From: Melioribacteraceae bacterium
Lineage (GTDB): Bacteria; Bacteroidota; Ignavibacteria; Ignavibacteriales; Melioribacteraceae
Direction: 5' to 3'
DNA length: 64,000 nt
Assembly: GCA_021739765.1 (NCBI GenBank)
Contig: JAIPBD010000002.1
Location: forward strand, 310,001-374,000
In this document: positions 1-64,000 of the stretch, piece after piece
Position numbering within the stretch: the stretch's first letter is position 1
Layout of the letters: each line of letters opens with the position of its first letter
Notes under the pieces: generated by a model
What the model was told of the DNA's origin: nothing
The model's database searches: none
The model's input: the letters and a program-made list of their open reading frames with translations, nothing else
Made by a program: the position numbers and the translations under genes

Positions 1-351
1 TCCCACATCACTGATCACAGTTTTATAAACCATGATTTTTATAGTACTGTTCGTTGAGTTCAGATTGAATGTACCAATATCCGCTCCGTGTTGAGATTCA
101 ACACCCGCGTATGGAGCGCCCGCGACTAAGGATGTAAATTTGGCAACTGTAGTGGAAGTGTTTATTCCCGAAGCGTCAGGGTTCGGTACAATTTCTAATG
201 CCGGATCTGTGCCATTTTCGAATGTCTTCCAAGTCCAGTTGGCTCCGTTGCCACCGGATTCGAAATCAATTGGTCCGACTTGTGAGAAAACAAAATTGCT
301 CACAAATAGGATAAATAATACGGTAAGATTTAACTTTAATTTCTTTTTCAT
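1..351 (-). CDS. secreted protein, N-terminal part (runs off the left edge)
   Basis: A reading frame open for 117 codons from an ATG at 351 to the window edge, preceded by GGAGG four bases before the start. It opens with Lys-rich MKKKLKLN, a hydrophobic stretch and a signal-peptidase site at VFSQ (about residue 23). The mature part contains ANWTWKTFENG and VESQHGADIG and looks like a beta-sandwich carbohydrate-binding domain. From memory, similar domains occur in secreted proteins of marine Bacteroidota glucan loci; I cannot verify this here. It lies downstream of the glucan operon on the same strand, with about 200 bases between, so it may share that function. The C-terminus and any catalytic or sorting domain are outside the window. 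Confidence 0.75.
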   Translation of the reverse strand, partial: MKKKLKLNLTVLFILFVSNFVFSQVGPIDFESGGNGANWTWKTFENGTDPALEIVPNPDASGINTSTTVAKFTSLVAGAPYAGVESQHGADIGTFNLNSTNSTIKIMVYKTVISDVG

Positions 352-550
352 TTTTCCTCCATGGAAAATATTTCATCTTAAATTAGTTTATGAATCCGAT
401 CTTTTACAATCAATTCATCGATCACACTTCTCATTTAATAGAGCGATTGAATCCTACATTTACAGCATCTGAACGTCAGTATTACGACCAGATTTCCAAC
501 TAATACAACTCCTCCTTAAAGCTTTATATTCTTAATTTGTATACTCTCCA

Positions 551-1678
551 TTACTTCTTCGTGGTAAGTAAATAATTCGAAAATGATTCTTTTGGTGTTC
601 GGTTTTCATAAAAAACACCCCAATGCTTTTCAACTTCATTTGGACCGGAGGCTTCACCCCCGCCTTTCCATGGTTCATCGAATGCTTCGAAAAGGAATGA
701 AACTACTTGTTTTTCATTAACCCAATTGTTGAATATTTTTAAAAATTCTTCTTGCGGCTTTAAACCGACCTTTCCCTTTATCAAAGAACCTTGTTCTCCC
801 GGACCCGTTTTTTCGGCGTTATATGTGGTAGCCCAACCGGTTTCTCCAAGTGCCACAAATTTATTTGGATGATTTTTCTTAACATCTTCAAAAAATATTC
901 TATCAGTCCATTCGATAGCATTATCAAGAGTTTGCCCGTTCCATAACGCGTAAGCATGAGTAACGATAAAATCCAATTCCTTGGCCATGTTTTTGCTTCG
1001 CGGTTTGTTCCAGAAATTGTAGTCATCCGCAACAGTTACGGGCACCGGTACATTATTTCTTACCGCGCGTACATATTGAATTTGTCTATTTAAATTCATT
1101 TTATGATATGACCAGTCGACCTGCGCTTCATTTCCCACTGATATCGCGGCAATGATATCTTTGTACTCATTTCCGAGTTCAATCGCATACATCGCGTTTT
1201 TAATATTTAGTATTTTTGTTTCGGGCGATCCGGTTTCCTTTGCCAACCAAACGCCTAACATCATCTTAATCGGTAAATCATTTGTTCTGATAACTTCCAA
1301 AATCCTTCTTGCGTCATCATCAGCGTTATAAATTCTGATCAAATTCCAATGCTCTTTTAAGATGTTCAGATCTTCAAGGATTTCCTCCTTCGAGGGTCCA
1401 ACCACACCCGGTGCTTGTCCTTTTCTATAGCAGCCATAAGAGACTGCGTTGCCAATCCATTCACCATTTAGATAAGGATCAAATTCACGTACAACAAATG
1501 GAGTTTGAACACTTAATGAATCTCCGCTTTCCAGCGTTATTTTTACTTCTTCCATATTCCCTTTACTTTCAATGTGATTGTTTTTTTGATCTTCCATTTT
1601 ACCGCACGAAAATGTGAGGATTAATAAAACTATAAAAAACTGATTCAAATAAAACTTTGTCTTTTGATTGATCGTCAT
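551..1678 (-). CDS. GH17-family beta-1,3-glucanase-like lipoprotein
   Basis: Clan GH-A hydrolase of the GH17 type, 375 residues. The N-terminus is a lipoprotein signal ending LTFSC (Cys25), so the enzyme is membrane-anchored. The GH17 acid/base lies in SVGNEAQ (Glu184) and the nucleophile in LGETGW (Glu279). The family cleaves beta-1,3-glucan or transfers glucosyl units; which applies here is not visible. It is the last gene of the leftward glucan operon, after a GH16 and a GH30 gene. It resembles the cytosolic GH17 at 4724-5614 (shared GQAPG near the N-terminus and the NE and ETGW motifs), suggesting paralogues placed in different compartments. Confidence 0.87.
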   Translation of the reverse strand: MTINQKTKFYLNQFFIVLLILTFSCGKMEDQKNNHIESKGNMEEVKITLESGDSLSVQTPFVVREFDPYLNGEWIGNAVSYGCYRKGQAPGVVGPSKEEILEDLNILKEHWNLIRIYNADDDARRILEVIRTNDLPIKMMLGVWLAKETGSPETKILNIKNAMYAIELGNEYKDIIAAISVGNEAQVDWSYHKMNLNRQIQYVRAVRNNVPVPVTVADDYNFWNKPRSKNMAKELDFIVTHAYALWNGQTLDNAIEWTDRIFFEDVKKNHPNKFVALGETGWATTYNAEKTGPGEQGSLIKGKVGLKPQEEFLKIFNNWVNEKQVVSFLFEAFDEPWKGGGEASGPNEVEKHWGVFYENRTPKESFSNYLLTTKK

Positions 1679-1800
1679 GATATTCTTTTCCTTAATTTAT
1701 ATAATTATTTTTTATTTAATTATAGTTGAAGAGTATCTTTTTTTAATCTTAATCGGGATAATTGTTGACCGATTATTTCGGTTAGTGTGGGTATAAGGTC

Positions 1801-2979
1801 CTATATTTCCCTAACTGCAACATATTCAATCTTCATAAACTGATTATTAATCATCTCACGCCCTTCCTCGCTTACAAACTTTTTGCAGTTTTGGAGCGGC
1901 GTTTCAGAATCATCGAATTGAAGTCCTGCCCATTTTCCACAAAGTGTTATATTAAATATCATTTTCATATTTACAAATGAGCATGAAGTACTTTCCGAGC
2001 AAGTTGAACATTGCCAATCTTGGTGAAGTTCATCATCACATTCGGCATCAGTTTCCCTTAACAAGACTTCATTTTTTAAGTATTTTTTATCCCAGATTGT
2101 GTAATCCGGGTTATCGCTCAACGGACCGCCATCATATCGAACGTTAGCAAAATTCGGCCAATAGTAAAATTGAATTGAGGACTTTGCCAAAATGCAAACA
2201 AATGTTCCTTCCGGGGAATCAACTTCGTACGGTGCTCCGCTGCAGCCGGCATTGGGATCGCCATCCTTTGCATTGGCGCAATTTATGATTTCACCATCAC
2301 CGTTCCATTCGGAGTCGCACATCGAAGGACAAGCGTGAATTGTATTATGAATTAACTTCTGCCCGTTAATATTTTCGATAATATCAATCTCCCCGGCTCC
2401 CGGCCAATCTGTTGAGTTTACTTGGCTCGACGTGTTGTAAAATTCTCCGACACCGGAAAAAAGGTCTAAGTCTGAATCTTCCATTAAGATGTTCTCTGCT
2501 TCATAAAGCCACTCAGCTTCCCGACCTCCATTCAACCACCAGGCAGGCCAAACAGAATTTCCGGAAGGCAATTTTCCTTTAAACACAAACATTATCTTGT
2601 GTTCATCCGAATAGAGATTATAGTATGACTTTGACGTTAATCGAAACGAATCAAAATTTGAGTCAGCTTCCCTTTTTTTTATGTAAAGAAATAGTCCCTC
2701 TTCGTTATTTAATTGTATAAGATCTTTATTCTCCCAGCGGACTCTATCATAAACAACATCTCCTTCTGTCGGATCGTTATGGGGATAAGTCGTGAAAAAA
2801 TGTTCCTTCACATCATCCATCGAGTAATTATTCATTTCAAAATCGAGGACGAAATTGCTGTTTTCAAACGATTTTTCCTGAGCAAAGGAGATTATGTTTG
2901 TTGATTGCAATACTACAATTAATAGTATCAATATATTATACTTTGTTATTATAGAATCAATCTTATAGAATAATTTCAT
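1801..2979 (-). CDS. GH16 endo-beta-1,3(4)-glucanase, cysteine-rich type
   Basis: Secreted GH16 enzyme of 392 residues with a signal peptide ending near SFAQ (residue 34) and no lipobox or T9SS tail. The GH16 active-site signature GEIDIIE gives nucleophile Glu197, Asp199 and acid/base Glu202; WPAWWLNG (about 144-151) is the conserved substrate-cleft segment before it. The mature protein has about eleven cysteines, clustered after the active site, which is unusual for bacterial laminarinases and more like the fungal Lam16A type with disulfide-bonded loops. It sits between GH30 and GH17 genes, so a glucan substrate is likely. The second GH16 of this operon (8828-9640) belongs to the ordinary bacterial type. 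Confidence 0.88.
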   Translation of the reverse strand: MKLFYKIDSIITKYNILILLIVVLQSTNIISFAQEKSFENSNFVLDFEMNNYSMDDVKEHFFTTYPHNDPTEGDVVYDRVRWENKDLIQLNNEEGLFLYIKKREADSNFDSFRLTSKSYYNLYSDEHKIMFVFKGKLPSGNSVWPAWWLNGGREAEWLYEAENILMEDSDLDLFSGVGEFYNTSSQVNSTDWPGAGEIDIIENINGQKLIHNTIHACPSMCDSEWNGDGEIINCANAKDGDPNAGCSGAPYEVDSPEGTFVCILAKSSIQFYYWPNFANVRYDGGPLSDNPDYTIWDKKYLKNEVLLRETDAECDDELHQDWQCSTCSESTSCSFVNMKMIFNITLCGKWAGLQFDDSETPLQNCKKFVSEEGREMINNQFMKIEYVAVREI

Positions 2980-3001
2980 TCTTATTCGCCTTTAATCTTG
3001 T

Positions 3002-4684
3002 TTATAATTGTACGCGAACGGTTTGGACCGAGTTCGCTTCAATCATTACTTTTGCAAATTTTTCCCCAATCTGGAGGTTATACTCGATTGGTTCTTTCGT
3101 GGTATTTAGCAGCTGAACGCTCAAAATATTGTTTTCGTTAATAGTTGAACACGCATGCAATGCATCCGAATCTAATCCACTCAATGTTTTATCTGTTTGA
3201 AGTGCTTTATCCCCCGGACGGATAGTTTTGCTGAATTGTGCCAACACATCAAAAATAGGAGTGTAATAAACTTCTTTGGTTTCTGTATCAATCATAATCG
3301 GAGCACCGCAAAAATTACCCACATGATTTGGTCCACCATTCTTATCAAGTACAATATTCCAATCAACCCAACCGGTAACCCAATTATTTAAGCTCACAAT
3401 TATGTTTCTCGCGTATCTGTGCACAGGTGTGTAAATAGGATGATCTTCAATTTTTACACCAGGCCATGTGGCGGTATATGCCCAATCCGTCGCGTTATGA
3501 TTCCACCAAAAAGCATCATTTTTGAACCAATCTTTTTCCTGATATTTTTCAGGATCGGTTATGCCTTGAGGAGCCGGCTTGCCCAAATCATCAATACATC
3601 CCTCAGTATGAATTATTTTATACTGTGGAAATTTATTATTAACTCGATTAAATACATCTTCATAAACTTTAAACGTACTCTCATACCAATGAACTGCAAC
3701 CCCATAAACAAAAGGAGCTGTTTCGGGATCACCGAATATTACGTCAGTCCATTCTTCAATTCCATCTCTGTTTTGATCGTAAATCAACAAATTTACATCG
3801 GCTTGATTATTGGATTCGAGTGTTGGACCAAGGTGACTTTTAATAAATTCATTTTGCGATTCGGGTGAAAAATGCATGCTTTCCCACTGACCATTGTTGC
3901 CGTGCGGTTCGTTTACGGGAGTCAAGCCCCAAATATCCACACCTTCGTTTTTATAGGCGTCGATATATTTGGAAATGTAATCCGCATAAACTCCAACATA
4001 TTCCGGCTTCAATGAACCACCTGTTCCCTGGTAGTTGTTCTCGGGCGCTCCTTTTATATACCAATCTTCAATATCTTTCATCCAGGATGGAGCGGTCCAT
4101 GCAGAAGCGATAATCCTAAGTTCATCATCGTTTTGTATTCCCTTAATCTCCATTGCTTCTTTGATCATTGGCAGTAAATCGTACTTGGTATTTTCCAGAT
4201 TAGGATATTTCGATTTATCGAATCCTTCCTTATCCGGATTTATTGAAAAAGATTTTAATTCAGTATCACCGGCTTTATCAACGTATGAATAACGCCCATC
4301 CACGCAAAAATCGCATGCACCAATGTGAGTTCTAGTTAAGGTAAAGTTTGCTCCCTTTTCGCTAAAAATATTCTCCATCACTTTTCTTCGTTCGGATTCT
4401 TTGAGATGAGCCAGTACAAACGCGGAGGATTCAGTGAAAGAGGTTCCGATTCCATCAATAGTTTGTTTGATTTTTGCGGGATCAACCTTGATGATATTCC
4501 CTTGCGGCTTGCCTCCTACAAATTCGACGTTCTCTTGAGGAGATATTTTCGCACCGGATTCTGATGTTGAAAGAATCTCTAATGTTGATTCCAACTCAAC
4601 AACTTCATGATCGTTGTTTTTGTTACAAGCGTTCAATATAAATATTCCCAGAATAGTTAGAATTAATGACTTCAAATATTTCAT
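3002..4684 (-). CDS. GH30-family glucanase/glucosidase lipoprotein
   Basis: GH30 enzyme of about 560 residues. The start at 4684 is preferred over an in-frame ATG at 4702 because AAAAGG lies eight bases before it. The lipobox is LNAC (Cys20). GIGTSFTES, SAWTAPSWMKD and TPVNEPHG mark the TIM barrel; the acid/base is Glu259 in NEP and the nucleophile Glu361 in HTEG. A beta-sandwich follows at the C-terminus. GH30 subfamilies include beta-1,6-glucanases, glucosidases and glucosylceramidases; next to GH16 and GH17, removal of beta-1,6 branches from laminarin-like glucan is the best guess. About 40 bases separate it from the cytosolic GH17 gene upstream. Confidence 0.88.
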   Translation of the reverse strand: MKYLKSLILTILGIFILNACNKNNDHEVVELESTLEILSTSESGAKISPQENVEFVGGKPQGNIIKVDPAKIKQTIDGIGTSFTESSAFVLAHLKESERRKVMENIFSEKGANFTLTRTHIGACDFCVDGRYSYVDKAGDTELKSFSINPDKEGFDKSKYPNLENTKYDLLPMIKEAMEIKGIQNDDELRIIASAWTAPSWMKDIEDWYIKGAPENNYQGTGGSLKPEYVGVYADYISKYIDAYKNEGVDIWGLTPVNEPHGNNGQWESMHFSPESQNEFIKSHLGPTLESNNQADVNLLIYDQNRDGIEEWTDVIFGDPETAPFVYGVAVHWYESTFKVYEDVFNRVNNKFPQYKIIHTEGCIDDLGKPAPQGITDPEKYQEKDWFKNDAFWWNHNATDWAYTATWPGVKIEDHPIYTPVHRYARNIIVSLNNWVTGWVDWNIVLDKNGGPNHVGNFCGAPIMIDTETKEVYYTPIFDVLAQFSKTIRPGDKALQTDKTLSGLDSDALHACSTINENNILSVQLLNTTKEPIEYNLQIGEKFAKVMIEANSVQTVRVQL

Positions 4685-4723
4685 AAAATTTACCTTTTTC
4701 ATTTTATAAGAGCAAAATCTATA

Positions 4724-5614
4724 TCAAGTATATTTAAGATTTCCGTCTTTGTCCCAGAGTCCCCAATATGCCCCGACATCTCCCTCAGCAGCAATTTTCC
4801 ATGTTTCATCAAAACTTGAGAAGTAGAATATTTCCACACCTTCAGCTGCCGCCCAACGATAAGCATCGATAAAATATTTAAGAGCGTTTTCGAAGGATGG
4901 TACAGAACCCTTCACATTGCTTCCACGATTCGGCCAACCGGTTTCAGAGATAATAACTTTTTTCCCTTTACCGGCATGCGCAGCTCGTCGATACATTTCT
5001 TTCATATATAAATGCGCGTGCTCGATTGGATATCCTTCCCAGAAAGGATAACAATTCGTCAATATTATATCGCAGGCATCCGCGATATTCGGGTGTACAT
5101 TAAATTCATAATACGCGTCAACATAAGCTACCGGAATGCTCGGGAATTCTTCTTTAACTCTTTCCATCAAAGCGATAATTTCATCTTCATGCAAATCGCC
5201 GCGTAAAAGTACTTCATTTCCCACAGCCAGTATGTTCGCGTAACCTTTTGACGCAACCTCCATTAATCCTTCTATCTCTTTTTCATTCTTTTCTTTGTCA
5301 TGCCCAATCCATGCACCAACCATAGATTTCAAACCATTTTCATAAGCAATTTGAGGAATTAATTCATTTCCTTCCGTGCAAGAAAAAGTACGCAGCCATT
5401 TAACATAAGGTTTTATGATGCCAATTCGTTTTCTGATCATTTCCGGGTCCAGCTGCGAACCGGGTGCTTGTCCTTCGAAATACGCGCTATACGCAATACC
5501 GTGAATTCCATTTTCTAAAATCTCACGAAAGATTTTCACCAAATCTTCTCTCGAAAGAGTATTTAAATCTAAACCAGATAAGTTTGTAAGAACCCGTGCT
5601 CTGCTATGACTCAT
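4724..5614 (-). CDS. GH17-family glycosidase, probably cytoplasmic
   Basis: A 296-residue GH17-type TIM barrel with no signal peptide. The acid/base is Glu134 in AVGNEVL and the nucleophile Glu224 in SETGWP. The start codon lies two bases after the stop of the universal stress protein gene, so translation is probably coupled. An intracellular GH17 beside a GPH symporter suggests that glucan oligosaccharides are imported intact and cut inside, by hydrolysis or transfer. Shared motifs with the lipoprotein GH17 at 551-1678 suggest paralogy. Substrate and product size cannot be read from the sequence. Confidence 0.85.
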   Translation of the reverse strand: MSHSRARVLTNLSGLDLNTLSREDLVKIFREILENGIHGIAYSAYFEGQAPGSQLDPEMIRKRIGIIKPYVKWLRTFSCTEGNELIPQIAYENGLKSMVGAWIGHDKEKNEKEIEGLMEVASKGYANILAVGNEVLLRGDLHEDEIIALMERVKEEFPSIPVAYVDAYYEFNVHPNIADACDIILTNCYPFWEGYPIEHAHLYMKEMYRRAAHAGKGKKVIISETGWPNRGSNVKGSVPSFENALKYFIDAYRWAAAEGVEIFYFSSFDETWKIAAEGDVGAYWGLWDKDGNLKYT

Positions 5615-5616
5615 TT

Positions 5617-6123
5617 CTATTCTCCATTTAATACTTTTTGATCAACATTATGAACAACTAATACCGGTAATTCTGTCCGGTGCAATACTCTACGAACTGT
5701 ATCACCCATTGTCGCATCATCAAGAGACGACCGGCCTTGAACACCCATTACGATAATATCGCATTTTCTTTTTCTCGCTACATTTAACAACGTCTTAACG
5801 GGATTTCCAACTTCGACCACAATATCTTCAGATTTAACCGCTTCAGTTCCAAATTCATCTTCCAGTTGTTTCAATATTGCATCTTTGGTTTCATTAACGT
5901 GATCCTTCACAATTTTCAATCTACTTTGCACACCTCCAAGTCGATCTATCCCGACGTCGAAGATCAACAGGTCAAGTAAATCATCTTGCAGAACATGAAC
6001 CAAAGTTAACTTCGCGTTAAACTGGTTCGCAATTGCCCGTGCATGTGAGAAGACTATACCGCTATCGGTAGATAAGTCTGTTGCAAACAAAACATGTTTA
6101 AAAGTTATTACCGGAATCGCCAT
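5617..6123 (-). CDS. universal stress protein (UspA family)
   Basis: A 168-residue single-domain Usp. The ATP-binding signature G-x2-G-x9-G is present as Gly127, Gly130 and Gly140, followed by Asp-Thr instead of the usual Ser/Thr. The N-terminus FKHVLFATDLS is typical. AGGAGAAACGA precedes the ATG. It is a cytosolic nucleotide-binding protein of unknown specific role. Its place inside a glucan operon, with its stop two bases from the GH17 start, is unusual. Confidence 0.9.
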   Translation of the reverse strand: MAIPVITFKHVLFATDLSTDSGIVFSHARAIANQFNAKLTLVHVLQDDLLDLLIFDVGIDRLGGVQSRLKIVKDHVNETKDAILKQLEDEFGTEAVKSEDIVVEVGNPVKTLLNVARKRKCDIIVMGVQGRSSLDDATMGDTVRRVLHRTELPVLVVHNVDQKVLNGE

Positions 6124-6181
6124 TCGTTTCTCCTAATATTTAATTTTTATCTGTTATAATTTATTATTTCAATCTTATCAA

Positions 6182-7210
6182 TTACATCAGAATATACTTA
6201 TCGGGAATACCATCATACCCCCAAGCTCTAAGCTGGCGTGACCATCCTCCAAGATTGTCAATGGTAACTTTGATTAATTTCATCTCGTAATTTTCTTTAA
6301 CTTCTTCACCTAAGAAAATTTTGTCAATAACTTTTTCTACGGCTATTTCACCCCATCGAAAAGTTGGCTGACCTAAAAAGGCGTTTACTATTCCTTTTTC
6401 AATATATGGCAGTTGAACCGGCAGAGCATCAACGGCTACAATTTTGTATTTGCCCGGTTCCAGTTTATTAAGAAGATAATCACTGAAAAACGGCCAGCCG
6501 CCAACCATAGCCCATCCATCGAGATCCGGATGTTCCGCGTTTACTCTCAGCACTTCGGCTGAAGCTGTCTCTGCTGTTTCTCCATGATAAACTACTTCAA
6601 CTATTTCAATATCAGGATAATTTTTTGCTTCGGCGAGTACACCGATCATCCTTTTCTTAATATTCGGGGCATTTAAACTTCCGCCAAGAACGGCGATTTT
6701 GCCTTTTCCATTTAGCAAAGCAGCCAGCTCTGTAAATACAGTCCTACCCATTTTTTCGTCATTAGGCCCGTAAAAGGAAAATCGTTTTGAATCCGGCGCG
6801 TCACTATCAAAAGTCATAACAGGAATACCACTGGCGACAGCATCGTTAATCGCTTTTGTTAAAGTATCGGTATCAGAGCATGAAACGATAATCGCGTCAG
6901 TTCCATCTTGAACGGCATTAATTATTCTTTCAGCTTGCTCAACCGGATTTTCCTCAAGCGGAGTTCTCCAGCTGATACTAAGATCCAATAAGCTGTGCTT
7001 ATCCGTTAAATCTTTAGCGGCAGCTTCCGCACCAATTTTTGCCGAAAGGAAGACAGGATTATTCGAACTTTTCGCAACCATTGTGATATTTACTTGTTTC
7101 ACATTCTCGGGCTTTTTCCCAACATATTCATCGGTAATATCCTGACATCCGTTAAATATGAATACACTTAACATCAACGCAAATAAGTAGTTTTTAATAT
7201 TCAGTTTCAT
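6182..7210 (-). CDS. periplasmic sugar-binding lipoprotein (RbsB/LacI-like fold)
   Basis: Substrate-binding protein of the Peripla_BP_4 type, about 342 residues. The start at 7210 is chosen over 7243 because GAGAAGGA lies about nine bases before it and the signal then begins MKLNIKN, ending in lipobox FNGC (Cys22). Family features are VSCSDTDTLTKAI, the DSDAPDS hinge segment and GWAMVGGWP near the ligand cleft. Such proteins normally serve ABC importers, but no permease or ATPase gene is nearby: the neighbours are a GPH symporter (23 codons' distance or less) and Usp. It may be an orphan receptor, feed an importer encoded elsewhere, or present sugar to a sensor. Confidence 0.87.
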   Translation of the reverse strand: MKLNIKNYLFALMLSVFIFNGCQDITDEYVGKKPENVKQVNITMVAKSSNNPVFLSAKIGAEAAAKDLTDKHSLLDLSISWRTPLEENPVEQAERIINAVQDGTDAIIVSCSDTDTLTKAINDAVASGIPVMTFDSDAPDSKRFSFYGPNDEKMGRTVFTELAALLNGKGKIAVLGGSLNAPNIKKRMIGVLAEAKNYPDIEIVEVVYHGETAETASAEVLRVNAEHPDLDGWAMVGGWPFFSDYLLNKLEPGKYKIVAVDALPVQLPYIEKGIVNAFLGQPTFRWGEIAVEKVIDKIFLGEEVKENYEMKLIKVTIDNLGGWSRQLRAWGYDGIPDKYILM

Positions 7211-7266
7211 TTTTTGTTTCCTTCTCTCAATTATTAATTTCACACAGAGTAAAATTAAATAAATAT

Positions 7267-8730
7267 TTACGCAGTAACCTTACTCGCTCTTGCTGCAGCG
7301 TGTCTCAACTCTAATTCATCACGTATTTCCATCGATCGTTCTTCCGTGATCTTAAATTTCCAAACCGCATAAATTGAAATACCTGCGCACACTGCGGGAA
7401 TTAACACATCAAACATTTTCATCATTTCGAATGTTGCAGCAGATTGCGCTCCGCCTAAGTCAACCTCAAATCCGGTAATATTAAGAAGATATCCAGATAA
7501 TCCAAATGCCAATGCCATTCCTAATTTAACCATCCACCAGTAAATTGAACCAAACATTCCTTCCCGTCTCTCACCTGTTTCGAGTTCATCCAAATCGCAA
7601 ACGTCAGCTATCATCGATCCCATAAGTGTGAAGAGTCCTCCCATCCCTACAGCCATTAATGGCGCGGGTAATAAGACTTTCCAGGGTAATAACGGATCGT
7701 AGCAAAACCATTTTAATAAACTTCCGACCAATGTAACTGCAGTTGCCAGAACGAATGTTCTTCTTTTTCCTAATTTTGAAGATATCCATGTAACCAACGC
7801 GATTGAACCGAGGGTAGCGGCAGTATTAATTGTGCCGAATAATCCCATGTATCTCGCACCTAAATCTGTATCACCGCCACAAACATAAAATATTGTTATG
7901 TATGAGGAGAAAGCACCTACAAGCATAATTCCGTTAAAAAGGAAAAATGTACCAACGCATAACTTTAAGAATTCGACACGTTTTAATGTTATTACCAACC
8001 CTTTAACAAACATTGCGATATTCTCTTTTATTCCCGCGAGTACGCTTTTCTTCGCCCCTTTTTCAACATCCGGCGGCACATAACTTTCGCGGCAGAAAAT
8101 TGCGGGCATAATTCCAAGAACGGCTACAAAAACACCAATTATAATGGCGAGTGTTCGAGCCCCTTCAACAGAGTTTGAAAATAATCTGTCATTTTCCATT
8201 ATCGCATAAAACCAGGGAAGAGAAATCCAGGCAAACTGACCCATGAAGTTCATCACCGCCATAAGACGGGTTCGTTCATGATAATCCGAAGTTAATTCAT
8301 AACCCAAAGCTACCCAGGGAGTAGCAAAGACGGTATAAAACATATAAAATACGATTGATCCGACGAGGAAGAACCAGAAATAAAACATTTCGCTGTGACC
8401 GGCAGGAAGCTGCCACATGAGTGCGAAAATTGTTCCTACTCCAATTGCTCCAATAAATATGTATGGTCTTCGCCTTCCAAATCGAGATCGGGTTTTGTCC
8501 GAAATATATCCCATAATCGGATCAGTAAGAGCATCCGTGAATCTTGGAATGGCCTGTAATGTCCCAACCAATGCTGGATTAATACCTAACCCGACATTTA
8601 ACACAATTGACATAAACCCGATGGCTCCACCCAAAAGGTTATTTACAATTGATCCAAGTCCGTAAGAGAACATTTGACCATTTGAGAGTTTTTTCTTCGA
8701 CGGGGTTTCATGGTTTGCTTTTGAACTCAA
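7267..8730 (-). CDS. GPH-family sugar:cation symporter (MFS)
   Basis: A 487-residue inner-membrane transporter of the glycoside-pentoside-hexuronide family (MFS_2), with about twelve hydrophobic segments. The family hallmark region is present: DALTDPIMGYISDKTRSRFG followed by RRRPY in the first half, and GMFGSIYWWMVKLG in the second. The start is a TTG directly after AGGGAGGAG; the nearest in-frame ATG is 19 codons on and would cut into the first conserved region. It would import glucan oligosaccharides or glucose with Na+ or H+. Its place between laminarinase and sugar-binding genes supports that; the exact substrate is inference. Confidence 0.9.
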   Translation of the reverse strand: MSSKANHETPSKKKLSNGQMFSYGLGSIVNNLLGGAIGFMSIVLNVGLGINPALVGTLQAIPRFTDALTDPIMGYISDKTRSRFGRRRPYIFIGAIGVGTIFALMWQLPAGHSEMFYFWFFLVGSIVFYMFYTVFATPWVALGYELTSDYHERTRLMAVMNFMGQFAWISLPWFYAIMENDRLFSNSVEGARTLAIIIGVFVAVLGIMPAIFCRESYVPPDVEKGAKKSVLAGIKENIAMFVKGLVITLKRVEFLKLCVGTFFLFNGIMLVGAFSSYITIFYVCGGDTDLGARYMGLFGTINTAATLGSIALVTWISSKLGKRRTFVLATAVTLVGSLLKWFCYDPLLPWKVLLPAPLMAVGMGGLFTLMGSMIADVCDLDELETGERREGMFGSIYWWMVKLGMALAFGLSGYLLNITGFEVDLGGAQSAATFEMMKMFDVLIPAVCAGISIYAVWKFKITEERSMEIRDELELRHAAARASKVTA

Positions 8731-8827
8731 TGACTCCTCCCTGATATTTTTTGAACGACTTCCCGTTAAAAAGGGCTTTTTTATTGACGCTTATGCGATA
8801 AATTTTTACTTGATCAGTCTATAATTT

Positions 8828-9640
8828 TTATTTATAAACTCTTACATAATCAATTGTCATTTGTTGAGGGAAAACAGTTTGATCGTTTGGCCATCCGACA
8901 TAATTTCCACCAACTGCTAGGTTTAGAATGATGAAAAAGTCGTGATCAAATACCCACTCCCCATTCACATCTCCCGGGGATACGGATTGATAAAGGTTGC
9001 CGTCAACATACCATCGAATAAAATCATTTCCCCATTCGACGGCGAATGTGTGAAAATCCGTATCAAATCTGGCGGCTGTTAAATCGTATCTTTTTGTTTT
9101 TGGTTGGCCGCCGGAATAACCCGGTCCGTGCAAACTTCCATGAATTGTTGAGGGTTCTTGACCTCTAAATTCCATAATATCGATTTCACCACATTGGGGC
9201 CATCCTACATCGTCGATATCCGCACCCAACATCCAAAATGCAGGCCAAATACCGGCACCGTAAGGCATTTTAATTCGTGCTTCAATTTTACCGTAAGTTT
9301 GTTCGAATTTATCTTTGGTAGTAATTCTGGCTGAGGTGTAGCTTCTGCTTTCGTAATTTTCCTTAATTGCGGTAATAACTAAATTTCCATTTCCATCGAG
9401 TGATACATTTTCCGGACGGTCTGTATCATATTCAAGTTGAGCATTTCCCCAATCTGTGCCAATATCCAAATTCCAATAATTTGAATTAGGAAGTGTTCCC
9501 GATTCTCCCGTGAATTCATCACTCCATGCCAAAGTCCACTCTTGTGATTCCGGATCATTCGATGAACTACACCCGCTGAATATTAGGAGGATTAAGAAAA
9601 AGGATACAAGAATAATAACTTTAGGCTTGATTCGTTCCAT
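8828..9640 (-). CDS. GH16 laminarinase lipoprotein
   Basis: Bacterial-type endo-1,3-beta-glucanase of 270 residues. Lipobox FSGC (Cys24) anchors it. The active-site signature GEIDIMEFRG gives nucleophile Glu152, Asp154 and acid/base Glu157; WSDEF near residue 40 and IWPAFWMLG (131-139) are conserved laminarinase segments, and the C-terminus ends MTIDYVRVYK as usual. It would make laminari-oligosaccharides at the cell surface or in the periplasm. It lies between the ROK regulator and the GPH symporter. Confidence 0.93.
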   Translation of the reverse strand: MERIKPKVIILVSFFLILLIFSGCSSSNDPESQEWTLAWSDEFTGESGTLPNSNYWNLDIGTDWGNAQLEYDTDRPENVSLDGNGNLVITAIKENYESRSYTSARITTKDKFEQTYGKIEARIKMPYGAGIWPAFWMLGADIDDVGWPQCGEIDIMEFRGQEPSTIHGSLHGPGYSGGQPKTKRYDLTAARFDTDFHTFAVEWGNDFIRWYVDGNLYQSVSPGDVNGEWVFDHDFFIILNLAVGGNYVGWPNDQTVFPQQMTIDYVRVYK

Positions 9641-9668
9641 AATACTATCTCGAAAAGTTTACAAAAAA

Positions 9669-10949
9669 CTAATTAGGATTAAATGAACTAAACTCTGAAT
9701 TGTGCGATTGATTGCTTAAAAAACTTGTTTTGGCAAATGCTTCTTCCAATGCGAGTGTGGCAGCCCCGAATACAACAGCATCAGGGCCTAATGAACTCAT
9801 AGTGATCACTACCGGATCTTCGGTCTGAACCAGCACCGTTTTTTTAACTTTCTCCTGGACAGGTTTTAGTAAAAGATCACCAACACGAGCTAAACTTCCA
9901 CCAATGATAATTTTATCCGGATTAATAATATTTGATAAACCCGAAATCGCGACTCCCAGATAGTCAGCCGCTTCTTGTATAACTCTCGTCGCGGCGAGTT
10001 CACCCCGCATAGCGGCGTCTATTAAATCAACTAAATTTATTTTTTGGTCAATATCATATCCATGAGGTTGGGTGCCTAAAAGAACTTTGTATCTATTGAT
10101 TAACGCATGCTCTCCAACTAATGTGGTTAAACATCCTCTTAATCCGCATACACATTCCTCGCCGTAAATATCAATTGGCATGTGCCCAAACTCACCGGCG
10201 AGTCCTTTTCCGCCTCGGTAGAGTTCCCCTCTAAAAATGTAACCGGCTCCGATTCCATGACCAATTTTAATATACACAAGGTCATTAGTCCCCTTTCCGG
10301 CTCCCCACCAAAAAGCGGCTAACGCGCCAAGATTTGCATCATTATCTATGTACACAGGTACATTGTACCTATCCTTCAATAAATTCAAATCACTTTTTCC
10401 GTGCCATGCAGGAATAACAATTTCTGAGAGTAAATCCGGTTTCCCCGTCTCTACCGGACTCGGAACTGCCACACCAATACTTAACAGCGTTGTACTATCG
10501 TGTTCTGTAATTGATAAACACTCATCGCAAAATTCATAAATGATTTTCCTTGTGCCCTCGGGATCATCCACCACATTATGTTTTCTTTCTCTCCAAACCA
10601 ACGGCTTTCCTTGCAGATCGGTAAGAAGCACGGTAATGTGAGTGGCTCCTACATCAACTCCAAGAATACATCTGGCTCCATACTGAAATTCCAAAACTAT
10701 CGGTTTTCTGCCACCGGTTGATTTACCGTCTCCAACTTCGGCTATTAAACCAGTCAACAATAATTCCTTAATAATTTCAGTTACAGTTGATCTTGAAAGC
10801 CCAATTTTTTTCGCGATATCGGCACGAGAAATTCTATTCTCTCTCCAAATCAGTCTCAGAACTGAATCGGTTAAAGTACCCGCCAACTTAGGGTCGGCCC
10901 TTCTCGTACCGGTACCATGATTTATACTATTCATAATTCCATAATTCAT
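9669..10949 (-). CDS. ROK-family transcriptional regulator
   Basis: A 426-residue ROK repressor. Residues about 25-75 form a winged helix-turn-helix (SRADIAKKIGLSRSTVTEII), followed by an actin-like sugar-kinase fold starting GVDVGATH. The zinc/ROK signature His256 with C-x-C-x4-C (Cys266, 268, 273) is intact. Family members such as NagC and XylR bind palindromes and are released by a sugar ligand. The gene is second in the operon, 23 bases after the repeat lipoprotein gene, and is the only DNA-binding protein encoded here, so it is the natural reader of the two palindromes at 15107 and 15397. An ATG five codons downstream is an alternative start; neither has a strong ribosome-binding site. 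Confidence 0.92.
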   Translation of the reverse strand: MNYGIMNSINHGTGTRRADPKLAGTLTDSVLRLIWRENRISRADIAKKIGLSRSTVTEIIKELLLTGLIAEVGDGKSTGGRKPIVLEFQYGARCILGVDVGATHITVLLTDLQGKPLVWRERKHNVVDDPEGTRKIIYEFCDECLSITEHDSTTLLSIGVAVPSPVETGKPDLLSEIVIPAWHGKSDLNLLKDRYNVPVYIDNDANLGALAAFWWGAGKGTNDLVYIKIGHGIGAGYIFRGELYRGGKGLAGEFGHMPIDIYGEECVCGLRGCLTTLVGEHALINRYKVLLGTQPHGYDIDQKINLVDLIDAAMRGELAATRVIQEAADYLGVAISGLSNIINPDKIIIGGSLARVGDLLLKPVQEKVKKTVLVQTEDPVVITMSSLGPDAVVFGAATLALEEAFAKTSFLSNQSHNSEFSSFNPN

Positions 10950-10972
10950 TTCAGATGTATACTCAGAATATA

Positions 10973-13900
10973 TTATTTATGAAATATTACATTATCGATA
11001 TACACCGTTGGGAAATCTCCACTAATAATCAATTGCGCTACATGACCTTTTGTTGTTAGGCCAGTAAAATCTGATAGCGGAATATTTAATGTTACCCATG
11101 TTTCACTCGCCAAAGCTGGAGTTGAAGATGCGGTTAATATAACCTCATGCTCTACGTTATCTCCCCCTTCTTCCCATACACCATTGGCGCCGAAATCAAC
11201 TAATTTGATTTTGAATGATCCCGAAGTCGTTGGATTAGGTGTCCAAAAATCTAAACTGATATGAGTCATATCGGAGGCATCAACAGTTGAAGTTGTGAAC
11301 TCTATACCCGAGAAAACTAAATCTGTATAAAGTTTTACATCATCGCCGGCAATTTGAGTATCCTCTAAATTTGCGTTATCCCAATCTGCCGACCACGTAT
11401 CAACCGTAATATTAGTATAAGCATTGCTAAATAATGAGATAACATCACCAGCCGCGTAAGTTGGAGCTGTCGCCGCACTTGTAGGCACTGTGCCGCTTGA
11501 CCCGACATCTCGTTTCGTGAAGTAAACATTATCAACATAAACGATTGGAAGATCACCGGAAATAACAATTTGGGCCAGGTGTGCTTTGGTTGTCAGGTTT
11601 GTGAACTTCGCCAGCGAAACTTCCAGACTAACCCATTTCTCTGATTCTAATCCCGGGATAGTAGAAGCCGTAAAACTCATTTCATGCGAAACATCATCTC
11701 CGCCATCAAAAGCGCCATCCGCTCCAAAATCGATCAACATCACTTTGAATGCGGCAGGTATTGCTGTTGAGTTTGGAGTCCAAATATCCATATGAAACGT
11801 TTTCATTTCGGTAGCATCGATAGTATTCGTCGCGAACTCAATTCCGTTAAAGTTTAAGTCTGTATATTTTAGTACATCATCACCGCTGATTTGTACTTCC
11901 TCCAAAACCGCTGTTGAGAATTCCCATCCGGTCGCCCATGCATCGATAGTAACATCAGTATAAGCATTGCTGAATAATGATATAACATCACCGGATGCGT
12001 CCGTAGGTGTTGGTGCAGGTCCGCTTGGAGCAGGAGTAGTATCTCCCAATTCTCGTTTTGTGAAATAAACATTATCGATAAAAACGGTTGGAAGATCGCC
12101 GGAGATAACAAGCTGCGCCAAGTGTGTTCGTGATGTTAATCCGGTAAAATCCGATAGGGATACTTCTAAACTTATCCAAGTTCCTGTTTGCAGACCGGGG
12201 ATCGTTGAGGCTGTAAATACCATCTCATGAGAAGCATCATCACCCCCATCAAAAGCGCCATCAGCACCAAAGTCTGTCAGTTGCACTTTGAAAGTCGCGG
12301 GAAGCGCGGTTGAACTAGGCGTATAAATATCCATGTGGAATGTTTTCATCGCACTCGCGTCAATTTGATTTGTTACGAATTCAATTCCGTTAAAATTCAA
12401 GCTCGTGTATTGTTTTACATCATCACCATTTATTTGAATATCAGCCAAAACAGCCGTTGAAAATTCCCATCCGGTCGCCCAATTATCAACCGGAACATCA
12501 GTATATGCATTGCTGAATAATGAAATTACATCTCCGGCCGCATCAGTTGGAGTTGGCGCGGTTGTAGTCGGTACAACTCCACCTCCTCCCGCTGCAGCTT
12601 CGAAATAGATGTTATCAACAAAAATTGTTCCATTTCCTACAAATTTGAATTGAATAATGTCGGTTATCGTTAGACCCTTTCCGGTGTATTCGGATAATTC
12701 AATATCCAAACTTACCCATTGATCTTTTGTAATTGTTACATCGTATGCTTGTTCACCTGAACCTGTGCTTATCAAAAATACTTGAAAAGAAGACGCGTCA
12801 GTTGTCCAATAATCAAGATGAAGTTTTTCATAGCTTGAAAGATTTTGGGACGATCCTAATTCAATCCCTTGATAATCCAACCCGGCCATCTTCAAAGTGT
12901 TATTTCCGGCTACAAGTACTTCAGAAGTTGAAGTTGCTTGTCCCCAATCGGGATTTAAATTTGTACCGGCGACATTAGTATAAGCATCACTAAAAATTGA
13001 GATCACATTTACCGCACTTGCCGTTGGAGTTGGAGCTGCGGTTGTTGGCTCGGTGTCGCCACCGCCTCCGCCGCCTCCGCCTATATCACGTTTTGTGAAA
13101 TACACGTTATCAACGAACACTGTTGGTAAGTCACCTGAAATAACCATTTGCGCCAAATTTGATTTTGTCGTTAATCCGCTAAAAGCAGATAAAGGCACTT
13201 CGAGACTTACCCAGCTTTCTGTTGCCAGCGCAGGAGTAGTCGAAGCCGTAAAGGTCAATTCATGTTCTTTATCATCACCGCCGGAATAAGCGCCATCCGC
13301 TCCGAAATCAATCAATTTTACTTTGAATTCAGCAGAAGTTGTTGCATCCGGAGTCCAGATATCCATATGGAATGTCTTCATTTCAGAAGCGTCAATCTGA
13401 TTTGTGATGAATTCAATTCCGTTAAAATTCAAACTTGTGTATTGTTTTACATCATCACCATTTATTTGAATATCAGCCAAAACAGCCGTTGAAAATTCCC
13501 ATCCGGTTGCCCATGAATCGATAGTAACATCAGTGTATGCGTTACTGAACATTGATATCACATCGGATGCGGCATCTGTTGGAGTTGGAGCAGCAGTTGT
13601 TGGAGCTGACCCGCCGCCTCCACCGCCGCCATCTATTTCACGTTTCGTAAAATATAAGTTATCGACGTAAACAGTTGGTATATCACCGGAAATAACGATC
13701 TGTGCAATTTTTGATCGTGATGTTAATCCGGTAAACGCGCTCAACGGAACTTCCAAACTAACCCATTCTTGGCTCTTAAGAGCAGGATCGGTTGAAGCAG
13801 TAAAAGAAAGTTCGTGAGAAAGATTATCATTGCCGCCAATGGTTCCATCAGGACCCATATCAACAAGCAACACTTTAAATGAAGCCGGAAGCGCTGTTGA

Positions 13901-15043
13901 ATTAGGTGTCCAGATATCCATGTGGAAGGTTTTCATTTCAGTCGCGTTAACAGGACTCGATTCAAGAACAATTCCGTTAAAGTTTAATTTTGTGTATAAT
14001 TTTACATCGTTTCCTGCTATTTGGAGTTCTTGATAAGCTGTTGTCGAAAACTCCCAGCCAGGCATCCATGAATCAACAGGAACGTTTGTATAAGCATTGC
14101 TGAAAAGTGAAATTACATCCGATTGCGGATCGGTAGGAGTTGGAGCCGCGACCGTCGGTGCCGGTGGAGCTTCTTCAACACTCACCACTAACGAATCGGA
14201 AATAGTTTGCGATTTAAATGAACCTTTGATAACCGCAGTACCAAGCCCAACGCCTTTAACAACACCGTAAGCATTTACGGTTGCAACTGTCGGATCACTT
14301 GATGTCCATGAAAAATATCCCGGCATACATCCAATAGTTTGATCAACACCGGCTACATTTAATGTAACAGATGCTCCTTGTACGGTAAGACTATCTCCCG
14401 GAAATACAATCTCATCCACGGTTGAAAAAGTTGCTCTCGGTTGAGCGATTGTGCCTAATTTTTCGAATTGAATTTCATCTATCCAAAGGTAATAGCCTAA
14501 GCCGTTTTCAGGTCCTTCAGCGAACCAGAAAAGCCCTTGTTCCGCTTTCAACTTCGAGGGATCGGGAATTGGGATAATGTATTTTGCCCAAGCGGTTGTT
14601 AAAGTATGATTTGTACTTGTAACAACATATTTAGAACTGCCTGTATTATCATTTCCCAGTCCAATTTCATTCAATGTAGCGTCTTTACTACCCTTTGCCC
14701 AAAATGTTACGGCATCATAACCGCTTAAATCTCGCGGAACGGCTGCAACAAGAGAAGCGCCGGCATACGCGCCGGTTGGATCGCCAACATTAGGAATCTT
14801 AATTCTCATTGAACTTTCACCGGAATAGACAACATCATTATCAATTTCTAACGCATCAACTTTCGAATTTCCAAACGATTGGTATTGCACACTCGGCCCG
14901 AACACATCTGAAAAGATGCCTGAATCTTGAGGATATTCTGCGGGTGCAAGGATTTCAGTATCTCTTTCACAGCCACTTATTAATACCATTAAAACCAGGG
15001 TCGTAAAGGTTAACGCGCTGTAAAATAAGCTCCTAATCTTCAT
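10973..15043 (-). CDS. large lipoprotein with six carbohydrate-binding-like repeats
   Basis: First gene of the glucan operon, about 1356 residues. The start at 15043 is chosen because GGAG lies six bases before it and the signal then reads to lipobox LISGC. Next come a CBM-like domain (about residues 30-200), a Big_2-type Ig domain (TVATVNAYGVVKG) and six repeats of about 150-180 residues opening with PTPTD-like linkers plus DVISLFSNAYT and closing with PTVYVDNVYFTKR-like strands. Gly-rich linkers separate repeats 1-2, 2-3 and 3-4. The third repeat is shorter and divergent. No catalytic motif is visible. It probably binds beta-glucan at the cell surface, like SusE/F, but I cannot assign a CBM family. 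Confidence 0.85.
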   Translation of the reverse strand: MKIRSLFYSALTFTTLVLMVLISGCERDTEILAPAEYPQDSGIFSDVFGPSVQYQSFGNSKVDALEIDNDVVYSGESSMRIKIPNVGDPTGAYAGASLVAAVPRDLSGYDAVTFWAKGSKDATLNEIGLGNDNTGSSKYVVTSTNHTLTTAWAKYIIPIPDPSKLKAEQGLFWFAEGPENGLGYYLWIDEIQFEKLGTIAQPRATFSTVDEIVFPGDSLTVQGASVTLNVAGVDQTIGCMPGYFSWTSSDPTVATVNAYGVVKGVGLGTAVIKGSFKSQTISDSLVVSVEEAPPAPTVAAPTPTDPQSDVISLFSNAYTNVPVDSWMPGWEFSTTAYQELQIAGNDVKLYTKLNFNGIVLESSPVNATEMKTFHMDIWTPNSTALPASFKVLLVDMGPDGTIGGNDNLSHELSFTASTDPALKSQEWVSLEVPLSAFTGLTSRSKIAQIVISGDIPTVYVDNLYFTKREIDGGGGGGGSAPTTAAPTPTDAASDVISMFSNAYTDVTIDSWATGWEFSTAVLADIQINGDDVKQYTSLNFNGIEFITNQIDASEMKTFHMDIWTPDATTSAEFKVKLIDFGADGAYSGGDDKEHELTFTASTTPALATESWVSLEVPLSAFSGLTTKSNLAQMVISGDLPTVFVDNVYFTKRDIGGGGGGGGDTEPTTAAPTPTASAVNVISIFSDAYTNVAGTNLNPDWGQATSTSEVLVAGNNTLKMAGLDYQGIELGSSQNLSSYEKLHLDYWTTDASSFQVFLISTGSGEQAYDVTITKDQWVSLDIELSEYTGKGLTITDIIQFKFVGNGTIFVDNIYFEAAAGGGGVVPTTTAPTPTDAAGDVISLFSNAYTDVPVDNWATGWEFSTAVLADIQINGDDVKQYTSLNFNGIEFVTNQIDASAMKTFHMDIYTPSSTALPATFKVQLTDFGADGAFDGGDDASHEMVFTASTIPGLQTGTWISLEVSLSDFTGLTSRTHLAQLVISGDLPTVFIDNVYFTKRELGDTTPAPSGPAPTPTDASGDVISLFSNAYTDVTIDAWATGWEFSTAVLEEVQISGDDVLKYTDLNFNGIEFATNTIDATEMKTFHMDIWTPNSTAIPAAFKVMLIDFGADGAFDGGDDVSHEMSFTASTIPGLESEKWVSLEVSLAKFTNLTTKAHLAQIVISGDLPIVYVDNVYFTKRDVGSSGTVPTSAATAPTYAAGDVISLFSNAYTNITVDTWSADWDNANLEDTQIAGDDVKLYTDLVFSGIEFTTSTVDASDMTHISLDFWTPNPTTSGSFKIKLVDFGANGVWEEGGDNVEHEVILTASSTPALASETWVTLNIPLSDFTGLTTKGHVAQLIISGDFPTVYIDNVIFHK
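10976..14165 (-). repeat. six tandem coding repeats of a beta-sandwich domain
   Basis: Approximate limits on the plus strand: repeat 6 at 10976-11500, repeat 5 at 11515-12040, repeat 4 at 12050-12575, repeat 3 at 12600-13045, repeat 2 at 13081-13605, repeat 1 at 13632-14165. Poly-Gly linkers lie at about 13059-13080 and 13610-13632. Repeats 2 and 4 share a 98-base block (13410-13507 and 12378-12475) with only two differences that I can see, while repeat 3 has little DNA similarity to the others. Confidence 0.85.
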
Positions 15044-15106
15044 TTCATACTCCATTTTAGTTTCGGGACAATCTTTCAGGTAGAATTTGTGCAGTTTTCG
15101 ACTACA

Positions 15107-15155
15107 CTTTGTTCGACATACGAACAAAGATAAATTACTACCGTTCAATTGTCAA
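15107..15155 (-). promoter_or_regulatory. leftward promoter with overlapping palindromic operator
   Basis: Read on the minus strand: TTGACA (15155-15150), a 17-base spacer, then TATCTTTG (from 15132), which also fits the Bacteroidota TAnnTTTG box. The last four bases of that box belong to a perfect palindrome, CTTTGTTCG-N5-CGAACAAAG, at 15107-15129. A bound repressor would cover the -10 box and start site. The palindrome lies 64 bases before the start codon at 15043. Confidence 0.75.
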
Positions 15156-15370
15156 GGAAAAAATATAGTTCGGAAATAGGAATAAAATAATAATCGGATA
15201 TTGCTTTTTATTAACGTAATAGCACTTTTTTATCACTATTTCAGAATTTGCACCCTTTTTACATTAATTTGCGGAATTATCTCATTTTATAGGATGTTAT
15301 AAATTGTAACATAATTGTAAAGTTAATTCAGTCGTTTGTAATTATTTGTCAACAGTTCTCTTTTTTTTGC

Positions 15371-15419
15371 TTGACAAAAGAAAAAGCTTGAGTTATCTTT
15401 GTTCGTGCTCCGAACAAAG
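15371..15419 (+). promoter_or_regulatory. rightward promoter with overlapping palindromic operator
   Basis: TTGACA at 15371-15376, a 17-base spacer, TATCTTTG at 15394-15401, then the palindrome CTTTGTTCG-N5-CGAACAAAG at 15397-15419. Arms, spacer length and promoter geometry are identical to the leftward promoter; only the 5-base centre differs. Transcription would start near 15406, about 110 bases before the ATG at 15516. Confidence 0.75.
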
Positions 15420-15515
15420 AGCATTTTTTATAACTTTTTGGTAAATATTTCCCTCATTCTTCAAATAATTGCTCATTTAACGGGCAAATGATATCACATA
15501 ATTATGGAGGTTCTC

Positions 15516-18500
15516 ATGGTTTTGACTCGAATTAAAAGCAGCATCGCATTATTTGTGGTGTTTCTGTTTCTCTGCTTTGCATCAAATTCGATTGCACAGG
15601 TAGATAAAGTTTCGGTCTATTCCGATGATCAAGGTTCAAAAATTCAGGTAAATGGCGAAGATTTTATGGTGCTCGGTTTAAATTGGGATTATTTCCCCCT
15701 TGGAACCAATTATAACTATAGCCTCTGGAATCAATCTGAAGATATTATTAAAGCAGCGCTCGATCAGGAAATTCCGCTGGTTAAAGCAATGGGTGTTAAT
15801 GCTATCCGCCAGTACACCGGTGTTCCACCTAAATGGGTTAAGTATATTTATGAGGAATACGGAATATTTACGATTCTTAACCATTCCTTCGGTAGATATG
15901 GCGTTACAATCGACGGAGCTTATGTTTCTAATACCGATTACGGTGATCCAAAAACAAAGGAAGTACTTCTAAGTGAAGTAAAAGCGGTAGTTGAGGAATT
16001 TAAAGATACACCGGGTGTTTTAATGTGGCTGCTCGGAAATGAAAACAATTACGGTTTGTTCTGGGGTGGTGCCGAAACTGAAGATATTCCCGTCGGCGAA
16101 ACTTTAGAATCGGTTAGGGCAAGACATATGTACCAGCTTTTTAATGATGGAATTAACTTAATTAAATCGATGGACGATATGCGGCCGGTTGCTATAGCAA
16201 ATGGTGATCTGCTCTTTATAGAAATTATTGCCGAAGAAATCGAAAATTTGGACATTTTCGGAACTAATGTTTATCGCGGACTTTCATTCGGTGATGCATT
16301 CCAACGTGTTCAAGATCTTCTCGGACTGCCTATTTTATATACAGAGTTCGGAGCCGATGCTTTTAACGCCAGAACTCAACAAGAAGATCAATACAACCAA
16401 TCTGTTTATAATTTAGCGAACTGGAAAGAAATCTATCAAAATTCCTACGGAAAAGGTTTGGCGAATAATGCGGTTGGCGGGTTAACTTTCCAATTCAGTG
16501 ACGGATGGTGGAAATACGGACAAGAAACAGGGCTCTCAACTCACGATTCACACGCTTCATGGTCAAATGGCGGTTATTTGTTCGATTATACCGAAGATGG
16601 TAATAATATGAATGAAGAATGGTTCGGAATCTGCGCCAAAGGTCCTACAAACGCAATCGGACTTTACGAACTCTATCCAAGAGCATCTTACTACACTTTG
16701 AAAGAAGCTTATAAATTAGATCCTTACGGCCCGGGTGTAAATATTAATAAAATCAATTACCATTTTAGTAAAATCGGCTCTATGGAAGGATTATTAAGAG
16801 CAAGAGCGGATAAAGCCGCATTGGCGACTGAAGATATTAACAAACTCCGCGTCAGTGGCGTAAGAATGGAATTTGAAACTTATAGTACAGGTGGTGATTT
16901 AATTTCTACTCCGGATGCAAGACCTGAATTAGATAACACAAGTCCCGCATTTCTCGGATTCGACCACATGCAATCATTTTATGTAGATGTTGAGGCAAAT
17001 CCGGCGTCTAACGTTTCCGGAAAAGTATCTTTTAACATGCTCGGTAATGTGCCCCTTAATCCAATCGATGAAATATTTTATGAAAACCGCGGTCGTCCGA
17101 AAACTGTTTTAACCAAAGACGGCAGCATGACATTGAGCGACATCGAAAGATTTAAAATCTACAAAGCAAGTATTCAATGGACCGGCGACTGGTTTGATTT
17201 AGACGCTTTCTACCGAACGGGTCATTATCACTGGGGATATGAAGGAGACTTCTTCGGGCTTTATCCCGAATCCAATTACGGTGAAAATATTGATATTTAT
17301 AATGGTAACGCTCCACTTGGATTTGAAATCGAAGCGAAAAAATCTTTAGAAGGATTAAAAATTGCTTTCGGACCTGAACTATGGTGGGGAGCGAATCCGG
17401 CTATATTATTTAAATACAGCAAAGCTTACGGCCCATGGGAAATAACTGGAATGTATCACGAAGATCTTGATGAGCAAGGTACCGCTGTAAGTTCGTTTGC
17501 CGTTCCGTTGCCTCCGACAAGAAAAGCTACTCTTCATTTAGGTTATACATACGGAAAACTTGGAATCGAAGTCGGTGGAATTTGGTCTGGAAACACAAAA
17601 ATCAACCAAGATTTTCAAATTGTAACAGGTTCAACGGGAAATTATCAAGTTCTGCAAGATCAAATTAAACCATCCGACACTTATGGCGGAAAGGTTAAAA
17701 TTACTTTGAGCAGCGGAATCTGGAACTGGTACATGCAAGGTGCGGCCAAAGGACTTGTAGCCGACGGCGGTGTTAACCAAGCTCTTACTTTTACCGGATG
17801 GAGATTAAAAGATAGCGGAACCGGAAACCAATATAACTTCTTGTCCGGATTTACCGTTATTCTTGGTGATTTCCAAGTCGCCCCTAATTTTATGTGGCAA
17901 AAACCAATCGAAGGACCAATCCCGAACGATGTACAAGCTCCGGGAAGACCGAGAAATATTCTTGCTGATCCGTTTGCGGTTCGTGGAAATAGGGAAACAA
18001 CCGCGGGCGAATTGTTAATTACTTACGATCCGACTCCTGCCACATGGATGTACCAATGGAACAGTGATGTTATTGAAGACGCTCCATTCGCGGTCAGTGC
18101 CGGATTCGTTTACCGAAACCATCCCACAACACGTGATGCAGCAATCGGTATCTTAGGCGATGGAAGAACCATTTTTGCTTTCCCCGGTGCCCCGCCTGCA
18201 AGAGATTTGTGGGAAACACACGCAAGAATCGTTTCTAAATTATCCCATCGATTCGGCTTAATCGCGAACCTCTACGGTGGCACCGGCGAACCTAACGGCG
18301 ACGATGACAGATTAATTTACCGCTACGGCGGCGATCTTAGAGTTATTTACAATTCAATGAAATTAATGGCTTCGGTAAAAGTTAACGATTGGGGCCCTTA
18401 CGATTATCACAGAGATTTTAACCTGACTTATCCTTTACAAGTTATGGCCGATTTTTCAACTGTTGTCGGTACACCTAGATGGTTTGACCTCCCGTCAACC

Positions 18501-18674
18501 ACTTTCGGTGTAAGAGCCACATACAGATCATTAAACGAATATTCGCCTCGTTACTGTCCTACAATGACATTAAACGCGGCCGGAGAATTGGAATGTGACC
18601 CGACAGCTCCCGGATTCGATAACGGAAATGAATGGGAAATTAGAACTTATCTTCAATTAAGTCTTGGAATGTAA
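15516..18674 (+). CDS. glycosidase TIM barrel fused to a predicted outer-membrane beta-barrel
   Basis: A 1052-residue protein. The start at 15516 is chosen over 15504 because GGAGG lies five bases before it. A signal peptide ends at SIAQ. Residues about 30-405 form a clan GH-A barrel close to GH2-type catalytic domains, with MWLLGNENNYG (acid/base Glu176) and LYTEFGADA (nucleophile Glu277). From about residue 445 to the end the sequence alternates polar and hydrophobic residues in amphipathic strands rich in Tyr, Trp and Gly with turn loops, as in porin-like barrels, ending TYLQLSLGM. I do not recognise a named family for the whole protein. Co-control with the glucan operon suggests action on beta-glucan at the outer membrane; hydrolysis, transfer or export are all possible. 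Confidence 0.75.
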   Translation: MVLTRIKSSIALFVVFLFLCFASNSIAQVDKVSVYSDDQGSKIQVNGEDFMVLGLNWDYFPLGTNYNYSLWNQSEDIIKAALDQEIPLVKAMGVNAIRQYTGVPPKWVKYIYEEYGIFTILNHSFGRYGVTIDGAYVSNTDYGDPKTKEVLLSEVKAVVEEFKDTPGVLMWLLGNENNYGLFWGGAETEDIPVGETLESVRARHMYQLFNDGINLIKSMDDMRPVAIANGDLLFIEIIAEEIENLDIFGTNVYRGLSFGDAFQRVQDLLGLPILYTEFGADAFNARTQQEDQYNQSVYNLANWKEIYQNSYGKGLANNAVGGLTFQFSDGWWKYGQETGLSTHDSHASWSNGGYLFDYTEDGNNMNEEWFGICAKGPTNAIGLYELYPRASYYTLKEAYKLDPYGPGVNINKINYHFSKIGSMEGLLRARADKAALATEDINKLRVSGVRMEFETYSTGGDLISTPDARPELDNTSPAFLGFDHMQSFYVDVEANPASNVSGKVSFNMLGNVPLNPIDEIFYENRGRPKTVLTKDGSMTLSDIERFKIYKASIQWTGDWFDLDAFYRTGHYHWGYEGDFFGLYPESNYGENIDIYNGNAPLGFEIEAKKSLEGLKIAFGPELWWGANPAILFKYSKAYGPWEITGMYHEDLDEQGTAVSSFAVPLPPTRKATLHLGYTYGKLGIEVGGIWSGNTKINQDFQIVTGSTGNYQVLQDQIKPSDTYGGKVKITLSSGIWNWYMQGAAKGLVADGGVNQALTFTGWRLKDSGTGNQYNFLSGFTVILGDFQVAPNFMWQKPIEGPIPNDVQAPGRPRNILADPFAVRGNRETTAGELLITYDPTPATWMYQWNSDVIEDAPFAVSAGFVYRNHPTTRDAAIGILGDGRTIFAFPGAPPARDLWETHARIVSKLSHRFGLIANLYGGTGEPNGDDDRLIYRYGGDLRVIYNSMKLMASVKVNDWGPYDYHRDFNLTYPLQVMADFSTVVGTPRWFDLPSTTFGVRATYRSLNEYSPRYCPTMTLNAAGELECDPTAPGFDNGNEWEIRTYLQLSLGM

Positions 18675-18711
18675 ATTCCGAAAATTCTCTCCAAATAAGT
18701 GAATTAATAAG

Positions 18712-18733
18712 CCCCGCTCATGCGGGGTTTTTT
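18712..18733 (+). terminator. intrinsic terminator
   Basis: CCCCGC-TCAT-GCGGGG stem followed by six T, 37 bases after the stop of the GH/beta-barrel gene. Confidence 0.92.
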
Positions 18734-18921
18734 ATTTCAAGAATTCCAAATCTTTTTCTTAACCTTTTCCCCACCCAAATAATTATCTCAATCTTATCTA
18801 TCCAGCTCCATCCATCATGCAGAATACGAGCGCAACATTCGGATTTTTGTCTTCATTTTCGGAATTGATTCATCATTTATTTTATTAGTATTTTGATTTA
18901 CTTAAATGGTTGGTAGTAGAG

Positions 18922-20457
18922 ATGAATAGAAAACTCGAATATTTCTTAAAATCGAATTCACATTTGTTTTATTTGTCTTTTTTCAAATTTTTACTTCTGC
19001 TCCTTTTTGCGCACAATTACGGAATTTTCCGCGATGAATTCTACTATATCGAATGTTCAAATAATCTGGCATTCGGATTTGTCGATCAACAACCTCTACC
19101 GGCTTTAATTCTTGCAATATCTCGTTTGCTGTTCGGCGAGTCCATTTTCGGAATCCGAATTCTTGCATATTTAAGCGGAGCCGTTTTTGTTTTTTATAGC
19201 GGATTAATAACGCGTGAACTCGGCGGCAATAAATTTACCGAAGTTGTCACCGCTCTCTGTGTTATATTCTCTGGCGTTTTACTCGCTACTTCAAGCTACT
19301 TTTCGATGAATTCGTTTGATGTTCTGCTCTCTGTTCTATTTTTCTACTACTTAATTAAGTTTCTCAATACTGACGATACCAGATATTTAATTGTTATCGG
19401 TTTCATTTTCGGGGTTGGACTCCAGAACAAATTGACTTTTCTTTTTCTCGGCGCGGGCTTATTTGTCGGGTTAGTTTTAACTCCTTATAGACAATTATTT
19501 AAAATAAAGGAATTCTGGTATGCCATTGGGATAACGATTTTATTCTCAGTTCCGAATCTGATCTGGCAATTTGTTAATAATTTCCCGACACTCGAATTTA
19601 TGCGAAATGCAGCTCTATATAAAAATCAACCCATGTCATTTATCGAATTCTCACTCAATTCAATTCTGGAAATGAATCCGGGATTTCTCCCGTTTTTGTA
19701 CCTTGGAATCTACTTTTTCTTCTTTTTTTCGAAAGGTAAAAACTTCAGGATAATCGGTTGGCTGATTGTAACCGTCTACTTTATTTTTCTGTTTAACAAC
19801 GGGAAACCATATTACATGGGCGTTTTATTTCCCGTTATTTTTGCCGGCGGCGCTGTTTTGCTTGGTAAAATAATCGATCATTTCGCTAAAAATTGGCTGA
19901 AACCGGTTGTAATTATTTTGATGATTCCTTCATTCATTTTTGTAACACCTTTCGCTATGCCAATTCTCGAAGTACATGATTTTATTAAATTTCAAGAATT
20001 TACGGGAATTAAACCTGAAAGCGGTGAACGATCAGAAACGGGTGTGCTGCCACAATTCTACGCGGATCGATTCGGGTGGGAGGATATGGTAAAAGAAGTG
20101 GCAAGAATTTATAATTCGTTACCCGAAGAAGAAAAAAGTAAAACGGTTATTTTCGGACAAAATTACGGGCAAGCAGGCGCAGTTGAATATTATTCCGAAA
20201 AATATAATTTGCCCGATGTTATTTCAAACCATAACAATTACTGGATTTGGAGTAAAGAAAGAAATATTGACGCCGAAGTTTATATTGTAATCGATTCTAA
20301 CTTTGAAGATAATTCCGAGTTTTTTGAGGAAGTTGAATTTGGCGGTTCGCATTTTAACGAATTTGGTAAACCTTCAGAGAATGTTGATATTTTTATTTGC
20401 CGAAAACCAAAACATAAATTTTCAGATTTTTGGGAGAATTTTAAGGATTTTATTTAA
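18922..20457 (+). CDS. PMT/ArnT-like membrane glycosyltransferase (GT39-like)
   Basis: About 511 residues with roughly ten or more membrane segments and a soluble C-terminal part. The N-terminal loop FRDEFYYIE with DQQPLPALIL matches the PMT_2 family, whose acidic loop binds a polyprenyl-phosphate sugar donor. The family transfers a sugar to lipid A, proteins or polysaccharides outside the inner membrane. ATG at 18922 is preferred over an upstream TTG at 18910; neither has a strong ribosome-binding site. It stands alone between two terminators. Confidence 0.82.
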   Translation: MNRKLEYFLKSNSHLFYLSFFKFLLLLLFAHNYGIFRDEFYYIECSNNLAFGFVDQQPLPALILAISRLLFGESIFGIRILAYLSGAVFVFYSGLITRELGGNKFTEVVTALCVIFSGVLLATSSYFSMNSFDVLLSVLFFYYLIKFLNTDDTRYLIVIGFIFGVGLQNKLTFLFLGAGLFVGLVLTPYRQLFKIKEFWYAIGITILFSVPNLIWQFVNNFPTLEFMRNAALYKNQPMSFIEFSLNSILEMNPGFLPFLYLGIYFFFFFSKGKNFRIIGWLIVTVYFIFLFNNGKPYYMGVLFPVIFAGGAVLLGKIIDHFAKNWLKPVVIILMIPSFIFVTPFAMPILEVHDFIKFQEFTGIKPESGERSETGVLPQFYADRFGWEDMVKEVARIYNSLPEEEKSKTVIFGQNYGQAGAVEYYSEKYNLPDVISNHNNYWIWSKERNIDAEVYIVIDSNFEDNSEFFEEVEFGGSHFNEFGKPSENVDIFICRKPKHKFSDFWENFKDFI

Positions 20458-20472
20458 TCAATATTTCAGACA

Positions 20473-20505
20473 AAAAAGGGTTGCCCGAATCGAGCAACCC
20501 TTTTT
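20473..20505. terminator. bidirectional terminator between convergent genes
   Basis: Perfect 12-base stem (AAAAAGGGTTGC with GCAACCCTTTTT), nine-base loop, flanked by A and T tracts, so it can stop transcription from the glycosyltransferase on one side and the SDR gene on the other. Confidence 0.9.
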
Positions 20506-20529
20506 ATTTTATTCATTTATTTCGAATCT

Positions 20530-21336
20530 TTATAATCTGTCCGGAGAAAGAGCGCCACGAATCATTTTAGCGTTCATTTTTGTTCCAATCGAAAATGGAG
20601 TCATATATTTTGCCATAAAAGCCATAAAATTGTTGCGGCCACCCGGAACAATGGAAATCTTTTTCCCGAGTTTATTTAAAGCTATTTCAGCAACCTTCGC
20701 AGCTTCCATCTTTTTCATGGGTGTTTTATTCCAATCAACACCGGTATTTTTCGCCATCGGAGTGTTTGTTAATCCCGGAGAAAGTACGGCAACATCAACA
20801 CCTTTTTCTTTTAATTCTCCCGCAAGCGAAACTCCCAAATTAAGAACATACGCCTTTGCACCCGCATAGTTAGAGAAAAAAGGATTCGGCATATGGCCGG
20901 ATAAACTCGAAACCAATAATATCCCCCCTTTTCCTTCACTAACCATTTTTTTACTGAAATAATGAGTTAGTTTCAAAGTGGAGACAACATTGATATTTAT
21001 AACCATCATCTCTTTTTCAAGATTTGTTTTTGAAAATAATCCATTAGTTTCATAACCGGCAGCTGGGATAAACAAACCCACTTTTAGATTTTCTGATTCA
21101 TTAATTATTTTATTGATTCCTTCATCATTGCTCAGGTCAGCGGATATTGTTTTTACTTTTACTCCATATTGTCTGCTTATCGCTTCAGATGTTTTGTTGA
21201 GTTCATCCTCTTTTCTCGCGACGAGAATAACATTTAATCCCTTCTTTGCACTTTCAAATGCAAGCGCTTTTCCTATCCCTGAAGATCCACCCGTTATAAG
21301 CGCGTATTCTCCATATTTATTTTGGAATGATTTCAT
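20530..21336 (-). CDS. short-chain dehydrogenase/reductase
   Basis: A classical SDR of 268 residues. The start at 21336 is chosen because AAAGGGA lies shortly before it; the open frame upstream is non-conserved. The Rossmann motif TGGSSGIG is at residues 15-22, the catalytic Ser is in LLVSSLSG and Tyr/Lys are in NYAGAKAY. The start lies one base after the stop of the TetR gene, so the two are co-translated and the SDR is probably under TetR control. The substrate is unknown; the sequence resembles DltE/YqjQ-type reductases. Confidence 0.92.
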   Translation of the reverse strand: MKSFQNKYGEYALITGGSSGIGKALAFESAKKGLNVILVARKEDELNKTSEAISRQYGVKVKTISADLSNDEGINKIINESENLKVGLFIPAAGYETNGLFSKTNLEKEMMVININVVSTLKLTHYFSKKMVSEGKGGILLVSSLSGHMPNPFFSNYAGAKAYVLNLGVSLAGELKEKGVDVAVLSPGLTNTPMAKNTGVDWNKTPMKKMEAAKVAEIALNKLGKKISIVPGGRNNFMAFMAKYMTPFSIGTKMNAKMIRGALSPDRL

Positions 21337-21337
21337 T

Positions 21338-21922
21338 TTAGTCCCTTTTAAGTGATTCAAATAATAATTTAATTGTCGCCTCTGCCATTCGAACACTGTT
21401 TTGACTTTTGGCAATTGTGAGTGATCCGTAAAACGTGGAGTGTAATAACTCCGCGATTGCTCTCGATTTAATATCCTTCCTGAAGTCACCTTCATTCTGC
21501 GCTTCTTTAACTATTGGTTCAATTACATTCAAAAATTTGTTGAATTCGGTGTTTGTACATTTACCGACTAACTCGTTTACAGCACCAAGTTCAGACATCA
21601 TATTGTTTATCATACAACCCATAAAGTTGATTTCGGGCTGTTTGTTAATCATATCAACATATAATTTTTGAAGTCTGTCAGCGGCTTTCAGATTACGGTT
21701 TTTACCAACTTCCCTTATTAAGTATTCGACTTGATTCGAACCATACGAAACCATCGAATCCAAAAGGAAGTTTTCTTTACTTTTGAATGCATTGTAAAAT
21801 GCGCCCTTAGTCATTCCGGTAGATTTACATATTTCATCAACACCAAGATTGCTGTAACCTTTGGTGCAAAATAGTTTTAGACCTTTAGAAAGTACTTCTT
21901 GTCTATCATGTTTTTGATTCAT
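21338..21922 (-). CDS. TetR/AcrR-family transcriptional regulator
   Basis: About 194 residues. The N-terminal helix-turn-helix GVDEICKSTGMTKGAFYNAFKSKENFL is typical TetR; the C-terminal ligand domain is not assignable. The ATG at 21922 gives the usual short N-terminus; a TTG at 21961 is the alternative. It is coupled to the SDR gene, so it likely senses a substrate of that reductase. Confidence 0.9.
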   Translation of the reverse strand: MNQKHDRQEVLSKGLKLFCTKGYSNLGVDEICKSTGMTKGAFYNAFKSKENFLLDSMVSYGSNQVEYLIREVGKNRNLKAADRLQKLYVDMINKQPEINFMGCMINNMMSELGAVNELVGKCTNTEFNKFLNVIEPIVKEAQNEGDFRKDIKSRAIAELLHSTFYGSLTIAKSQNSVRMAEATIKLLFESLKRD

Positions 21923-21982
21923 GGCAGCAATATAAGCAAACAGACCGATCGGTACATTCAATTAGCTGACAGTTTAAAATAA

Positions 21983-22010
21983 AAAAGGTCACCCAGAAGG
22001 ATGACCTTTT
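21983..22010 (-). terminator. intrinsic terminator for leftward transcription
   Basis: Nine-base stem (AAAAGGTCA with TGACCTTTT) around an AGAAGG-containing loop; on the minus strand it continues in a T run. It closes the transcript of the repeat protein and the 41-residue peptide. Confidence 0.85.
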
Positions 22011-22065
22011 CCGTTAACTTCTATTTAGTTCAGTTCTCAGATTTCTATTTTCTGAGCTCAGATCA

Positions 22066-22191
22066 CTAAATCAACATCGATGCCGCGAGCAGCGCCGTAG
22101 CATTTACTAAAAATAGTACGACTAATAACCAGGTAAATTTCTTCTTATTAAATGCCGGGATCTCTGATCTTTTGCCTTCTACGTATAACAT
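22066..22191 (-). CDS. 41-residue single-pass membrane peptide
   Basis: An ATG at 22191 is preceded by AAAGGGAG with seven bases between, a stronger ribosome-binding site than most genes here. The product has a charged N-terminus with KRSEIPAFNKKK and one hydrophobic helix from about residue 20 to 41, suggesting an inner-membrane peptide with its N-terminus in the cytoplasm. It lies 19 bases after the stop of the T9SS repeat protein and before the terminator. No family is recognised. Support comes from signal placement and composition, not homology. Confidence 0.6.
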   Translation of the reverse strand: MLYVEGKRSEIPAFNKKKFTWLLVVLFLVNATALLAASMLI

Positions 22192-22210
22192 AATTAGCTC
22201 CCTTTTATAA

Positions 22211-24763
22211 TTATTTAATTAATAACATTTTCATTGTTGATGTCTGTTTGCCGGCGACAATTCTGTATATATACGTTCCACTCGTTACTTGAATTCCACT
22301 ATTGTCTCTGCCGTTCCAAACAACATTATATCTTCCGGCTTCTTTATTATCGGCGACCAATGTTCTTATCTCATTTCCTAACATGTCATAAATTTTCATG
22401 CTGACAAATCCGCTCTCCGCCAATCTGTATTCTATCGAAGTTGTCGGATTAAAAGGATTCGGATAATTTTGTTTCAACGCGAACTCTGTCGGTAATGAAG
22501 CTGATTCTTCTTCACCTAATCCGGTTACGCTGCTTACTCTAAAGTGTCCCCAATCCGAGTAATTTGAGGCGTTATCGCTCTTGGTGTTTTTCACTCTTGA
22601 TCTGACTCTCCAGTAATAATCTCCGCCGCTTAGATTGCTTAGCTTAGCTCTCGGATCTTTTACGTCCAAATACTCTTCCGCTCCGGTAAAGTCCTTATTG
22701 TCGGAAACTTGTAAATCATAAACCAAAGCAGATTCACTGTTAACCGGCAATCTCCATGATAATGTTGGTGAGTCTTGACTTAACAACACACCATTTACCG
22801 GAGAACCAACTTGAGGAACAACGGGAGCCGCGCCGGCCATTACGGTAAATTCAAATTCGGCCGAAGGTCCGTACCATGTGGTAGCAGTCGCTAAAGTTTC
22901 ATAAGTAAAACTGACTCTCCAGTAATATGTCGTTCCCGGGAGTAAACCAGTCAAAGTCGCGTTTGTGTATTCGCTTTTTACTTCGCTCACATATCCGCTA
23001 ACAAACGCTCTCGTATTACTGTATTCGACTTTATATCCCGTAATGCCTATCGGTGATCCGTTTACATACCAGTAAAGGGTTAAATCATCATCATAAACTA
23101 CACTTTCGTCTTCAGGAGTTGTTTGTACTAATGTAATTGTGTTTCCTCCAACAACCGTAAACGATCCTTCTGAGTAAGTACCACTGTTAAATGATACCGC
23201 CCAGTAATATGTTGATCCGAAGTTTAAGCCGGTAAAAGTATGGTAAGTTTCTGCCGCATTGCTGATTGTAACATCGTTTGCCGATGAATATGCAGCCCAA
23301 CCACCAACGGGGGTTCCGCTTCCTTCGTAAAGTTTTACGGTATAGTCACTAAATCCTAAGGTTGAACCTTCATTGTACCAATAAACAGTAATATCACTAG
23401 AGTAAACTGTGGGATTACTTACCGGGTAACTTGCTACCGCGTTTGTTAATCCACCGCCTACAACAGTAAACGATTGAAAACCGGCTGGGAAATCGGAAGC
23501 ATTTCCGATCTTATCACCATTTTCGTATGACTGCACTCTCCACTCGTAAGTTTTGCCGGCTGTTAATCCGGTCAATTGAAAAGTCAAGCCGTCAATTTCA
23601 TCTACAAATAATGACGATCCGCCAACTTCTCTATACTCTACCTCAAATCGTAAATCTGTTGATACCCCATCTACCCACCACCATAAATATGGCGCTGTTG
23701 TGTAAACTTCAACCGCGTCTATCGGATAACTCATTGTTGGCATATATGCCGTTACCGCATCCCATGCGTCTGTGTTGAAATCCACCACCGCAGATAATGT
23801 AGTTGAGACACCGTAGCTTGTTTCAACTTGCCAGTAATAAGATTCGCCTCCGTCTAAATCAACAGAAGGAACACCAAACAAATTATTGCTTGGTCCGATA
23901 CTTATTACATCTCCGTTATCACTCAAATCAGCGTCATTCGTTTTTGAGATATGAATAGTATAAAGCGCGGTTGGTTCATATTCTAAAGTGTAAAAGTAGA
24001 AATAAGGTAATGCGCTGTAAACTACTCCGCCATCTACCGGCCATGAAGGATACGCTTCAATCGCGCCGCCTTTTGTTGTGAATGCGTTTACACTGCTAAT
24101 TTTCACAACTCTATCATCCGCATCATAACTTCCGCTTGTGCTTCCATCATCATAATAGCTTACTACTCTCCAGTAATATTTACTTCCACCGTTTAATCCG
24201 GTTACAGAGTGGTAAATTGTTGTCAAATCATCATAACTCGCTGTAGTGGTTAACCATGAAGTCGGCGCTGTCGCCGATTCAATCAAATCAAGCTTATAAT
24301 GCAAATCACCTATTGATTGATCAATAGTCCAGTAAAAAGTTAACGGATCGTATAAATAAACTTCCGCATCTGCAACCGGTGTAGCCAAACTTAACACTAA
24401 TTGCGAAGCTGTTTTGAAGTAGTGCTCTGCAGATGTAAATGTAGAACCATTTATATAAACAACTCTCCAATAATAAGTAGTAGCATTATCTAATGGGAAA
24501 TCAGTGTCATCACTTGTTGTTTGATAAGAATAAGAACCATCCGTAATATTTATTTCAATGGGCGATGAATAATCACCTGAAGTAGTTGTTAACTGAATTG
24601 TATAATTAGTTTGACTCTCATCAGAGAAAACAAATTTGGGAAGAATTGAAACGCCACTAATTGAATTAACAGGACTGCTCAAAGTAGCTTGTGCATAAAC
24701 TAGATTTGAGAAAAGAAGGGTAAAAAGAATAAAACCCGGAAAAAGTATTGCTATTTTCCTCAT
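22211..24763 (-). CDS. T9SS-exported fibronectin-like repeat protein
   Basis: About 850 residues. The start at 24763 is chosen because AGAGG lies seven bases before it and a signal peptide ending VYAQ follows. The body is about seven FN3-like units, each with a YYWRV-type strand (TTYYWRVVY, SKYYWRVVS, ESYYWQVET, KTYEWRVQS, STYYWAVSF, TTYYWRVSF, GDYYWRVRS). The C-terminal 85 residues are a T9SS sorting domain with QNYPNPFNPTT and a final MKMLLIK. No catalytic motif is visible. Probably a surface adhesin or scaffold. Confidence 0.85.
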   Translation of the reverse strand: MRKIAILFPGFILFTLLFSNLVYAQATLSSPVNSISGVSILPKFVFSDESQTNYTIQLTTTSGDYSSPIEINITDGSYSYQTTSDDTDFPLDNATTYYWRVVYINGSTFTSAEHYFKTASQLVLSLATPVADAEVYLYDPLTFYWTIDQSIGDLHYKLDLIESATAPTSWLTTTASYDDLTTIYHSVTGLNGGSKYYWRVVSYYDDGSTSGSYDADDRVVKISSVNAFTTKGGAIEAYPSWPVDGGVVYSALPYFYFYTLEYEPTALYTIHISKTNDADLSDNGDVISIGPSNNLFGVPSVDLDGGESYYWQVETSYGVSTTLSAVVDFNTDAWDAVTAYMPTMSYPIDAVEVYTTAPYLWWWVDGVSTDLRFEVEYREVGGSSLFVDEIDGLTFQLTGLTAGKTYEWRVQSYENGDKIGNASDFPAGFQSFTVVGGGLTNAVASYPVSNPTVYSSDITVYWYNEGSTLGFSDYTVKLYEGSGTPVGGWAAYSSANDVTISNAAETYHTFTGLNFGSTYYWAVSFNSGTYSEGSFTVVGGNTITLVQTTPEDESVVYDDDLTLYWYVNGSPIGITGYKVEYSNTRAFVSGYVSEVKSEYTNATLTGLLPGTTYYWRVSFTYETLATATTWYGPSAEFEFTVMAGAAPVVPQVGSPVNGVLLSQDSPTLSWRLPVNSESALVYDLQVSDNKDFTGAEEYLDVKDPRAKLSNLSGGDYYWRVRSRVKNTKSDNASNYSDWGHFRVSSVTGLGEEESASLPTEFALKQNYPNPFNPTTSIEYRLAESGFVSMKIYDMLGNEIRTLVADNKEAGRYNVVWNGRDNSGIQVTSGTYIYRIVAGKQTSTMKMLLIK

Positions 24764-25053
24764 TACTATACCTCTACAAAAAGTAAAACAATATTTAATT
24801 AATCTCGGCTGATTAATGTTTCGGCTGTGGCACTTTAGAAGATGAGGATTGTCGAGGCTGATTTCGACGATAAACTGTCTCATTTTGCTTAAGTGTATCG
24901 TAAATATACACCGACCTTAATCAGATGTCAAGTATTTTTTACTTATTGCGGTAAATATTACATTTGGCTTATATGTTTTGGATCAAAAAAAATGAAATGT
25001 CGATTCAAAAAAAAGTATTACTTTGGTATATAATTGATAGAAATTTTACATAA
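24764..25053. other. divergent intergenic region
   Basis: A 290-base AT-rich gap between the repeat protein and the TAXI gene. TACATTTG at 24959-24966 fits the TAnnTTTG box and could serve the rightward TRAP genes; otherwise I see nothing in it. Confidence 0.4.
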
Positions 25054-26007
25054 ATGAAGAAATATTTACCACAAATTGCTTTTATAATTTTCCTCTTTAT
25101 ATCCTTCCCGGGATGTAAAAAAAATGTTGAGATGTACAGATTTTCGGGTGGACCCTCCGGCGGTACATTTCAATATTACGCCAGCGCCATTTCAAAAATC
25201 TCCAAAAACAACAATATTCGCGTATTAGCCAGTTCTTCTGCCGGTTCTATCGAAAATATCAGAACGGTAAACTCGGGTAAATCAAAATTCGGAGTGGCTT
25301 ATTCCGGTCACGTTTTTGCGGGTAGGGAAGGCAGACTTCCTCTCGACACGGCAAAATATAAAAACGTGATGGCCGTTTCGTTTTTCTACGGAGCACCGGC
25401 ACAATTAATTGTTAAAAGGAAATCCGGGATAACTTCCCCTCTGCAGCTCGAAGGGAAAAGAGTGGGAGTCGGAAATGCCGGTTCAGGCGCGGCGGCAAAT
25501 GCGGAAATTTATTTCAGACAACTTGGTATTTGGGATAAAATTGAGAAAGAGTTTCTTGGTTATCGCGGCGCGGCTGACGCTTTTAATAACGGCCAATTAG
25601 ATGCATTCTGGGTTTTTGCCGGATTTCCAAACGCGTCGGTTCTCGAAGCCGCGCTTCAATCGAATGTTATTTTATTAGATACTTACTTACCGGGTAAAGC
25701 GGCAAATTTATTTGAAGATTATCCCTACTTCGGTGATCTCAAAATTCCCGCAAATACTTATAGTGGTCAGGAACAAGAAATTCAGACCTTCCAAGATGCT
25801 GCTCTTTGGGTTTGTAACAAAGATGTTCCGGAAGATGTAGTTTACAGATTACTTTCCATTATTTATAACGAGGATGGATTAAAGTACATGATGGAAGTTC
25901 ACAAATCCGCCAAGGAGATGACAATCAAAAACGGAACTAAAGGAATTGTTACTCCTCTTCATCCGGGCGCGGAGCGATTTTGGAAAGAAAAAGGATTACT
26001 GAATTAA
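25054..26007 (+). CDS. TAXI-family TRAP transporter solute-binding lipoprotein
   Basis: 317 residues with lipobox FPGC (Cys21). The start of the mature domain, FSGGPSGGTFQYYASAI, and GVGNAGSGAAANAE are characteristic of TAXI solute receptors (TRAP, type 2). It binds an organic acid or similar solute in the periplasm for the fused permease encoded 23 bases downstream. The ligand cannot be read from the sequence. Confidence 0.9.
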   Translation: MKKYLPQIAFIIFLFISFPGCKKNVEMYRFSGGPSGGTFQYYASAISKISKNNNIRVLASSSAGSIENIRTVNSGKSKFGVAYSGHVFAGREGRLPLDTAKYKNVMAVSFFYGAPAQLIVKRKSGITSPLQLEGKRVGVGNAGSGAAANAEIYFRQLGIWDKIEKEFLGYRGAADAFNNGQLDAFWVFAGFPNASVLEAALQSNVILLDTYLPGKAANLFEDYPYFGDLKIPANTYSGQEQEIQTFQDAALWVCNKDVPEDVVYRLLSIIYNEDGLKYMMEVHKSAKEMTIKNGTKGIVTPLHPGAERFWKEKGLLN

Positions 26008-26030
26008 TTGAAAACCAAACCTAAAACTTC

Positions 26031-27752
26031 ATGCACGAAAATCTAAATAAAACAGAGCGAATAATATTTTCAATTCTCGCAGTAATTATTGTGTTGTTTT
26101 ATTCTGTATCAGCTGTTTGGGTTCCGGCTCCTACTCAATTTCACAGGGGCGTCTATGTATTTATTACATACATTCTAGTTTTTCTTATCTACAAATCTAA
26201 AAATCCCCTTCTCCGAAAACTCGATTATTTATTGATGGTTCTTTCCGGACTAACGGTAGTTTATTGGATTGTAAATTATGAAGCTCTCAATTACAGAGCC
26301 GGCGCAGAAACCGAACTTGATCAATGGGTAGCGGCTGCCGGAGTTTTACTCGGAATTGAAATCGCGCGAAGAGCGGTTGGAATCGTCTTTGTAATTATTG
26401 GATTGTTGATGCTTGCGTACGGAATTTTCGGTGAGTACGCCCCCGATTTGATTATGCATCCCGGCGATACTTTTCTCGGAGTTTGTACAACTATTTTCTT
26501 TAAAGAGGATGGTGTATTCGGAATTATGGCAAATGTTCTCGCAACCTATGTGTTACTTTTTGTTCTTTTCGGGGCTTTTCTGGAGAAGTCGGGCGCGCAA
26601 AGATTTTTTATCGATTTCCCGATGGCGGCGGTTGGTCATAAAACCGGCGGACCGGCAAAGGTTGCGGTAATCGCCAGCGCGATCTTCGGATCAATTTCCG
26701 GGAGCGCGATAGCGAACACCGTTTCTACCGGGGCATTTACAATTCCACTGATGAAAAAAGCCGGATTTCGTCCTCACATTGCAGGCGCGATTGAACCCGC
26801 AGCGTCAATCGGCGGTATGTTTATGCCGCCAATTATGGGTGCCGGCGGTTTTATAATGGCTGAACTTACCGGATTACCTTACAATTACATTATGGCGGTC
26901 GCCATTTTTCCCGCGCTGATGTACTTTATGAGTGTTTTTGTGATGGTACACTACGAAGCAAAAGCACAAAAAATAAAAGGTGTAAAATCAGAGATTCCCG
27001 CAATGGAAATTCTGAAGAAAGAATGGTATTACATTTTACCGCTGATAATAATTACGGCCCTAATGTTATTTGGATTTTCAGCAGGATTTGCGGCCGTTGT
27101 TGGAATTATATGCTGTATCGTAGTCTCATGGATAAATAAGGAGACAAGAATCGGTCTGAAAGAATTTGAAGAAGCCGCCCGAATGGGAACGGAAAACAGT
27201 TTGAAAATCGGAGCTACCGTCGGTATAATCGGAATAATAATCGCGATGTTAACTTTCAGCGGACTAATTTTAACTTTCGCGGATATTGTTATTCAACTTG
27301 CCGATGGAAGTTTGGCTCTTACAATTCTGTTTATCGCTCTGGCCTCTCTCGTTCTCGGAATGGGCGTTCCGGTTACCGCGGCATATCTGATAACCGCGGT
27401 TGTAGCGGTTCCCGCATTAACTCATTTGGGAGTAAACCCAATCGCCGCTCACATGATTGTTTATTGGTTATCGCAAGATTCCAATATTTCTCCTCCGGTT
27501 TGTATTGCAGCATTTGCCGGAGCGGCTATCGCCAAAGCGAATATTTGGCGAACAGCATTTTCGGCATTTAAGTTTGCAAAATTTCTCTATTTAGGACCCT
27601 TCCTATTCGGATATGTCCCGGAATTTTCACTACAGGGCGATTTCTGGGATATCGTAAAAGTCTTCGGTTTGATAATTATCGGAAACTACTTTTATGCATA
27701 CTTTTTAAGTTTTGCCTGGTGGAAAACTCTCAGGGAAAAATTTGCGAAATAG
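26031..27752 (+). CDS. TRAP transporter fused permease (4TM-12TM)
   Basis: 573 residues, highly hydrophobic, combining the small (DctQ-like) and large (DctM-like) membrane subunits as usual for TAXI-TRAP systems. GSISGSAIANTVSTGAFTIP and GGMFMPPIMGAGGFIMAE are conserved DctM segments. With the TAXI protein it forms a complete Na+- or H+-driven importer. No metabolic neighbour hints at the substrate. Confidence 0.92.
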   Translation: MHENLNKTERIIFSILAVIIVLFYSVSAVWVPAPTQFHRGVYVFITYILVFLIYKSKNPLLRKLDYLLMVLSGLTVVYWIVNYEALNYRAGAETELDQWVAAAGVLLGIEIARRAVGIVFVIIGLLMLAYGIFGEYAPDLIMHPGDTFLGVCTTIFFKEDGVFGIMANVLATYVLLFVLFGAFLEKSGAQRFFIDFPMAAVGHKTGGPAKVAVIASAIFGSISGSAIANTVSTGAFTIPLMKKAGFRPHIAGAIEPAASIGGMFMPPIMGAGGFIMAELTGLPYNYIMAVAIFPALMYFMSVFVMVHYEAKAQKIKGVKSEIPAMEILKKEWYYILPLIIITALMLFGFSAGFAAVVGIICCIVVSWINKETRIGLKEFEEAARMGTENSLKIGATVGIIGIIIAMLTFSGLILTFADIVIQLADGSLALTILFIALASLVLGMGVPVTAAYLITAVVAVPALTHLGVNPIAAHMIVYWLSQDSNISPPVCIAAFAGAAIAKANIWRTAFSAFKFAKFLYLGPFLFGYVPEFSLQGDFWDIVKVFGLIIIGNYFYAYFLSFAWWKTLREKFAK

Positions 27753-27836
27753 ATTTCACTTTATGATTCACTCCATTCCACAATCCGGACCGTTTATTAT
27801 TTGAAATTCCGAAACGATCGCGAATGATGCATTTAG

Positions 27837-28457
27837 CTAAGGGAGCTTTGCAAAATCTATTTCGATTGAAAAGTTCAAACCAAAAAGGAATAAAGTTTCG
27901 GTGATCAAAGGCGAATCCCCGCCAAAAATATTCTCACCGCCGGAAATGTATCTTGACGCGATAATAAATCCAATTTCAGATCTCAGAAGAAACCATTCTT
28001 CGATTTGATAGGACAGACCACCATAAAAAAGGAAAAATGAATCCTTAAAATCGGTGAGTGTTGGTTTACCACCATAAGAAATAAATAAGTATGGTCTGAA
28101 TTTTGAATTATTAATTTTGTCCATTCCTATCTGAGATAAAATCGCGATGGAACCGCCACCGGTATTTTTACTCCAATAGTTATTTGCGCCAACCGCCAAT
28201 CCCAAAGCAAAATTTGAAGTAAAATGGTAACCCAGCTCATATCTTGAACCCTGCGGATATCCAAATCCATAAGCCAAATAGACTGAGGAGAAAGCGGTAT
28301 CCGGTTGATCGGTCTCCCCAAATTTTAGTTGATCAATTTTTTCGTTTGAAGCGGAAAATTTGGGACTGAAATTCCGGGTTGGTTGTGCGTAAAGTTTTGA
28401 AGAGCAAATTAGAATTAAAACCGATAAACAAAGAACGCGATTAAAATAACCTTTCAT
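27837..28457 (-). CDS. outer-membrane beta-barrel protein, unknown function
   Basis: 206 residues with a signal peptide ending LYAQ. The rest alternates Gly/aromatic strands and short loops (YLAYGFGYPQGSRYELGYHF and later) typical of small eight- to ten-stranded barrels. No specific family recognised. It is convergent with the TRAP operon, with 84 bases between and no clear terminator. Confidence 0.65.
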   Translation of the reverse strand: MKGYFNRVLCLSVLILICSSKLYAQPTRNFSPKFSASNEKIDQLKFGETDQPDTAFSSVYLAYGFGYPQGSRYELGYHFTSNFALGLAVGANNYWSKNTGGGSIAILSQIGMDKINNSKFRPYLFISYGGKPTLTDFKDSFFLFYGGLSYQIEEWFLLRSEIGFIIASRYISGGENIFGGDSPLITETLFLFGLNFSIEIDFAKLP

Positions 28458-28543
28458 AAAACACCGGCCGATTAAAATGAATTAATTTTACATGAATCGG
28501 ATAAAAGTATTTTATCGAACGAAATCAAAATATCTTATTTATT

Positions 28544-29608
28544 CTAATTACTCGTTGATCGTACTCCGAATTGATAAACAGTTGTTTGAGTATATTTTTC
28601 TCCGGGACGAAGAACGGGTTGAGGAAAATGAGAGTGGTTCGGGGAATCGGGATAAAACTGAGCCTCGAGACAAAATCCCGTCCTTGTATTAACTGGAATT
28701 TCGTTCTTCCCTTTTGCTCTTCCGTTTAATGAGTTACCGGTGTAAAATTGTAGACCGGGTTGATTGGTATAAGTTTTTAGGAATCGGCCACTATTTTGGT
28801 GATAAACTTCAGCAACTTCTTTGATTCGTTTGTCGTAATTTCTCAAAACCCAATTCTGATCATAACCGCGCGCGTACTTTAGTTGGTTAAAATCTTCATC
28901 AATTCCATCGCCGATTTTTACGAAATCCCTTAAATCCATCGGAGTATTATCGACTTTCAGAATTTCTCCCGTCGGGATTGACTCATTATCGGTCGGAGTA
29001 AAAAAGTCAGCATCAATTCGAATTAAATGATCCACAATTTGCCGTGTGAAATCACCCGACAAATTAAAATATGTATGATTCGTGGGATTAAGTATTGTCG
29101 GTTTATTTGTTGTAGCCGAATAATGAATTTCAACTGAGTTGTTTTCTGTTAACAGATAGTTTACACTTAATTCAACCTTCCCCGGGTAATTTTGATCACC
29201 ATCCTCGCTGGTTAACAAAAAAGTGACCGATTCAGAAGTGTTAAATTTTTGATCCGCGATTTTCCAGAGTTTTCTGTTAAAACCTGACAAACCTCCGTGC
29301 AGATGATTATTTCCATTATTGCATGCGAGTTGATATACGTGTCCATCCAATTCGAATTTTCCGGCTTTGATTCGGTTGGCGAATCTGCCCGTGATACACC
29401 CCAAACAATAAGCATCAATTTCATAACCGGATAATGAATCATAACCCAGAACCACATCTTCAAATTTATTTTCTTTGTTCGGAACAGAGATAGAGACAAC
29501 TGCAGCACCGAGATTCGTAAGTTTAACCTCAACTCCATTCGAATTTTTCAATGTTATCAGGTGAGCGATATTTCCATTTCGTAAGGTTCCGAATTCTTCA
29601 ACAGTCAT
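28544..29608 (-). CDS. galM: aldose 1-epimerase
   Basis: 354 residues, no signal peptide, so cytosolic. Substrate His in NNHLHGG (His104), catalytic His178 in NPTNHTYFN and catalytic Glu315 in CLEAQFYPD are all present. It interconverts alpha and beta anomers of aldoses. Downstream of xylA and xylB, its physiological substrate is probably xylose, supplying the anomer used by the isomerase. GGAAG precedes the ATG. Confidence 0.93.
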   Translation of the reverse strand: MTVEEFGTLRNGNIAHLITLKNSNGVEVKLTNLGAAVVSISVPNKENKFEDVVLGYDSLSGYEIDAYCLGCITGRFANRIKAGKFELDGHVYQLACNNGNNHLHGGLSGFNRKLWKIADQKFNTSESVTFLLTSEDGDQNYPGKVELSVNYLLTENNSVEIHYSATTNKPTILNPTNHTYFNLSGDFTRQIVDHLIRIDADFFTPTDNESIPTGEILKVDNTPMDLRDFVKIGDGIDEDFNQLKYARGYDQNWVLRNYDKRIKEVAEVYHQNSGRFLKTYTNQPGLQFYTGNSLNGRAKGKNEIPVNTRTGFCLEAQFYPDSPNHSHFPQPVLRPGEKYTQTTVYQFGVRSTSN

Positions 29609-29665
29609 TTTTAATCTTCCGAGATGTGAACGATTTTTTATTCATTAATATAATTTATTCTTATG

Positions 29666-31135
29666 CTAAATTCCTGCGAGCCAACTCCGGTACAAATCGG
29701 TATAAATTTGTTCTGTGGATTTTTCGGGAGTAATTGTTTCGAGAATTTTTAAACTTGAGAACGCTTCTGCGATGTCGGAATAAATCCCAATTCCAATTCC
29801 GGCACCTATCGCGGCCCCTTGCGCGCCGTCCGTATTGTACAGTTCTATAGAAGCTCCTGTTACTCCGGCGAAGGTTTCACAAAATATTTTACTCTGGAAC
29901 ATGTTGGAATTTCCGGCCCGGATTATTTTTGTTTCGACTCCAAGTTCCGCCATAATATCTAAACCGTATTTTAACGCAAAAACAATTCCCTCCTGAGCCG
30001 CACGAATTAGATGAGCAGAAGAATGTCTGTTAAAATTTAAACCTTCAATTCTGCCTCCGGGATTTCTGTTTTCGAGGATTCTTTCAGCTCCATTTCCAAA
30101 GGGATAAACTCTCACTCCTTCCGATCCGATTGATGTGGTTTCGGCTAATTTGTTCATCTTACCGTAAGAATCGATTTTAATGATTTTATTTTTCAACCAA
30201 CTGTATTGAATTCCCGTCCCGTTCAAACACATCAATATCCCGTTCCTGGTTTTTCCTAATTCGTTATTTACATGAATAAATGTATTCACCCTCGATTTAT
30301 GATCGCATTCAGATTTGTCGGAAACGCCGTAAACCACTCCGGATGTTCCTGCAGTCGCGGCGACTTCACCGGGATTTAGCACATTTAACGATAGAGCATT
30401 ATTCGGCTGATCTCCGGCTCTGTATGTAATCGGCGTACCTTCTTTTAGATTTGTGATTTCCGCTATTTTGGAAGAAACCCCGCATTGTTCGCCAAAAGTA
30501 GGTTTGATGGCCGGGATCAAATTTCTATCTAATTCTAACTTTTCAATTATGTTAAAATCGATTGATTGCATTTGGAAATTCCAGAAAATGCCTTCAGATA
30601 ATCCGGAATTTGTTGTCACCATTTCCCCGCTTAACTTCATCGCGATGTAATCACCCGGCAGACAAAACTTATATACTTTTTCAAAGATTTGCGGTTCGTT
30701 CTCTTTTACCCAGACCAATTTTGAAATCGTAAAATTTCCTGGAAGATTGAGATGATCGCGTAAGAATTGGTCTGCGGGAATTTTAGCCAAAATTGATTTT
30801 TCGGTTTCCGCGGTCCTGCTGTCACACCAAATAATTGCAGGGCGAAGCGCTTCGAGGTTTTTATCGACAAGCACCAGTCCGTGCATTTGATATGAAATTC
30901 CAATCGCGCCGATTTGGTTCAGTTTTATCGAAAAATTATTCTGAAGAATTTGTAAGGAGTTGAGCACATTTTCCCACCATAAATCGGGATGTTGTTCAGC
31001 CCAATTTTTAAATGGTGAGGATATTTCCATTTCTGTTTCGGGAGAGACTGCCGATCCAATAACAGAACCGGTCTGAGAATCAATAACTTTCGCTTTAATC
31101 GATGAACTGCCGATATCTAATCCGAGAAGCAGCAA
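29666..31135 (-). CDS. xylB: xylulokinase
   Basis: 489-residue FGGY-family sugar kinase that phosphorylates D-xylulose to xylulose 5-phosphate. GLDIGSSSIKAKVID is the first ATP-binding segment, YQMHGLVL carries the Met/His sugar contact typical of xylulokinases, and TAGTSGVVYGV and GNSNMFQSKIF follow in order. The start is TTG, supported by GGAGG six bases before it; no ATG lies nearby. It directly follows xylA (26 bases). Confidence 0.94.
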   Translation of the reverse strand: MLLLGLDIGSSSIKAKVIDSQTGSVIGSAVSPETEMEISSPFKNWAEQHPDLWWENVLNSLQILQNNFSIKLNQIGAIGISYQMHGLVLVDKNLEALRPAIIWCDSRTAETEKSILAKIPADQFLRDHLNLPGNFTISKLVWVKENEPQIFEKVYKFCLPGDYIAMKLSGEMVTTNSGLSEGIFWNFQMQSIDFNIIEKLELDRNLIPAIKPTFGEQCGVSSKIAEITNLKEGTPITYRAGDQPNNALSLNVLNPGEVAATAGTSGVVYGVSDKSECDHKSRVNTFIHVNNELGKTRNGILMCLNGTGIQYSWLKNKIIKIDSYGKMNKLAETTSIGSEGVRVYPFGNGAERILENRNPGGRIEGLNFNRHSSAHLIRAAQEGIVFALKYGLDIMAELGVETKIIRAGNSNMFQSKIFCETFAGVTGASIELYNTDGAQGAAIGAGIGIGIYSDIAEAFSSLKILETITPEKSTEQIYTDLYRSWLAGI

Positions 31136-31161
31136 ATATTACCTCCGAAAATTAATTACAA

Positions 31162-32472
31162 TTAAAAAGATCTTGCAAGTATTGATTCAAATAATTCTTG
31201 TTTACCGCTTATCATTTTGGGTTCGCCTAATTCCAAAGCGATCTTTCTTAAATCCTCAAAATCGAGATTCCCGGATTCGAATTCTTTTCCATAACCACTA
31301 TCGAAGCTTTGATATCTTTCAGTTCTCAGCTTTTTATAATTTGTATTTTTAAGAATATTATCGGCAATTATTAAACTACGCGCGAACAAATCCATCGCAT
31401 TTATATGTGCATAGAATATGTCCTCTAAATCCGTAGAGTTCCTTCTTGTTTTCGCGTCAAAATTAATTCCGCCGGTTGAAAATCCACCTGCTTCCATAAT
31501 CACCAACATTGCTTCTACGGTTTCATATAAATCAATTGTAAATTGATCGGTATCCCAGCCATTTTGATTATCACCTCGATTAGCATCGATCGAGCCTAAC
31601 AATCCGGCATCCGCAGCAACTTGCAATTCGTGTGGGAAAGAATGCCCGGACAGAGTAGCGTGGTTCACTTCAATATTAAGCTTAAAATCTTTATGCAAAT
31701 CATAATGACGCAAAAATCCGATAACAGTTTCCGCGTCATAATCATATTGGTGCTTTGTGGGTTCCATCGGTTTTGGTTCGATCAGAAATGTACCTTTAAA
31801 TCCATTTTTTCTTCCATAATCCCGTGCTTTCGAAAGAAACATTGCAAGATGATCCTTTTCCCTTTTCATATCTGTGTTAAGCAGCGACATATATCCTTCG
31901 CGTCCTCCCCAAAAAACATAATTTTCGCCGCCTAATTCAATTGTCGCGTCAATCGCCCGTTTTATCTGAACTGCAGCGTAAGTCAAAACATTAAAATCCG
32001 GGTTCGTTGAAGCGCCGTTCATATATCTGGGATTCGAAAAAACATTCGCCGTTCCCCACAATAATTTAACTCCGGTTTCTGTTTGTTTTTGTTTAGCGTA
32101 TTGAACCATGGTCTCAACACGTTTGTCGGATTCTGAAATTGAAGCGCCTTCATCGATAAGATCAAAATCGTGAAAACAGTAATAAGGAACGCCAAGTTTG
32201 GTAAAAAATTCGAACGCCGCATCCATCTTATTAAACGCACGGGAAATCGGATCTGAGTTTTGATCCCAGGGAAACTTTTTAGTTCCGGGGCCAAATGGAT
32301 CGCCACCTGTTCCGCAGAATGTATGCCAATAAGCTACGGCAAATCGAAGATGATCTTTTAGCGTTTTCCCGTTTACAATTCGATTTTCATCATACCATTT
32401 AAATGCCATGGGATTATCTGTGTTTCCGCCTTCAAACTTGATCTTATCGATTCCTCGAAAATACTCTTCCAT
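31162..32472 (-). CDS. xylA: xylose isomerase
   Basis: 436 residues, the long class II type. Catalytic HDFD (His101, Asp104), metal-binding Glu232 and Lys234 in [12 protein letters not shown], and the second metal cluster in [12 protein letters not shown] and [16 protein letters not shown] are all intact. It converts D-xylose to D-xylulose. First gene of a xylA-xylB-galM unit, after the transketolase terminator. Confidence 0.96.
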
Positions 32473-32598
32473 TATTCACCCCAATTATTCTTAAATGAAC
32501 TAATATGATTTTTGCTTTTATGAAATAAAAATAAGGAGAATCCTTTTAAGTAAAAAATTCCGCGCGCTGAAATAATGTAGGCCGGGTTTAAAAAAGAA

Positions 32599-32636
32599 AA
32601 CCCACTCAAGAGTTTGGTTAAGCTCCTGAATGGGTT
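32599..32636 (-). terminator. intrinsic terminator after transketolase
   Basis: 14-base stem (AACCCATTCAGGAG with CTCTTGAGTGGGTT on the minus strand, with two G-T pairs) and a T-rich tail. It separates the transketolase transcript from xylA. Confidence 0.8.
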
Positions 32637-32660
32637 TTTTGTAGCAATTTGATTCGTTAA

Positions 32661-34670
32661 TTATCTGAGAGTTTTTTCAACATTCTCCGCAATCCGTTCT
32701 GCCGTAAATCCAAATTTATCTTCAAGAATTTCGTAAGGCGCAGATTTTCCATATCCATCGATGCAAAGTTTGGTCATCGGAAGATTAAAATAATTCGACC
32801 ATCCAAATCCGCTTGTCGCTTCCACAACAAAAGTATGTTTGACTGTTGCAGGAATTACTTCCCTCAAATATTCTTCTGATTGGCTTTCGAAAATTTCTTT
32901 ACATGGAACGGATACAACGCGTGTATTAATTCTCTTTTGCTCGAGCAATTCTTTTGCCCCGATTGCCGGCGCTACTTCCGATCCGGTTGCTAAAATTACA
33001 ATTTTGGGAGAATCACCACTCTCTCTTGCGACAACATATCCTCCTTTTGCGATTATTGAAGTATCAAAAGAATCTTCCCTTTTAATCTCTCCAACTTTCT
33101 GACGTGTTAATAATATTGCATGAGGATGAGTTTGAGTTTTTACCGCAAGTGCCCAACAAACAGCAACTTCAATCGAATCAGCCGGACGCATAACTTGCAA
33201 ACCTTGAATGGTTCGCAAAGCCGGAACTTGCTCGACCGGTTGATGAGTCGGTCCGTCTTCGCCTACAAAAATACTATCATGAGTATAAACGAAAATTTGG
33301 TGCATCTTTGATAATGCCGCCAATCTGATCGGAGGTCGCATATAATCTGAGAAAACGAGAAAAGTTGAACCGAAAGGAATATATCCTCCGTAGAGCGCGA
33401 TACCGTTATTTATTGAACCCATCGCGTGTTCACGAATTCCGTAATGGAAATTTCTTCCTGAGAAATCGTTTCCGGTTATGGAAGCATAAGCATCGAGATA
33501 AGTATTTGTAGAAGGTTTAAGATCAGCCGATCCGCCGACAAAACTTGGTACAACCTCTGCTATTTTTTGCATTACTTTGCCGGATAAGGAACGTGAAGCC
33601 GCTGTTTTTTCAGGTAAAGCCGCGATCAACAATTCTTCAAGATTATCCGGTACTTCTTTCGCTAAGAAAGAATCGAACTCCTTCGCTTTTTCCGGGAATT
33701 CGTTTCTCCAATTTTCGTACTGTTCTTTCCAAATTGAATAGGATTTTTCTTTTTCTGCTAGAATTGATTTTAAATGTTCGGTTACTTCTTCGGGAATATA
33801 GAATTTTTTGTCTTCGGGAAACCCGAGAGTTTTTTTCGTTAATTTTAATTCTTCGTCACCAAGTGGTGATCCATGCACACCGGAAGTATCCTTTTTGTTA
33901 GGACTTCCTGTTCCGATAATTGTTTCACTTATCAATAAAATGGGTTTATCGTGATCTTCATTTGCCCATTCCAAAGCGTCAAATATTTCCCGGTGATTAT
34001 GGCCATCAATAGTTTTAGTCAACCATCCGAACGCTTTAAACCTTTGATCGATTGATTCGCTGAAAGCGAGATCCGTTCTTCCTTCTATCGTGATATTATT
34101 GTCATCGTAGAGGTAAACTACATTATTTAATTTTAGATGACCCGCCAATGAACCCGTTTCTGAGCTCAGACCTTCCATCAAATCACCATCACTCACAATA
34201 GCGTAAATTTTATGCGTTCCGAACAGATTATATTTTTCGGTATTAAATCGAGCGGCTGTCATTTTTGCGGCAATCGCCATTCCGATTCCGTTCGCAAATC
34301 CTTGTCCGAGTGGACCGGTTGTAGTTTCAATTCCTTTTATTTCACCAAATTCTGGGTGACCGGGAGTTTTACTTCCCCATTGCCGAAAGTTTCCCAGATC
34401 TTCAATTGAGACATCATATCCATAAAGATGGAGCAAAGAATAGAGCAACATCGAGCCGTGACCTGCCGATAATACGAATCTGTCACGGTTAATCCAGTCA
34501 GGATTCTTCGCGTTAAATTTCAAGAAATGATTCCACAGCACATAAGCACAATCCGCCATTCCCATGGGCATTCCGGGATGTCCGGAATTGGCGCTCTGAA
34601 CGCCATCGGCAGCGAGCAGACGAATTGTGTTGGAAGTGAGTTGAGCTAAATTTTGATCCAGTTTTTCCAT
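32661..34670 (-). CDS. tkt: transketolase
   Basis: 669 residues, full length. The ThDP region SDGDLMEGLSSE with DDNNIT, substrate-binding GHGSMLLYSLLHLYG and the second-domain FHYGIREHAMGSINNG with the catalytic Glu are present. It moves two-carbon units in the non-oxidative pentose phosphate pathway and connects xylulose 5-phosphate from the adjacent xyl genes to glycolysis. Confidence 0.96.
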   Translation of the reverse strand: MEKLDQNLAQLTSNTIRLLAADGVQSANSGHPGMPMGMADCAYVLWNHFLKFNAKNPDWINRDRFVLSAGHGSMLLYSLLHLYGYDVSIEDLGNFRQWGSKTPGHPEFGEIKGIETTTGPLGQGFANGIGMAIAAKMTAARFNTEKYNLFGTHKIYAIVSDGDLMEGLSSETGSLAGHLKLNNVVYLYDDNNITIEGRTDLAFSESIDQRFKAFGWLTKTIDGHNHREIFDALEWANEDHDKPILLISETIIGTGSPNKKDTSGVHGSPLGDEELKLTKKTLGFPEDKKFYIPEEVTEHLKSILAEKEKSYSIWKEQYENWRNEFPEKAKEFDSFLAKEVPDNLEELLIAALPEKTAASRSLSGKVMQKIAEVVPSFVGGSADLKPSTNTYLDAYASITGNDFSGRNFHYGIREHAMGSINNGIALYGGYIPFGSTFLVFSDYMRPPIRLAALSKMHQIFVYTHDSIFVGEDGPTHQPVEQVPALRTIQGLQVMRPADSIEVAVCWALAVKTQTHPHAILLTRQKVGEIKREDSFDTSIIAKGGYVVARESGDSPKIVILATGSEVAPAIGAKELLEQKRINTRVVSVPCKEIFESQSEEYLREVIPATVKHTFVVEATSGFGWSNYFNLPMTKLCIDGYGKSAPYEILEDKFGFTAERIAENVEKTLR

Positions 34671-34902
34671 TTAAATTAGTCCCCAGTAATTTTTAAATAA
34701 AACCTTTTATCCAATAAAATAAAGATAAGCATTTAGTATATGCAAAATAAATAATCCGGATTTTGTTGCCAGGTTTTATCTCAATAAAAACTAAATGATA
34801 ATTATTTAAGTCAGCGGCTAAAAAATTCTTTGTTTTTTGGTTAATCGGATCAGAAACAGTTTTGAGTTAATCCTTAAATTGAAAACTCCGATAGATATAA
34901 TT

Positions 34903-35613
34903 TTAACTGTTAGATACGATTTTGGCGACGTGCTTTTCCGATATTTTGAGGTGCTCAACCATATTTTGAAATGCTAAATCGCCATTCCGTTGTTTAACGG
35001 CATCCAATATTTTAGTATGCCAAATTATTGCCGAATCCTTTCCATCCTCAACAGTTTGATAAACTTTTGATTGAATTTCCGGCAGCAACATATGAATTGG
35101 TTTTAATAATAACGGTACAACACTGTTTTTGGAAGCATTCGCAAGATGGAAATGGAATGCCATATCAATACTCGCAAGTTTTATGTAATCCAGCTCTTCG
35201 GTTCTTAGCGATTCAATACTCGCCTCGAGTAAAAAAATATCCGAGTCATCATGATTTAAAGCTGCCTCCCGTGCAATGGAAGGTTCAATTATTTGGCGTG
35301 CATGAACTAAGTCCATAACGTAACCTTCATCAAGCGAATGACGAAGGTATTTTTCCATCGGATTAACAACACTTTCCGATGTTATTTTATTAACAAAAAT
35401 TCCGCGTCCCTTTTCAACCGTTACTAATCCGTGAGTCGCAAGTATTTGCACAGCCTCGCGAACTGAAGTTCTGCTAACACTAAATTGAGCACAAAGTTGA
35501 TTCTCTGAAGGTATTTTTTCTCCCGGCGCAAAAACGCCTGTGAGAATAGCATCTTCAATTTGCGAAGCGATTATTTGTTTGATTGGAAGTCTTTCACCAA
35601 CTGAATTAAACAC
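34903..35613 (-). CDS. GntR-family (FadR subfamily) regulator
   Basis: 236 residues: GntR winged helix (about 8-75, with IPSENQLCAQFSVSRTSVREAVQIL) and an all-helical FCD ligand domain with metal-binding His residues (HFHLANAS). UxuR/ExuR-type uronate repressors have this architecture. It starts with GTG, about 100 bases downstream of the KDG kinase gene on the same strand. It probably controls uronate genes, but its operator was not identified. Confidence 0.9.
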   Translation of the reverse strand: MFNSVGERLPIKQIIASQIEDAILTGVFAPGEKIPSENQLCAQFSVSRTSVREAVQILATHGLVTVEKGRGIFVNKITSESVVNPMEKYLRHSLDEGYVMDLVHARQIIEPSIAREAALNHDDSDIFLLEASIESLRTEELDYIKLASIDMAFHFHLANASKNSVVPLLLKPIHMLLPEIQSKVYQTVEDGKDSAIIWHTKILDAVKQRNGDLAFQNMVEHLKISEKHVAKIVSNS

Positions 35614-35712
35614 TTTTTACCAAAAATTTTATGATAAATTATAAGTTGAATTTCAATATAACATTTTAGAGATAAATTTTATTTTGATGCTACAATAAAT
35701 TACAAACTGCGA

Positions 35713-36798
35713 TTACCTTTGAATTCTAGCCGAGCCGCCTTCCGCAAATGCCTCAACATCTTCTAAAGTAGCCATTGTTGTATCACCTGGAAATGTGGTT
35801 AACAAAGCTCCGTGTGCCCAGCCAAGCCGCACCGAATCCTCCGCACTTTTTCCATTTAATAAGCCATAAATAAATCCGCTTGCAAATCCATCGCCTCCGC
35901 CAACTCTATCCATTACTTGAAGTTCGGCGGTTGGTGCTTGAACAAACTTTCCGTCAATCCAAGCTACCGCACTCCAACTGTGCTTATTTGTTGCATGCAC
36001 TTCACGAAGTGTTGTTGCAACTGCTTTAACATTCGGATATTTTTTTGCGACATTTTCAATCATTTCCACAAACGCGCTAATATCTAATTTTGATTTTTTC
36101 TCTACTTCGGGTCCTTTTACACCGAGACCTTTTTGCAAATCTTCTTCATTCCCGACAAGAACATCAACGTTTTCAACAATTTTACTCAAAACTTCAACTG
36201 CTTTTTCTTCGCCGCCCCAAATGTTCCAAAGTTTAGCACGGAAGTTCAGATCAAAACTTGTAACCGCTCCGGCTTCCTTTGCGGCTTTCATAGCTTCGGC
36301 AATTAAATCTCCGGTTGATTCTGATAATGCGGCGAAAATTCCACCGCTATGAAACCATTTGACGCCACCTTCAAAGATCTCGCTCCAATTAAAATCCCCT
36401 CGTTTTAGTAATGCGGCTGCTTCATTTGATCTGTTATAAAATACGACGGGAGCTCTTACGCCAAAACCTTGATCACTGTAAACAGTTGCCATGTTGGGAC
36501 CGTTAACTCCGTTATGTTTGAATTCTTTAAAAAATGGCCGGACACCCATCGCGCGTACTCTTTCCTTAATTAAATTACCGATTGGATAATCGACCATCGC
36601 GGTTGCGATTCCGGTATTGAGCCGAAAGCAATCGGAAAGATTTGCAGCAACATTAAATTCACCACCGCTGACATGAATTTTGCACTCAGTAGCTTTTCTG
36701 AATGGTATATTTCCCGGATCGAGACGGTTAACCATTGCGCCGAGCGAGAGTAAATCGAGATTTGCTTTTTCTTTAATATTTAATCCATTTTGATTCAT
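35713..36798 (-). CDS. kdgK: 2-keto-3-deoxygluconate kinase (PfkB family)
   Basis: 361-residue ribokinase-like sugar kinase. VSGGEFNVAANLS is the N-terminal PfkB signature and VMDRVGGGDGFASGF the C-terminal one, with catalytic Asp303. It would phosphorylate 2-keto-3-deoxygluconate, the last intermediate of galacturonate and unsaturated uronate breakdown, before KDPG aldolase (not in this window). GGAG five bases before the ATG supports the start. The KdgK call relies on family resemblance and the pectin context. Confidence 0.85.
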   Translation of the reverse strand: MNQNGLNIKEKANLDLLSLGAMVNRLDPGNIPFRKATECKIHVSGGEFNVAANLSDCFRLNTGIATAMVDYPIGNLIKERVRAMGVRPFFKEFKHNGVNGPNMATVYSDQGFGVRAPVVFYNRSNEAAALLKRGDFNWSEIFEGGVKWFHSGGIFAALSESTGDLIAEAMKAAKEAGAVTSFDLNFRAKLWNIWGGEEKAVEVLSKIVENVDVLVGNEEDLQKGLGVKGPEVEKKSKLDISAFVEMIENVAKKYPNVKAVATTLREVHATNKHSWSAVAWIDGKFVQAPTAELQVMDRVGGGDGFASGFIYGLLNGKSAEDSVRLGWAHGALLTTFPGDTTMATLEDVEAFAEGGSARIQR

Positions 36799-36932
36799 AG
36801 TAACTCCAATTCGTTAACAATTATATATTCATTTAAACTTTTATTTTCTGTTTTATGTGCTTACTACAAAATTTTCTAAAACGCCATGGACAAAATACAA
36901 TCTTATCATAAATAAAATTCGAGATTAAACAT

Positions 36933-37679
36933 CTAATTTGATTGGTTTAAGAGATATTCCTTTAATCCGAACCCATTTTTTTTGATTTCGGTCGCAACAA
37001 GTCCCGCGATTATTTCCGCGCCCTTTGGTGAGAAATGAGTGTTATCTTCTTTACCTTCGGGATAATTAGGAGATTCGCCTACAGCGACCCAAAGAAACAA
37101 TTCTTTTGAATTTTCTTCGCCTAATTCCTTTAACAAATCCATGCTAACTTTGTGCAAATCTATCATTTCTACGGATAGCTTTTCCGCTACACTCCTTACC
37201 AAATCGGGATATTCTTTGTGCGAATCATAAAACTGACCGTGTTGATCAAATCTCCTTCTCGCAACAGGCGTAATTAGAACCGGATTTGCTTTTTTATCGC
37301 GAACATCCGACACAAACATTTCCAGATTCTTTACAAAATCAGCCGGTGGAGTGTATCGATCAACCTTGCTTTTCGCTTGGTCATTGTGCCCAAATTGAAT
37401 AAAAACATAATCGCCGGGATGGAGAAAATCACGAATCGTTTCCCATCTGTTTTCTTCGATGAACGTACGCGTGGACCGACCGTTTTTCGCATGATTTTGA
37501 ATGGAAACATTTTGATTAAAGTATAAATCAAATTTTTCACCCCAACCGGTTTCGGGTCTTTTGGATTCCAGCTTTTTGGCAATTGTTGAATCACCGGCTA
37601 AAAAAATGGTAATCTTATCCTCTTCTTGGGAACAGGAAATTAGGATAAAAAGCAATAGAACATTACAAATTAATTTCAT
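36933..37679 (-). CDS. rhamnogalacturonan acetylesterase (CE12) lipoprotein
   Basis: 248-residue SGNH hydrolase. Lipobox LISC (Cys16) anchors it. Catalytic Ser31 lies in FLAGDSTIA, the oxyanion Asn in QFGHND, and the Asp/His pair at Asp212 and His215 in DNTHFSP. CE12 enzymes remove acetyl groups from rhamnogalacturonan I, exposing it to lyases. It is 15 bases after the PL1 pectate lyase gene, clearly the same operon. Confidence 0.92.
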   Translation of the reverse strand: MKLICNVLLLFILISCSQEEDKITIFLAGDSTIAKKLESKRPETGWGEKFDLYFNQNVSIQNHAKNGRSTRTFIEENRWETIRDFLHPGDYVFIQFGHNDQAKSKVDRYTPPADFVKNLEMFVSDVRDKKANPVLITPVARRRFDQHGQFYDSHKEYPDLVRSVAEKLSVEMIDLHKVSMDLLKELGEENSKELFLWVAVGESPNYPEGKEDNTHFSPKGAEIIAGLVATEIKKNGFGLKEYLLNQSN

Positions 37680-37694
37680 TTTAATTAACTTTTA

Positions 37695-39632
37695 TTATTT
37701 AAGTAATAACATTTTCCTTGATAATATTTTATTCTCACTCTGTAACCGGTAAATATATACTCCCGAAGAAAAGTTCCGCATATCAATATTTTTAGAATAG
37801 TTTCCGATTTGATGAAATCCATCGGCAGCGTGAATGACAATATTTCCGAGAACATCGTAAATATCCAATGATACGTGCGAAGCCTTATTTATGGAATACT
37901 TAATCTGAGTAACCGGATTAAACGGATTCGGGAAATTTTGAGATAGTTCGAATTCTAACGGTTTGCTGTCTGATTCTTCTTTTGCCGAAGTAGTAATATT
38001 TAATTTTCCCGCACCGGCCAATTTTTGCACTATCGATTTTACGGTATAACCGGAATCAACCGTATACTCATAATAATCCGACGGGGTAAAATCGAAAAGA
38101 TCTAAATTTTCTGCTATGGTTCCGGAATTCAAAATAAAATTGCCCGTTGCCTTAGCGTATCCGACCGGATCACCGCTTAAAGTCTCGCCGGGATCGTTTA
38201 CTTGCGAAATTAGAACCGGAATTTGGGTATTCTCAAAAAAGTTGCCTTCAACCATTACACTGCAGCCACATGTAACCCCAATTCCGTATGCGGTTATGTT
38301 CGTGTAAAGATTGTTGAGAACATGCGCCTTGCCATATCTTACACGAGGATTCCTTGAGTTTGTGCCATCGAACCAGTTCCTGTAGTAAGTTACCTTTAAG
38401 TTCACATCATTCGTTTCTTTGACGGAATGACCCAACAAAGCAACAGTTCTGTGATTGGTAAAATAGCAATTCGATACCGTTACGTTGTAAGAACCCCGCT
38501 TAATATCCAACAAACCATCGTGATTATTCCTATCGGGATCAACGCTGGGGCTGTCGGTAAAAGTGCAATGATCTATCCAAATATTGTAACTTTCATCAAT
38601 TGTGAGTGCATCTTTTTCATCAACTTTTGCATCCGCGAATTTTATATTTCGGATCACGATATTATTACTTTCGACTACTTTTATTCCGAATCCTTGGATA
38701 ACCGCATTCTGCCCCAACCCAAGAACACTTATATTCGAGGTACGTTTAATGTCGATCATATCATCGAATCCAACGATTGCGGAATCGATATAAACGATAA
38801 GCGGTGTGAATATTTTATTTTCGCGTGCGTGCATCAAATCAAAAAATGATTGCGCGTCTTTAATTATCACAACTTCTCCACCTTCTCCTCCATTCGTGCC
38901 TCCGTTTAAGGAAGCAAATCCAACCGGTGTATTTTCAAATTCCGTGATAGTTGTATCGAAAACAAAATCATAAACCGCGGTGATAGATTTATTCGAGTTC
39001 ATGGTAACGGATGCCGGATTATCCTTGGATAGGAAATCACCCGACCATTCGATAAACTCATAGTTCTCAAAAGGGAGCGCTTCAATCTGAACTTGAGTAT
39101 TCGCATCATACAATCCACCGGAAGGATTTAGAAGAATTTCTCCGCCTGTAGAATTAATATTAAGCGAATATTGAATTGTGCCGGGTTCACCGGTGACATT
39201 AATAAAATCCAGATTCGGTCCGCCTTCGTTCATTCCGCTTTCAAATTGAACACGATTTAATCCTTCTTTCAAAGATACTTGAACCGAAACAACCTCCCAT
39301 TGAGTCCAACTTGATGTTGGAGGAAAATCAATTTTGAGATTTTGGGCAGAATCAACAGTCATAAACATAAATCTGTTAAGACTGCTTGCGTTTGCGTATC
39401 TGATAGTGATAGTTTGAGAATCCGCCGAAACCATAAAAACATTCCATGCAGCTGAACTTCCGATTTGATTATCAAAGTTTATGTAACCATGAGAATCAGT
39501 GTAGCCGCTATTTTTTGTTTCAAGAACCGCATTGGCCAGAATCGCGTCCTTTGCAAAATAATCTTCAGAACTTTGAGCGTAAAGGGATATAAAAATTGGG
39601 GAAAAAAGTACGATCAGAAGGAGCTTTTTCAT
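37695..39632 (-). CDS. PL1 pectate lyase with CBM-like domain and T9SS tail
   Basis: 645 residues. Signal peptide ending LYAQ; a CBM35-like beta-sandwich (about 25-150); a Listeria-Bacteroides-type repeat domain (about 155-225, SLNINSTGGEILLNP to ITAVYDF); a PL1 beta-helix (about 230-530) with NIWIDHCTF, HDGLLDIKRGS and NSRNPRVRYGKAH carrying the calcium Asp and catalytic Arg; then a T9SS sorting domain with QNFPNPFNPVT. It cleaves polygalacturonate by beta-elimination at the surface. Confidence 0.92.
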   Translation of the reverse strand: MKKLLLIVLFSPIFISLYAQSSEDYFAKDAILANAVLETKNSGYTDSHGYINFDNQIGSSAAWNVFMVSADSQTITIRYANASSLNRFMFMTVDSAQNLKIDFPPTSSWTQWEVVSVQVSLKEGLNRVQFESGMNEGGPNLDFINVTGEPGTIQYSLNINSTGGEILLNPSGGLYDANTQVQIEALPFENYEFIEWSGDFLSKDNPASVTMNSNKSITAVYDFVFDTTITEFENTPVGFASLNGGTNGGEGGEVVIIKDAQSFFDLMHARENKIFTPLIVYIDSAIVGFDDMIDIKRTSNISVLGLGQNAVIQGFGIKVVESNNIVIRNIKFADAKVDEKDALTIDESYNIWIDHCTFTDSPSVDPDRNNHDGLLDIKRGSYNVTVSNCYFTNHRTVALLGHSVKETNDVNLKVTYYRNWFDGTNSRNPRVRYGKAHVLNNLYTNITAYGIGVTCGCSVMVEGNFFENTQIPVLISQVNDPGETLSGDPVGYAKATGNFILNSGTIAENLDLFDFTPSDYYEYTVDSGYTVKSIVQKLAGAGKLNITTSAKEESDSKPLEFELSQNFPNPFNPVTQIKYSINKASHVSLDIYDVLGNIVIHAADGFHQIGNYSKNIDMRNFSSGVYIYRLQSENKILSRKMLLLK

Positions 39633-39813
39633 TTGTAACCTATTGCTTCAACAGTTGTATGACATTATTTATTTATGAGTTTATCAAGCTAACTTGCTTT
39701 GAGCTAGCTTTGCAATAATCAATCCGCTCGAATTCCTGACCGAAAATAAATGCAAAATTTGCGGTGATTTCTATTTACTTCAATTCACTTTCTTATAAAT
39801 GCGACATTTGTCG

Positions 39814-42800
39814 CTATTTAATCAGTACCATTTTTTTGATATCCAGAAAATCAGACATTTCTATTTTGTAAAAATATATACCCGAAGCGAATTTTGACGC
39901 ATTAAAATTTGCCGAATAACTTCCCGGTTTCTGAAATCGATTTACAATGTCGGAAACTTTTTCGCCTAAGACGTTAAAAATACTCAGTTTCACTGTTCCT
40001 TCCTTCGCAACATCATACTTTATCAACGTTGTCGGATTGAAAGGATTCGGATAATTCTGATACAGTTTAAATGAACTTGGAACCACCTCCGAATTTTCAA
40101 AATCTTCTACAGAAGTGATAACCGGTTCGAATGGAATCCAGTCATAACCTAAATCCGGATTTGCTGATTTTGCGAAAATATTTTCGATTGTATAATCTTC
40201 AGATTCGGCGAATGTTAACTGCCGGCTGATTGAGTTTCGATTTGTAAAATCTGAGCCGGGACCATAACAATTATATTCCGCATAAAGTTCGGGTAATACA
40301 TTCCATTTTGACCACCCATCCGCGCTTAACGCAGCGGGTTGATAGCAATTTATAAAAACTGTTCGCGGTGATTTTTGCCATGGACGACCAAGCACAAAAT
40401 CATCAATAACTTTACCGTCAAACCCGAGTGAATCATTCGTAATTATACAATCGCGAAAAACATACCCAAATTTAGATTCCGGTTCAGTCGCTGCCGCTGT
40501 CAAAGTGCCGCCATCTCGGTTAATATTAATTTCACAACTATCAAAAAGGACAATATTTCTTCCAAATATAAAATCAACCGAACCTTCTATGTAACTGTTT
40601 TTATGATAAGTTCTTCCGGTTCCTCTTCCTCCCCAGGTATAATACGTATCTTGATAACCTAACAAGTTACAATTGTAGTAAGCTTGGCGGTCACCATTTA
40701 CCATCAGCGCCACGCCTTGCTGATCTTGAAATGTACCGTCATTTTTAACTGTGTTTTGGAAAGTGATATTTTTTGCGATAAAATCATCGCCTTCTATCGC
40801 CGTTGAATAACTTTTCGATGTTCCACCGGCGCGGCCTGCATAATCATCGTAAGTAAGAATTGTGCTGTCCCTATCTTCACCAATCAAACGAACGTTCACC
40901 TTTTTTCGATCGAGGAAGAGTTTTTCGTAATACGTTCCTTTTTTAACAAAAATCGTGTATTCGCCTGTATAATAATCCGGAACACCATTGAAAGCTGCCT
41001 GGACAGTTTCGTAATCACCGCTTCCATCCTTGGCGACCACTTTAAAGACGTTCGGCGCCGGACTTTGAGTAGTGAAAGAATCTACTTTTCCGTATCCGGT
41101 TCCTGAAGAATTAGTTGCGTATGCACGATAGTAATATTTGGTTTCTTTGGTAAGAGGATAAAGAACACTGTTAAAACTGCCCAATCCAGTTCCATTTTCT
41201 GTTTTGTTATCTGAAATTCCCGGGTTGCCTGTTGCATTCCAACAAACTCCTCGAACGGTAACCGAATCACCGCCCCATGCGGTAACTTGTCCACCCGCAT
41301 CCGTGGATTGAACTAAAATATTGGATGCACTTGATGTTATTACCGTGGGAACAAATAATGAATCCAAAGTTGTAAACTCATATTCTCGCCCGTAAGAAGT
41401 TCCGGCATCATTTGTCGCATAAGCTTTTAGATAATATTTTGTTCCGGCATCTAACCCGGTAGCATAACTAATAAACGATCCGCTGCCTTCACCATCCGAA
41501 GATTTATAGTCAGTTATTGTCGGATTGCCGATTGTATTCCAAACAATACCTCTTGAAGTTACCAGCGATCCGCCATCATTCGAGATTGTACCGCCACTTT
41601 TTGCAAAGGAGACTGAAATATCAGAGACCGAATTTGTAGATATATTCGGGGGATCGGCAGTCACACCAATTGTACTACCGCGAATTGTTACACTATCAAT
41701 GGCGACTAATTTGGCCCAGCCCTCTTCTTGAGTATTATATGGATAAATTCTGAGATAGAAAGTTTCGCCGCTTTCCACCGCAGCGTTCAATGAAGTTCCA
41801 ATTTTCTGTACTTCATTCCCAGGAAGTGCAAAGTCGGAAAATAAAAGTTCCTTGGTCGAAAATGATTCATCCTTCGAATAATAAATTTGAGCCCGAATGT
41901 TTTTTGTAAACCAACCTCCGATAATCATCGATACTGAATCGATAAAGAAAGAGCCGCCAAATTTGGGTGAAACAGCGTATTGAAAGTATAGGCTATCGGT
42001 GATATCGATTTCAGCCAGCCACGATTGTGAAGTCGTTTGAATCGCCCCGAGATGATACGAAACTGAGTTGGAATCGGGTAAATCCGTAAATCCGTAAAAT
42101 TTCATTCCATCGCTATATCCGGGATTTGATGGAACCAAGGCACCTGTAGTAATCGCGTTTTCGTCATCAATATAAGGCCAAATAATTTGAGCAAAAGTCG
42201 GAGTTCCTTCAATCTCTCCACCGATAACAACATCTTGCAAAAGGAGATATTTGCCCGTCCGTTCGGCAGGATCATTATCAACCCAAGGATAAATTCTCAG
42301 ATAAAATGATTCGGAAGAAAGAACAGGTTCATAAACTTGTTTTGATAAATGTATTAATGAATCCCGGTAGATATAGTTATTTATGGTATCCGGCATAAGG
42401 AAATCATATCGAACTGAATTTGTGAAAGTCGGGTCCGTTGAATAATATATCTCGGCTTTCATTGTATTGATGCTGGCGGCGGAAATCTTTAAAGAAATAT
42501 CAGTAACATAAAAATTAAATCCGCTTTTGGGAGCGACTTCGAATTGGATATAAACCGAATCAATTTTCTCAGTTTGATTCGACGGCCATTTATTCCCGGC
42601 AATTCTTATTCTTTGGCTTCCGTTGGCTCCGGTATATTGATTGATTTCCGTATTGTGAAGCAACTCATTTTTGGCTTTAACATTCCCTTCTGTTGAAGGA
42701 ACCAAGCCGGTTCCGGCAGAATTTGGATCCGTTAATTCCCAGGTTGCCGATGCGGGATATGTAACGCCCTTGCTAATTCCGGATACTTCAGCTTCACGAA

Positions 42801-43371
42801 GATATAAGTATTTCGACGTCGAGGGACTTCCGGTATACCAAGGATAAATTCTCAAGAATAAAGTATCGGTAGATTTTAATTCATGATTCAAGCTGAATGA
42901 ATAAAGCGAGTCTGTATCTTTTAAAAGTATAATTTCATTATTATTTAATTTATAGGAATTTGTAAAATCGCTACTTGTTGATGAGTAAACATTTGCCCGG
43001 ATTCCATCAGTACCTTTTCCACCTAAATAAATATTAAACTCAGAAGCAGAAAATGTAAAATTCGATTCCGGCTTTAAGGAAAACTGAACCCACCGATTTT
43101 CATTTTGAGTTGAATCCTCACCCCAACTTATAGGGGAAGTTCCGTCGAAAGGCCACCAACGCTGATCGGGTCCGGGCCCGTTTTTATAATCACGCACAAC
43201 AAAATCCTGACTGCTTGTTTGCGGAAAAGCGATAACATTTCCCTCAACGGAAGTAGGTTGTTGTTGATCGGTTTCTGAAAGACTCCAGTATACTTTTGCA
43301 TTATTTTGCGCAAAAAGTTGAAGAGCGCTTGCGATACAAATTACAATAAATGAAATTTTACGTTCATTCAT
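39814..43371 (-). CDS. multidomain CE8 pectinesterase with T9SS tail
   Basis: About 1185 residues. The ATG at 43371 is chosen over a TTG at 43383 because GGAG lies six bases before it. After a signal peptide (LFAQ) come three related beta-sandwich units of about 180 residues, each with FYLRIYPW-type strands, then two FN3-like units (YYLKAYATNDAGTSYG; YYYRAYATNSSGTGYG), a CE8 catalytic beta-helix with GYQDTYYT, GSVDFIFG and LGRPW all intact, and a T9SS domain with QNYPNPFNPTT. It demethylates pectin at the surface. The three N-terminal units have no family I recognise and may bind pectin. A LacI-type operator lies just upstream. Confidence 0.9.
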   Translation of the reverse strand: MNERKISFIVICIASALQLFAQNNAKVYWSLSETDQQQPTSVEGNVIAFPQTSSQDFVVRDYKNGPGPDQRWWPFDGTSPISWGEDSTQNENRWVQFSLKPESNFTFSASEFNIYLGGKGTDGIRANVYSSTSSDFTNSYKLNNNEIILLKDTDSLYSFSLNHELKSTDTLFLRIYPWYTGSPSTSKYLYLREAEVSGISKGVTYPASATWELTDPNSAGTGLVPSTEGNVKAKNELLHNTEINQYTGANGSQRIRIAGNKWPSNQTEKIDSVYIQFEVAPKSGFNFYVTDISLKISAASINTMKAEIYYSTDPTFTNSVRYDFLMPDTINNYIYRDSLIHLSKQVYEPVLSSESFYLRIYPWVDNDPAERTGKYLLLQDVVIGGEIEGTPTFAQIIWPYIDDENAITTGALVPSNPGYSDGMKFYGFTDLPDSNSVSYHLGAIQTTSQSWLAEIDITDSLYFQYAVSPKFGGSFFIDSVSMIIGGWFTKNIRAQIYYSKDESFSTKELLFSDFALPGNEVQKIGTSLNAAVESGETFYLRIYPYNTQEEGWAKLVAIDSVTIRGSTIGVTADPPNISTNSVSDISVSFAKSGGTISNDGGSLVTSRGIVWNTIGNPTITDYKSSDGEGSGSFISYATGLDAGTKYYLKAYATNDAGTSYGREYEFTTLDSLFVPTVITSSASNILVQSTDAGGQVTAWGGDSVTVRGVCWNATGNPGISDNKTENGTGLGSFNSVLYPLTKETKYYYRAYATNSSGTGYGKVDSFTTQSPAPNVFKVVAKDGSGDYETVQAAFNGVPDYYTGEYTIFVKKGTYYEKLFLDRKKVNVRLIGEDRDSTILTYDDYAGRAGGTSKSYSTAIEGDDFIAKNITFQNTVKNDGTFQDQQGVALMVNGDRQAYYNCNLLGYQDTYYTWGGRGTGRTYHKNSYIEGSVDFIFGRNIVLFDSCEININRDGGTLTAAATEPESKFGYVFRDCIITNDSLGFDGKVIDDFVLGRPWQKSPRTVFINCYQPAALSADGWSKWNVLPELYAEYNCYGPGSDFTNRNSISRQLTFAESEDYTIENIFAKSANPDLGYDWIPFEPVITSVEDFENSEVVPSSFKLYQNYPNPFNPTTLIKYDVAKEGTVKLSIFNVLGEKVSDIVNRFQKPGSYSANFNASKFASGIYFYKIEMSDFLDIKKMVLIK

Positions 43372-43397
43372 AAAGTACTCCAATTTAAGCCATTCTT

Positions 43398-43413
43398 AAG
43401 TAAGCGTTTACTT
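43398..43413. promoter_or_regulatory. LacI-type operator before the CE8 gene
   Basis: AAGTAAGCGTTTACTT, a 16-base near-palindrome centred on CG with one mismatched pair, 27 bases before the start codon at 43371. It differs by one base from the perfect site at 59379. Confidence 0.7.
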
Positions 43414-43619
43414 TAGACGGCAATTTTTTTTACACCTTTCTAATTAGTTTTATTAATTGGTAGGATGGATGGTTCATCATTTTTTATAGGTGTGAAATAA
43501 CGGAATCAGATGAAAATGGTTTCTTGAATTAAATTTCTCTTTGCTCCGGTTGTATTTGTGGAAATTCAGAAATAGGTAGAATATTGTTTTTTTGGTGGGA
43601 AATTCGAATGTGGGATTGA

Positions 43620-44189
43620 TTAAAACTTATCATTTTTTGCGATGATAAATATTGAGTCACCATCCTCAAATTCTTTGTACAGATATTCTGACTGAACTGT
43701 AAAATATTTAGATATCATTTTGTTCAACTTTAGTTTATCGTGATAGACAAACAGCATGCCTTCTAAAGTTAATTCTTTATCCCCTAACCAGAATGTATGA
43801 GCGAATATCCCATTTTTTTCCAAAACGTTTTGTTGACGTTTTAAAGATTTGTCTAATTCTTCGATTGTCAGATGCTGAAGAACTTTGTTCGAAAAAATGC
43901 AATTGAATTTTGAATCAACATCAATCGAAATCGCATCCAATTTGAGAAAAGGCAATTCTGGGAATTTCGCTCGACATCTATTCAAAAATTCGTCAGACAA
44001 ATCGGATCCCGTCACTTTATATCTTTCCATAAGATTTTCAACATCATTCCCCGGACCGCATCCTAACTCCAACAATGTCGCACCTTTCCTTAAAAAAGTA
44101 TCGAGTAATTCATAAAGCTCCGATCCATCATATTCGGAACACATCTTTTCGTACTCATCAACATTTAGTGAATCGTTGTAAAATTCCAA
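43620..44189 (-). CDS. class I SAM-dependent methyltransferase
   Basis: 189 residues. LLELGCGPGNDVENL is the SAM-binding motif I, followed by VTGSDLSDEFL (acidic motif II) and FNCIFSNKVLQHL. The start appears to be a TTG with AAGGAT upstream. The substrate is unknown. It lies about 50 bases after uxaE in the pectin operon, but nothing in it links it to pectin; it may be a small-molecule methyltransferase. Confidence 0.8.
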   Translation of the reverse strand: MEFYNDSLNVDEYEKMCSEYDGSELYELLDTFLRKGATLLELGCGPGNDVENLMERYKVTGSDLSDEFLNRCRAKFPELPFLKLDAISIDVDSKFNCIFSNKVLQHLTIEELDKSLKRQQNVLEKNGIFAHTFWLGDKELTLEGMLFVYHDKLKLNKMISKYFTVQSEYLYKEFEDGDSIFIIAKNDKF

Positions 44190-44239
44190 TAGTTTCTATC
44201 CTTAAATAGGAATATTTCAGAGGTGTAAATTACAATTAA

Positions 44240-45793
44240 TTATTGAATAAATGGTTTTAGATGGTTTACAAAATGATTTTTAATAAACTCATAGTGAAGA
44301 CCTTCATTCTGTTTCAAACAATCTATTATTTCATTTTTAAAAAGGTAATTCCCATCCTCGGTTTTGTCCGTTAAAACTTTTCCAAACGCGACATGAAGAA
44401 TTTGTCTTACATCGTTGTCTCTAAATAATTCCACCAACTCTGAATCTGAATATTCAGATCCTTGTTTAATATTTTCAACACTGGCGGAAACGTGATAAGT
44501 CTTTTTCTGATCTTCATAAATTTCTGTTGAAAAATCCAAAATGCTTCTAAAAGTTTTCGGTTTAGTAGAAGCCACAACCCTTAAAGCTTCAAGATAACTC
44601 GTGCCCGCGGTTTTTACATGCGTCACTGCATTGTTAATTCCACCGATTACCGCATAAGCAGAAAATTTATCACTTCCCGAGTGGAGACTGATCTTATATG
44701 TGCCGAAGTAATTTATAATCGCGACATGCTTTTGGTAAACAGATTTGAATTCATCAAGATCACCGATATAATCAATTCCTTTTTCAAAACGACCGATAAA
44801 ATGGGGAGCAAGACTCACAAACTCAACACCCAATCTTTTTAATTCATTAGCAAAGAAAAAATGTTCGAAAGGTGTTGTAACCGATTCGGTCTCATCAACA
44901 GATATTTCAATCTCATACTGTTTTTCCGCATGCTCTGTCGATAAGTGACAATAAAGTCTATAAATATGAGCAATTGCGTTTCCGTATTTAACAAACGCTC
45001 TTTTTACCAAATCACTGTTACAAGGAATGGAAATGCCATTTTCAAGATCAATCGAGTCCCGAAGATACAATGGTAACAATGTCTGTTGTGTAGCTTTTAA
45101 TCCCTCCCAATCGATCATGGTTAATTTTTGATCGATTTTGTCCATGTCAGTAGAATCCGCTGAATTATCAACAAATTCGCTTGGATCGAATGTAAACATT
45201 GTATATCCGGCGTTAGCCATCAAATCGATATCATCGTAAGTTTTAAGATGATCAGCGTCGGCACCCCAGATGCCTTTATACCCTTCTTGCAAAACTGCCC
45301 AGACCGCTGCATCCATAACATCATCAGGCGTACGATGGGTTCTGGTCAACTCCCTTATTGATTGTTGAGCTAATACTGGAAGAAACTGAAACCCATCAAG
45401 TGATTTTATGTGAGGCGCATTTGCCAATCCAATTCTATCGCCAAATCCAAAAGAATCTCTCAAACCAATAAGAGAGGGATTTAGAAATAGTAACTTTGCC
45501 TGTAACAGTTTTCTGTTTCGAGTGGACATTAAACATTTGGTTAATACAAAATCCTCGAAATAATTATCCTCAATTTTGTTAAAGTCCTTTTTAAAATCAG
45601 CCTCCTTATTGCAAGCAATATAGAGGAACTTATCCGTTCCTTCTCGTCCTATAAATATTAAATCTTCATTAATTTGATTGATTGATTTTGTATAAACGGA
45701 GATTGTCCGTTTATTTTCGACCTCAAGATTAATGAGCTCGGTTTGTTTATTAGATTCAGTGTTTAGTATTTCTGTCATGAATTGCAGTGTCAT
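44240..45793 (-). CDS. uxaE: tagaturonate/fructuronate epimerase
   Basis: 517 residues. The segment KISLHSGSDKFSAYAVIGG followed by VKTAGTSYLEALRVV is, from memory, characteristic of the UxaE family, which converts D-tagaturonate to D-fructuronate so that galacturonate can enter the glucuronate branch; known in Thermotoga and related uronate users. No signal peptide, so cytosolic. AGGTG precedes the ATG. It links the surface pectinases to KDG kinase. Uronate isomerase, the mannonate enzymes and the aldolase are not in this window. Confidence 0.85.
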   Translation of the reverse strand: MTLQFMTEILNTESNKQTELINLEVENKRTISVYTKSINQINEDLIFIGREGTDKFLYIACNKEADFKKDFNKIEDNYFEDFVLTKCLMSTRNRKLLQAKLLFLNPSLIGLRDSFGFGDRIGLANAPHIKSLDGFQFLPVLAQQSIRELTRTHRTPDDVMDAAVWAVLQEGYKGIWGADADHLKTYDDIDLMANAGYTMFTFDPSEFVDNSADSTDMDKIDQKLTMIDWEGLKATQQTLLPLYLRDSIDLENGISIPCNSDLVKRAFVKYGNAIAHIYRLYCHLSTEHAEKQYEIEISVDETESVTTPFEHFFFANELKRLGVEFVSLAPHFIGRFEKGIDYIGDLDEFKSVYQKHVAIINYFGTYKISLHSGSDKFSAYAVIGGINNAVTHVKTAGTSYLEALRVVASTKPKTFRSILDFSTEIYEDQKKTYHVSASVENIKQGSEYSDSELVELFRDNDVRQILHVAFGKVLTDKTEDGNYLFKNEIIDCLKQNEGLHYEFIKNHFVNHLKPFIQ

Positions 45794-45838
45794 AATTTCA
45801 CCTATAAATATTTCACCTGAGTATATTTTTTAATACTT

Positions 45839-46819
45839 TTACTTTTTGAGTTTAGTAGGAATCAGACTTTCCGGATTCCATTGGTAATTAAAAGTCCATT
45901 CCGGAGTAACTTGATCCACACTTTCAATTTCCGGTGAAGAATCAATATTATTCGAGAGCCAATCGAATTGTTCACCGGCTTTTTGCGATGAATAGAAATA
46001 GTATCCGGCGCCCCAGTTAAAAGGCCGGTTACGAGTGGTATCTTCGTAAGTTACTCTGTAAATAGGTTCATCAGCCAAATTCGACGAGAAAGTGCAGCCG
46101 ATAAAATAAAATTGTGATTCATAATGATGTCGCCCCAACTTAAAACCCTTTACACCATCAAATTCAGAATTGACAATTACAAATTTTTGTGTCTTATCAA
46201 AACCACCGGCATGCCAGACTGAAGCTGTTTTTTTATGTTCGTAAAATTTCGAATTCTTGATATAGCACCATCCTCTCGGGCAAACAAAATCAACAGCACC
46301 TTCAAAGTAACAATCGTTGTGATAATACATTCCGTTTTTGTAATCCCACAACGAAACTGTATCTCCCCCTTTGCTGATAAAATTCCCTCTTGATAATATT
46401 ATTCTTGTGCCCATTCCGTATATAGCAAATGCGTGAGGACCGATTTGCGGCTGTGTGTTTTCAACCGTTAAATTTTCAATGATAATATCATCCCCGAAAA
46501 TGTTAACGACACCCGGTCCGATATCATCTTTATTATTGTTCCAATCTTCACGCAGTAGATTATATTGTATTATTGTGCTGTCCCTATTTTCACCGAGAAG
46601 AGTAATATTATCTTGTTCAATCCTTATTCTCTCTTCATAAATTCCGTTCTTAATAAAAATTATTGTTCGTTCATAAACGAACATCGGTAATGAATTTATC
46701 GATTCTGCAACGGTTGTGAAGTCACCGTTACCGTTTTTATCAACTACAATAAAGGTTTTGTTCTGCGCAGATAGATTAAAAGTGAGAAACAACAGAAAGA
46801 GAGATAAATATTTATTCAT
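45839..46819 (-). CDS. secreted CE8 pectinesterase with altered active-site motifs
   Basis: 326 residues with a signal peptide ending LSAQ and no sorting tail, so probably periplasmic. The beta-helix matches CE8 from IVVDKNGNGDFTTV through the catalytic region. Compared with the CE8 protein at 39814, QDT is GDT (Gly152, Asp153), VDFIFG is VDFVCPRG (Asp177 kept) and LGRPW is LGRHH (Arg230 kept, Trp missing). Both catalytic Asp and the Arg remain, so activity is likely, but the oxyanion Gln and cleft Trp are replaced. This may mark a subfamily for short oligosaccharides. Confidence 0.85.
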   Translation of the reverse strand: MNKYLSLFLLFLTFNLSAQNKTFIVVDKNGNGDFTTVAESINSLPMFVYERTIIFIKNGIYEERIRIEQDNITLLGENRDSTIIQYNLLREDWNNNKDDIGPGVVNIFGDDIIIENLTVENTQPQIGPHAFAIYGMGTRIILSRGNFISKGGDTVSLWDYKNGMYYHNDCYFEGAVDFVCPRGWCYIKNSKFYEHKKTASVWHAGGFDKTQKFVIVNSEFDGVKGFKLGRHHYESQFYFIGCTFSSNLADEPIYRVTYEDTTRNRPFNWGAGYYFYSSQKAGEQFDWLSNNIDSSPEIESVDQVTPEWTFNYQWNPESLIPTKLKK

Positions 46820-46845
46820 TTAATAAAAATTGATACAATAGTTAA

Positions 46846-48348
46846 TCATTGAAGTAACAGCATTTTTTTCATTTGGATCGAATTATTGAATTGAAGCCTA
46901 TAAAAATACACACCGCTGGAGAGATTCTCAGCAGAGAATTGCAGCTGAAAAAATCCTTCGGTATGATATTTATTTATCAATTCTTTAATCTCTTCACCGA
47001 GCGAATTGTAGATAGCAATTTTTACATTTCCGGGCTTATCAATTTTGTACGAAATATTTGTAGTAGGATTAAATGGATTAGGATAGTTTTGATGAAGTTT
47101 TACAAATTCAGAAAGAAGTTTATTTTTGCTCTCCACTCCAACTATACTTCCATATTCAAATGCTCCCAAGTCCGGAGCTAAGCCTGTATACGCTATTCCG
47201 ACATCTGTTCCGGCATCAATAAATTGACTGGAAGGGGAAAGCCTTAAGAAATCCGTCTGAGGAATTTCCATAACTGAATTTCTGGATATCGTTGCGAGCG
47301 ACGTATCCATACTTGCAAAATCATCGGCTGAAACTGAAAAACCTTGCCAACTGTTGTTTTCATAAATCGCGGTACTTTCAAGACTGTTTGAGCCATCGTA
47401 CGAAATATTGTTCTTTAATTCGTTTTTGATCGAATCGAAGGAAGGTCTCGGGAACGAAAAATTTCGGCTGTTTTTCCACCCGGTGCAGTTGTAAACTTTC
47501 ACGCCGGAGTTATTATTATTTTGATCGAATCCTTTTCCTCTATTATGAAATGCAACTGAATTTGTGATAATATGATTTCCCGGAATATAATTTCCACCAA
47601 GCTTAAATCCATTCCCATCACCGGCAAAACCAGATATTCCCCAGATATTATAACCGTTTCGAAACGCCCAACAGCTATCAATAATTACGAATGCTCCACC
47701 TTCGTACAAATCCCAGCCGTCATCGGAGTTTGACCATGCACGGCATCCGCGAAAAAGATTGCCCTGACCAATATCCAATTTTGCGGCGAATCCATCGGCA
47801 TTTTCACCTTTCGATCCTGTATCGAAGTTCAAGTATGAGTCACAATTTATAACTTGGTTATAACTCCCGCCGCCGCTTATTTGAATTCCGGTATCGCGGC
47901 ATTTGTATGTAATGCAATTTTCAACCTTGTTTGAATCGCCGGTAATATAAATTCCGTTATCGCCGGTCCCAAAGATTTCAAATCCTTTAACGTGCCAATA
48001 TTTTCGTGAGAGAATGATTCCTCTGGCCGCAGAGTTCAACGGTTGTGATGAAAAATCGAAAACGGGTTTCTCTCCGGGATATGCCCAAAGTTTATTGTAA
48101 TTATCCGGGAGGCCATTTTTTTCGGGTTTGATTGGAGAAAACATTTCATAAATACCGCCACGCACAAATATGGTATCACCGATATTGGAAATTTTTGAAA
48201 GTGCTTTGGGAATAGTTTGGAATGGTTGATCGATCGTGCCGGAATTGGTATCGCTTCCCATCAAAGAGACATAGAACTGGGAGTTTACCTTCCCTGTGAT
48301 CAGTGAAAAAATTACTAAATAAAGCAGCACAAAAATTCTATTATTCAT
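46846..48348 (-). CDS. PL9 pectate lyase with T9SS tail
   Basis: 500 residues. Signal peptide ending VNSQ, then a parallel beta-helix. The calcium ligands and catalytic Lys known (from memory) in Dickeya Pel9A (Asp209, 233, 234, 237 and Lys273) are matched with identical spacing by Asp185, 209, 210, 213 and Lys249 (ENADGF, SNSDDGWD, NGFKLGG). The C-terminus is a T9SS domain with QNYPNPFNPTT. It is an endo-acting polygalacturonate lyase at the cell surface, 26 bases upstream of the small CE8 gene. Confidence 0.93.
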   Translation of the reverse strand: MNNRIFVLLYLVIFSLITGKVNSQFYVSLMGSDTNSGTIDQPFQTIPKALSKISNIGDTIFVRGGIYEMFSPIKPEKNGLPDNYNKLWAYPGEKPVFDFSSQPLNSAARGIILSRKYWHVKGFEIFGTGDNGIYITGDSNKVENCITYKCRDTGIQISGGGSYNQVINCDSYLNFDTGSKGENADGFAAKLDIGQGNLFRGCRAWSNSDDGWDLYEGGAFVIIDSCWAFRNGYNIWGISGFAGDGNGFKLGGNYIPGNHIITNSVAFHNRGKGFDQNNNNSGVKVYNCTGWKNSRNFSFPRPSFDSIKNELKNNISYDGSNSLESTAIYENNSWQGFSVSADDFASMDTSLATISRNSVMEIPQTDFLRLSPSSQFIDAGTDVGIAYTGLAPDLGAFEYGSIVGVESKNKLLSEFVKLHQNYPNPFNPTTNISYKIDKPGNVKIAIYNSLGEEIKELINKYHTEGFFQLQFSAENLSSGVYFYRLQFNNSIQMKKMLLLQ

Positions 48349-48361
48349 TCAAAACTTCTCT

Positions 48362-49378
48362 TTAAAAACTGAACCCAAGTGAAAGACGATTTACATTATC
48401 AAAGACTTCCATCTGAGAATAAGAATAATTAACCGAAACGGAATAATCCATTACTTGTTGCCGGAAACCGATTCCACCGGACCATGAAGCGATATCTCGA
48501 TTCGTTTGATATCCGCCTCTAAAAAATAGCACATCAAAAATTTTATACTCCATTCCGAAGTTCACTCTTTCAGAATAGTTGTTTGAGTGAATGTAATCAC
48601 TTGTCAATGTAAGATTTGTGCCGGAATCGTGCTCGGGAACGATGAATTTCAATATGTCAATTGCTGTCCCGATTGTAAAAGTCAGCGGCAATTGCTCTTC
48701 AATTTCCTCCCGTTTAATTTGAGATGCAAAATTACGGATGGCCATTCCAAAGCGGAAATTTCGATAACCGGTATTGTAAATTACTCCAGCGTCGAAGACC
48801 AATTTAGCGGCATCATTCGATTGGCCGGATTTATCAAAATAGACCTGATCACCCAGATTTTGTCCCACATACCGGATATTTCCTCCTATTCCAAACTGCT
48901 CGTTGATTCTTTTTGCATAAGAAATACCAAATGAATACGCGCCTACATTCGAAATAGGACCATTATCTATATAACCGGCGGGATACTGAAATTGCAATGC
49001 CGGATTTATCAAACTTGCACCGTTGATAGTTCCATAATCAACCGTCATTACATGCGCTCCAACTACACCAAAATTACCGAGGTTGTAAGAGATTGCGCCG
49101 CCGAGATAATTTATATCAGCTATCCATTGAGTAAAATTCAAACTGACGTCAACAGATTTTTCGGAAAACGCTAAACCTGCCGGATTATAAAAGATACTCA
49201 AAGCTCCTTCATTCGAAGCGTAGACGGCATTACCCATAGCGCTTGCTTCGGGTGAAATGCTAACTAGTAAAAAATTCATTGTACTTTGTGCGAGTTTATC
49301 CAATCCGACTTGAGCCCTTGTGCTTCTTGAAGCAACCAACAAAATAACAAACAGAATAATTACTTTATAAACTTTCAT
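48362..49378 (-). CDS. PorV/PorQ-like outer-membrane protein
   Basis: 338 residues with a signal peptide ending TRAQ. SPEASAMGNAVYASNEGALSIFYNPAGLAF is the hallmark N-terminus of the PorV/PorQ (FadL-like barrel) family, whose PorV member shuttles T9SS cargo; the C-terminus ends LSLGFSF like an outer-membrane barrel. It follows the 723-residue protein by 20 bases and precedes the PL9 gene by 13. It may be a cargo-specific or structural partner of the two upstream proteins. Confidence 0.82.
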   Translation of the reverse strand: MKVYKVIILFVILLVASRSTRAQVGLDKLAQSTMNFLLVSISPEASAMGNAVYASNEGALSIFYNPAGLAFSEKSVDVSLNFTQWIADINYLGGAISYNLGNFGVVGAHVMTVDYGTINGASLINPALQFQYPAGYIDNGPISNVGAYSFGISYAKRINEQFGIGGNIRYVGQNLGDQVYFDKSGQSNDAAKLVFDAGVIYNTGYRNFRFGMAIRNFASQIKREEIEEQLPLTFTIGTAIDILKFIVPEHDSGTNLTLTSDYIHSNNYSERVNFGMEYKIFDVLFFRGGYQTNRDIASWSGGIGFRQQVMDYSVSVNYSYSQMEVFDNVNRLSLGFSF

Positions 49379-49398
49379 TGTTTAATAATCTCCTTATT

Positions 49399-51570
49399 TT
49401 ATCGCACAACAATAAATTTTTGATACGACACTTCGCCATTCGGTTTTTGGAAAACGGCAATGTAAATCCCGCTGCTGATTACCTGCTGATTTGAGGTAAT
49501 CATATCCCATGTGTATGAACCGGCCTTAACAGGGCTGTCATGATTAATGGTTTGGATCAGGTCTCCATTTTCAGTATAAATTTTTATATCGAGAGTACCC
49601 GGCAAATTAAAAAAGATAATTCCTCTTCTATCCGTAAAACCATAATTTTGAAGAATTGGATCATTTATATTGTAAGGATTTGGTGCAATTCGAATATCCG
49701 AGAGCAATTCGGTTGAGGTTCGGGGAGGATTTATGTAATCAATGTTCGGATGCAGCAACCTGCTGCTGTAAAGGGTTTTTCCACGATTCGCGGGATAAGC
49801 TTTGGTATCATTTTCCGCAATCTTAACTTTTGACTGAACATAATAATAATACTGCGCACCGAATAGAACCGTATTATCAATAAAAACGTGATCCGGTCCG
49901 AGATCGGATTCATCTGAATCGTAGATACTGTGGTAATAAACGGTATCTAAAGAAGAGACTCTCCTCATTATACGGTAACCGGCAAAATTATCCATTGCTT
50001 CAACTTCCTGTCCCGACCATTTAATCTCCACTCCATCACCATAACCGGTTATTTCGATAGATTCCGGCGGTGCCGGTGCTCTGGGAATTTGGTAATTCTG
50101 GTCAAAATTCCATTTAGCACGGGAAGCACTTAACATTACCGAATCAATTCCGGTGCTTATCCACCTATCTTTTCGTTTGTCCATTTCAGTTGCATCGAGC
50201 GGAAATTTGAAATTTGACGGAAGCCATCCGGTTTCAGCGTCCGGCATTGCCGGAGGATTTTCGAGATTTCCGTTCAGCCACTTTCTGCCGATTTCTTGCG
50301 CTTTTTCGAATCCGATTCCCGCAACACCGCTTGCCCATGCAATCCGGATTTTTTTACCCGGTTCAAAATTATATGGTCCGAACGCAACCGTTTTTTCATG
50401 TGCACCGCTGTAATATCCGGCTACATAATTTGAATAATCCGAAACGCCTTCTTCGTCAGGATTGATCCCGTGAAATGTTCCCGGATGAGTATTACCCGTC
50501 ATAGGATAATCTTTCGAATAACCACCGCGAACCGCATAAAAGTTGCTGCTTCCAAACTGATCATCAGCCTGGTTATAAGGTATTTCCGTTGCCTTTCCGG
50601 TGTAGGTTATTTTAGGCTGTAAAAAATCGTCGACATCTTGAGAGGGATCAGAGTATGGCTCTTTGGATGCGTGCAAAATTGCCATAAAAACCATATCGGG
50701 GAATATTAGTCTTCCGCCTTGAGTTGTTACCGGAGCGCCCATATTATCACCGGCAGCTCTGGGATCATCCGCACTGTATTCGTAAAAAACTCGAAGGCTG
50801 TCGCCAATTCTCCCACCGTAATAATGCTGCCAAGTTATCGCCGGATTAAATCTTTCGTTAGCCTGCGGTGAAGGATTTGATCCGTTGGAAAAATAGATGT
50901 TGTAGGTGTTTTCCTGAAAACTTATATAAAAATTTTCCCAAGTTTGTCCGGTTACATTTTCAATCTCCACATCACACAAAATATAATTATCATGATAGGT
51001 TTGAGTCCATTGCATTATTTTTCGATCTATTGTAATTCCAAATAAATGTTCGTTTTTAACTTCAACTATCTGGTCGTAAGTCGCGGTTTGAAATCCTGCA
51101 TAATTTGGATTGTAGTCTCCAATATCCTGTAAAACGATATCATCAAAATCCATAATTTGAACAGGATACCGATAACGAATGTTATTTGTGAGAGGTTCTA
51201 ACACTTTTCCTTTCGGCAGATATTCGTTCACCATTCTGTAAACTGAAGCACTTTCAACCGAATCTACAAGCGGATCGGGATTGTACCAATTTGTTACCGA
51301 TAGCACAATTCCCGCGGCTGTGTATGCTTCGGCATATTGCCCACGCTGTCCGAGAATTCCGTAATCATTTGGGAAAAATCCCGCACGATATTCAAAAGAG
51401 CCCTTTCCACCGTTCGCTGTAACTCCGGCCCAAATTTTACCAAATTTCATCAACGCAATTTCAGATTCGGGTACAACTTGAGATTTCACTGTTCCGCTTA
51501 CCAGTAACAAAAGCAGTATCGAAAAAATCATGGCACTATTTGAAACTTTTAAAATTAGTTTTGATTTCAT
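49399..51570 (-). CDS. large secreted surface protein, unknown function
   Basis: 723 residues with a signal peptide ending VKSQ. The first 500 residues (KIWAGVTANGGKGSFEYRAGFF and DRKIMQWTQTYHDNYILCDVEIEN) have no family I can name. An FN3-like unit follows (about 510-600, PPESIEITGYGDGVEIKWSG) and the C-terminus resembles a T9SS or FlgD-type sorting domain (IRIAPNPYNINDP, ending KFIVVR) but lacks NPFNP. It sits between the TonB receptor (30 bases) and the PorV-like gene (20 bases), the position SusD would hold. No SusD motif is visible. Confidence 0.7.
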   Translation of the reverse strand: MKSKLILKVSNSAMIFSILLLLLVSGTVKSQVVPESEIALMKFGKIWAGVTANGGKGSFEYRAGFFPNDYGILGQRGQYAEAYTAAGIVLSVTNWYNPDPLVDSVESASVYRMVNEYLPKGKVLEPLTNNIRYRYPVQIMDFDDIVLQDIGDYNPNYAGFQTATYDQIVEVKNEHLFGITIDRKIMQWTQTYHDNYILCDVEIENVTGQTWENFYISFQENTYNIYFSNGSNPSPQANERFNPAITWQHYYGGRIGDSLRVFYEYSADDPRAAGDNMGAPVTTQGGRLIFPDMVFMAILHASKEPYSDPSQDVDDFLQPKITYTGKATEIPYNQADDQFGSSNFYAVRGGYSKDYPMTGNTHPGTFHGINPDEEGVSDYSNYVAGYYSGAHEKTVAFGPYNFEPGKKIRIAWASGVAGIGFEKAQEIGRKWLNGNLENPPAMPDAETGWLPSNFKFPLDATEMDKRKDRWISTGIDSVMLSASRAKWNFDQNYQIPRAPAPPESIEITGYGDGVEIKWSGQEVEAMDNFAGYRIMRRVSSLDTVYYHSIYDSDESDLGPDHVFIDNTVLFGAQYYYYVQSKVKIAENDTKAYPANRGKTLYSSRLLHPNIDYINPPRTSTELLSDIRIAPNPYNINDPILQNYGFTDRRGIIFFNLPGTLDIKIYTENGDLIQTINHDSPVKAGSYTWDMITSNQQVISSGIYIAVFQKPNGEVSYQKFIVVR

Positions 51571-51600
51571 TTTATCACCAAAATTCTCATTTAATCATTA

Positions 51601-54600
51601 TTAAAAATCTACTTTTAATCCCATCCAGATATCCCTCGGCTGACCATACAACCAGAACGGCAGATTTGGATCGTTTATATAAGGTTTTGAATCGCTTCTT
51701 AAATCACCAACCTTGTCATCACCGGCGATATAAAGCCCTGGATTCTTTTCTCTTAACTGATCAAACTCCGGCGAGTCATACATCGGCAACCTTAAAGACG
51801 CCAGATAATTGGTTTCGTCTCGCTCATCCAAATAGGAGTAACCACGCCAAAGCTGATTTACTTTTATATTTAATAAGTTGCTTACATCTAGGAAAAAAGT
51901 TGTATTAAGACCACCAAGATTAAATGTTTTGCTCAATTTGAGGTCGACCATATAGTAATCCGGGTATTGCAAATTGTTACTGAAATGGAGTTCGTTCAAA
52001 GGGTTCCAAGTAAAATATCTTCCTTCAGACCATTCAAAAAAGAGTGTCAACCGCCAATCTTCGAGTAGGTTTTCACCAAATAATTCCGGTCCCCAATTTT
52101 TTGGTGATCGAAATGTGAAGTTCGCGTTTAATTTTGGCTGAGGCAGAAACCTTGATTCTTGCCCTTGATACAATCCTTCCTGATCATTATTAACAGTAAT
52201 ATTGGTTACCGTGCTTCTTCCGGTTAATCCTTCTTTTCGCAACATATAATTAAAATTTATCCAACCGGTTAACCAACTGTTATCGTTTTTCTGAATATTT
52301 ACTTCAATACCTTGAATATCTTGATATTCATTATTTGACCACAAATCATAGTCCACCTGACCCGTTTCGTTTTGATAATTGATCTGACCATGTTGACCGG
52401 TTACATCTTTATAGTATCCGGAAGCACTAACCACATAGTTTTGGAAGAAATTATATGCCGCTCCAAGCTCATACGAAATTGTTTTCGGCGGCTCCAAATT
52501 CGGATTTGACATATCGTACAGACCGTTTTTATCGTAACGGTATCTAAAAAGGTACATCGAAAAATATGGCGGATTCGATCTGAAATGACCGTAATTAAAG
52601 TAGAATTTTGAATCTTCGGTTACAGGAAAAGAAATCCCGACCCGGGGACTGAAAGTCAACCAATTCTTGATCGGCTGCAGAAAACCGGGATTCTCTTTGT
52701 CATACGCTTCCCAAACTTCCCAAACATATGAGCGGCCTTCTTCCAGCAAATCATATAACCAAGTGTCCACTTCATTTCTTCTATTTCTAAAAGCTTCAAC
52801 CGAAAAAGGATCTCCGCTCGGCCATTCTCCTCCTCCGGCAAAGTAATAATCCATTCTTACACCAAGGTTGGCAACAACTCCTTCGTAAGAAATCTGATCT
52901 TGGACATAGACTCCTGTCTGGCTTGGAGTGCGATGATAGTTAAATTCGTAAGTGTTGTACGGGTTATTGTTCCACTTCTGCCAATGATGATGATTTATGT
53001 CGAATAAATTGTATTCAACTCCGGCTTTCAAATAGTGGTTTTTGTTTAACTGTGAAGCAAGATCAAACTTCACCCGATATTGAGTGATAACCGAATTGTC
53101 GTACAGATCACCTTCTTTTCCTCTAAATCGATAATCACTAACTCCGGGTAACGCATCATAACTCGGATACAAATAGCCGGCGATTCTATGATTAGGCGCA
53201 AATTGATACTTCCCGTAAGGTGATTCGTCAACCGGAATAGGACCGAAATATGTTATTACCGTTGTGTCCCTATTATCCCCTACATCACTGCCATTCTGGA
53301 TTGATAAAACCGATGCCGAGAGTTCATAAAAAGTAGAGTTACTCAAAACTTGATTGAGTGTTATTCCACCCATCAAAGTGGTTTGATTAATTCGCGGGAA
53401 AAATGGAGGATCCCAGAAATATGTTATATCGTCCGACCAATATTTAACATTGTTCGGACTCATAAATCCACCGCGTTCATCAATACTTGGAGCATCTCCC
53501 CAAGGAGGTCGAATTGCACTAACTCCAAGCTGCCTTTTCCACAATCCGTTCAATGAAATAGTAATATCAGATCGAGGATTTGATTTTAGTGTTAATAAAG
53601 TTGTGTATTGTTCATCCTTCTCGCGTGATACCGGCATAACGTAGCTTTGGTGTGTCGTTTTATGGGAAAGATAAAAAGTAGCGTCGCCTAAATATTCGCC
53701 CACTAAGGGTATCGGTCCACCGAATCCGGCATCCAAATCAAAATCGTAATTTTCTTCTACTCTCCTGTGATCTTCAAACAATCTTTTTTGTTCTTCGGAT
53801 ACAGTCCAGGTAGGATCAATTTTCGTCAATCCTTCATAATCGGGTGTAGCCATAAACATCCATGCGCCGAGCAGGTATAAATCTAATGGGGTCACTTTTT
53901 CTTCGTCGGGACGAATTACATTATAGTTTGACGCAGCTTTATTCCAACCGATAAATCTGGGATGTTGCTGGCGCAGATATTCGTTATCTGCCCACGCCTC
54001 TTCTGTTCCTATAAATGCGATTTCCGGATTTAAGTATGAAACAAGAAGCGGATTATTTGGATCGGTAAACTCCGGTCCGAATCTTTTCATATGTGTATTA
54101 TTTCTGGAGATGCTGATCGTGCCGTTGTAACCTTGCTTCGACCCGGATTTTGTTGTGATGTTAATTAGTCCGGATCTAAAATTTCCATACTCCGCATTGT
54201 ATCCTCCCGAAAGCAGAGAAACTTGCTCGATCGCGCTAAGCGGGATAGTTGTCTCAGAATTTCCGACAGCAGCATTGTTGTATGACAATCCGTTTACAAC
54301 CGCTCCGACTTGATCCGCGCTACCACCTCGAATTGAAAGGAAACCATCCTCTTCCGAAACCCCGGGCAATTTTTCGAGAAATGAATTCACTTCTCTAACA
54401 CCGGCGGCATTGTTTAGGTTTTCACCCGTAGCAACCATTTGAGTATTGGAAACTTCCTTGTTTAGCTCATCACGCTCAGCCGTAACAATAACTTCTTCAC
54501 TCTGAATCGATTCGGGAAACAGTTCGAATTCCAATTCTGTTACGCGGTCTGCCGAAACGATTACTCCCACAACGGTTTTACCTCCATATCCAACGGATGA

Positions 54601-54846
54601 GGATTTCACGGAATACGTACCAACCGGAACATTTATGATTATAAACCTTCCTTCAATATCTGTTGCCGCGCCTAGAAAAGTTTCCAACAGGATTACATTA
54701 GCCCCAAAAATTGGTTCTCCTGTTTCTGCATCCTTCACAACTCCCGAGATCCTACTTTTTGATTGGGCTTGAGTAATCATGGAAGAAAAGAGCAAAACTA
54801 TGACTAAAAGAAGCAATTTGGATTTTGATAACATTGAAAGCATCAC
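51601..54846 (-). CDS. TonB-dependent outer-membrane receptor, SusC-like
   Basis: 1081 residues: signal peptide (TQAQ), a CarboxypepD_reg-like domain (about 30-115, GVVKDAETGEPIFGANV), a plug (about 120-235, LPGVSEEDGFLSIRGGSADQ) and a 22-strand-type barrel ending in Phe. It probably imports pectin oligosaccharides, energised by TonB. Downstream are the 723-residue protein and the PorV-like barrel; upstream (25 bases) is the PL10 lyase. Confidence 0.92.
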   Translation of the reverse strand: MMLSMLSKSKLLLLVIVLLFSSMITQAQSKSRISGVVKDAETGEPIFGANVILLETFLGAATDIEGRFIIINVPVGTYSVKSSSVGYGGKTVVGVIVSADRVTELEFELFPESIQSEEVIVTAERDELNKEVSNTQMVATGENLNNAAGVREVNSFLEKLPGVSEEDGFLSIRGGSADQVGAVVNGLSYNNAAVGNSETTIPLSAIEQVSLLSGGYNAEYGNFRSGLINITTKSGSKQGYNGTISISRNNTHMKRFGPEFTDPNNPLLVSYLNPEIAFIGTEEAWADNEYLRQQHPRFIGWNKAASNYNVIRPDEEKVTPLDLYLLGAWMFMATPDYEGLTKIDPTWTVSEEQKRLFEDHRRVEENYDFDLDAGFGGPIPLVGEYLGDATFYLSHKTTHQSYVMPVSREKDEQYTTLLTLKSNPRSDITISLNGLWKRQLGVSAIRPPWGDAPSIDERGGFMSPNNVKYWSDDITYFWDPPFFPRINQTTLMGGITLNQVLSNSTFYELSASVLSIQNGSDVGDNRDTTVITYFGPIPVDESPYGKYQFAPNHRIAGYLYPSYDALPGVSDYRFRGKEGDLYDNSVITQYRVKFDLASQLNKNHYLKAGVEYNLFDINHHHWQKWNNNPYNTYEFNYHRTPSQTGVYVQDQISYEGVVANLGVRMDYYFAGGGEWPSGDPFSVEAFRNRRNEVDTWLYDLLEEGRSYVWEVWEAYDKENPGFLQPIKNWLTFSPRVGISFPVTEDSKFYFNYGHFRSNPPYFSMYLFRYRYDKNGLYDMSNPNLEPPKTISYELGAAYNFFQNYVVSASGYYKDVTGQHGQINYQNETGQVDYDLWSNNEYQDIQGIEVNIQKNDNSWLTGWINFNYMLRKEGLTGRSTVTNITVNNDQEGLYQGQESRFLPQPKLNANFTFRSPKNWGPELFGENLLEDWRLTLFFEWSEGRYFTWNPLNELHFSNNLQYPDYYMVDLKLSKTFNLGGLNTTFFLDVSNLLNIKVNQLWRGYSYLDERDETNYLASLRLPMYDSPEFDQLREKNPGLYIAGDDKVGDLRSDSKPYINDPNLPFWLYGQPRDIWMGLKVDF

Positions 54847-54871
54847 GCTATCTCCATTACTTAGAATTTTT

Positions 54872-56236
54872 TTAATTTTTATTTACCAGCAAATAATTCG
54901 AAAGTATCCGAATATTTTTGTTAAAGACTTCACTGCTGATTCGATCTTCATATAGATATTCTCCATTCCATTTTTGACCTGATTCTTTATCTCGGAATTT
55001 ATCATTGGAAGTAATCCATCTGCCCAGTGAATCTTGTTCGGAAACAATTGATTTTGTCTTTTTCAATAATTTGCTTTTTTGTTTTTCTGTGAGATATTTG
55101 TTTTGATTTTGCTTTTGAAATTCTTCAACACCTAAATCAATTACCGCTTTATACTTCTGAGAAATTGTATCAATTTCAGTATCGAGATTAATTTCATATC
55201 CATAAACGGCTCTCCTTTCAAGGCTTAGCTCCGAAAGTGAGTTAACTTTTACCCGGCCTCGATCGTAATAAAGTGGTTTGTTTGTTCCGATCTCTAGGAA
55301 TCGAGGGTATTTACCACTCTCCATTTTGATTTTTTCCAGCCAATCAAAAGCATCCGGAATAGGTTTTAAAAACCTTTCATCTTTAGTAATCAGAAAAACT
55401 TCGATTAATGTATTGATGTTTGCAACTGTTACTTTTGAGTTGTATGATGGCGGTTCGAACGATCGTGCCCATGCGGGTTCATTATTTTCATCGTATTGTT
55501 GTGCCCACCCTTTTTGATTTTCCGGACCTTGAGAAAGGATGATATATTCACCACCGCGAATAATCGATTCTAATATTTCCGGCTTTTCATAAACTTTATA
55601 AGCAGCAATTAAAACTTGAATTATGGTATTGATGGTTGCGTCATTAAACGTCGCGAGATCATGATAATTATTTTGTTTCGGATAATAATGAGGCCACGCA
55701 CCGTTCTCGAATTGGCTATTTAATAATAATTGTAGAGATTTTAGCAGTCCTTTTTCTATATCCGGGTTTTTAACTTTTTTAGCGATCTCAATTAAAAATC
55801 TTATCACGCTTTGAGTTTGATTGTCATCAAAACTGACTCGTTTTTTATTTTTGCTGGATTCGAAAGTATATGTGTGATCCCAACCCCCAAACTCATTTTG
55901 GGCATTCACCAAACAAAGAGCGGTTTCCTCAGCATATTCTAAATACTTCGTTTCATTTGTTACATTAAAAGCGGTTAAAAATGTTAGCCCGACGGCAGGT
56001 GTTCCGGGAGGTTGTATTTCGATTGTCAAACTGTCAGCAATATCTTCTCCCCATTTTCTTTTTCCGTCTAAGGAGTAATGATATACATACCCGCCTCTTG
56101 AATTCAAAGAATGAAAATATTCAATTCCTCTCGCGATGGTAGTCTTCACCTCATTATCGAAACTAGTTTGTGGTAAAGCAGCCAATAAACTTGAGATGAA
56201 GAAAATGGAAACGATTTGTAGAATTAATTTTTTCAA
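54872..56236 (-). CDS. PL10 pectate lyase
   Basis: 454 residues with a signal peptide ending in LAA. The (alpha/alpha) toroid of PL10 is recognised by GGWDHTYTF, VSFDDNQTQSVIRFLIE, FENGAWPHYYP, ATFNDATINTIIQVL, KGWAQQYD and PAWARSFEPPSYNS. PL10 enzymes cleave polygalacturonate with calcium. No T9SS tail, so probably periplasmic. The gene ends 25 bases before the TonB receptor and starts five bases after the PL1 lyase gene. Confidence 0.88.
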   Translation of the reverse strand: MKKLILQIVSIFFISSLLAALPQTSFDNEVKTTIARGIEYFHSLNSRGGYVYHYSLDGKRKWGEDIADSLTIEIQPPGTPAVGLTFLTAFNVTNETKYLEYAEETALCLVNAQNEFGGWDHTYTFESSKNKKRVSFDDNQTQSVIRFLIEIAKKVKNPDIEKGLLKSLQLLLNSQFENGAWPHYYPKQNNYHDLATFNDATINTIIQVLIAAYKVYEKPEILESIIRGGEYIILSQGPENQKGWAQQYDENNEPAWARSFEPPSYNSKVTVANINTLIEVFLITKDERFLKPIPDAFDWLEKIKMESGKYPRFLEIGTNKPLYYDRGRVKVNSLSELSLERRAVYGYEINLDTEIDTISQKYKAVIDLGVEEFQKQNQNKYLTEKQKSKLLKKTKSIVSEQDSLGRWITSNDKFRDKESGQKWNGEYLYEDRISSEVFNKNIRILSNYLLVNKN

Positions 56237-56241
56237 GGCGG

Positions 56242-57915
56242 TTATTTCAGATAAATCATTTTTATCATCTGAGAGGAACTTGTGTTAGTGAGGCGAGCGA
56301 AATAAATGCTGCTTGAAACGTTTGAGTTGATTGAGTGATTCGGTGACCAATTAACTCTATAGCTTCCGGCAGATCGATAATCAGAAATGAGTTGGTCGAC
56401 TAATTCACCGAGTACATTATAAATTCCCAATTTAATAAAGCCATCAGTATTTAAATCAAATGAGATTGTTGTACTTGGATTAAATGGATTTGGATAATTT
56501 TGATTTAATGTGAAGTTACCCGGAATCACCGCATGTTCGTTAACATCGGTTGTTACCGTATCACCCAAAAGTTGATTCAGATAAACCTCCAGCATGGTGT
56601 ATCCGTCGGTGTTCAGTAAATTCCTGTCGTTTGAATCGTTGGGATTTAGTGATATACTATTTTCCCACTCATCCGGCATTCCATCCTGGTCCGAATCTAA
56701 CGGAGCCGGTAAGGAATATAGTAATGGCCAACCTCCTACATCGGTCTGCGAATCAATTATTCCTTTTAATCCGCCTTGGAATGACGCACTATAATTGGCG
56801 GTTCCGGTTCTGGTTTCCTCAACAATTCTTGTATCAATTGAGTCTCTCTTTGGGAATGTAACTCCGGCATTATCAAGCACCAAATTAAATGCTTCCTCAG
56901 CCGAATGAATTACAAGATCAGCAGTTTCAAATGGTTCGGTAATATTTTTGTTTTTAAGATAATTGGCATTTGAACCTTGAACTCCACCGTTCCAGTTATC
57001 GGATGTTATGGCTGGATAATCATATATGTAATTGTCTGAAATATACCAGACTCCTGTGGTGTCGGAAGGTTCGACAATTCGATTCTTTTTGCTGCTTGAA
57101 GTCGCCGGACCATATTTATAATAATTACTTCTAAGATTGTAACGTCCGCCTTCTCCACCATAAGCGCTATTAAAGCCCCAATTATAAATTACATTATTGG
57201 CGAACTCAACTATTTCCAAATCCGGTCGATTTGTATAGCGGCTTCCATTAAAACGAGGATTTCTGCTCGTATGATGTGCGAGCAAGTTGTGGTGGAAAGT
57301 CGCGCCCCATCCGCCCCATATTCCTCCGTACCCGTGTTCACCTTTGGTATGAAATGAATTATAAAGGCTTTCAGAAATGATGCACCATTGCAACGTAAAA
57401 TTTTCGTTATCATAAAAACTTGAAGCTTCGTCAATAGACCAGCTCATCGAGCAATGATCAATAATAATATCTTTTTCGTTTTTCCCCCAAAAAGCATCCT
57501 GCTCATTTTTATTCTCGTCACCCATTCTGAAACGGATATATCTGATTATAACATTGCTTGCGCTAAGTTGAACGTCATATCCGGCAATACATATTCCATC
57601 TCCGGGAGCAGTTTGCCCGGCGATGGTCAGATCATCATTTCGAATTGATAATTTTGAATTTAGCTGAATTGTTCCGGATACGGCAAAGACAACCGTTCTT
57701 GGTCCGGATTTGCTGACCGCTTCACGCAAACTTCCGGGACCGGAATCATCCAAGTTTGTTACGATGTAAACATCTCCGCCCCTTCCGCCGGTTGTAAACT
57801 GTCCGTAACCCTCAGCACTGGGAAACGCTCTGGTTTGAGCAATAATCGTAATTCCAGATAATATAAATACAAAGATTGTTAAAACTGATTTTTTAATAAA
57901 ATGACTGATTTCCAA
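56242..57915 (-). CDS. PL1 pectate lyase with T9SS tail
   Basis: 557 residues. Signal peptide ending IIAQ; the mature enzyme opens AFPSAEGYGQFTTGGRGGDV, typical of this PL1 subfamily. IIIDHCSMSWSIDE and HHTSRNPRFN carry the calcium ligand and catalytic Arg. A thrombospondin-3-like calcium loop (DSDQDGMPDEWE, about 420) precedes the T9SS domain with QNYPNPFNPST. The start is TTG with TGAGG five bases before it; no nearby ATG exists. It resembles pectate trisaccharide-lyases. Confidence 0.92.
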   Translation of the reverse strand: MEISHFIKKSVLTIFVFILSGITIIAQTRAFPSAEGYGQFTTGGRGGDVYIVTNLDDSGPGSLREAVSKSGPRTVVFAVSGTIQLNSKLSIRNDDLTIAGQTAPGDGICIAGYDVQLSASNVIIRYIRFRMGDENKNEQDAFWGKNEKDIIIDHCSMSWSIDEASSFYDNENFTLQWCIISESLYNSFHTKGEHGYGGIWGGWGATFHHNLLAHHTSRNPRFNGSRYTNRPDLEIVEFANNVIYNWGFNSAYGGEGGRYNLRSNYYKYGPATSSSKKNRIVEPSDTTGVWYISDNYIYDYPAITSDNWNGGVQGSNANYLKNKNITEPFETADLVIHSAEEAFNLVLDNAGVTFPKRDSIDTRIVEETRTGTANYSASFQGGLKGIIDSQTDVGGWPLLYSLPAPLDSDQDGMPDEWENSISLNPNDSNDRNLLNTDGYTMLEVYLNQLLGDTVTTDVNEHAVIPGNFTLNQNYPNPFNPSTTISFDLNTDGFIKLGIYNVLGELVDQLISDYRSAGSYRVNWSPNHSINSNVSSSIYFARLTNTSSSQMIKMIYLK

Positions 57916-57930
57916 TTGTGCCTCAAAGAT

Positions 57931-57961
57931 ATGAGCCGGATCATAATTTCATCCGGCTCAT
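57931..57961. other. strong intergenic hairpin without a T run
   Basis: Perfect 11-base stem (ATGAGCCGGAT with ATCCGGCTCAT) around a nine-base loop, between the beta-helix protein gene and PL1. Neither strand continues in a T run, so it is probably an mRNA-stabilising or processing element rather than an intrinsic terminator. Confidence 0.6.
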
Positions 57962-57971
57962 GAATTAGTAA

Positions 57972-59321
57972 TTATTTATTAAGTATCATTTTTTTAGAAA
58001 TTGTTTGATTTCCCGAAGTCAATTGGTAAAGATAAACACCGGAAGGAAGAAGTTCAGCGTCAAAATCTATATTGTATACGCCGGCATTTAGATTTTCACT
58101 TAAAAGAGTGGAGACTTCGCGACCCAGCAAATCATAAACTTTTAGTGTAGTAAAACCTTCTGCCTGAATACCAAAATTAATTTGAGTTGTCGGGTTAAAA
58201 GGATTCGGATAATTTTGCGAAAGTTTAAATCCTTCCGGAATTGCGTTTTCCTCGCGAACTGAAGTTGGAGGATTTGTCGCCCATCGAGGATCGCCTATTG
58301 CGCCTCCATCTGTTCCGAATGTATAAAGCGGGCTTCCGGTTGGCAACGTAAAGTCACCATTATCAGGATCGACGAATTGCGGATCGGCTAATAATGTGTC
58401 GGCAATATTGTTGTTTCTCCAATTTCGATCACCAACATCCCAGTAACTAATATTCGAAACTGTTGAAATATTATCAGGTAAGTCTTTTAGATTGATCACA
58501 ACTTTCGAAAGATTGTGCTGTTTTTGGAAGATTGAATTTGTTACCGTCCATGGATTAAGGTTTGGTCCTTTTTCGATAAGAATTATTTCCCTTCCGTCAA
58601 GACTTCCGATATCATACCAAGTTGTTCCGTCAACTACTCCGGTAGGAGTATGATCAAAATCCCCACTTTCTCCGGGACCGGCAATTCTCATTCCATAACT
58701 TGTAAGTTTATAGAATGTTGAATTTTTTACTTCGATATAATTTTCACCGGAATATTTGTAATACAAGCTTGTTGCAAAGTCATGACCAATAGTGTTGTGG
58801 ACAATTGTAGTATCGAATAAAACGAATGTTTTCATTGAAGAATTTCCGGCATCAATCATGTTATCCGTTAAATGATGAATATAACAATCCTCGATTTTGA
58901 TTTTACTGATTGTGGTTTGGACCGGAGAATCAGTGACATCTGCTTGAAGGAAATATTGAACTTGAATAGTACCGTCCACATCACCGTGAAATTCTACACC
59001 TTTTACCGAAATCGACGCACCATCAAGTAAATAGAAAAAGGCGTTGTCGGTTCCGTCATCAGCAGTAAAACGTACTACCGGTTTTGTAGAATTAGGATCG
59101 TAATTCTCCATTTCAATAGTGATATTTTTATCAAGATTTCCTACTGTTTTTCCGGTTTCCGTATAATCTCCTCCGGCAATAAGTTGAAGAACATCTCCAT
59201 CTGCCGCCGCTGTTACTGCTTCACTGAGCGCATTTTCGCCGGGTATAACTAAAGTTTGAGCATACCCCAAACTTGAGATTAAAAAAAGAATGAGAAAGAA
59301 TTGTAGTGTTCTGTAATACAT
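57972..59321 (-). CDS. DUF4957/DUF5123-like beta-helix protein with T9SS tail
   Basis: About 449 residues. ATG at 59321 follows AAGGAGG, and a signal peptide ending GYAQ follows; the upstream open frame is not real. The body is a right-handed beta-helix with TTIVHNTIGHDFATSLYYK, VTNSIFQKQ and a terminal LADPQFVDPDNGDFTLPTGSPLY, like DUF4957/DUF5123 proteins found in Bacteroidota pectin loci. T9SS domain with QNYPNPFNPTT. It has no recognised lyase or hydrolase residues. The best LacI operator of the window stands before it, implying strong induction by pectin. Confidence 0.8.
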   Translation of the reverse strand: MYYRTLQFFLILFLISSLGYAQTLVIPGENALSEAVTAAADGDVLQLIAGGDYTETGKTVGNLDKNITIEMENYDPNSTKPVVRFTADDGTDNAFFYLLDGASISVKGVEFHGDVDGTIQVQYFLQADVTDSPVQTTISKIKIEDCYIHHLTDNMIDAGNSSMKTFVLFDTTIVHNTIGHDFATSLYYKYSGENYIEVKNSTFYKLTSYGMRIAGPGESGDFDHTPTGVVDGTTWYDIGSLDGREIILIEKGPNLNPWTVTNSIFQKQHNLSKVVINLKDLPDNISTVSNISYWDVGDRNWRNNNIADTLLADPQFVDPDNGDFTLPTGSPLYTFGTDGGAIGDPRWATNPPTSVREENAIPEGFKLSQNYPNPFNPTTQINFGIQAEGFTTLKVYDLLGREVSTLLSENLNAGVYNIDFDAELLPSGVYLYQLTSGNQTISKKMILNK

Positions 59322-59378
59322 TACAGACCTCCTTAGTTTATTTGTGGTAGTTTTGAAATGAGTATTAACAGGATAATT

Positions 59379-59394
59379 AAGTAAACGTTTACTT
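59379..59394. promoter_or_regulatory. perfect LacI-type operator
   Basis: AAGTAAACGTTTACTT, a perfect 16-base palindrome centred on CG, the form bound by many LacI-family repressors. It lies 57 bases before the start codon at 59321, in the gap after the GH28 gene, so it gives the beta-helix and lyase genes their own regulated promoter. TTTGAAA about 20 bases further upstream could be part of that promoter. Confidence 0.82.
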
Positions 59395-59436
59395 TGTTGC
59401 ATAAATAAATGTAGTTTTATATTTCAAATAGTTTGT

Positions 59437-60843
59437 TTAATTCTGTAACTCGCCATTTATATATAAGTCTTCAAGAATCAAATTTTTGACATTAGTTATT
59501 GAATTACCTTTTTCAACTCCATCAAATTTGGAATTACTTACAAATATATTTTCGATTTGGGAGTTTTCTAGTCCGATAAGAAGCAGTCCGTATTTACTTT
59601 TACTGCTTTCGATATTTTCGAGATGTACATTTCGCATTGTCGGCGGGAAATCTCGCGGACCAATTTCTTTGGGATCATAATCAGTGTTGATTTTTAAGAC
59701 CGCCTCACGAACTTCACCGATTTTAATATTTCTGACAAAAATGTTTTCAATGATACCGCCTCTTACCGAATTGGATTTCAACCGGATGGCTCGATCTAAA
59801 TTTGGGCTATCCATTTCACAATTTTCAGCATAAACATTTCGACAATCCCCGGAAATTTCTGAGCCGATCACAACACCGCCATGCCCATCTTTCATTACAC
59901 AATCTTGAATAACAATATTTTCACTTGCTACCGCTACTCTTCTGCCATCACTGTTTCTCCCGGATTTTATTGCGATACAATCATCTCCGGTATTGAAATA
60001 ACAATCTTTAATTAAAACGTAATTACATGATTCGGGATCACAGCCGTCATTATTTGGCCCCTGCCCTTCTGTTGTAACTCCTTTTATAGTGATATTTTCG
60101 CAAAGCACGGGATGAATAAACCACATTGGCGAATCAATAAAAGTTACATCTTCAATTAGTATTTTTTTACACTCGTACGGTTGAATAAAATTTGGCCGCA
60201 GGTAAGTTCCATCTCCAAAAACTCGTTCTTCAACGGGAACATTTTTATTATTCATCTCCATCAATAATGGGCGTGAATTCGCATCCGACTGACTCGGCAT
60301 TCCAGCGGTCCATCCGGTTTCTTTTCTTCCTTTCCAACTCCACCAATTACTTTCAGCCCCTTGACCGTGAAATATTCCCTTTCCGGTTACCGCGATATTT
60401 TCCTGCCTGTACGCGTAAATGAGCGGAGAATAATTATACAGATCCATGCCTTCCCACCTTGTTTTCACAACCGGCAGATAATCGTTAGGTTCTGTGCTAA
60501 AAAAAACTATTGTCCCTTCGGCTGTCGTTAAATTTACGTTGCTTAAAAGTACGATCGGTCCGTTGGAATGAAATTCACCGGGTGGAATGTTAACGATGCC
60601 TCCGCCATTTTTGCTGCATTCGGTGATAGCGTCGTTTATAGCCTTTCTGTCATCTGATTTATCGTTTGGGTTTGCTCCAAAATCGAGGACATTGTAATTT
60701 TTATCCGGAAAAGTCGGAGGAACAATTTTGGCTAATATCCCGTCAAGTTTATCCCATCCATCAGGAATTGTGATTTCTTCATGATTGTTGCAGCTGATAA
60801 GAGTGGAAAATAGAATAAGAAGCAATATCGATTTAATTTTCAT
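59437..60843 (-). CDS. GH28 polygalacturonase lipoprotein
   Basis: 468 residues with lipobox LISC (Cys18). GH28 active-site blocks are complete: NND at 264-266, DD at 287-288 (NTGDDCIAIKSG), GHG at 320-322 and RLK at 354-356. The DFGANPND opening is typical. Lipid anchoring and the bulky N-terminal insert suggest an exo-acting periplasmic or surface enzyme that trims galacturonate oligosaccharides. It follows the LacI gene by 15 bases. Confidence 0.94.
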   Translation of the reverse strand: MKIKSILLLILFSTLISCNNHEEITIPDGWDKLDGILAKIVPPTFPDKNYNVLDFGANPNDKSDDRKAINDAITECSKNGGGIVNIPPGEFHSNGPIVLLSNVNLTTAEGTIVFFSTEPNDYLPVVKTRWEGMDLYNYSPLIYAYRQENIAVTGKGIFHGQGAESNWWSWKGRKETGWTAGMPSQSDANSRPLLMEMNNKNVPVEERVFGDGTYLRPNFIQPYECKKILIEDVTFIDSPMWFIHPVLCENITIKGVTTEGQGPNNDGCDPESCNYVLIKDCYFNTGDDCIAIKSGRNSDGRRVAVASENIVIQDCVMKDGHGGVVIGSEISGDCRNVYAENCEMDSPNLDRAIRLKSNSVRGGIIENIFVRNIKIGEVREAVLKINTDYDPKEIGPRDFPPTMRNVHLENIESSKSKYGLLLIGLENSQIENIFVSNSKFDGVEKGNSITNVKNLILEDLYINGELQN

Positions 60844-60858
60844 CTTTCATATTCCAAA

Positions 60859-61887
60859 TTAATTTTTATTAAATGTGATGCAAGTTTCTCTTAAGATCAA
60901 TTCTGTTGGAATTTTTATGTTATTAATTCCAACTAGTTCCGGATTTTTAATTTTGGACATCAGGAGCTCCATCGCACTCTTAGCCAGTAAATCTGTAGGT
61001 TGGTTAACACAACTTATCGGAGGCGAAAGCAAGCTTTGTACTTTAGCATTTCCAAAACAAATAATATCTATGTCTTCGGTGATTTTTAGGCCTACTTCTT
61101 TGGCCGCCGAATACACTCCGAGCGCAACCGGGTACGTTACCGTGAAAATCAGATCAGGCAAATTATTCTTTTTGTACAACTTCATAAATGAATCATAGCC
61201 GAATCTTTCGCCAAAACCGCCATGGCAAACCCACTCGGGATTGATTGGGAGTCCATGTTTTTCCATTGCGTCCACAAAACCTTGATAGCGCTCCCTTCCA
61301 ATATTGATATCTGTGTAACCGGCGAAATGCGCTATTTTTTTATAACCAAGTTTAATTGCGTGTTCGATTGCTCGAAAGGCGCCGTCACGGTCATCAACAC
61401 TAACGATACTTATATTATCAATTTTGGGTACGCGGTCAACGAATACAATCGGAATCCCTCTGGCTTCAACCAGTTTGAAAATATCATAATTTTTGGTTTC
61501 TTGAGAAATTGAAATAATAATCCCTTCAACTTTCATGGCCATCAATGTTTGGATATGTTTTTTTTCCCGTTCGGCATTCTCCTGAGAAACAGTCAAAATA
61601 ATTTCATAATTATATTCCAATGCTCTATTATAGATTTCTTCGATCATCGATCCAAAAAAGAAATGCGCAATTTTAGGTACGACAACTCCAATTGTATTTG
61701 ATTTTCTCGACGATAAATTTCGCGCGATAATATTGGGCGTGTAGCCCATTTCTTCAGCAGCGAATTTGATTTTTTTGATTGTCGAAGGGGCAATGTCGGG
61801 GTGATTTCTGAGCGCTTTTGAAATCGTCACTGTCGAATAATGAAGCCGTTTGGCAATATCACTTAATTTTACCGGTTTGCTATTCAT
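60859..61887 (-). CDS. LacI-family regulator of the pectin genes
   Basis: 342 residues. The DNA-binding helix-turn-helix VKLSDIAKRLHYSTVTISKALRNHP is at the N-terminus, with hinge helix NIIARNLSSRKS, then a periplasmic-binding-protein-like ligand domain. It is closely related to the partial LacI at the right edge (QTLMAMKVEGIIISI against QTLLAMKVDGIIISI). The operators at 43398, 59379 and 63166 suit a LacI protein. The inducer is probably a uronate or unsaturated oligosaccharide. Confidence 0.94.
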   Translation of the reverse strand: MNSKPVKLSDIAKRLHYSTVTISKALRNHPDIAPSTIKKIKFAAEEMGYTPNIIARNLSSRKSNTIGVVVPKIAHFFFGSMIEEIYNRALEYNYEIILTVSQENAEREKKHIQTLMAMKVEGIIISISQETKNYDIFKLVEARGIPIVFVDRVPKIDNISIVSVDDRDGAFRAIEHAIKLGYKKIAHFAGYTDINIGRERYQGFVDAMEKHGLPINPEWVCHGGFGERFGYDSFMKLYKKNNLPDLIFTVTYPVALGVYSAAKEVGLKITEDIDIICFGNAKVQSLLSPPISCVNQPTDLLAKSAMELLMSKIKNPELVGINNIKIPTELILRETCITFNKN

Positions 61888-61917
61888 AATCGGACAATTT
61901 GTATGAATGATAAATCA

Positions 61918-63096
61918 TCATCTTTTTAACTCAATTGCCGCAAAAATTAAGGGCCCGAATCCCTTATAGTCATTTTTTCGAATTGGTTCACTTATGTAAT
62001 ATTCGAAAGTGCCGTCACGATAAGGATTTCCACCCAAACCCGCGCCGCTGCATGTATTGTATAAACTTATTAATCCGTCTTCATCAATTTCAGTGTGAAT
62101 ATTTAAAATAGAGCTAAATGTAGTATCAGCAATTTTTAAATAGGACTCATCCAAATATCCTTTGTTAGCGCCTTTGGCAAATGAATAGCAAAACATTGCC
62201 GCACATGAAGCCTCCAAATAATTGCCCGCCCGATCAGGTAAGTCTAATATTTGAAACCACAATCCGGTTTCCGGATCACGAACTGATAAAACCGCACCGC
62301 TGACATCCTGTAAAATTTTTATCAAACTTGCTCGATGAGGATTATTTTCCGGAATGAAATCCAGCACATCTACAATGGCCATCATATACCAGCCAATTGC
62401 CCTTCCCCAAAAATGCGGTGACTGACCGGTAACCGGATCAGCCCACTTTTCTTTTTTATTTTCATTCCACGCGTGATAGAGTAAACCCGTTTTGGGATCA
62501 AGGGTCTTTTCGTACACAAGTGTGAATTGTAAAATAACATCGTCGAGATTTTCACCATTTTCAAATTGTTCGGTGTATCTGGCATAAAACGGCTCCGCCA
62601 TATACAAACCATCAAGCCACATTTGATAAGGATAAATTTTCTTATGCCAAAATCCTTTGCTTTCAGTTCGGGGTTGCTTCGCGAGTTGAGTTCTTAATTT
62701 GTCGGCAGCCAACTTGTATTTCTCTTCCTTAGTCTGTTCATAAAGGAAAAGAAGTGATTTCCCGGAGTTAATCTTATCTAAATTGTAATCACTTTCTTTG
62801 TAATGATTAATTGCCCCATCATCAGTAACGAATCTATCAACTTTCTCTTTGGCAAACAGCAAGTACTTTTTATCATTTGTGTATTCGAACATTTTTCGCA
62901 TGGCCTCTAACATTACGCCTTGTTCATAATTCCATTTAATCGATTTATCGGGATACTTAATGTACTCAGGTGTACGAATCATGAAGGATTCACTTAACAA
63001 TTCGGCATAATTTGATTCTTGCGGAACCGAATTTGATGAACAGCCGCATATAAATAGAACTGAAAAAAGAAGGAAAATAATGTTTATGATTTTCAT
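61918..63096 (-). CDS. GH105 unsaturated rhamnogalacturonyl/glucuronyl hydrolase lipoprotein
   Basis: 392 residues with lipobox ICGC (Cys19). The (alpha/alpha)6 barrel of the YteR/YesR family is recognised by MWLDGLYMAEPF with catalytic Asp162, FWGRAIGWYMMAIVDVLDFI and CSGAGLGG near the end. It removes the unsaturated uronate left at the non-reducing end by pectate or rhamnogalacturonan lyases. It begins the unit that also encodes LacI and GH28, behind the operators at 63166-63207. Confidence 0.92.
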   Translation of the reverse strand: MKIINIIFLLFSVLFICGCSSNSVPQESNYAELLSESFMIRTPEYIKYPDKSIKWNYEQGVMLEAMRKMFEYTNDKKYLLFAKEKVDRFVTDDGAINHYKESDYNLDKINSGKSLLFLYEQTKEEKYKLAADKLRTQLAKQPRTESKGFWHKKIYPYQMWLDGLYMAEPFYARYTEQFENGENLDDVILQFTLVYEKTLDPKTGLLYHAWNENKKEKWADPVTGQSPHFWGRAIGWYMMAIVDVLDFIPENNPHRASLIKILQDVSGAVLSVRDPETGLWFQILDLPDRAGNYLEASCAAMFCYSFAKGANKGYLDESYLKIADTTFSSILNIHTEIDEDGLISLYNTCSGAGLGGNPYRDGTFEYYISEPIRKNDYKGFGPLIFAAIELKR

Positions 63097-63165
63097 TTTA
63101 TTATACGATAAACGACTTGTTTAAAGCTTCGCCAAGTCACTCACATGCAAGTGATAATTAAAAAA

Positions 63166-63207
63166 TAGTAATTGTTTACTATAACAATCACTTTAACGTT
63201 TACTAAA
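63166..63207. promoter_or_regulatory. LacI-type operator and adjacent half-site
   Basis: TAGTAATTGTTTACTA at 63166-63181 has six-base inverted arms identical in core to the other operators but an off-consensus centre; 63192-63207 holds a second element with a good half (CGTTTACTAAA) and a poor other half. Both lie 70-110 bases before the GH105 start, in the 207-base gap between the two LacI-containing units. Confidence 0.6.
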
Positions 63208-63303
63208 CTACAAAAATGTGTTTAAATAGCAAGGGCTTTTTAAAATTACCGCGGAAAAAGGAGAATAAAATGGCAGCGGGAAATGGTTCAAGTAATATTT
63301 CCC

Positions 63304-64000
63304 CTACAGTCTGTTACACTTGGATGCGGTTTCCCGAATAATAAGTTTTGTGGGTACAATTTCAGAAGTGAACTTTTCTTGTTTCGGATTGGTAATCAGA
63401 TCGAATAAAATTTCCATCGATTTTTCGGCAATTATTTTAGTCGGTTGTTGAATACAACTTAGCGCAGGTTCTAAAAACCTTTGAATATTGGCATCGCCAA
63501 AACAAATTATATCGATGTCGTTCGGAATTTTAATCTTCCTTTCCTTTGCCGCCATGTAAACTCCAAGAGCAATGGGATAAGTCGCGGCAAGAATCGCGTC
63601 CGGCAAATTACCCGTTTCGACAAGTTTGCTAAAAGTTTTAAAGCCGTCATCTTCACTAAATCCGCCAAATTTAACCCAATTAGGATTGATTGGAATTTTG
63701 GCGTCATCCATCGCATTTTTAAAACCATTGTAACGATCCCGACCAATTCGAGTGTCTTGATAACCGCCGAAATGCCCAATATTTTTATACCCGAGTCGTA
63801 TTAAATGTTCAGTACCATTATATGCGCCTTCATAATCAGTTACTCGAACCGAGTTTATCCGCTCCATATCGGGAATTCTATCCATAAAAACAAGAGGAAC
63901 TCCGCGCTCTTTTATTGTCTCAAATATTTTATAATCGCGAGTTTTTTCGGTAATTGAGATAATAATTCCATCTACCTTCATTGCCAATAAAGTTTGGAGG
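63304..64000 (-). CDS. LacI-family regulator, C-terminal part (runs off the right edge)
   Basis: The frame stays open to the window edge (LQTLLAMKVDG...), so the apparent start at 63987 is internal and the DNA-binding domain lies outside. The 232 visible residues are the ligand-binding domain, strongly similar along its length to the LacI at 60859-61887 (GRDRYNGFKNAM against GRERYQGFVDAM; DIDIICFGDANIQ against DIDIICFGNAKVQ). A recent paralogue, probably reading related operators. Confidence 0.93.
   Translation of the reverse strand, partial: LQTLLAMKVDGIIISITEKTRDYKIFETIKERGVPLVFMDRIPDMERINSVRVTDYEGAYNGTEHLIRLGYKNIGHFGGYQDTRIGRDRYNGFKNAMDDAKIPINPNWVKFGGFSEDDGFKTFSKLVETGNLPDAILAATYPIALGVYMAAKERKIKIPNDIDIICFGDANIQRFLEPALSCIQQPTKIIAEKSMEILFDLITNPKQEKFTSEIVPTKLIIRETASKCNRL

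What the first reader, a model, noticed from the sequence alone, without database searches (positions are those of the whole stretch)
15516..18674. Glycosidase TIM barrel joined to an outer-membrane beta-barrel in one chain
The N-terminal half is a clan GH-A enzyme with both catalytic Glu residues (176, 277); the C-terminal 600 residues look like a porin-type barrel. A glycosidase carrying its own outer-membrane pore would couple cutting or building of beta-glucan to passage through the membrane. I recall no characterised protein with this layout. It is co-regulated with the glucan operon by the same palindrome. This is my best candidate for an undescribed system in the window.
Basis: partly seen in the sequence, partly recalled or inferred. 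Interest (0 to 1): 0.82.

Follow-up and report, generated by a model that had tools for sequence, protein, structure and literature searches.

The report
Glucanase fused to outer-membrane pore
One gene makes a sugar-cutting enzyme joined to a large outer-membrane barrel; the same joined protein sits in beta-1,3-glucan (laminarin-type) breakdown gene clusters of many bacteria and may take the place of the usual energy-driven uptake pump there.

Summary
ORF 15516-18674 encodes a signal peptide, a clan GH-A TIM barrel with both catalytic Glu (E176, E277; 83 of 83 aligned sequences) and a predicted outer-membrane beta-barrel (AlphaFold pTM 0.78; all 50 rows listed by Foldseek and by VIA-align are OM barrels). 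The enzyme half is nearest to GH157, GH158 and GH2; best profile hit GH158, an endo-beta-1,3-glucanase. A capped scan of 84,980 species genomes with the barrel confirmed 498 relatives; of the 80 kept, 76 span the whole protein. Neighbours recur: lipoprotein, GH16, GH149 phosphorylase or GH3, GH17, GH30, MFS; a TonB-receptor profile finds only 1 in the 80 loci. An exact palindrome, found only twice in the genome, precedes both divergent genes next to a ROK regulator. Best reading: a SusCD-free beta-1,3-glucan importer, a wide barrel without TonB plug with a glucanase tethered at its predicted periplasmic mouth. Activity, transport and topology are inferred. Ten paper searches found no description; NCBI names one homologue a GH2 TIM-barrel protein.

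The parts
15516..18674 (+). Fusion gene: signal peptide + GH-A glycosidase + outer-membrane beta-barrel, 1052 aa
15516..15599 (+). Signal peptide, residues 1-28 (ends ...SIAQ; no lipobox); read by eye
   Evidence: predicted helix 2-22
15603..16715 (+). GH-A TIM-barrel domain, about residues 30-400; closest folds GH157, GH158, GH2
16041..16043 (+). Codon of E176, predicted acid/base (N175-E176)
   Evidence: 83 of 83 aligned sequences
16344..16346 (+). Codon of E277, predicted nucleophile (T-E-F-G)
   Evidence: 83 of 83 aligned sequences
16728..16844 (+). Linker with two helices (residues about 410-440) between enzyme and barrel
16845..18671 (+). Beta-barrel domain, about residues 444-1052; 24 transmembrane strands by my count (DSSP lists 26 strands of 7 or more residues)
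15398..15418 (.). Palindrome TTTGTTCG-N5-CGAACAAA upstream of the fusion gene; likely ROK operator (inferred)
15108..15128 (.). Same palindrome upstream of the likely start of the divergent glucan operon (the mechanical ORF starts at 15148, but the signal peptide begins some 30 residues later)
18712..18733 (+). Terminator-like hairpin (CCCCGC-TCAT-GCGGGG-T run) just after the gene; read by eye
   Evidence: sequence
10973..15148 (-). Surface lipoprotein candidate: lipobox by eye, Big_2 domain, six repeats 159-185 residues apart; related to the gene next to the fusion in most homologous loci
9669..10949 (-). ROK-family regulator with winged helix-turn-helix
8828..9640 (-). GH16 protein (endo-beta-glucanase family), lipobox by eye
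7267..8730 (-). MFS_2 sugar transporter (inner membrane)
6182..7243 (-). Periplasmic binding protein-like (Peripla_BP_4), lipobox by eye
5617..6123 (-). Universal stress protein-like protein
4724..5614 (-). GH17 without visible signal peptide
3002..4702 (-). GH30, lipobox by eye
1801..2979 (-). 392-aa secreted protein of no known family, in the same operon
551..1678 (-). GH17-like lipoprotein; Pfam GH17 below its cut-off (20.7 of 28.2 bits), related to a neighbour cluster with GH17 members

Best explanation
It is the outer-membrane importer of a beta-1,3-glucan (laminarin-type) utilisation system that works without a TonB-dependent SusC/SusD pair. The neighbouring lipoprotein holds glucan at the surface and the GH16 lipoprotein cuts it to pieces. 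The pieces enter through a wide barrel that has no TonB-type plug. The GH-A domain hangs at the periplasmic mouth of the same chain and shortens what comes through. Together with the GH30/GH17 lipoproteins and the inner-membrane MFS this keeps the gradient inward, so that cutting makes uptake one-way (a hydrolysis ratchet). In the cytoplasm GH17, or GH149 in many relatives, finishes the job. The ROK protein represses both promoters through the shared palindrome until sugar is present. Shown: domains, conserved catalytic residues, operon content, scarcity of TonB receptors beside the gene. Predicted: barrel fold. Inferred: substrate of this enzyme, location of each lipoprotein, import direction, periplasmic side of the enzyme, coupling, ROK binding.
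For: Enzyme half: best profile match in the PDB is BuGH158 (6pal, E 8.5e-7 whole, 2.3e-4 for the best stretch), then GH158(Pro) 3e-4; Foldseek ranks GH157 and GH158 first to eighth. Neighbours: of 59 of the 80 loci with at least 9 kb downstream, GH16 relatives anywhere in the locus in 58, lipoprotein in 56, MFS in 43, GH17 in 38, GH149 in 34, GH30 in 28, GH3 in 16; GH149 or GH3 in 49, both in 1. GH149 identity: one representative (L049) matches 6hq6, a beta-1,3-oligosaccharide phosphorylase, at E=0. No importer of the usual kind: TonB-receptor/SusC profiles find 1 in 80 loci, 1.46 Mb, where about 12.6 would be expected from the Plug-match density of 12 of those genomes, each with 22-64 matches. 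Fusion kept whole: 76 of 80 loci; class search 13 of 392 genomes, 12 of the 13 in frames of 1015-1111 aa, one cut at a contig end; a Flavobacterium order, 13 of 296 genomes, all 13 in frames of 1042-1082 aa. Inner face of the strands: less variable (entropy 0.97) than the outer face (1.43). Topology: with 24 strands, loops after odd strands average 23 residues and turns after even strands 5 (permutation 0.00017), which by the usual rule puts both ends in the periplasm.
Confidence: 0.57

Rival explanations
1. The enzyme domain sits on the cell surface instead: the chain is threaded or the first strand starts outside, and the glucanase feeds its products straight into the pore it is tied to.
For: In a Bacteroides beta-1,3-glucan locus the related BuGH158 is proposed to be a surface endo-glucanase, although its location could not be predicted by PSORTb (PMC7157763, passages). 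A surface enzyme beside the pore would also explain the fusion.
Against: Even strand count and the loop-length pattern place both ends in the periplasm (with the caveats given). The loci usually have a GH16 (58 of 59), a lipoprotein by eye in the window, that could do the surface cut. The barrel is far larger than a 12-strand autotransporter translocator.
Confidence: 0.21
2. The barrel is only an anchor that fixes a glucanase in the outer membrane; the glucan fragments cross by general porins or a SusCD pair elsewhere in the genome.
For: The genomes have many TonB receptors (22-64 Plug matches in each of 12; 30 in the own genome). Not every OM barrel is a pore: Wzi, titled a carbohydrate-binding barrel, is among the matches.
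Against: Lipidation is a cheaper anchor and is seen by eye in GH16, GH30 and one GH17 of the window operon. A 600-residue barrel conserved as strongly as the enzyme (mean identity to the window protein 0.63 against 0.62), with a well conserved inner face, suggests more than an anchor.
Confidence: 0.13
3. The system makes or remodels beta-glucan: a glucanosyltransferase joined to an export pore, as AlgE exports alginate.
Against: No glucan synthase turned up among the neighbours that were scanned with Pfam; neighbours outside the recurrent clusters were mostly not scanned. GH149 phosphorylase, GH3, the MFS and the sensor/ROK regulators point to breakdown.
Confidence: 0.09

Closest known systems
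SusCD-type beta-1,3-glucan utilisation loci with GH16, GH158 and GH3 (Bacteroides 1,3GUL, PMC7157763, passages read)
   Same: Same kinds of parts and logic: surface binding protein, endo-glucanases, importer, exo-enzyme, sensor
   Different: There the importer is a TonB-dependent transporter with a SusD homologue and GH158 is a separate protein with a lipoprotein signal; here pore and enzyme are one chain and no TonB receptor is beside it
CAZyme clusters lacking susCD that carry GH149, GH16/GH17, GH3/GH30 (PMC5827456, passages read)
   Same: Probably the same kind of locus: the paper reports Bacteroidetes GH149 genes in PULs and in CAZyme clusters that lack susCD
   Different: The passages read name no outer-membrane importer for the susCD-less Bacteroidetes clusters; the fusion protein is a candidate for it
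MFS-GH17 fusion FbGH17b of Formosa (PMC6246565, passages read)
   Same: A glucanase tied to a transporter in one chain in laminarin use; [quoted passage not shown]
   Different: Inner membrane, helical transporter, GH17. Here: outer membrane, beta-barrel, GH157/158-like enzyme. One homologous locus (L099) has an MFS-GH17 fusion as well
BuGH158 / GH158 and GH157 endo-beta-1,3-glucanases
   Same: GH-A fold, N-E and E catalytic residues, nearest by profile (GH158) and among the nearest by fold
   Different: About 20% identity in the structural alignment; no barrel; family assignment not settled
AlgE, OprD/Occ, chitoporin, maltoporin barrels
   Same: Outer-membrane beta-barrel fold, carbohydrate channels among them
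   Different: 16-18 strands and no fused enzyme (recalled); no sequence relation found

Membership tests
Clan GH-A glycoside hydrolases | (beta/alpha)8 barrel with acid/base Glu after Asn on strand 4 and nucleophile Glu on strand 7 | tested here: met
GH158 | Sequence membership in the family | tested here: inconclusive
   Best PDB profile hit 6pal E 8.5e-7, 30.5 bits, best stretch 129-320 at 2.3e-4; GH157 and GH2 tie in structure; no CAZy model was on hand
GH158 | Hydrolysis of beta-1,3-glucan with retention | not testable with these tools
   needs an assay
GH2 | Pfam model of the GH2 TIM barrel above its cut-off | tested here: met
   35.9 bits against 21, E 6.1e-9; the same model also matches other GH-A proteins here, so it does not single out GH2
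GH2 | N-terminal sandwich and Ig-like domains before the TIM barrel | tested here: not met
   TIM barrel starts right after the signal peptide; LacZ-type NCBIfam models far below their cut-offs
TonB-dependent transporter / SusC | Plug domain | tested here: not met
   No Plug match in the Pfam scan nor at this place in the genome search; the C-terminal model shows only two helices before the strands
TonB-dependent transporter / SusC | 22-strand barrel | tested here: inconclusive
   24-26 strands in the model; the count depends on weak strands
Outer-membrane beta-barrel proteins (general) | Antiparallel amphipathic strands, long loops on one side and short turns on the other | tested here: met
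   (predicted model)
Outer-membrane beta-barrel proteins (general) | Location in the outer membrane and a conducting pore | not testable with these tools
   needs fractionation and electrophysiology
Type V autotransporter | C-terminal 12-strand translocator after a passenger | tested here: not met
   24-26 strands over about 600 residues
Polysaccharide utilisation locus in the strict SusCD sense | SusC/SusD pair in the locus | tested here: not met
   Nearest Plug match over the cut-off on the contig is in 51601-54846, about 35 kb away in the pectin region; SusC/TonB-receptor profiles in 1 of 80 homologous loci. SusD was not searched by its own model

The most novel reading that the evidence does not exclude
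A widespread, undescribed kind of outer-membrane glycan importer: a TonB-independent, about 24-strand pore that carries its own glucanase at the periplasmic mouth and is driven by cutting the incoming chain. It would be the stand-in for SusCD in beta-1,3-glucan loci of Bacteroidota (a gut Bacteroides included) and Gemmatimonadota and, by single or few metagenome-assembled genomes, of Calditrichota, KSB1, Zixibacteria, Marinimicrobia and Acidobacteriota.
Probability: 0.35. Interest if true: 0.88.

Novelty: new variant of a known kind. Interest (0 to 1): 0.74.

Why it matters
Laminarin is a major algal storage glucan, and its uptake by Bacteroidota is normally explained by SusCD. Published surveys list glucan-enzyme clusters without susCD (PMC5827456, PMC10811738; passages read), but the passages I read name no outer-membrane route for the Bacteroidota ones. 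This family offers a single testable candidate, present in named flavobacterial strains (for example L081, L089, L093) and in a Bacteroides finegoldii record. If cutting drives passage, it would be a power source for outer-membrane import other than TonB. NCBI labels that Bacteroides copy only as a GH2 TIM-barrel protein, so the barrel half can go unseen in annotation and in PUL counts.

Tried and rejected
Chance, artefact or frameshifted fusion: rejected. Four other genomes align end to end with the window protein at 66-69% identity, and 76 of 80 loci span the protein. The four others: L041 and L091 start at the contig edge, L095 ends at it, L087 is broken into two frames. These four and L034, L110, L111, L114 and L115 were left out of the large alignments.

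Soluble beta-sandwich C-terminus: rejected. PHROGs gave nothing. No sequence relative of the barrel in the PDB. The single sequence gave mostly beta-galactosidase-type PDB hits, with GH157 (0.0064) and GH158 (0.1) weak among them.

MFS-GH17 fusion as a general partner: I first read 650-900-aa members of a neighbour cluster as such fusions; Pfam on 10 of the 13 showed 6 GH3, 3 MFS and 1 real MFS-GH17 fusion, L099. A first neighbour count used non-overlapping ORFs and gave lower numbers, for example GH16 57 and lipoprotein 51 of 59; the six-frame recount is the one used. Single-sequence TonB-receptor searches found none, so two profiles were built from 13 fetched receptors (8 long, 5 short). As control each found receptors it was not built from: 3 of 5 and 6 of 8, so distant receptors could be missed. 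Lipobox count in neighbour clusters by a simple pattern: lipoprotein 53 of 78, GH16 39 of 71, fusion 3 of 75.

Barrel without enzyme: not seen, except for a 99-aa barrel-end fragment in G171, whose main copy is cut short on another contig, and the broken L087.

Literature: ten searches were answered; phrase searches for porin-glycosidase fusions found one paper, the MFS-GH17 one. PUL and gene-cluster terms gave nothing useful in PMC11005184. The unclassified 'GH0' listed in expressed laminarin loci (PMC10108472, passages) could be this protein, but I could not check it. The passages seen of PMC7553746 and PMC11573768 did not mention it.

Absent from the listed structural rows and therefore not excluded: any barrel that Foldseek ranked low.
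Full report
WHAT IS THERE. The finding is a 1052-aa ORF at 15516-18674 on the + strand. The earlier in-frame ATG at 15504 is less likely, because GGAGG lies 5 bases before the ATG at 15516 (by eye). It starts by eye with an ordinary signal peptide ending in SIAQ and has no lipobox. A hairpin with a T run follows the stop at 18712-18733 (by eye), so the gene looks like a single-gene transcript.

HOW WIDESPREAD. Among 58 other genomes of a search of relatives, four carry the full protein at 66-69% identity (L005-L008) and a fifth, G030, a piece at a contig end. A class-wide search with the barrel profile finds it in 13 of 392 genomes, the own one and those four included; 12 of the 13 lie in frames of 1015-1111 aa, the other is cut by a contig end. 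In the order of a Flavobacterium it is in 13 of 296 genomes, all in frames of 1042-1082 aa; three further matches at E 0.1-0.6 are chance-like. Their titles name Ignavibacteria, Bacteroidales, Flavobacteriales, Saprospirales, Chitinophagales, Balneolia, Gemmatimonadota and, one or two each, KSB1, Calditrichia, Zixibacteria/GN15, Marinimicrobia and Thermoanaerobaculia; most are metagenome-assembled, so single odd titles may be binning errors. 76 of the 80 span the whole protein, 1025-1152 aa. The barrel was not seen without the enzyme, apart from a 99-aa end fragment in G171 and the frame-broken L087. In 12 genomes searched with the enzyme profile there is exactly one match each at E<=1e-10, the fusion itself. 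Stand-alone relatives of the enzyme half exist: L010 and L011, each between a GH3 and a GH16 gene. A copy sits in a Bacteroides finegoldii record, annotated as 'glycoside hydrolase family 2 TIM barrel-domain containing protein', followed by a protein with a sub-threshold Big_2 match, a GH16 and, three genes on, BglX.

THE OPERON. In the window the divergent operon 551-15148 holds a Big_2 lipoprotein with six repeats, ROK regulator, GH16, MFS, binding protein, stress protein, GH17, GH30, an unknown and a GH17-like protein. A CBM11 match in the lipoprotein's homologue L049 is below its cut-off, so 'glycan-binding' is a guess. Of 59 homologous loci with at least 9 kb downstream (of 80), relatives of GH16 occur somewhere in the locus in 58, the lipoprotein in 56, MFS in 43, GH17 in 38, GH149 in 34, GH30 in 28 and GH3 in 16; GH149 or GH3 in 49, both in 1. 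The GH149 representative L049 matches the solved beta-1,3-oligosaccharide phosphorylase 6hq6 at E=0, which points to beta-1,3-glucan for those loci. No gene of the window operon matches the GH149 cluster. TonB-receptor/SusC profiles find only one receptor in the 80 loci (L032, at the locus edge), where about 12.6 would be expected from the Plug density of 12 of the genomes; the profiles recover 3 of 5 and 6 of 8 receptors they were not built from. SusD was not searched separately. The nearest TonB receptor to the window gene is 51601-54846, in the pectin region.

REGULATION. TTTGTTCG-N5-CGAACAAA occurs exactly at 15108-15128 and 15398-15418 and nowhere else in 4.5 Mb at up to 1 mismatch. One copy lies in front of each divergent gene. 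That the ROK protein binds it is inferred from position. Elsewhere in the family other regulators stand nearby (a Y_Y_Y/HTH sensor relative in 28 of 59 loci, a hybrid two-component one in 16, ROK in 12).

HOW IT PROBABLY WORKS. Surface: lipoprotein and GH16 catch and cut glucan. Outer membrane: the fragments pass the plug-less barrel. Periplasm: the tethered GH-A domain cuts on exit and other lipoprotein glucosidases trim, so the gradient stays inward. Inner membrane: MFS. Cytoplasm: GH17 or GH149. Each step beyond gene content is inference; confidence 0.57 for the whole, of which the periplasmic side and the coupling are the weakest parts.

KNOWN OR NEW. The parts are known; the joined protein was not found described. 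Closest in print: CAZyme clusters with GH149 that lack susCD (PMC5827456, passages) and the MFS-GH17 fusion of Formosa (PMC6246565, passages). That statement is limited to ten answered searches of an open-access library and passages of eight papers. I rate it a new variant of a known kind: a PUL-like system with a new type of importer.

Noticed in passing
L099:16482-18833: An MFS-GH17 fusion like that reported from Formosa lies in the same locus as the outer-membrane fusion, so here enzyme-transporter fusions seem to occur in both membranes.
   Followed up: partly
L023-L102: GH149 phosphorylase and GH3 glucosidase are nearly mutually exclusive beside the fusion gene (49 of 59 loci have one or the other, 1 has both).
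   Followed up: partly
L142 (NZ_OY725931.1, Bacteroides finegoldii 'plasmid 29'): The circular 46 kb record that carries the fusion also carries valine--tRNA ligase and rpsA, so it may be a mis-labelled chromosome piece.
   Followed up: no
window:10973-15148: The lipoprotein has six repeats spaced 159-185 residues with glycine-rich linkers; homologues downstream of the fusion vary in length from about 450 to 1340 aa.
   Followed up: partly
window:39814-56236: A pectin locus: pectinesterase with T9SS tail, pectic acid lyase, TonB receptor with carboxypeptidase-like domain, and a 723-aa neighbour (49399-51570) with no Pfam family where SusD would be expected.
   Followed up: partly
L010:997-2349 and L011:955-2352: Stand-alone relatives of the enzyme half with a carboxypeptidase-regulatory-like domain, each between a GH3 and a GH16 gene; no barrel.
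   Followed up: partly
L002:1489-3141 (own genome C4): A 550-aa protein with a GH72 glucanosyltransferase match above the cut-off (2.9e-11), a family I recall mainly from fungi.
   Followed up: no
window:1801-2979: A 392-aa protein in the glucan operon without a Pfam family and without relatives in the 80 loci.
   Followed up: no
L059:15182-17296, L069:13757-15871, L080:13849-15912: MFS transporters in ORFs of 688-705 aa whose best Pfam stretch starts only at residue 308-318; an N-terminal extension, an insert or a wrong start, not checked.
   Followed up: no
L087:8816-11953: The fusion gene is broken into two frames in this MAG; only described, not mended.
   Followed up: no
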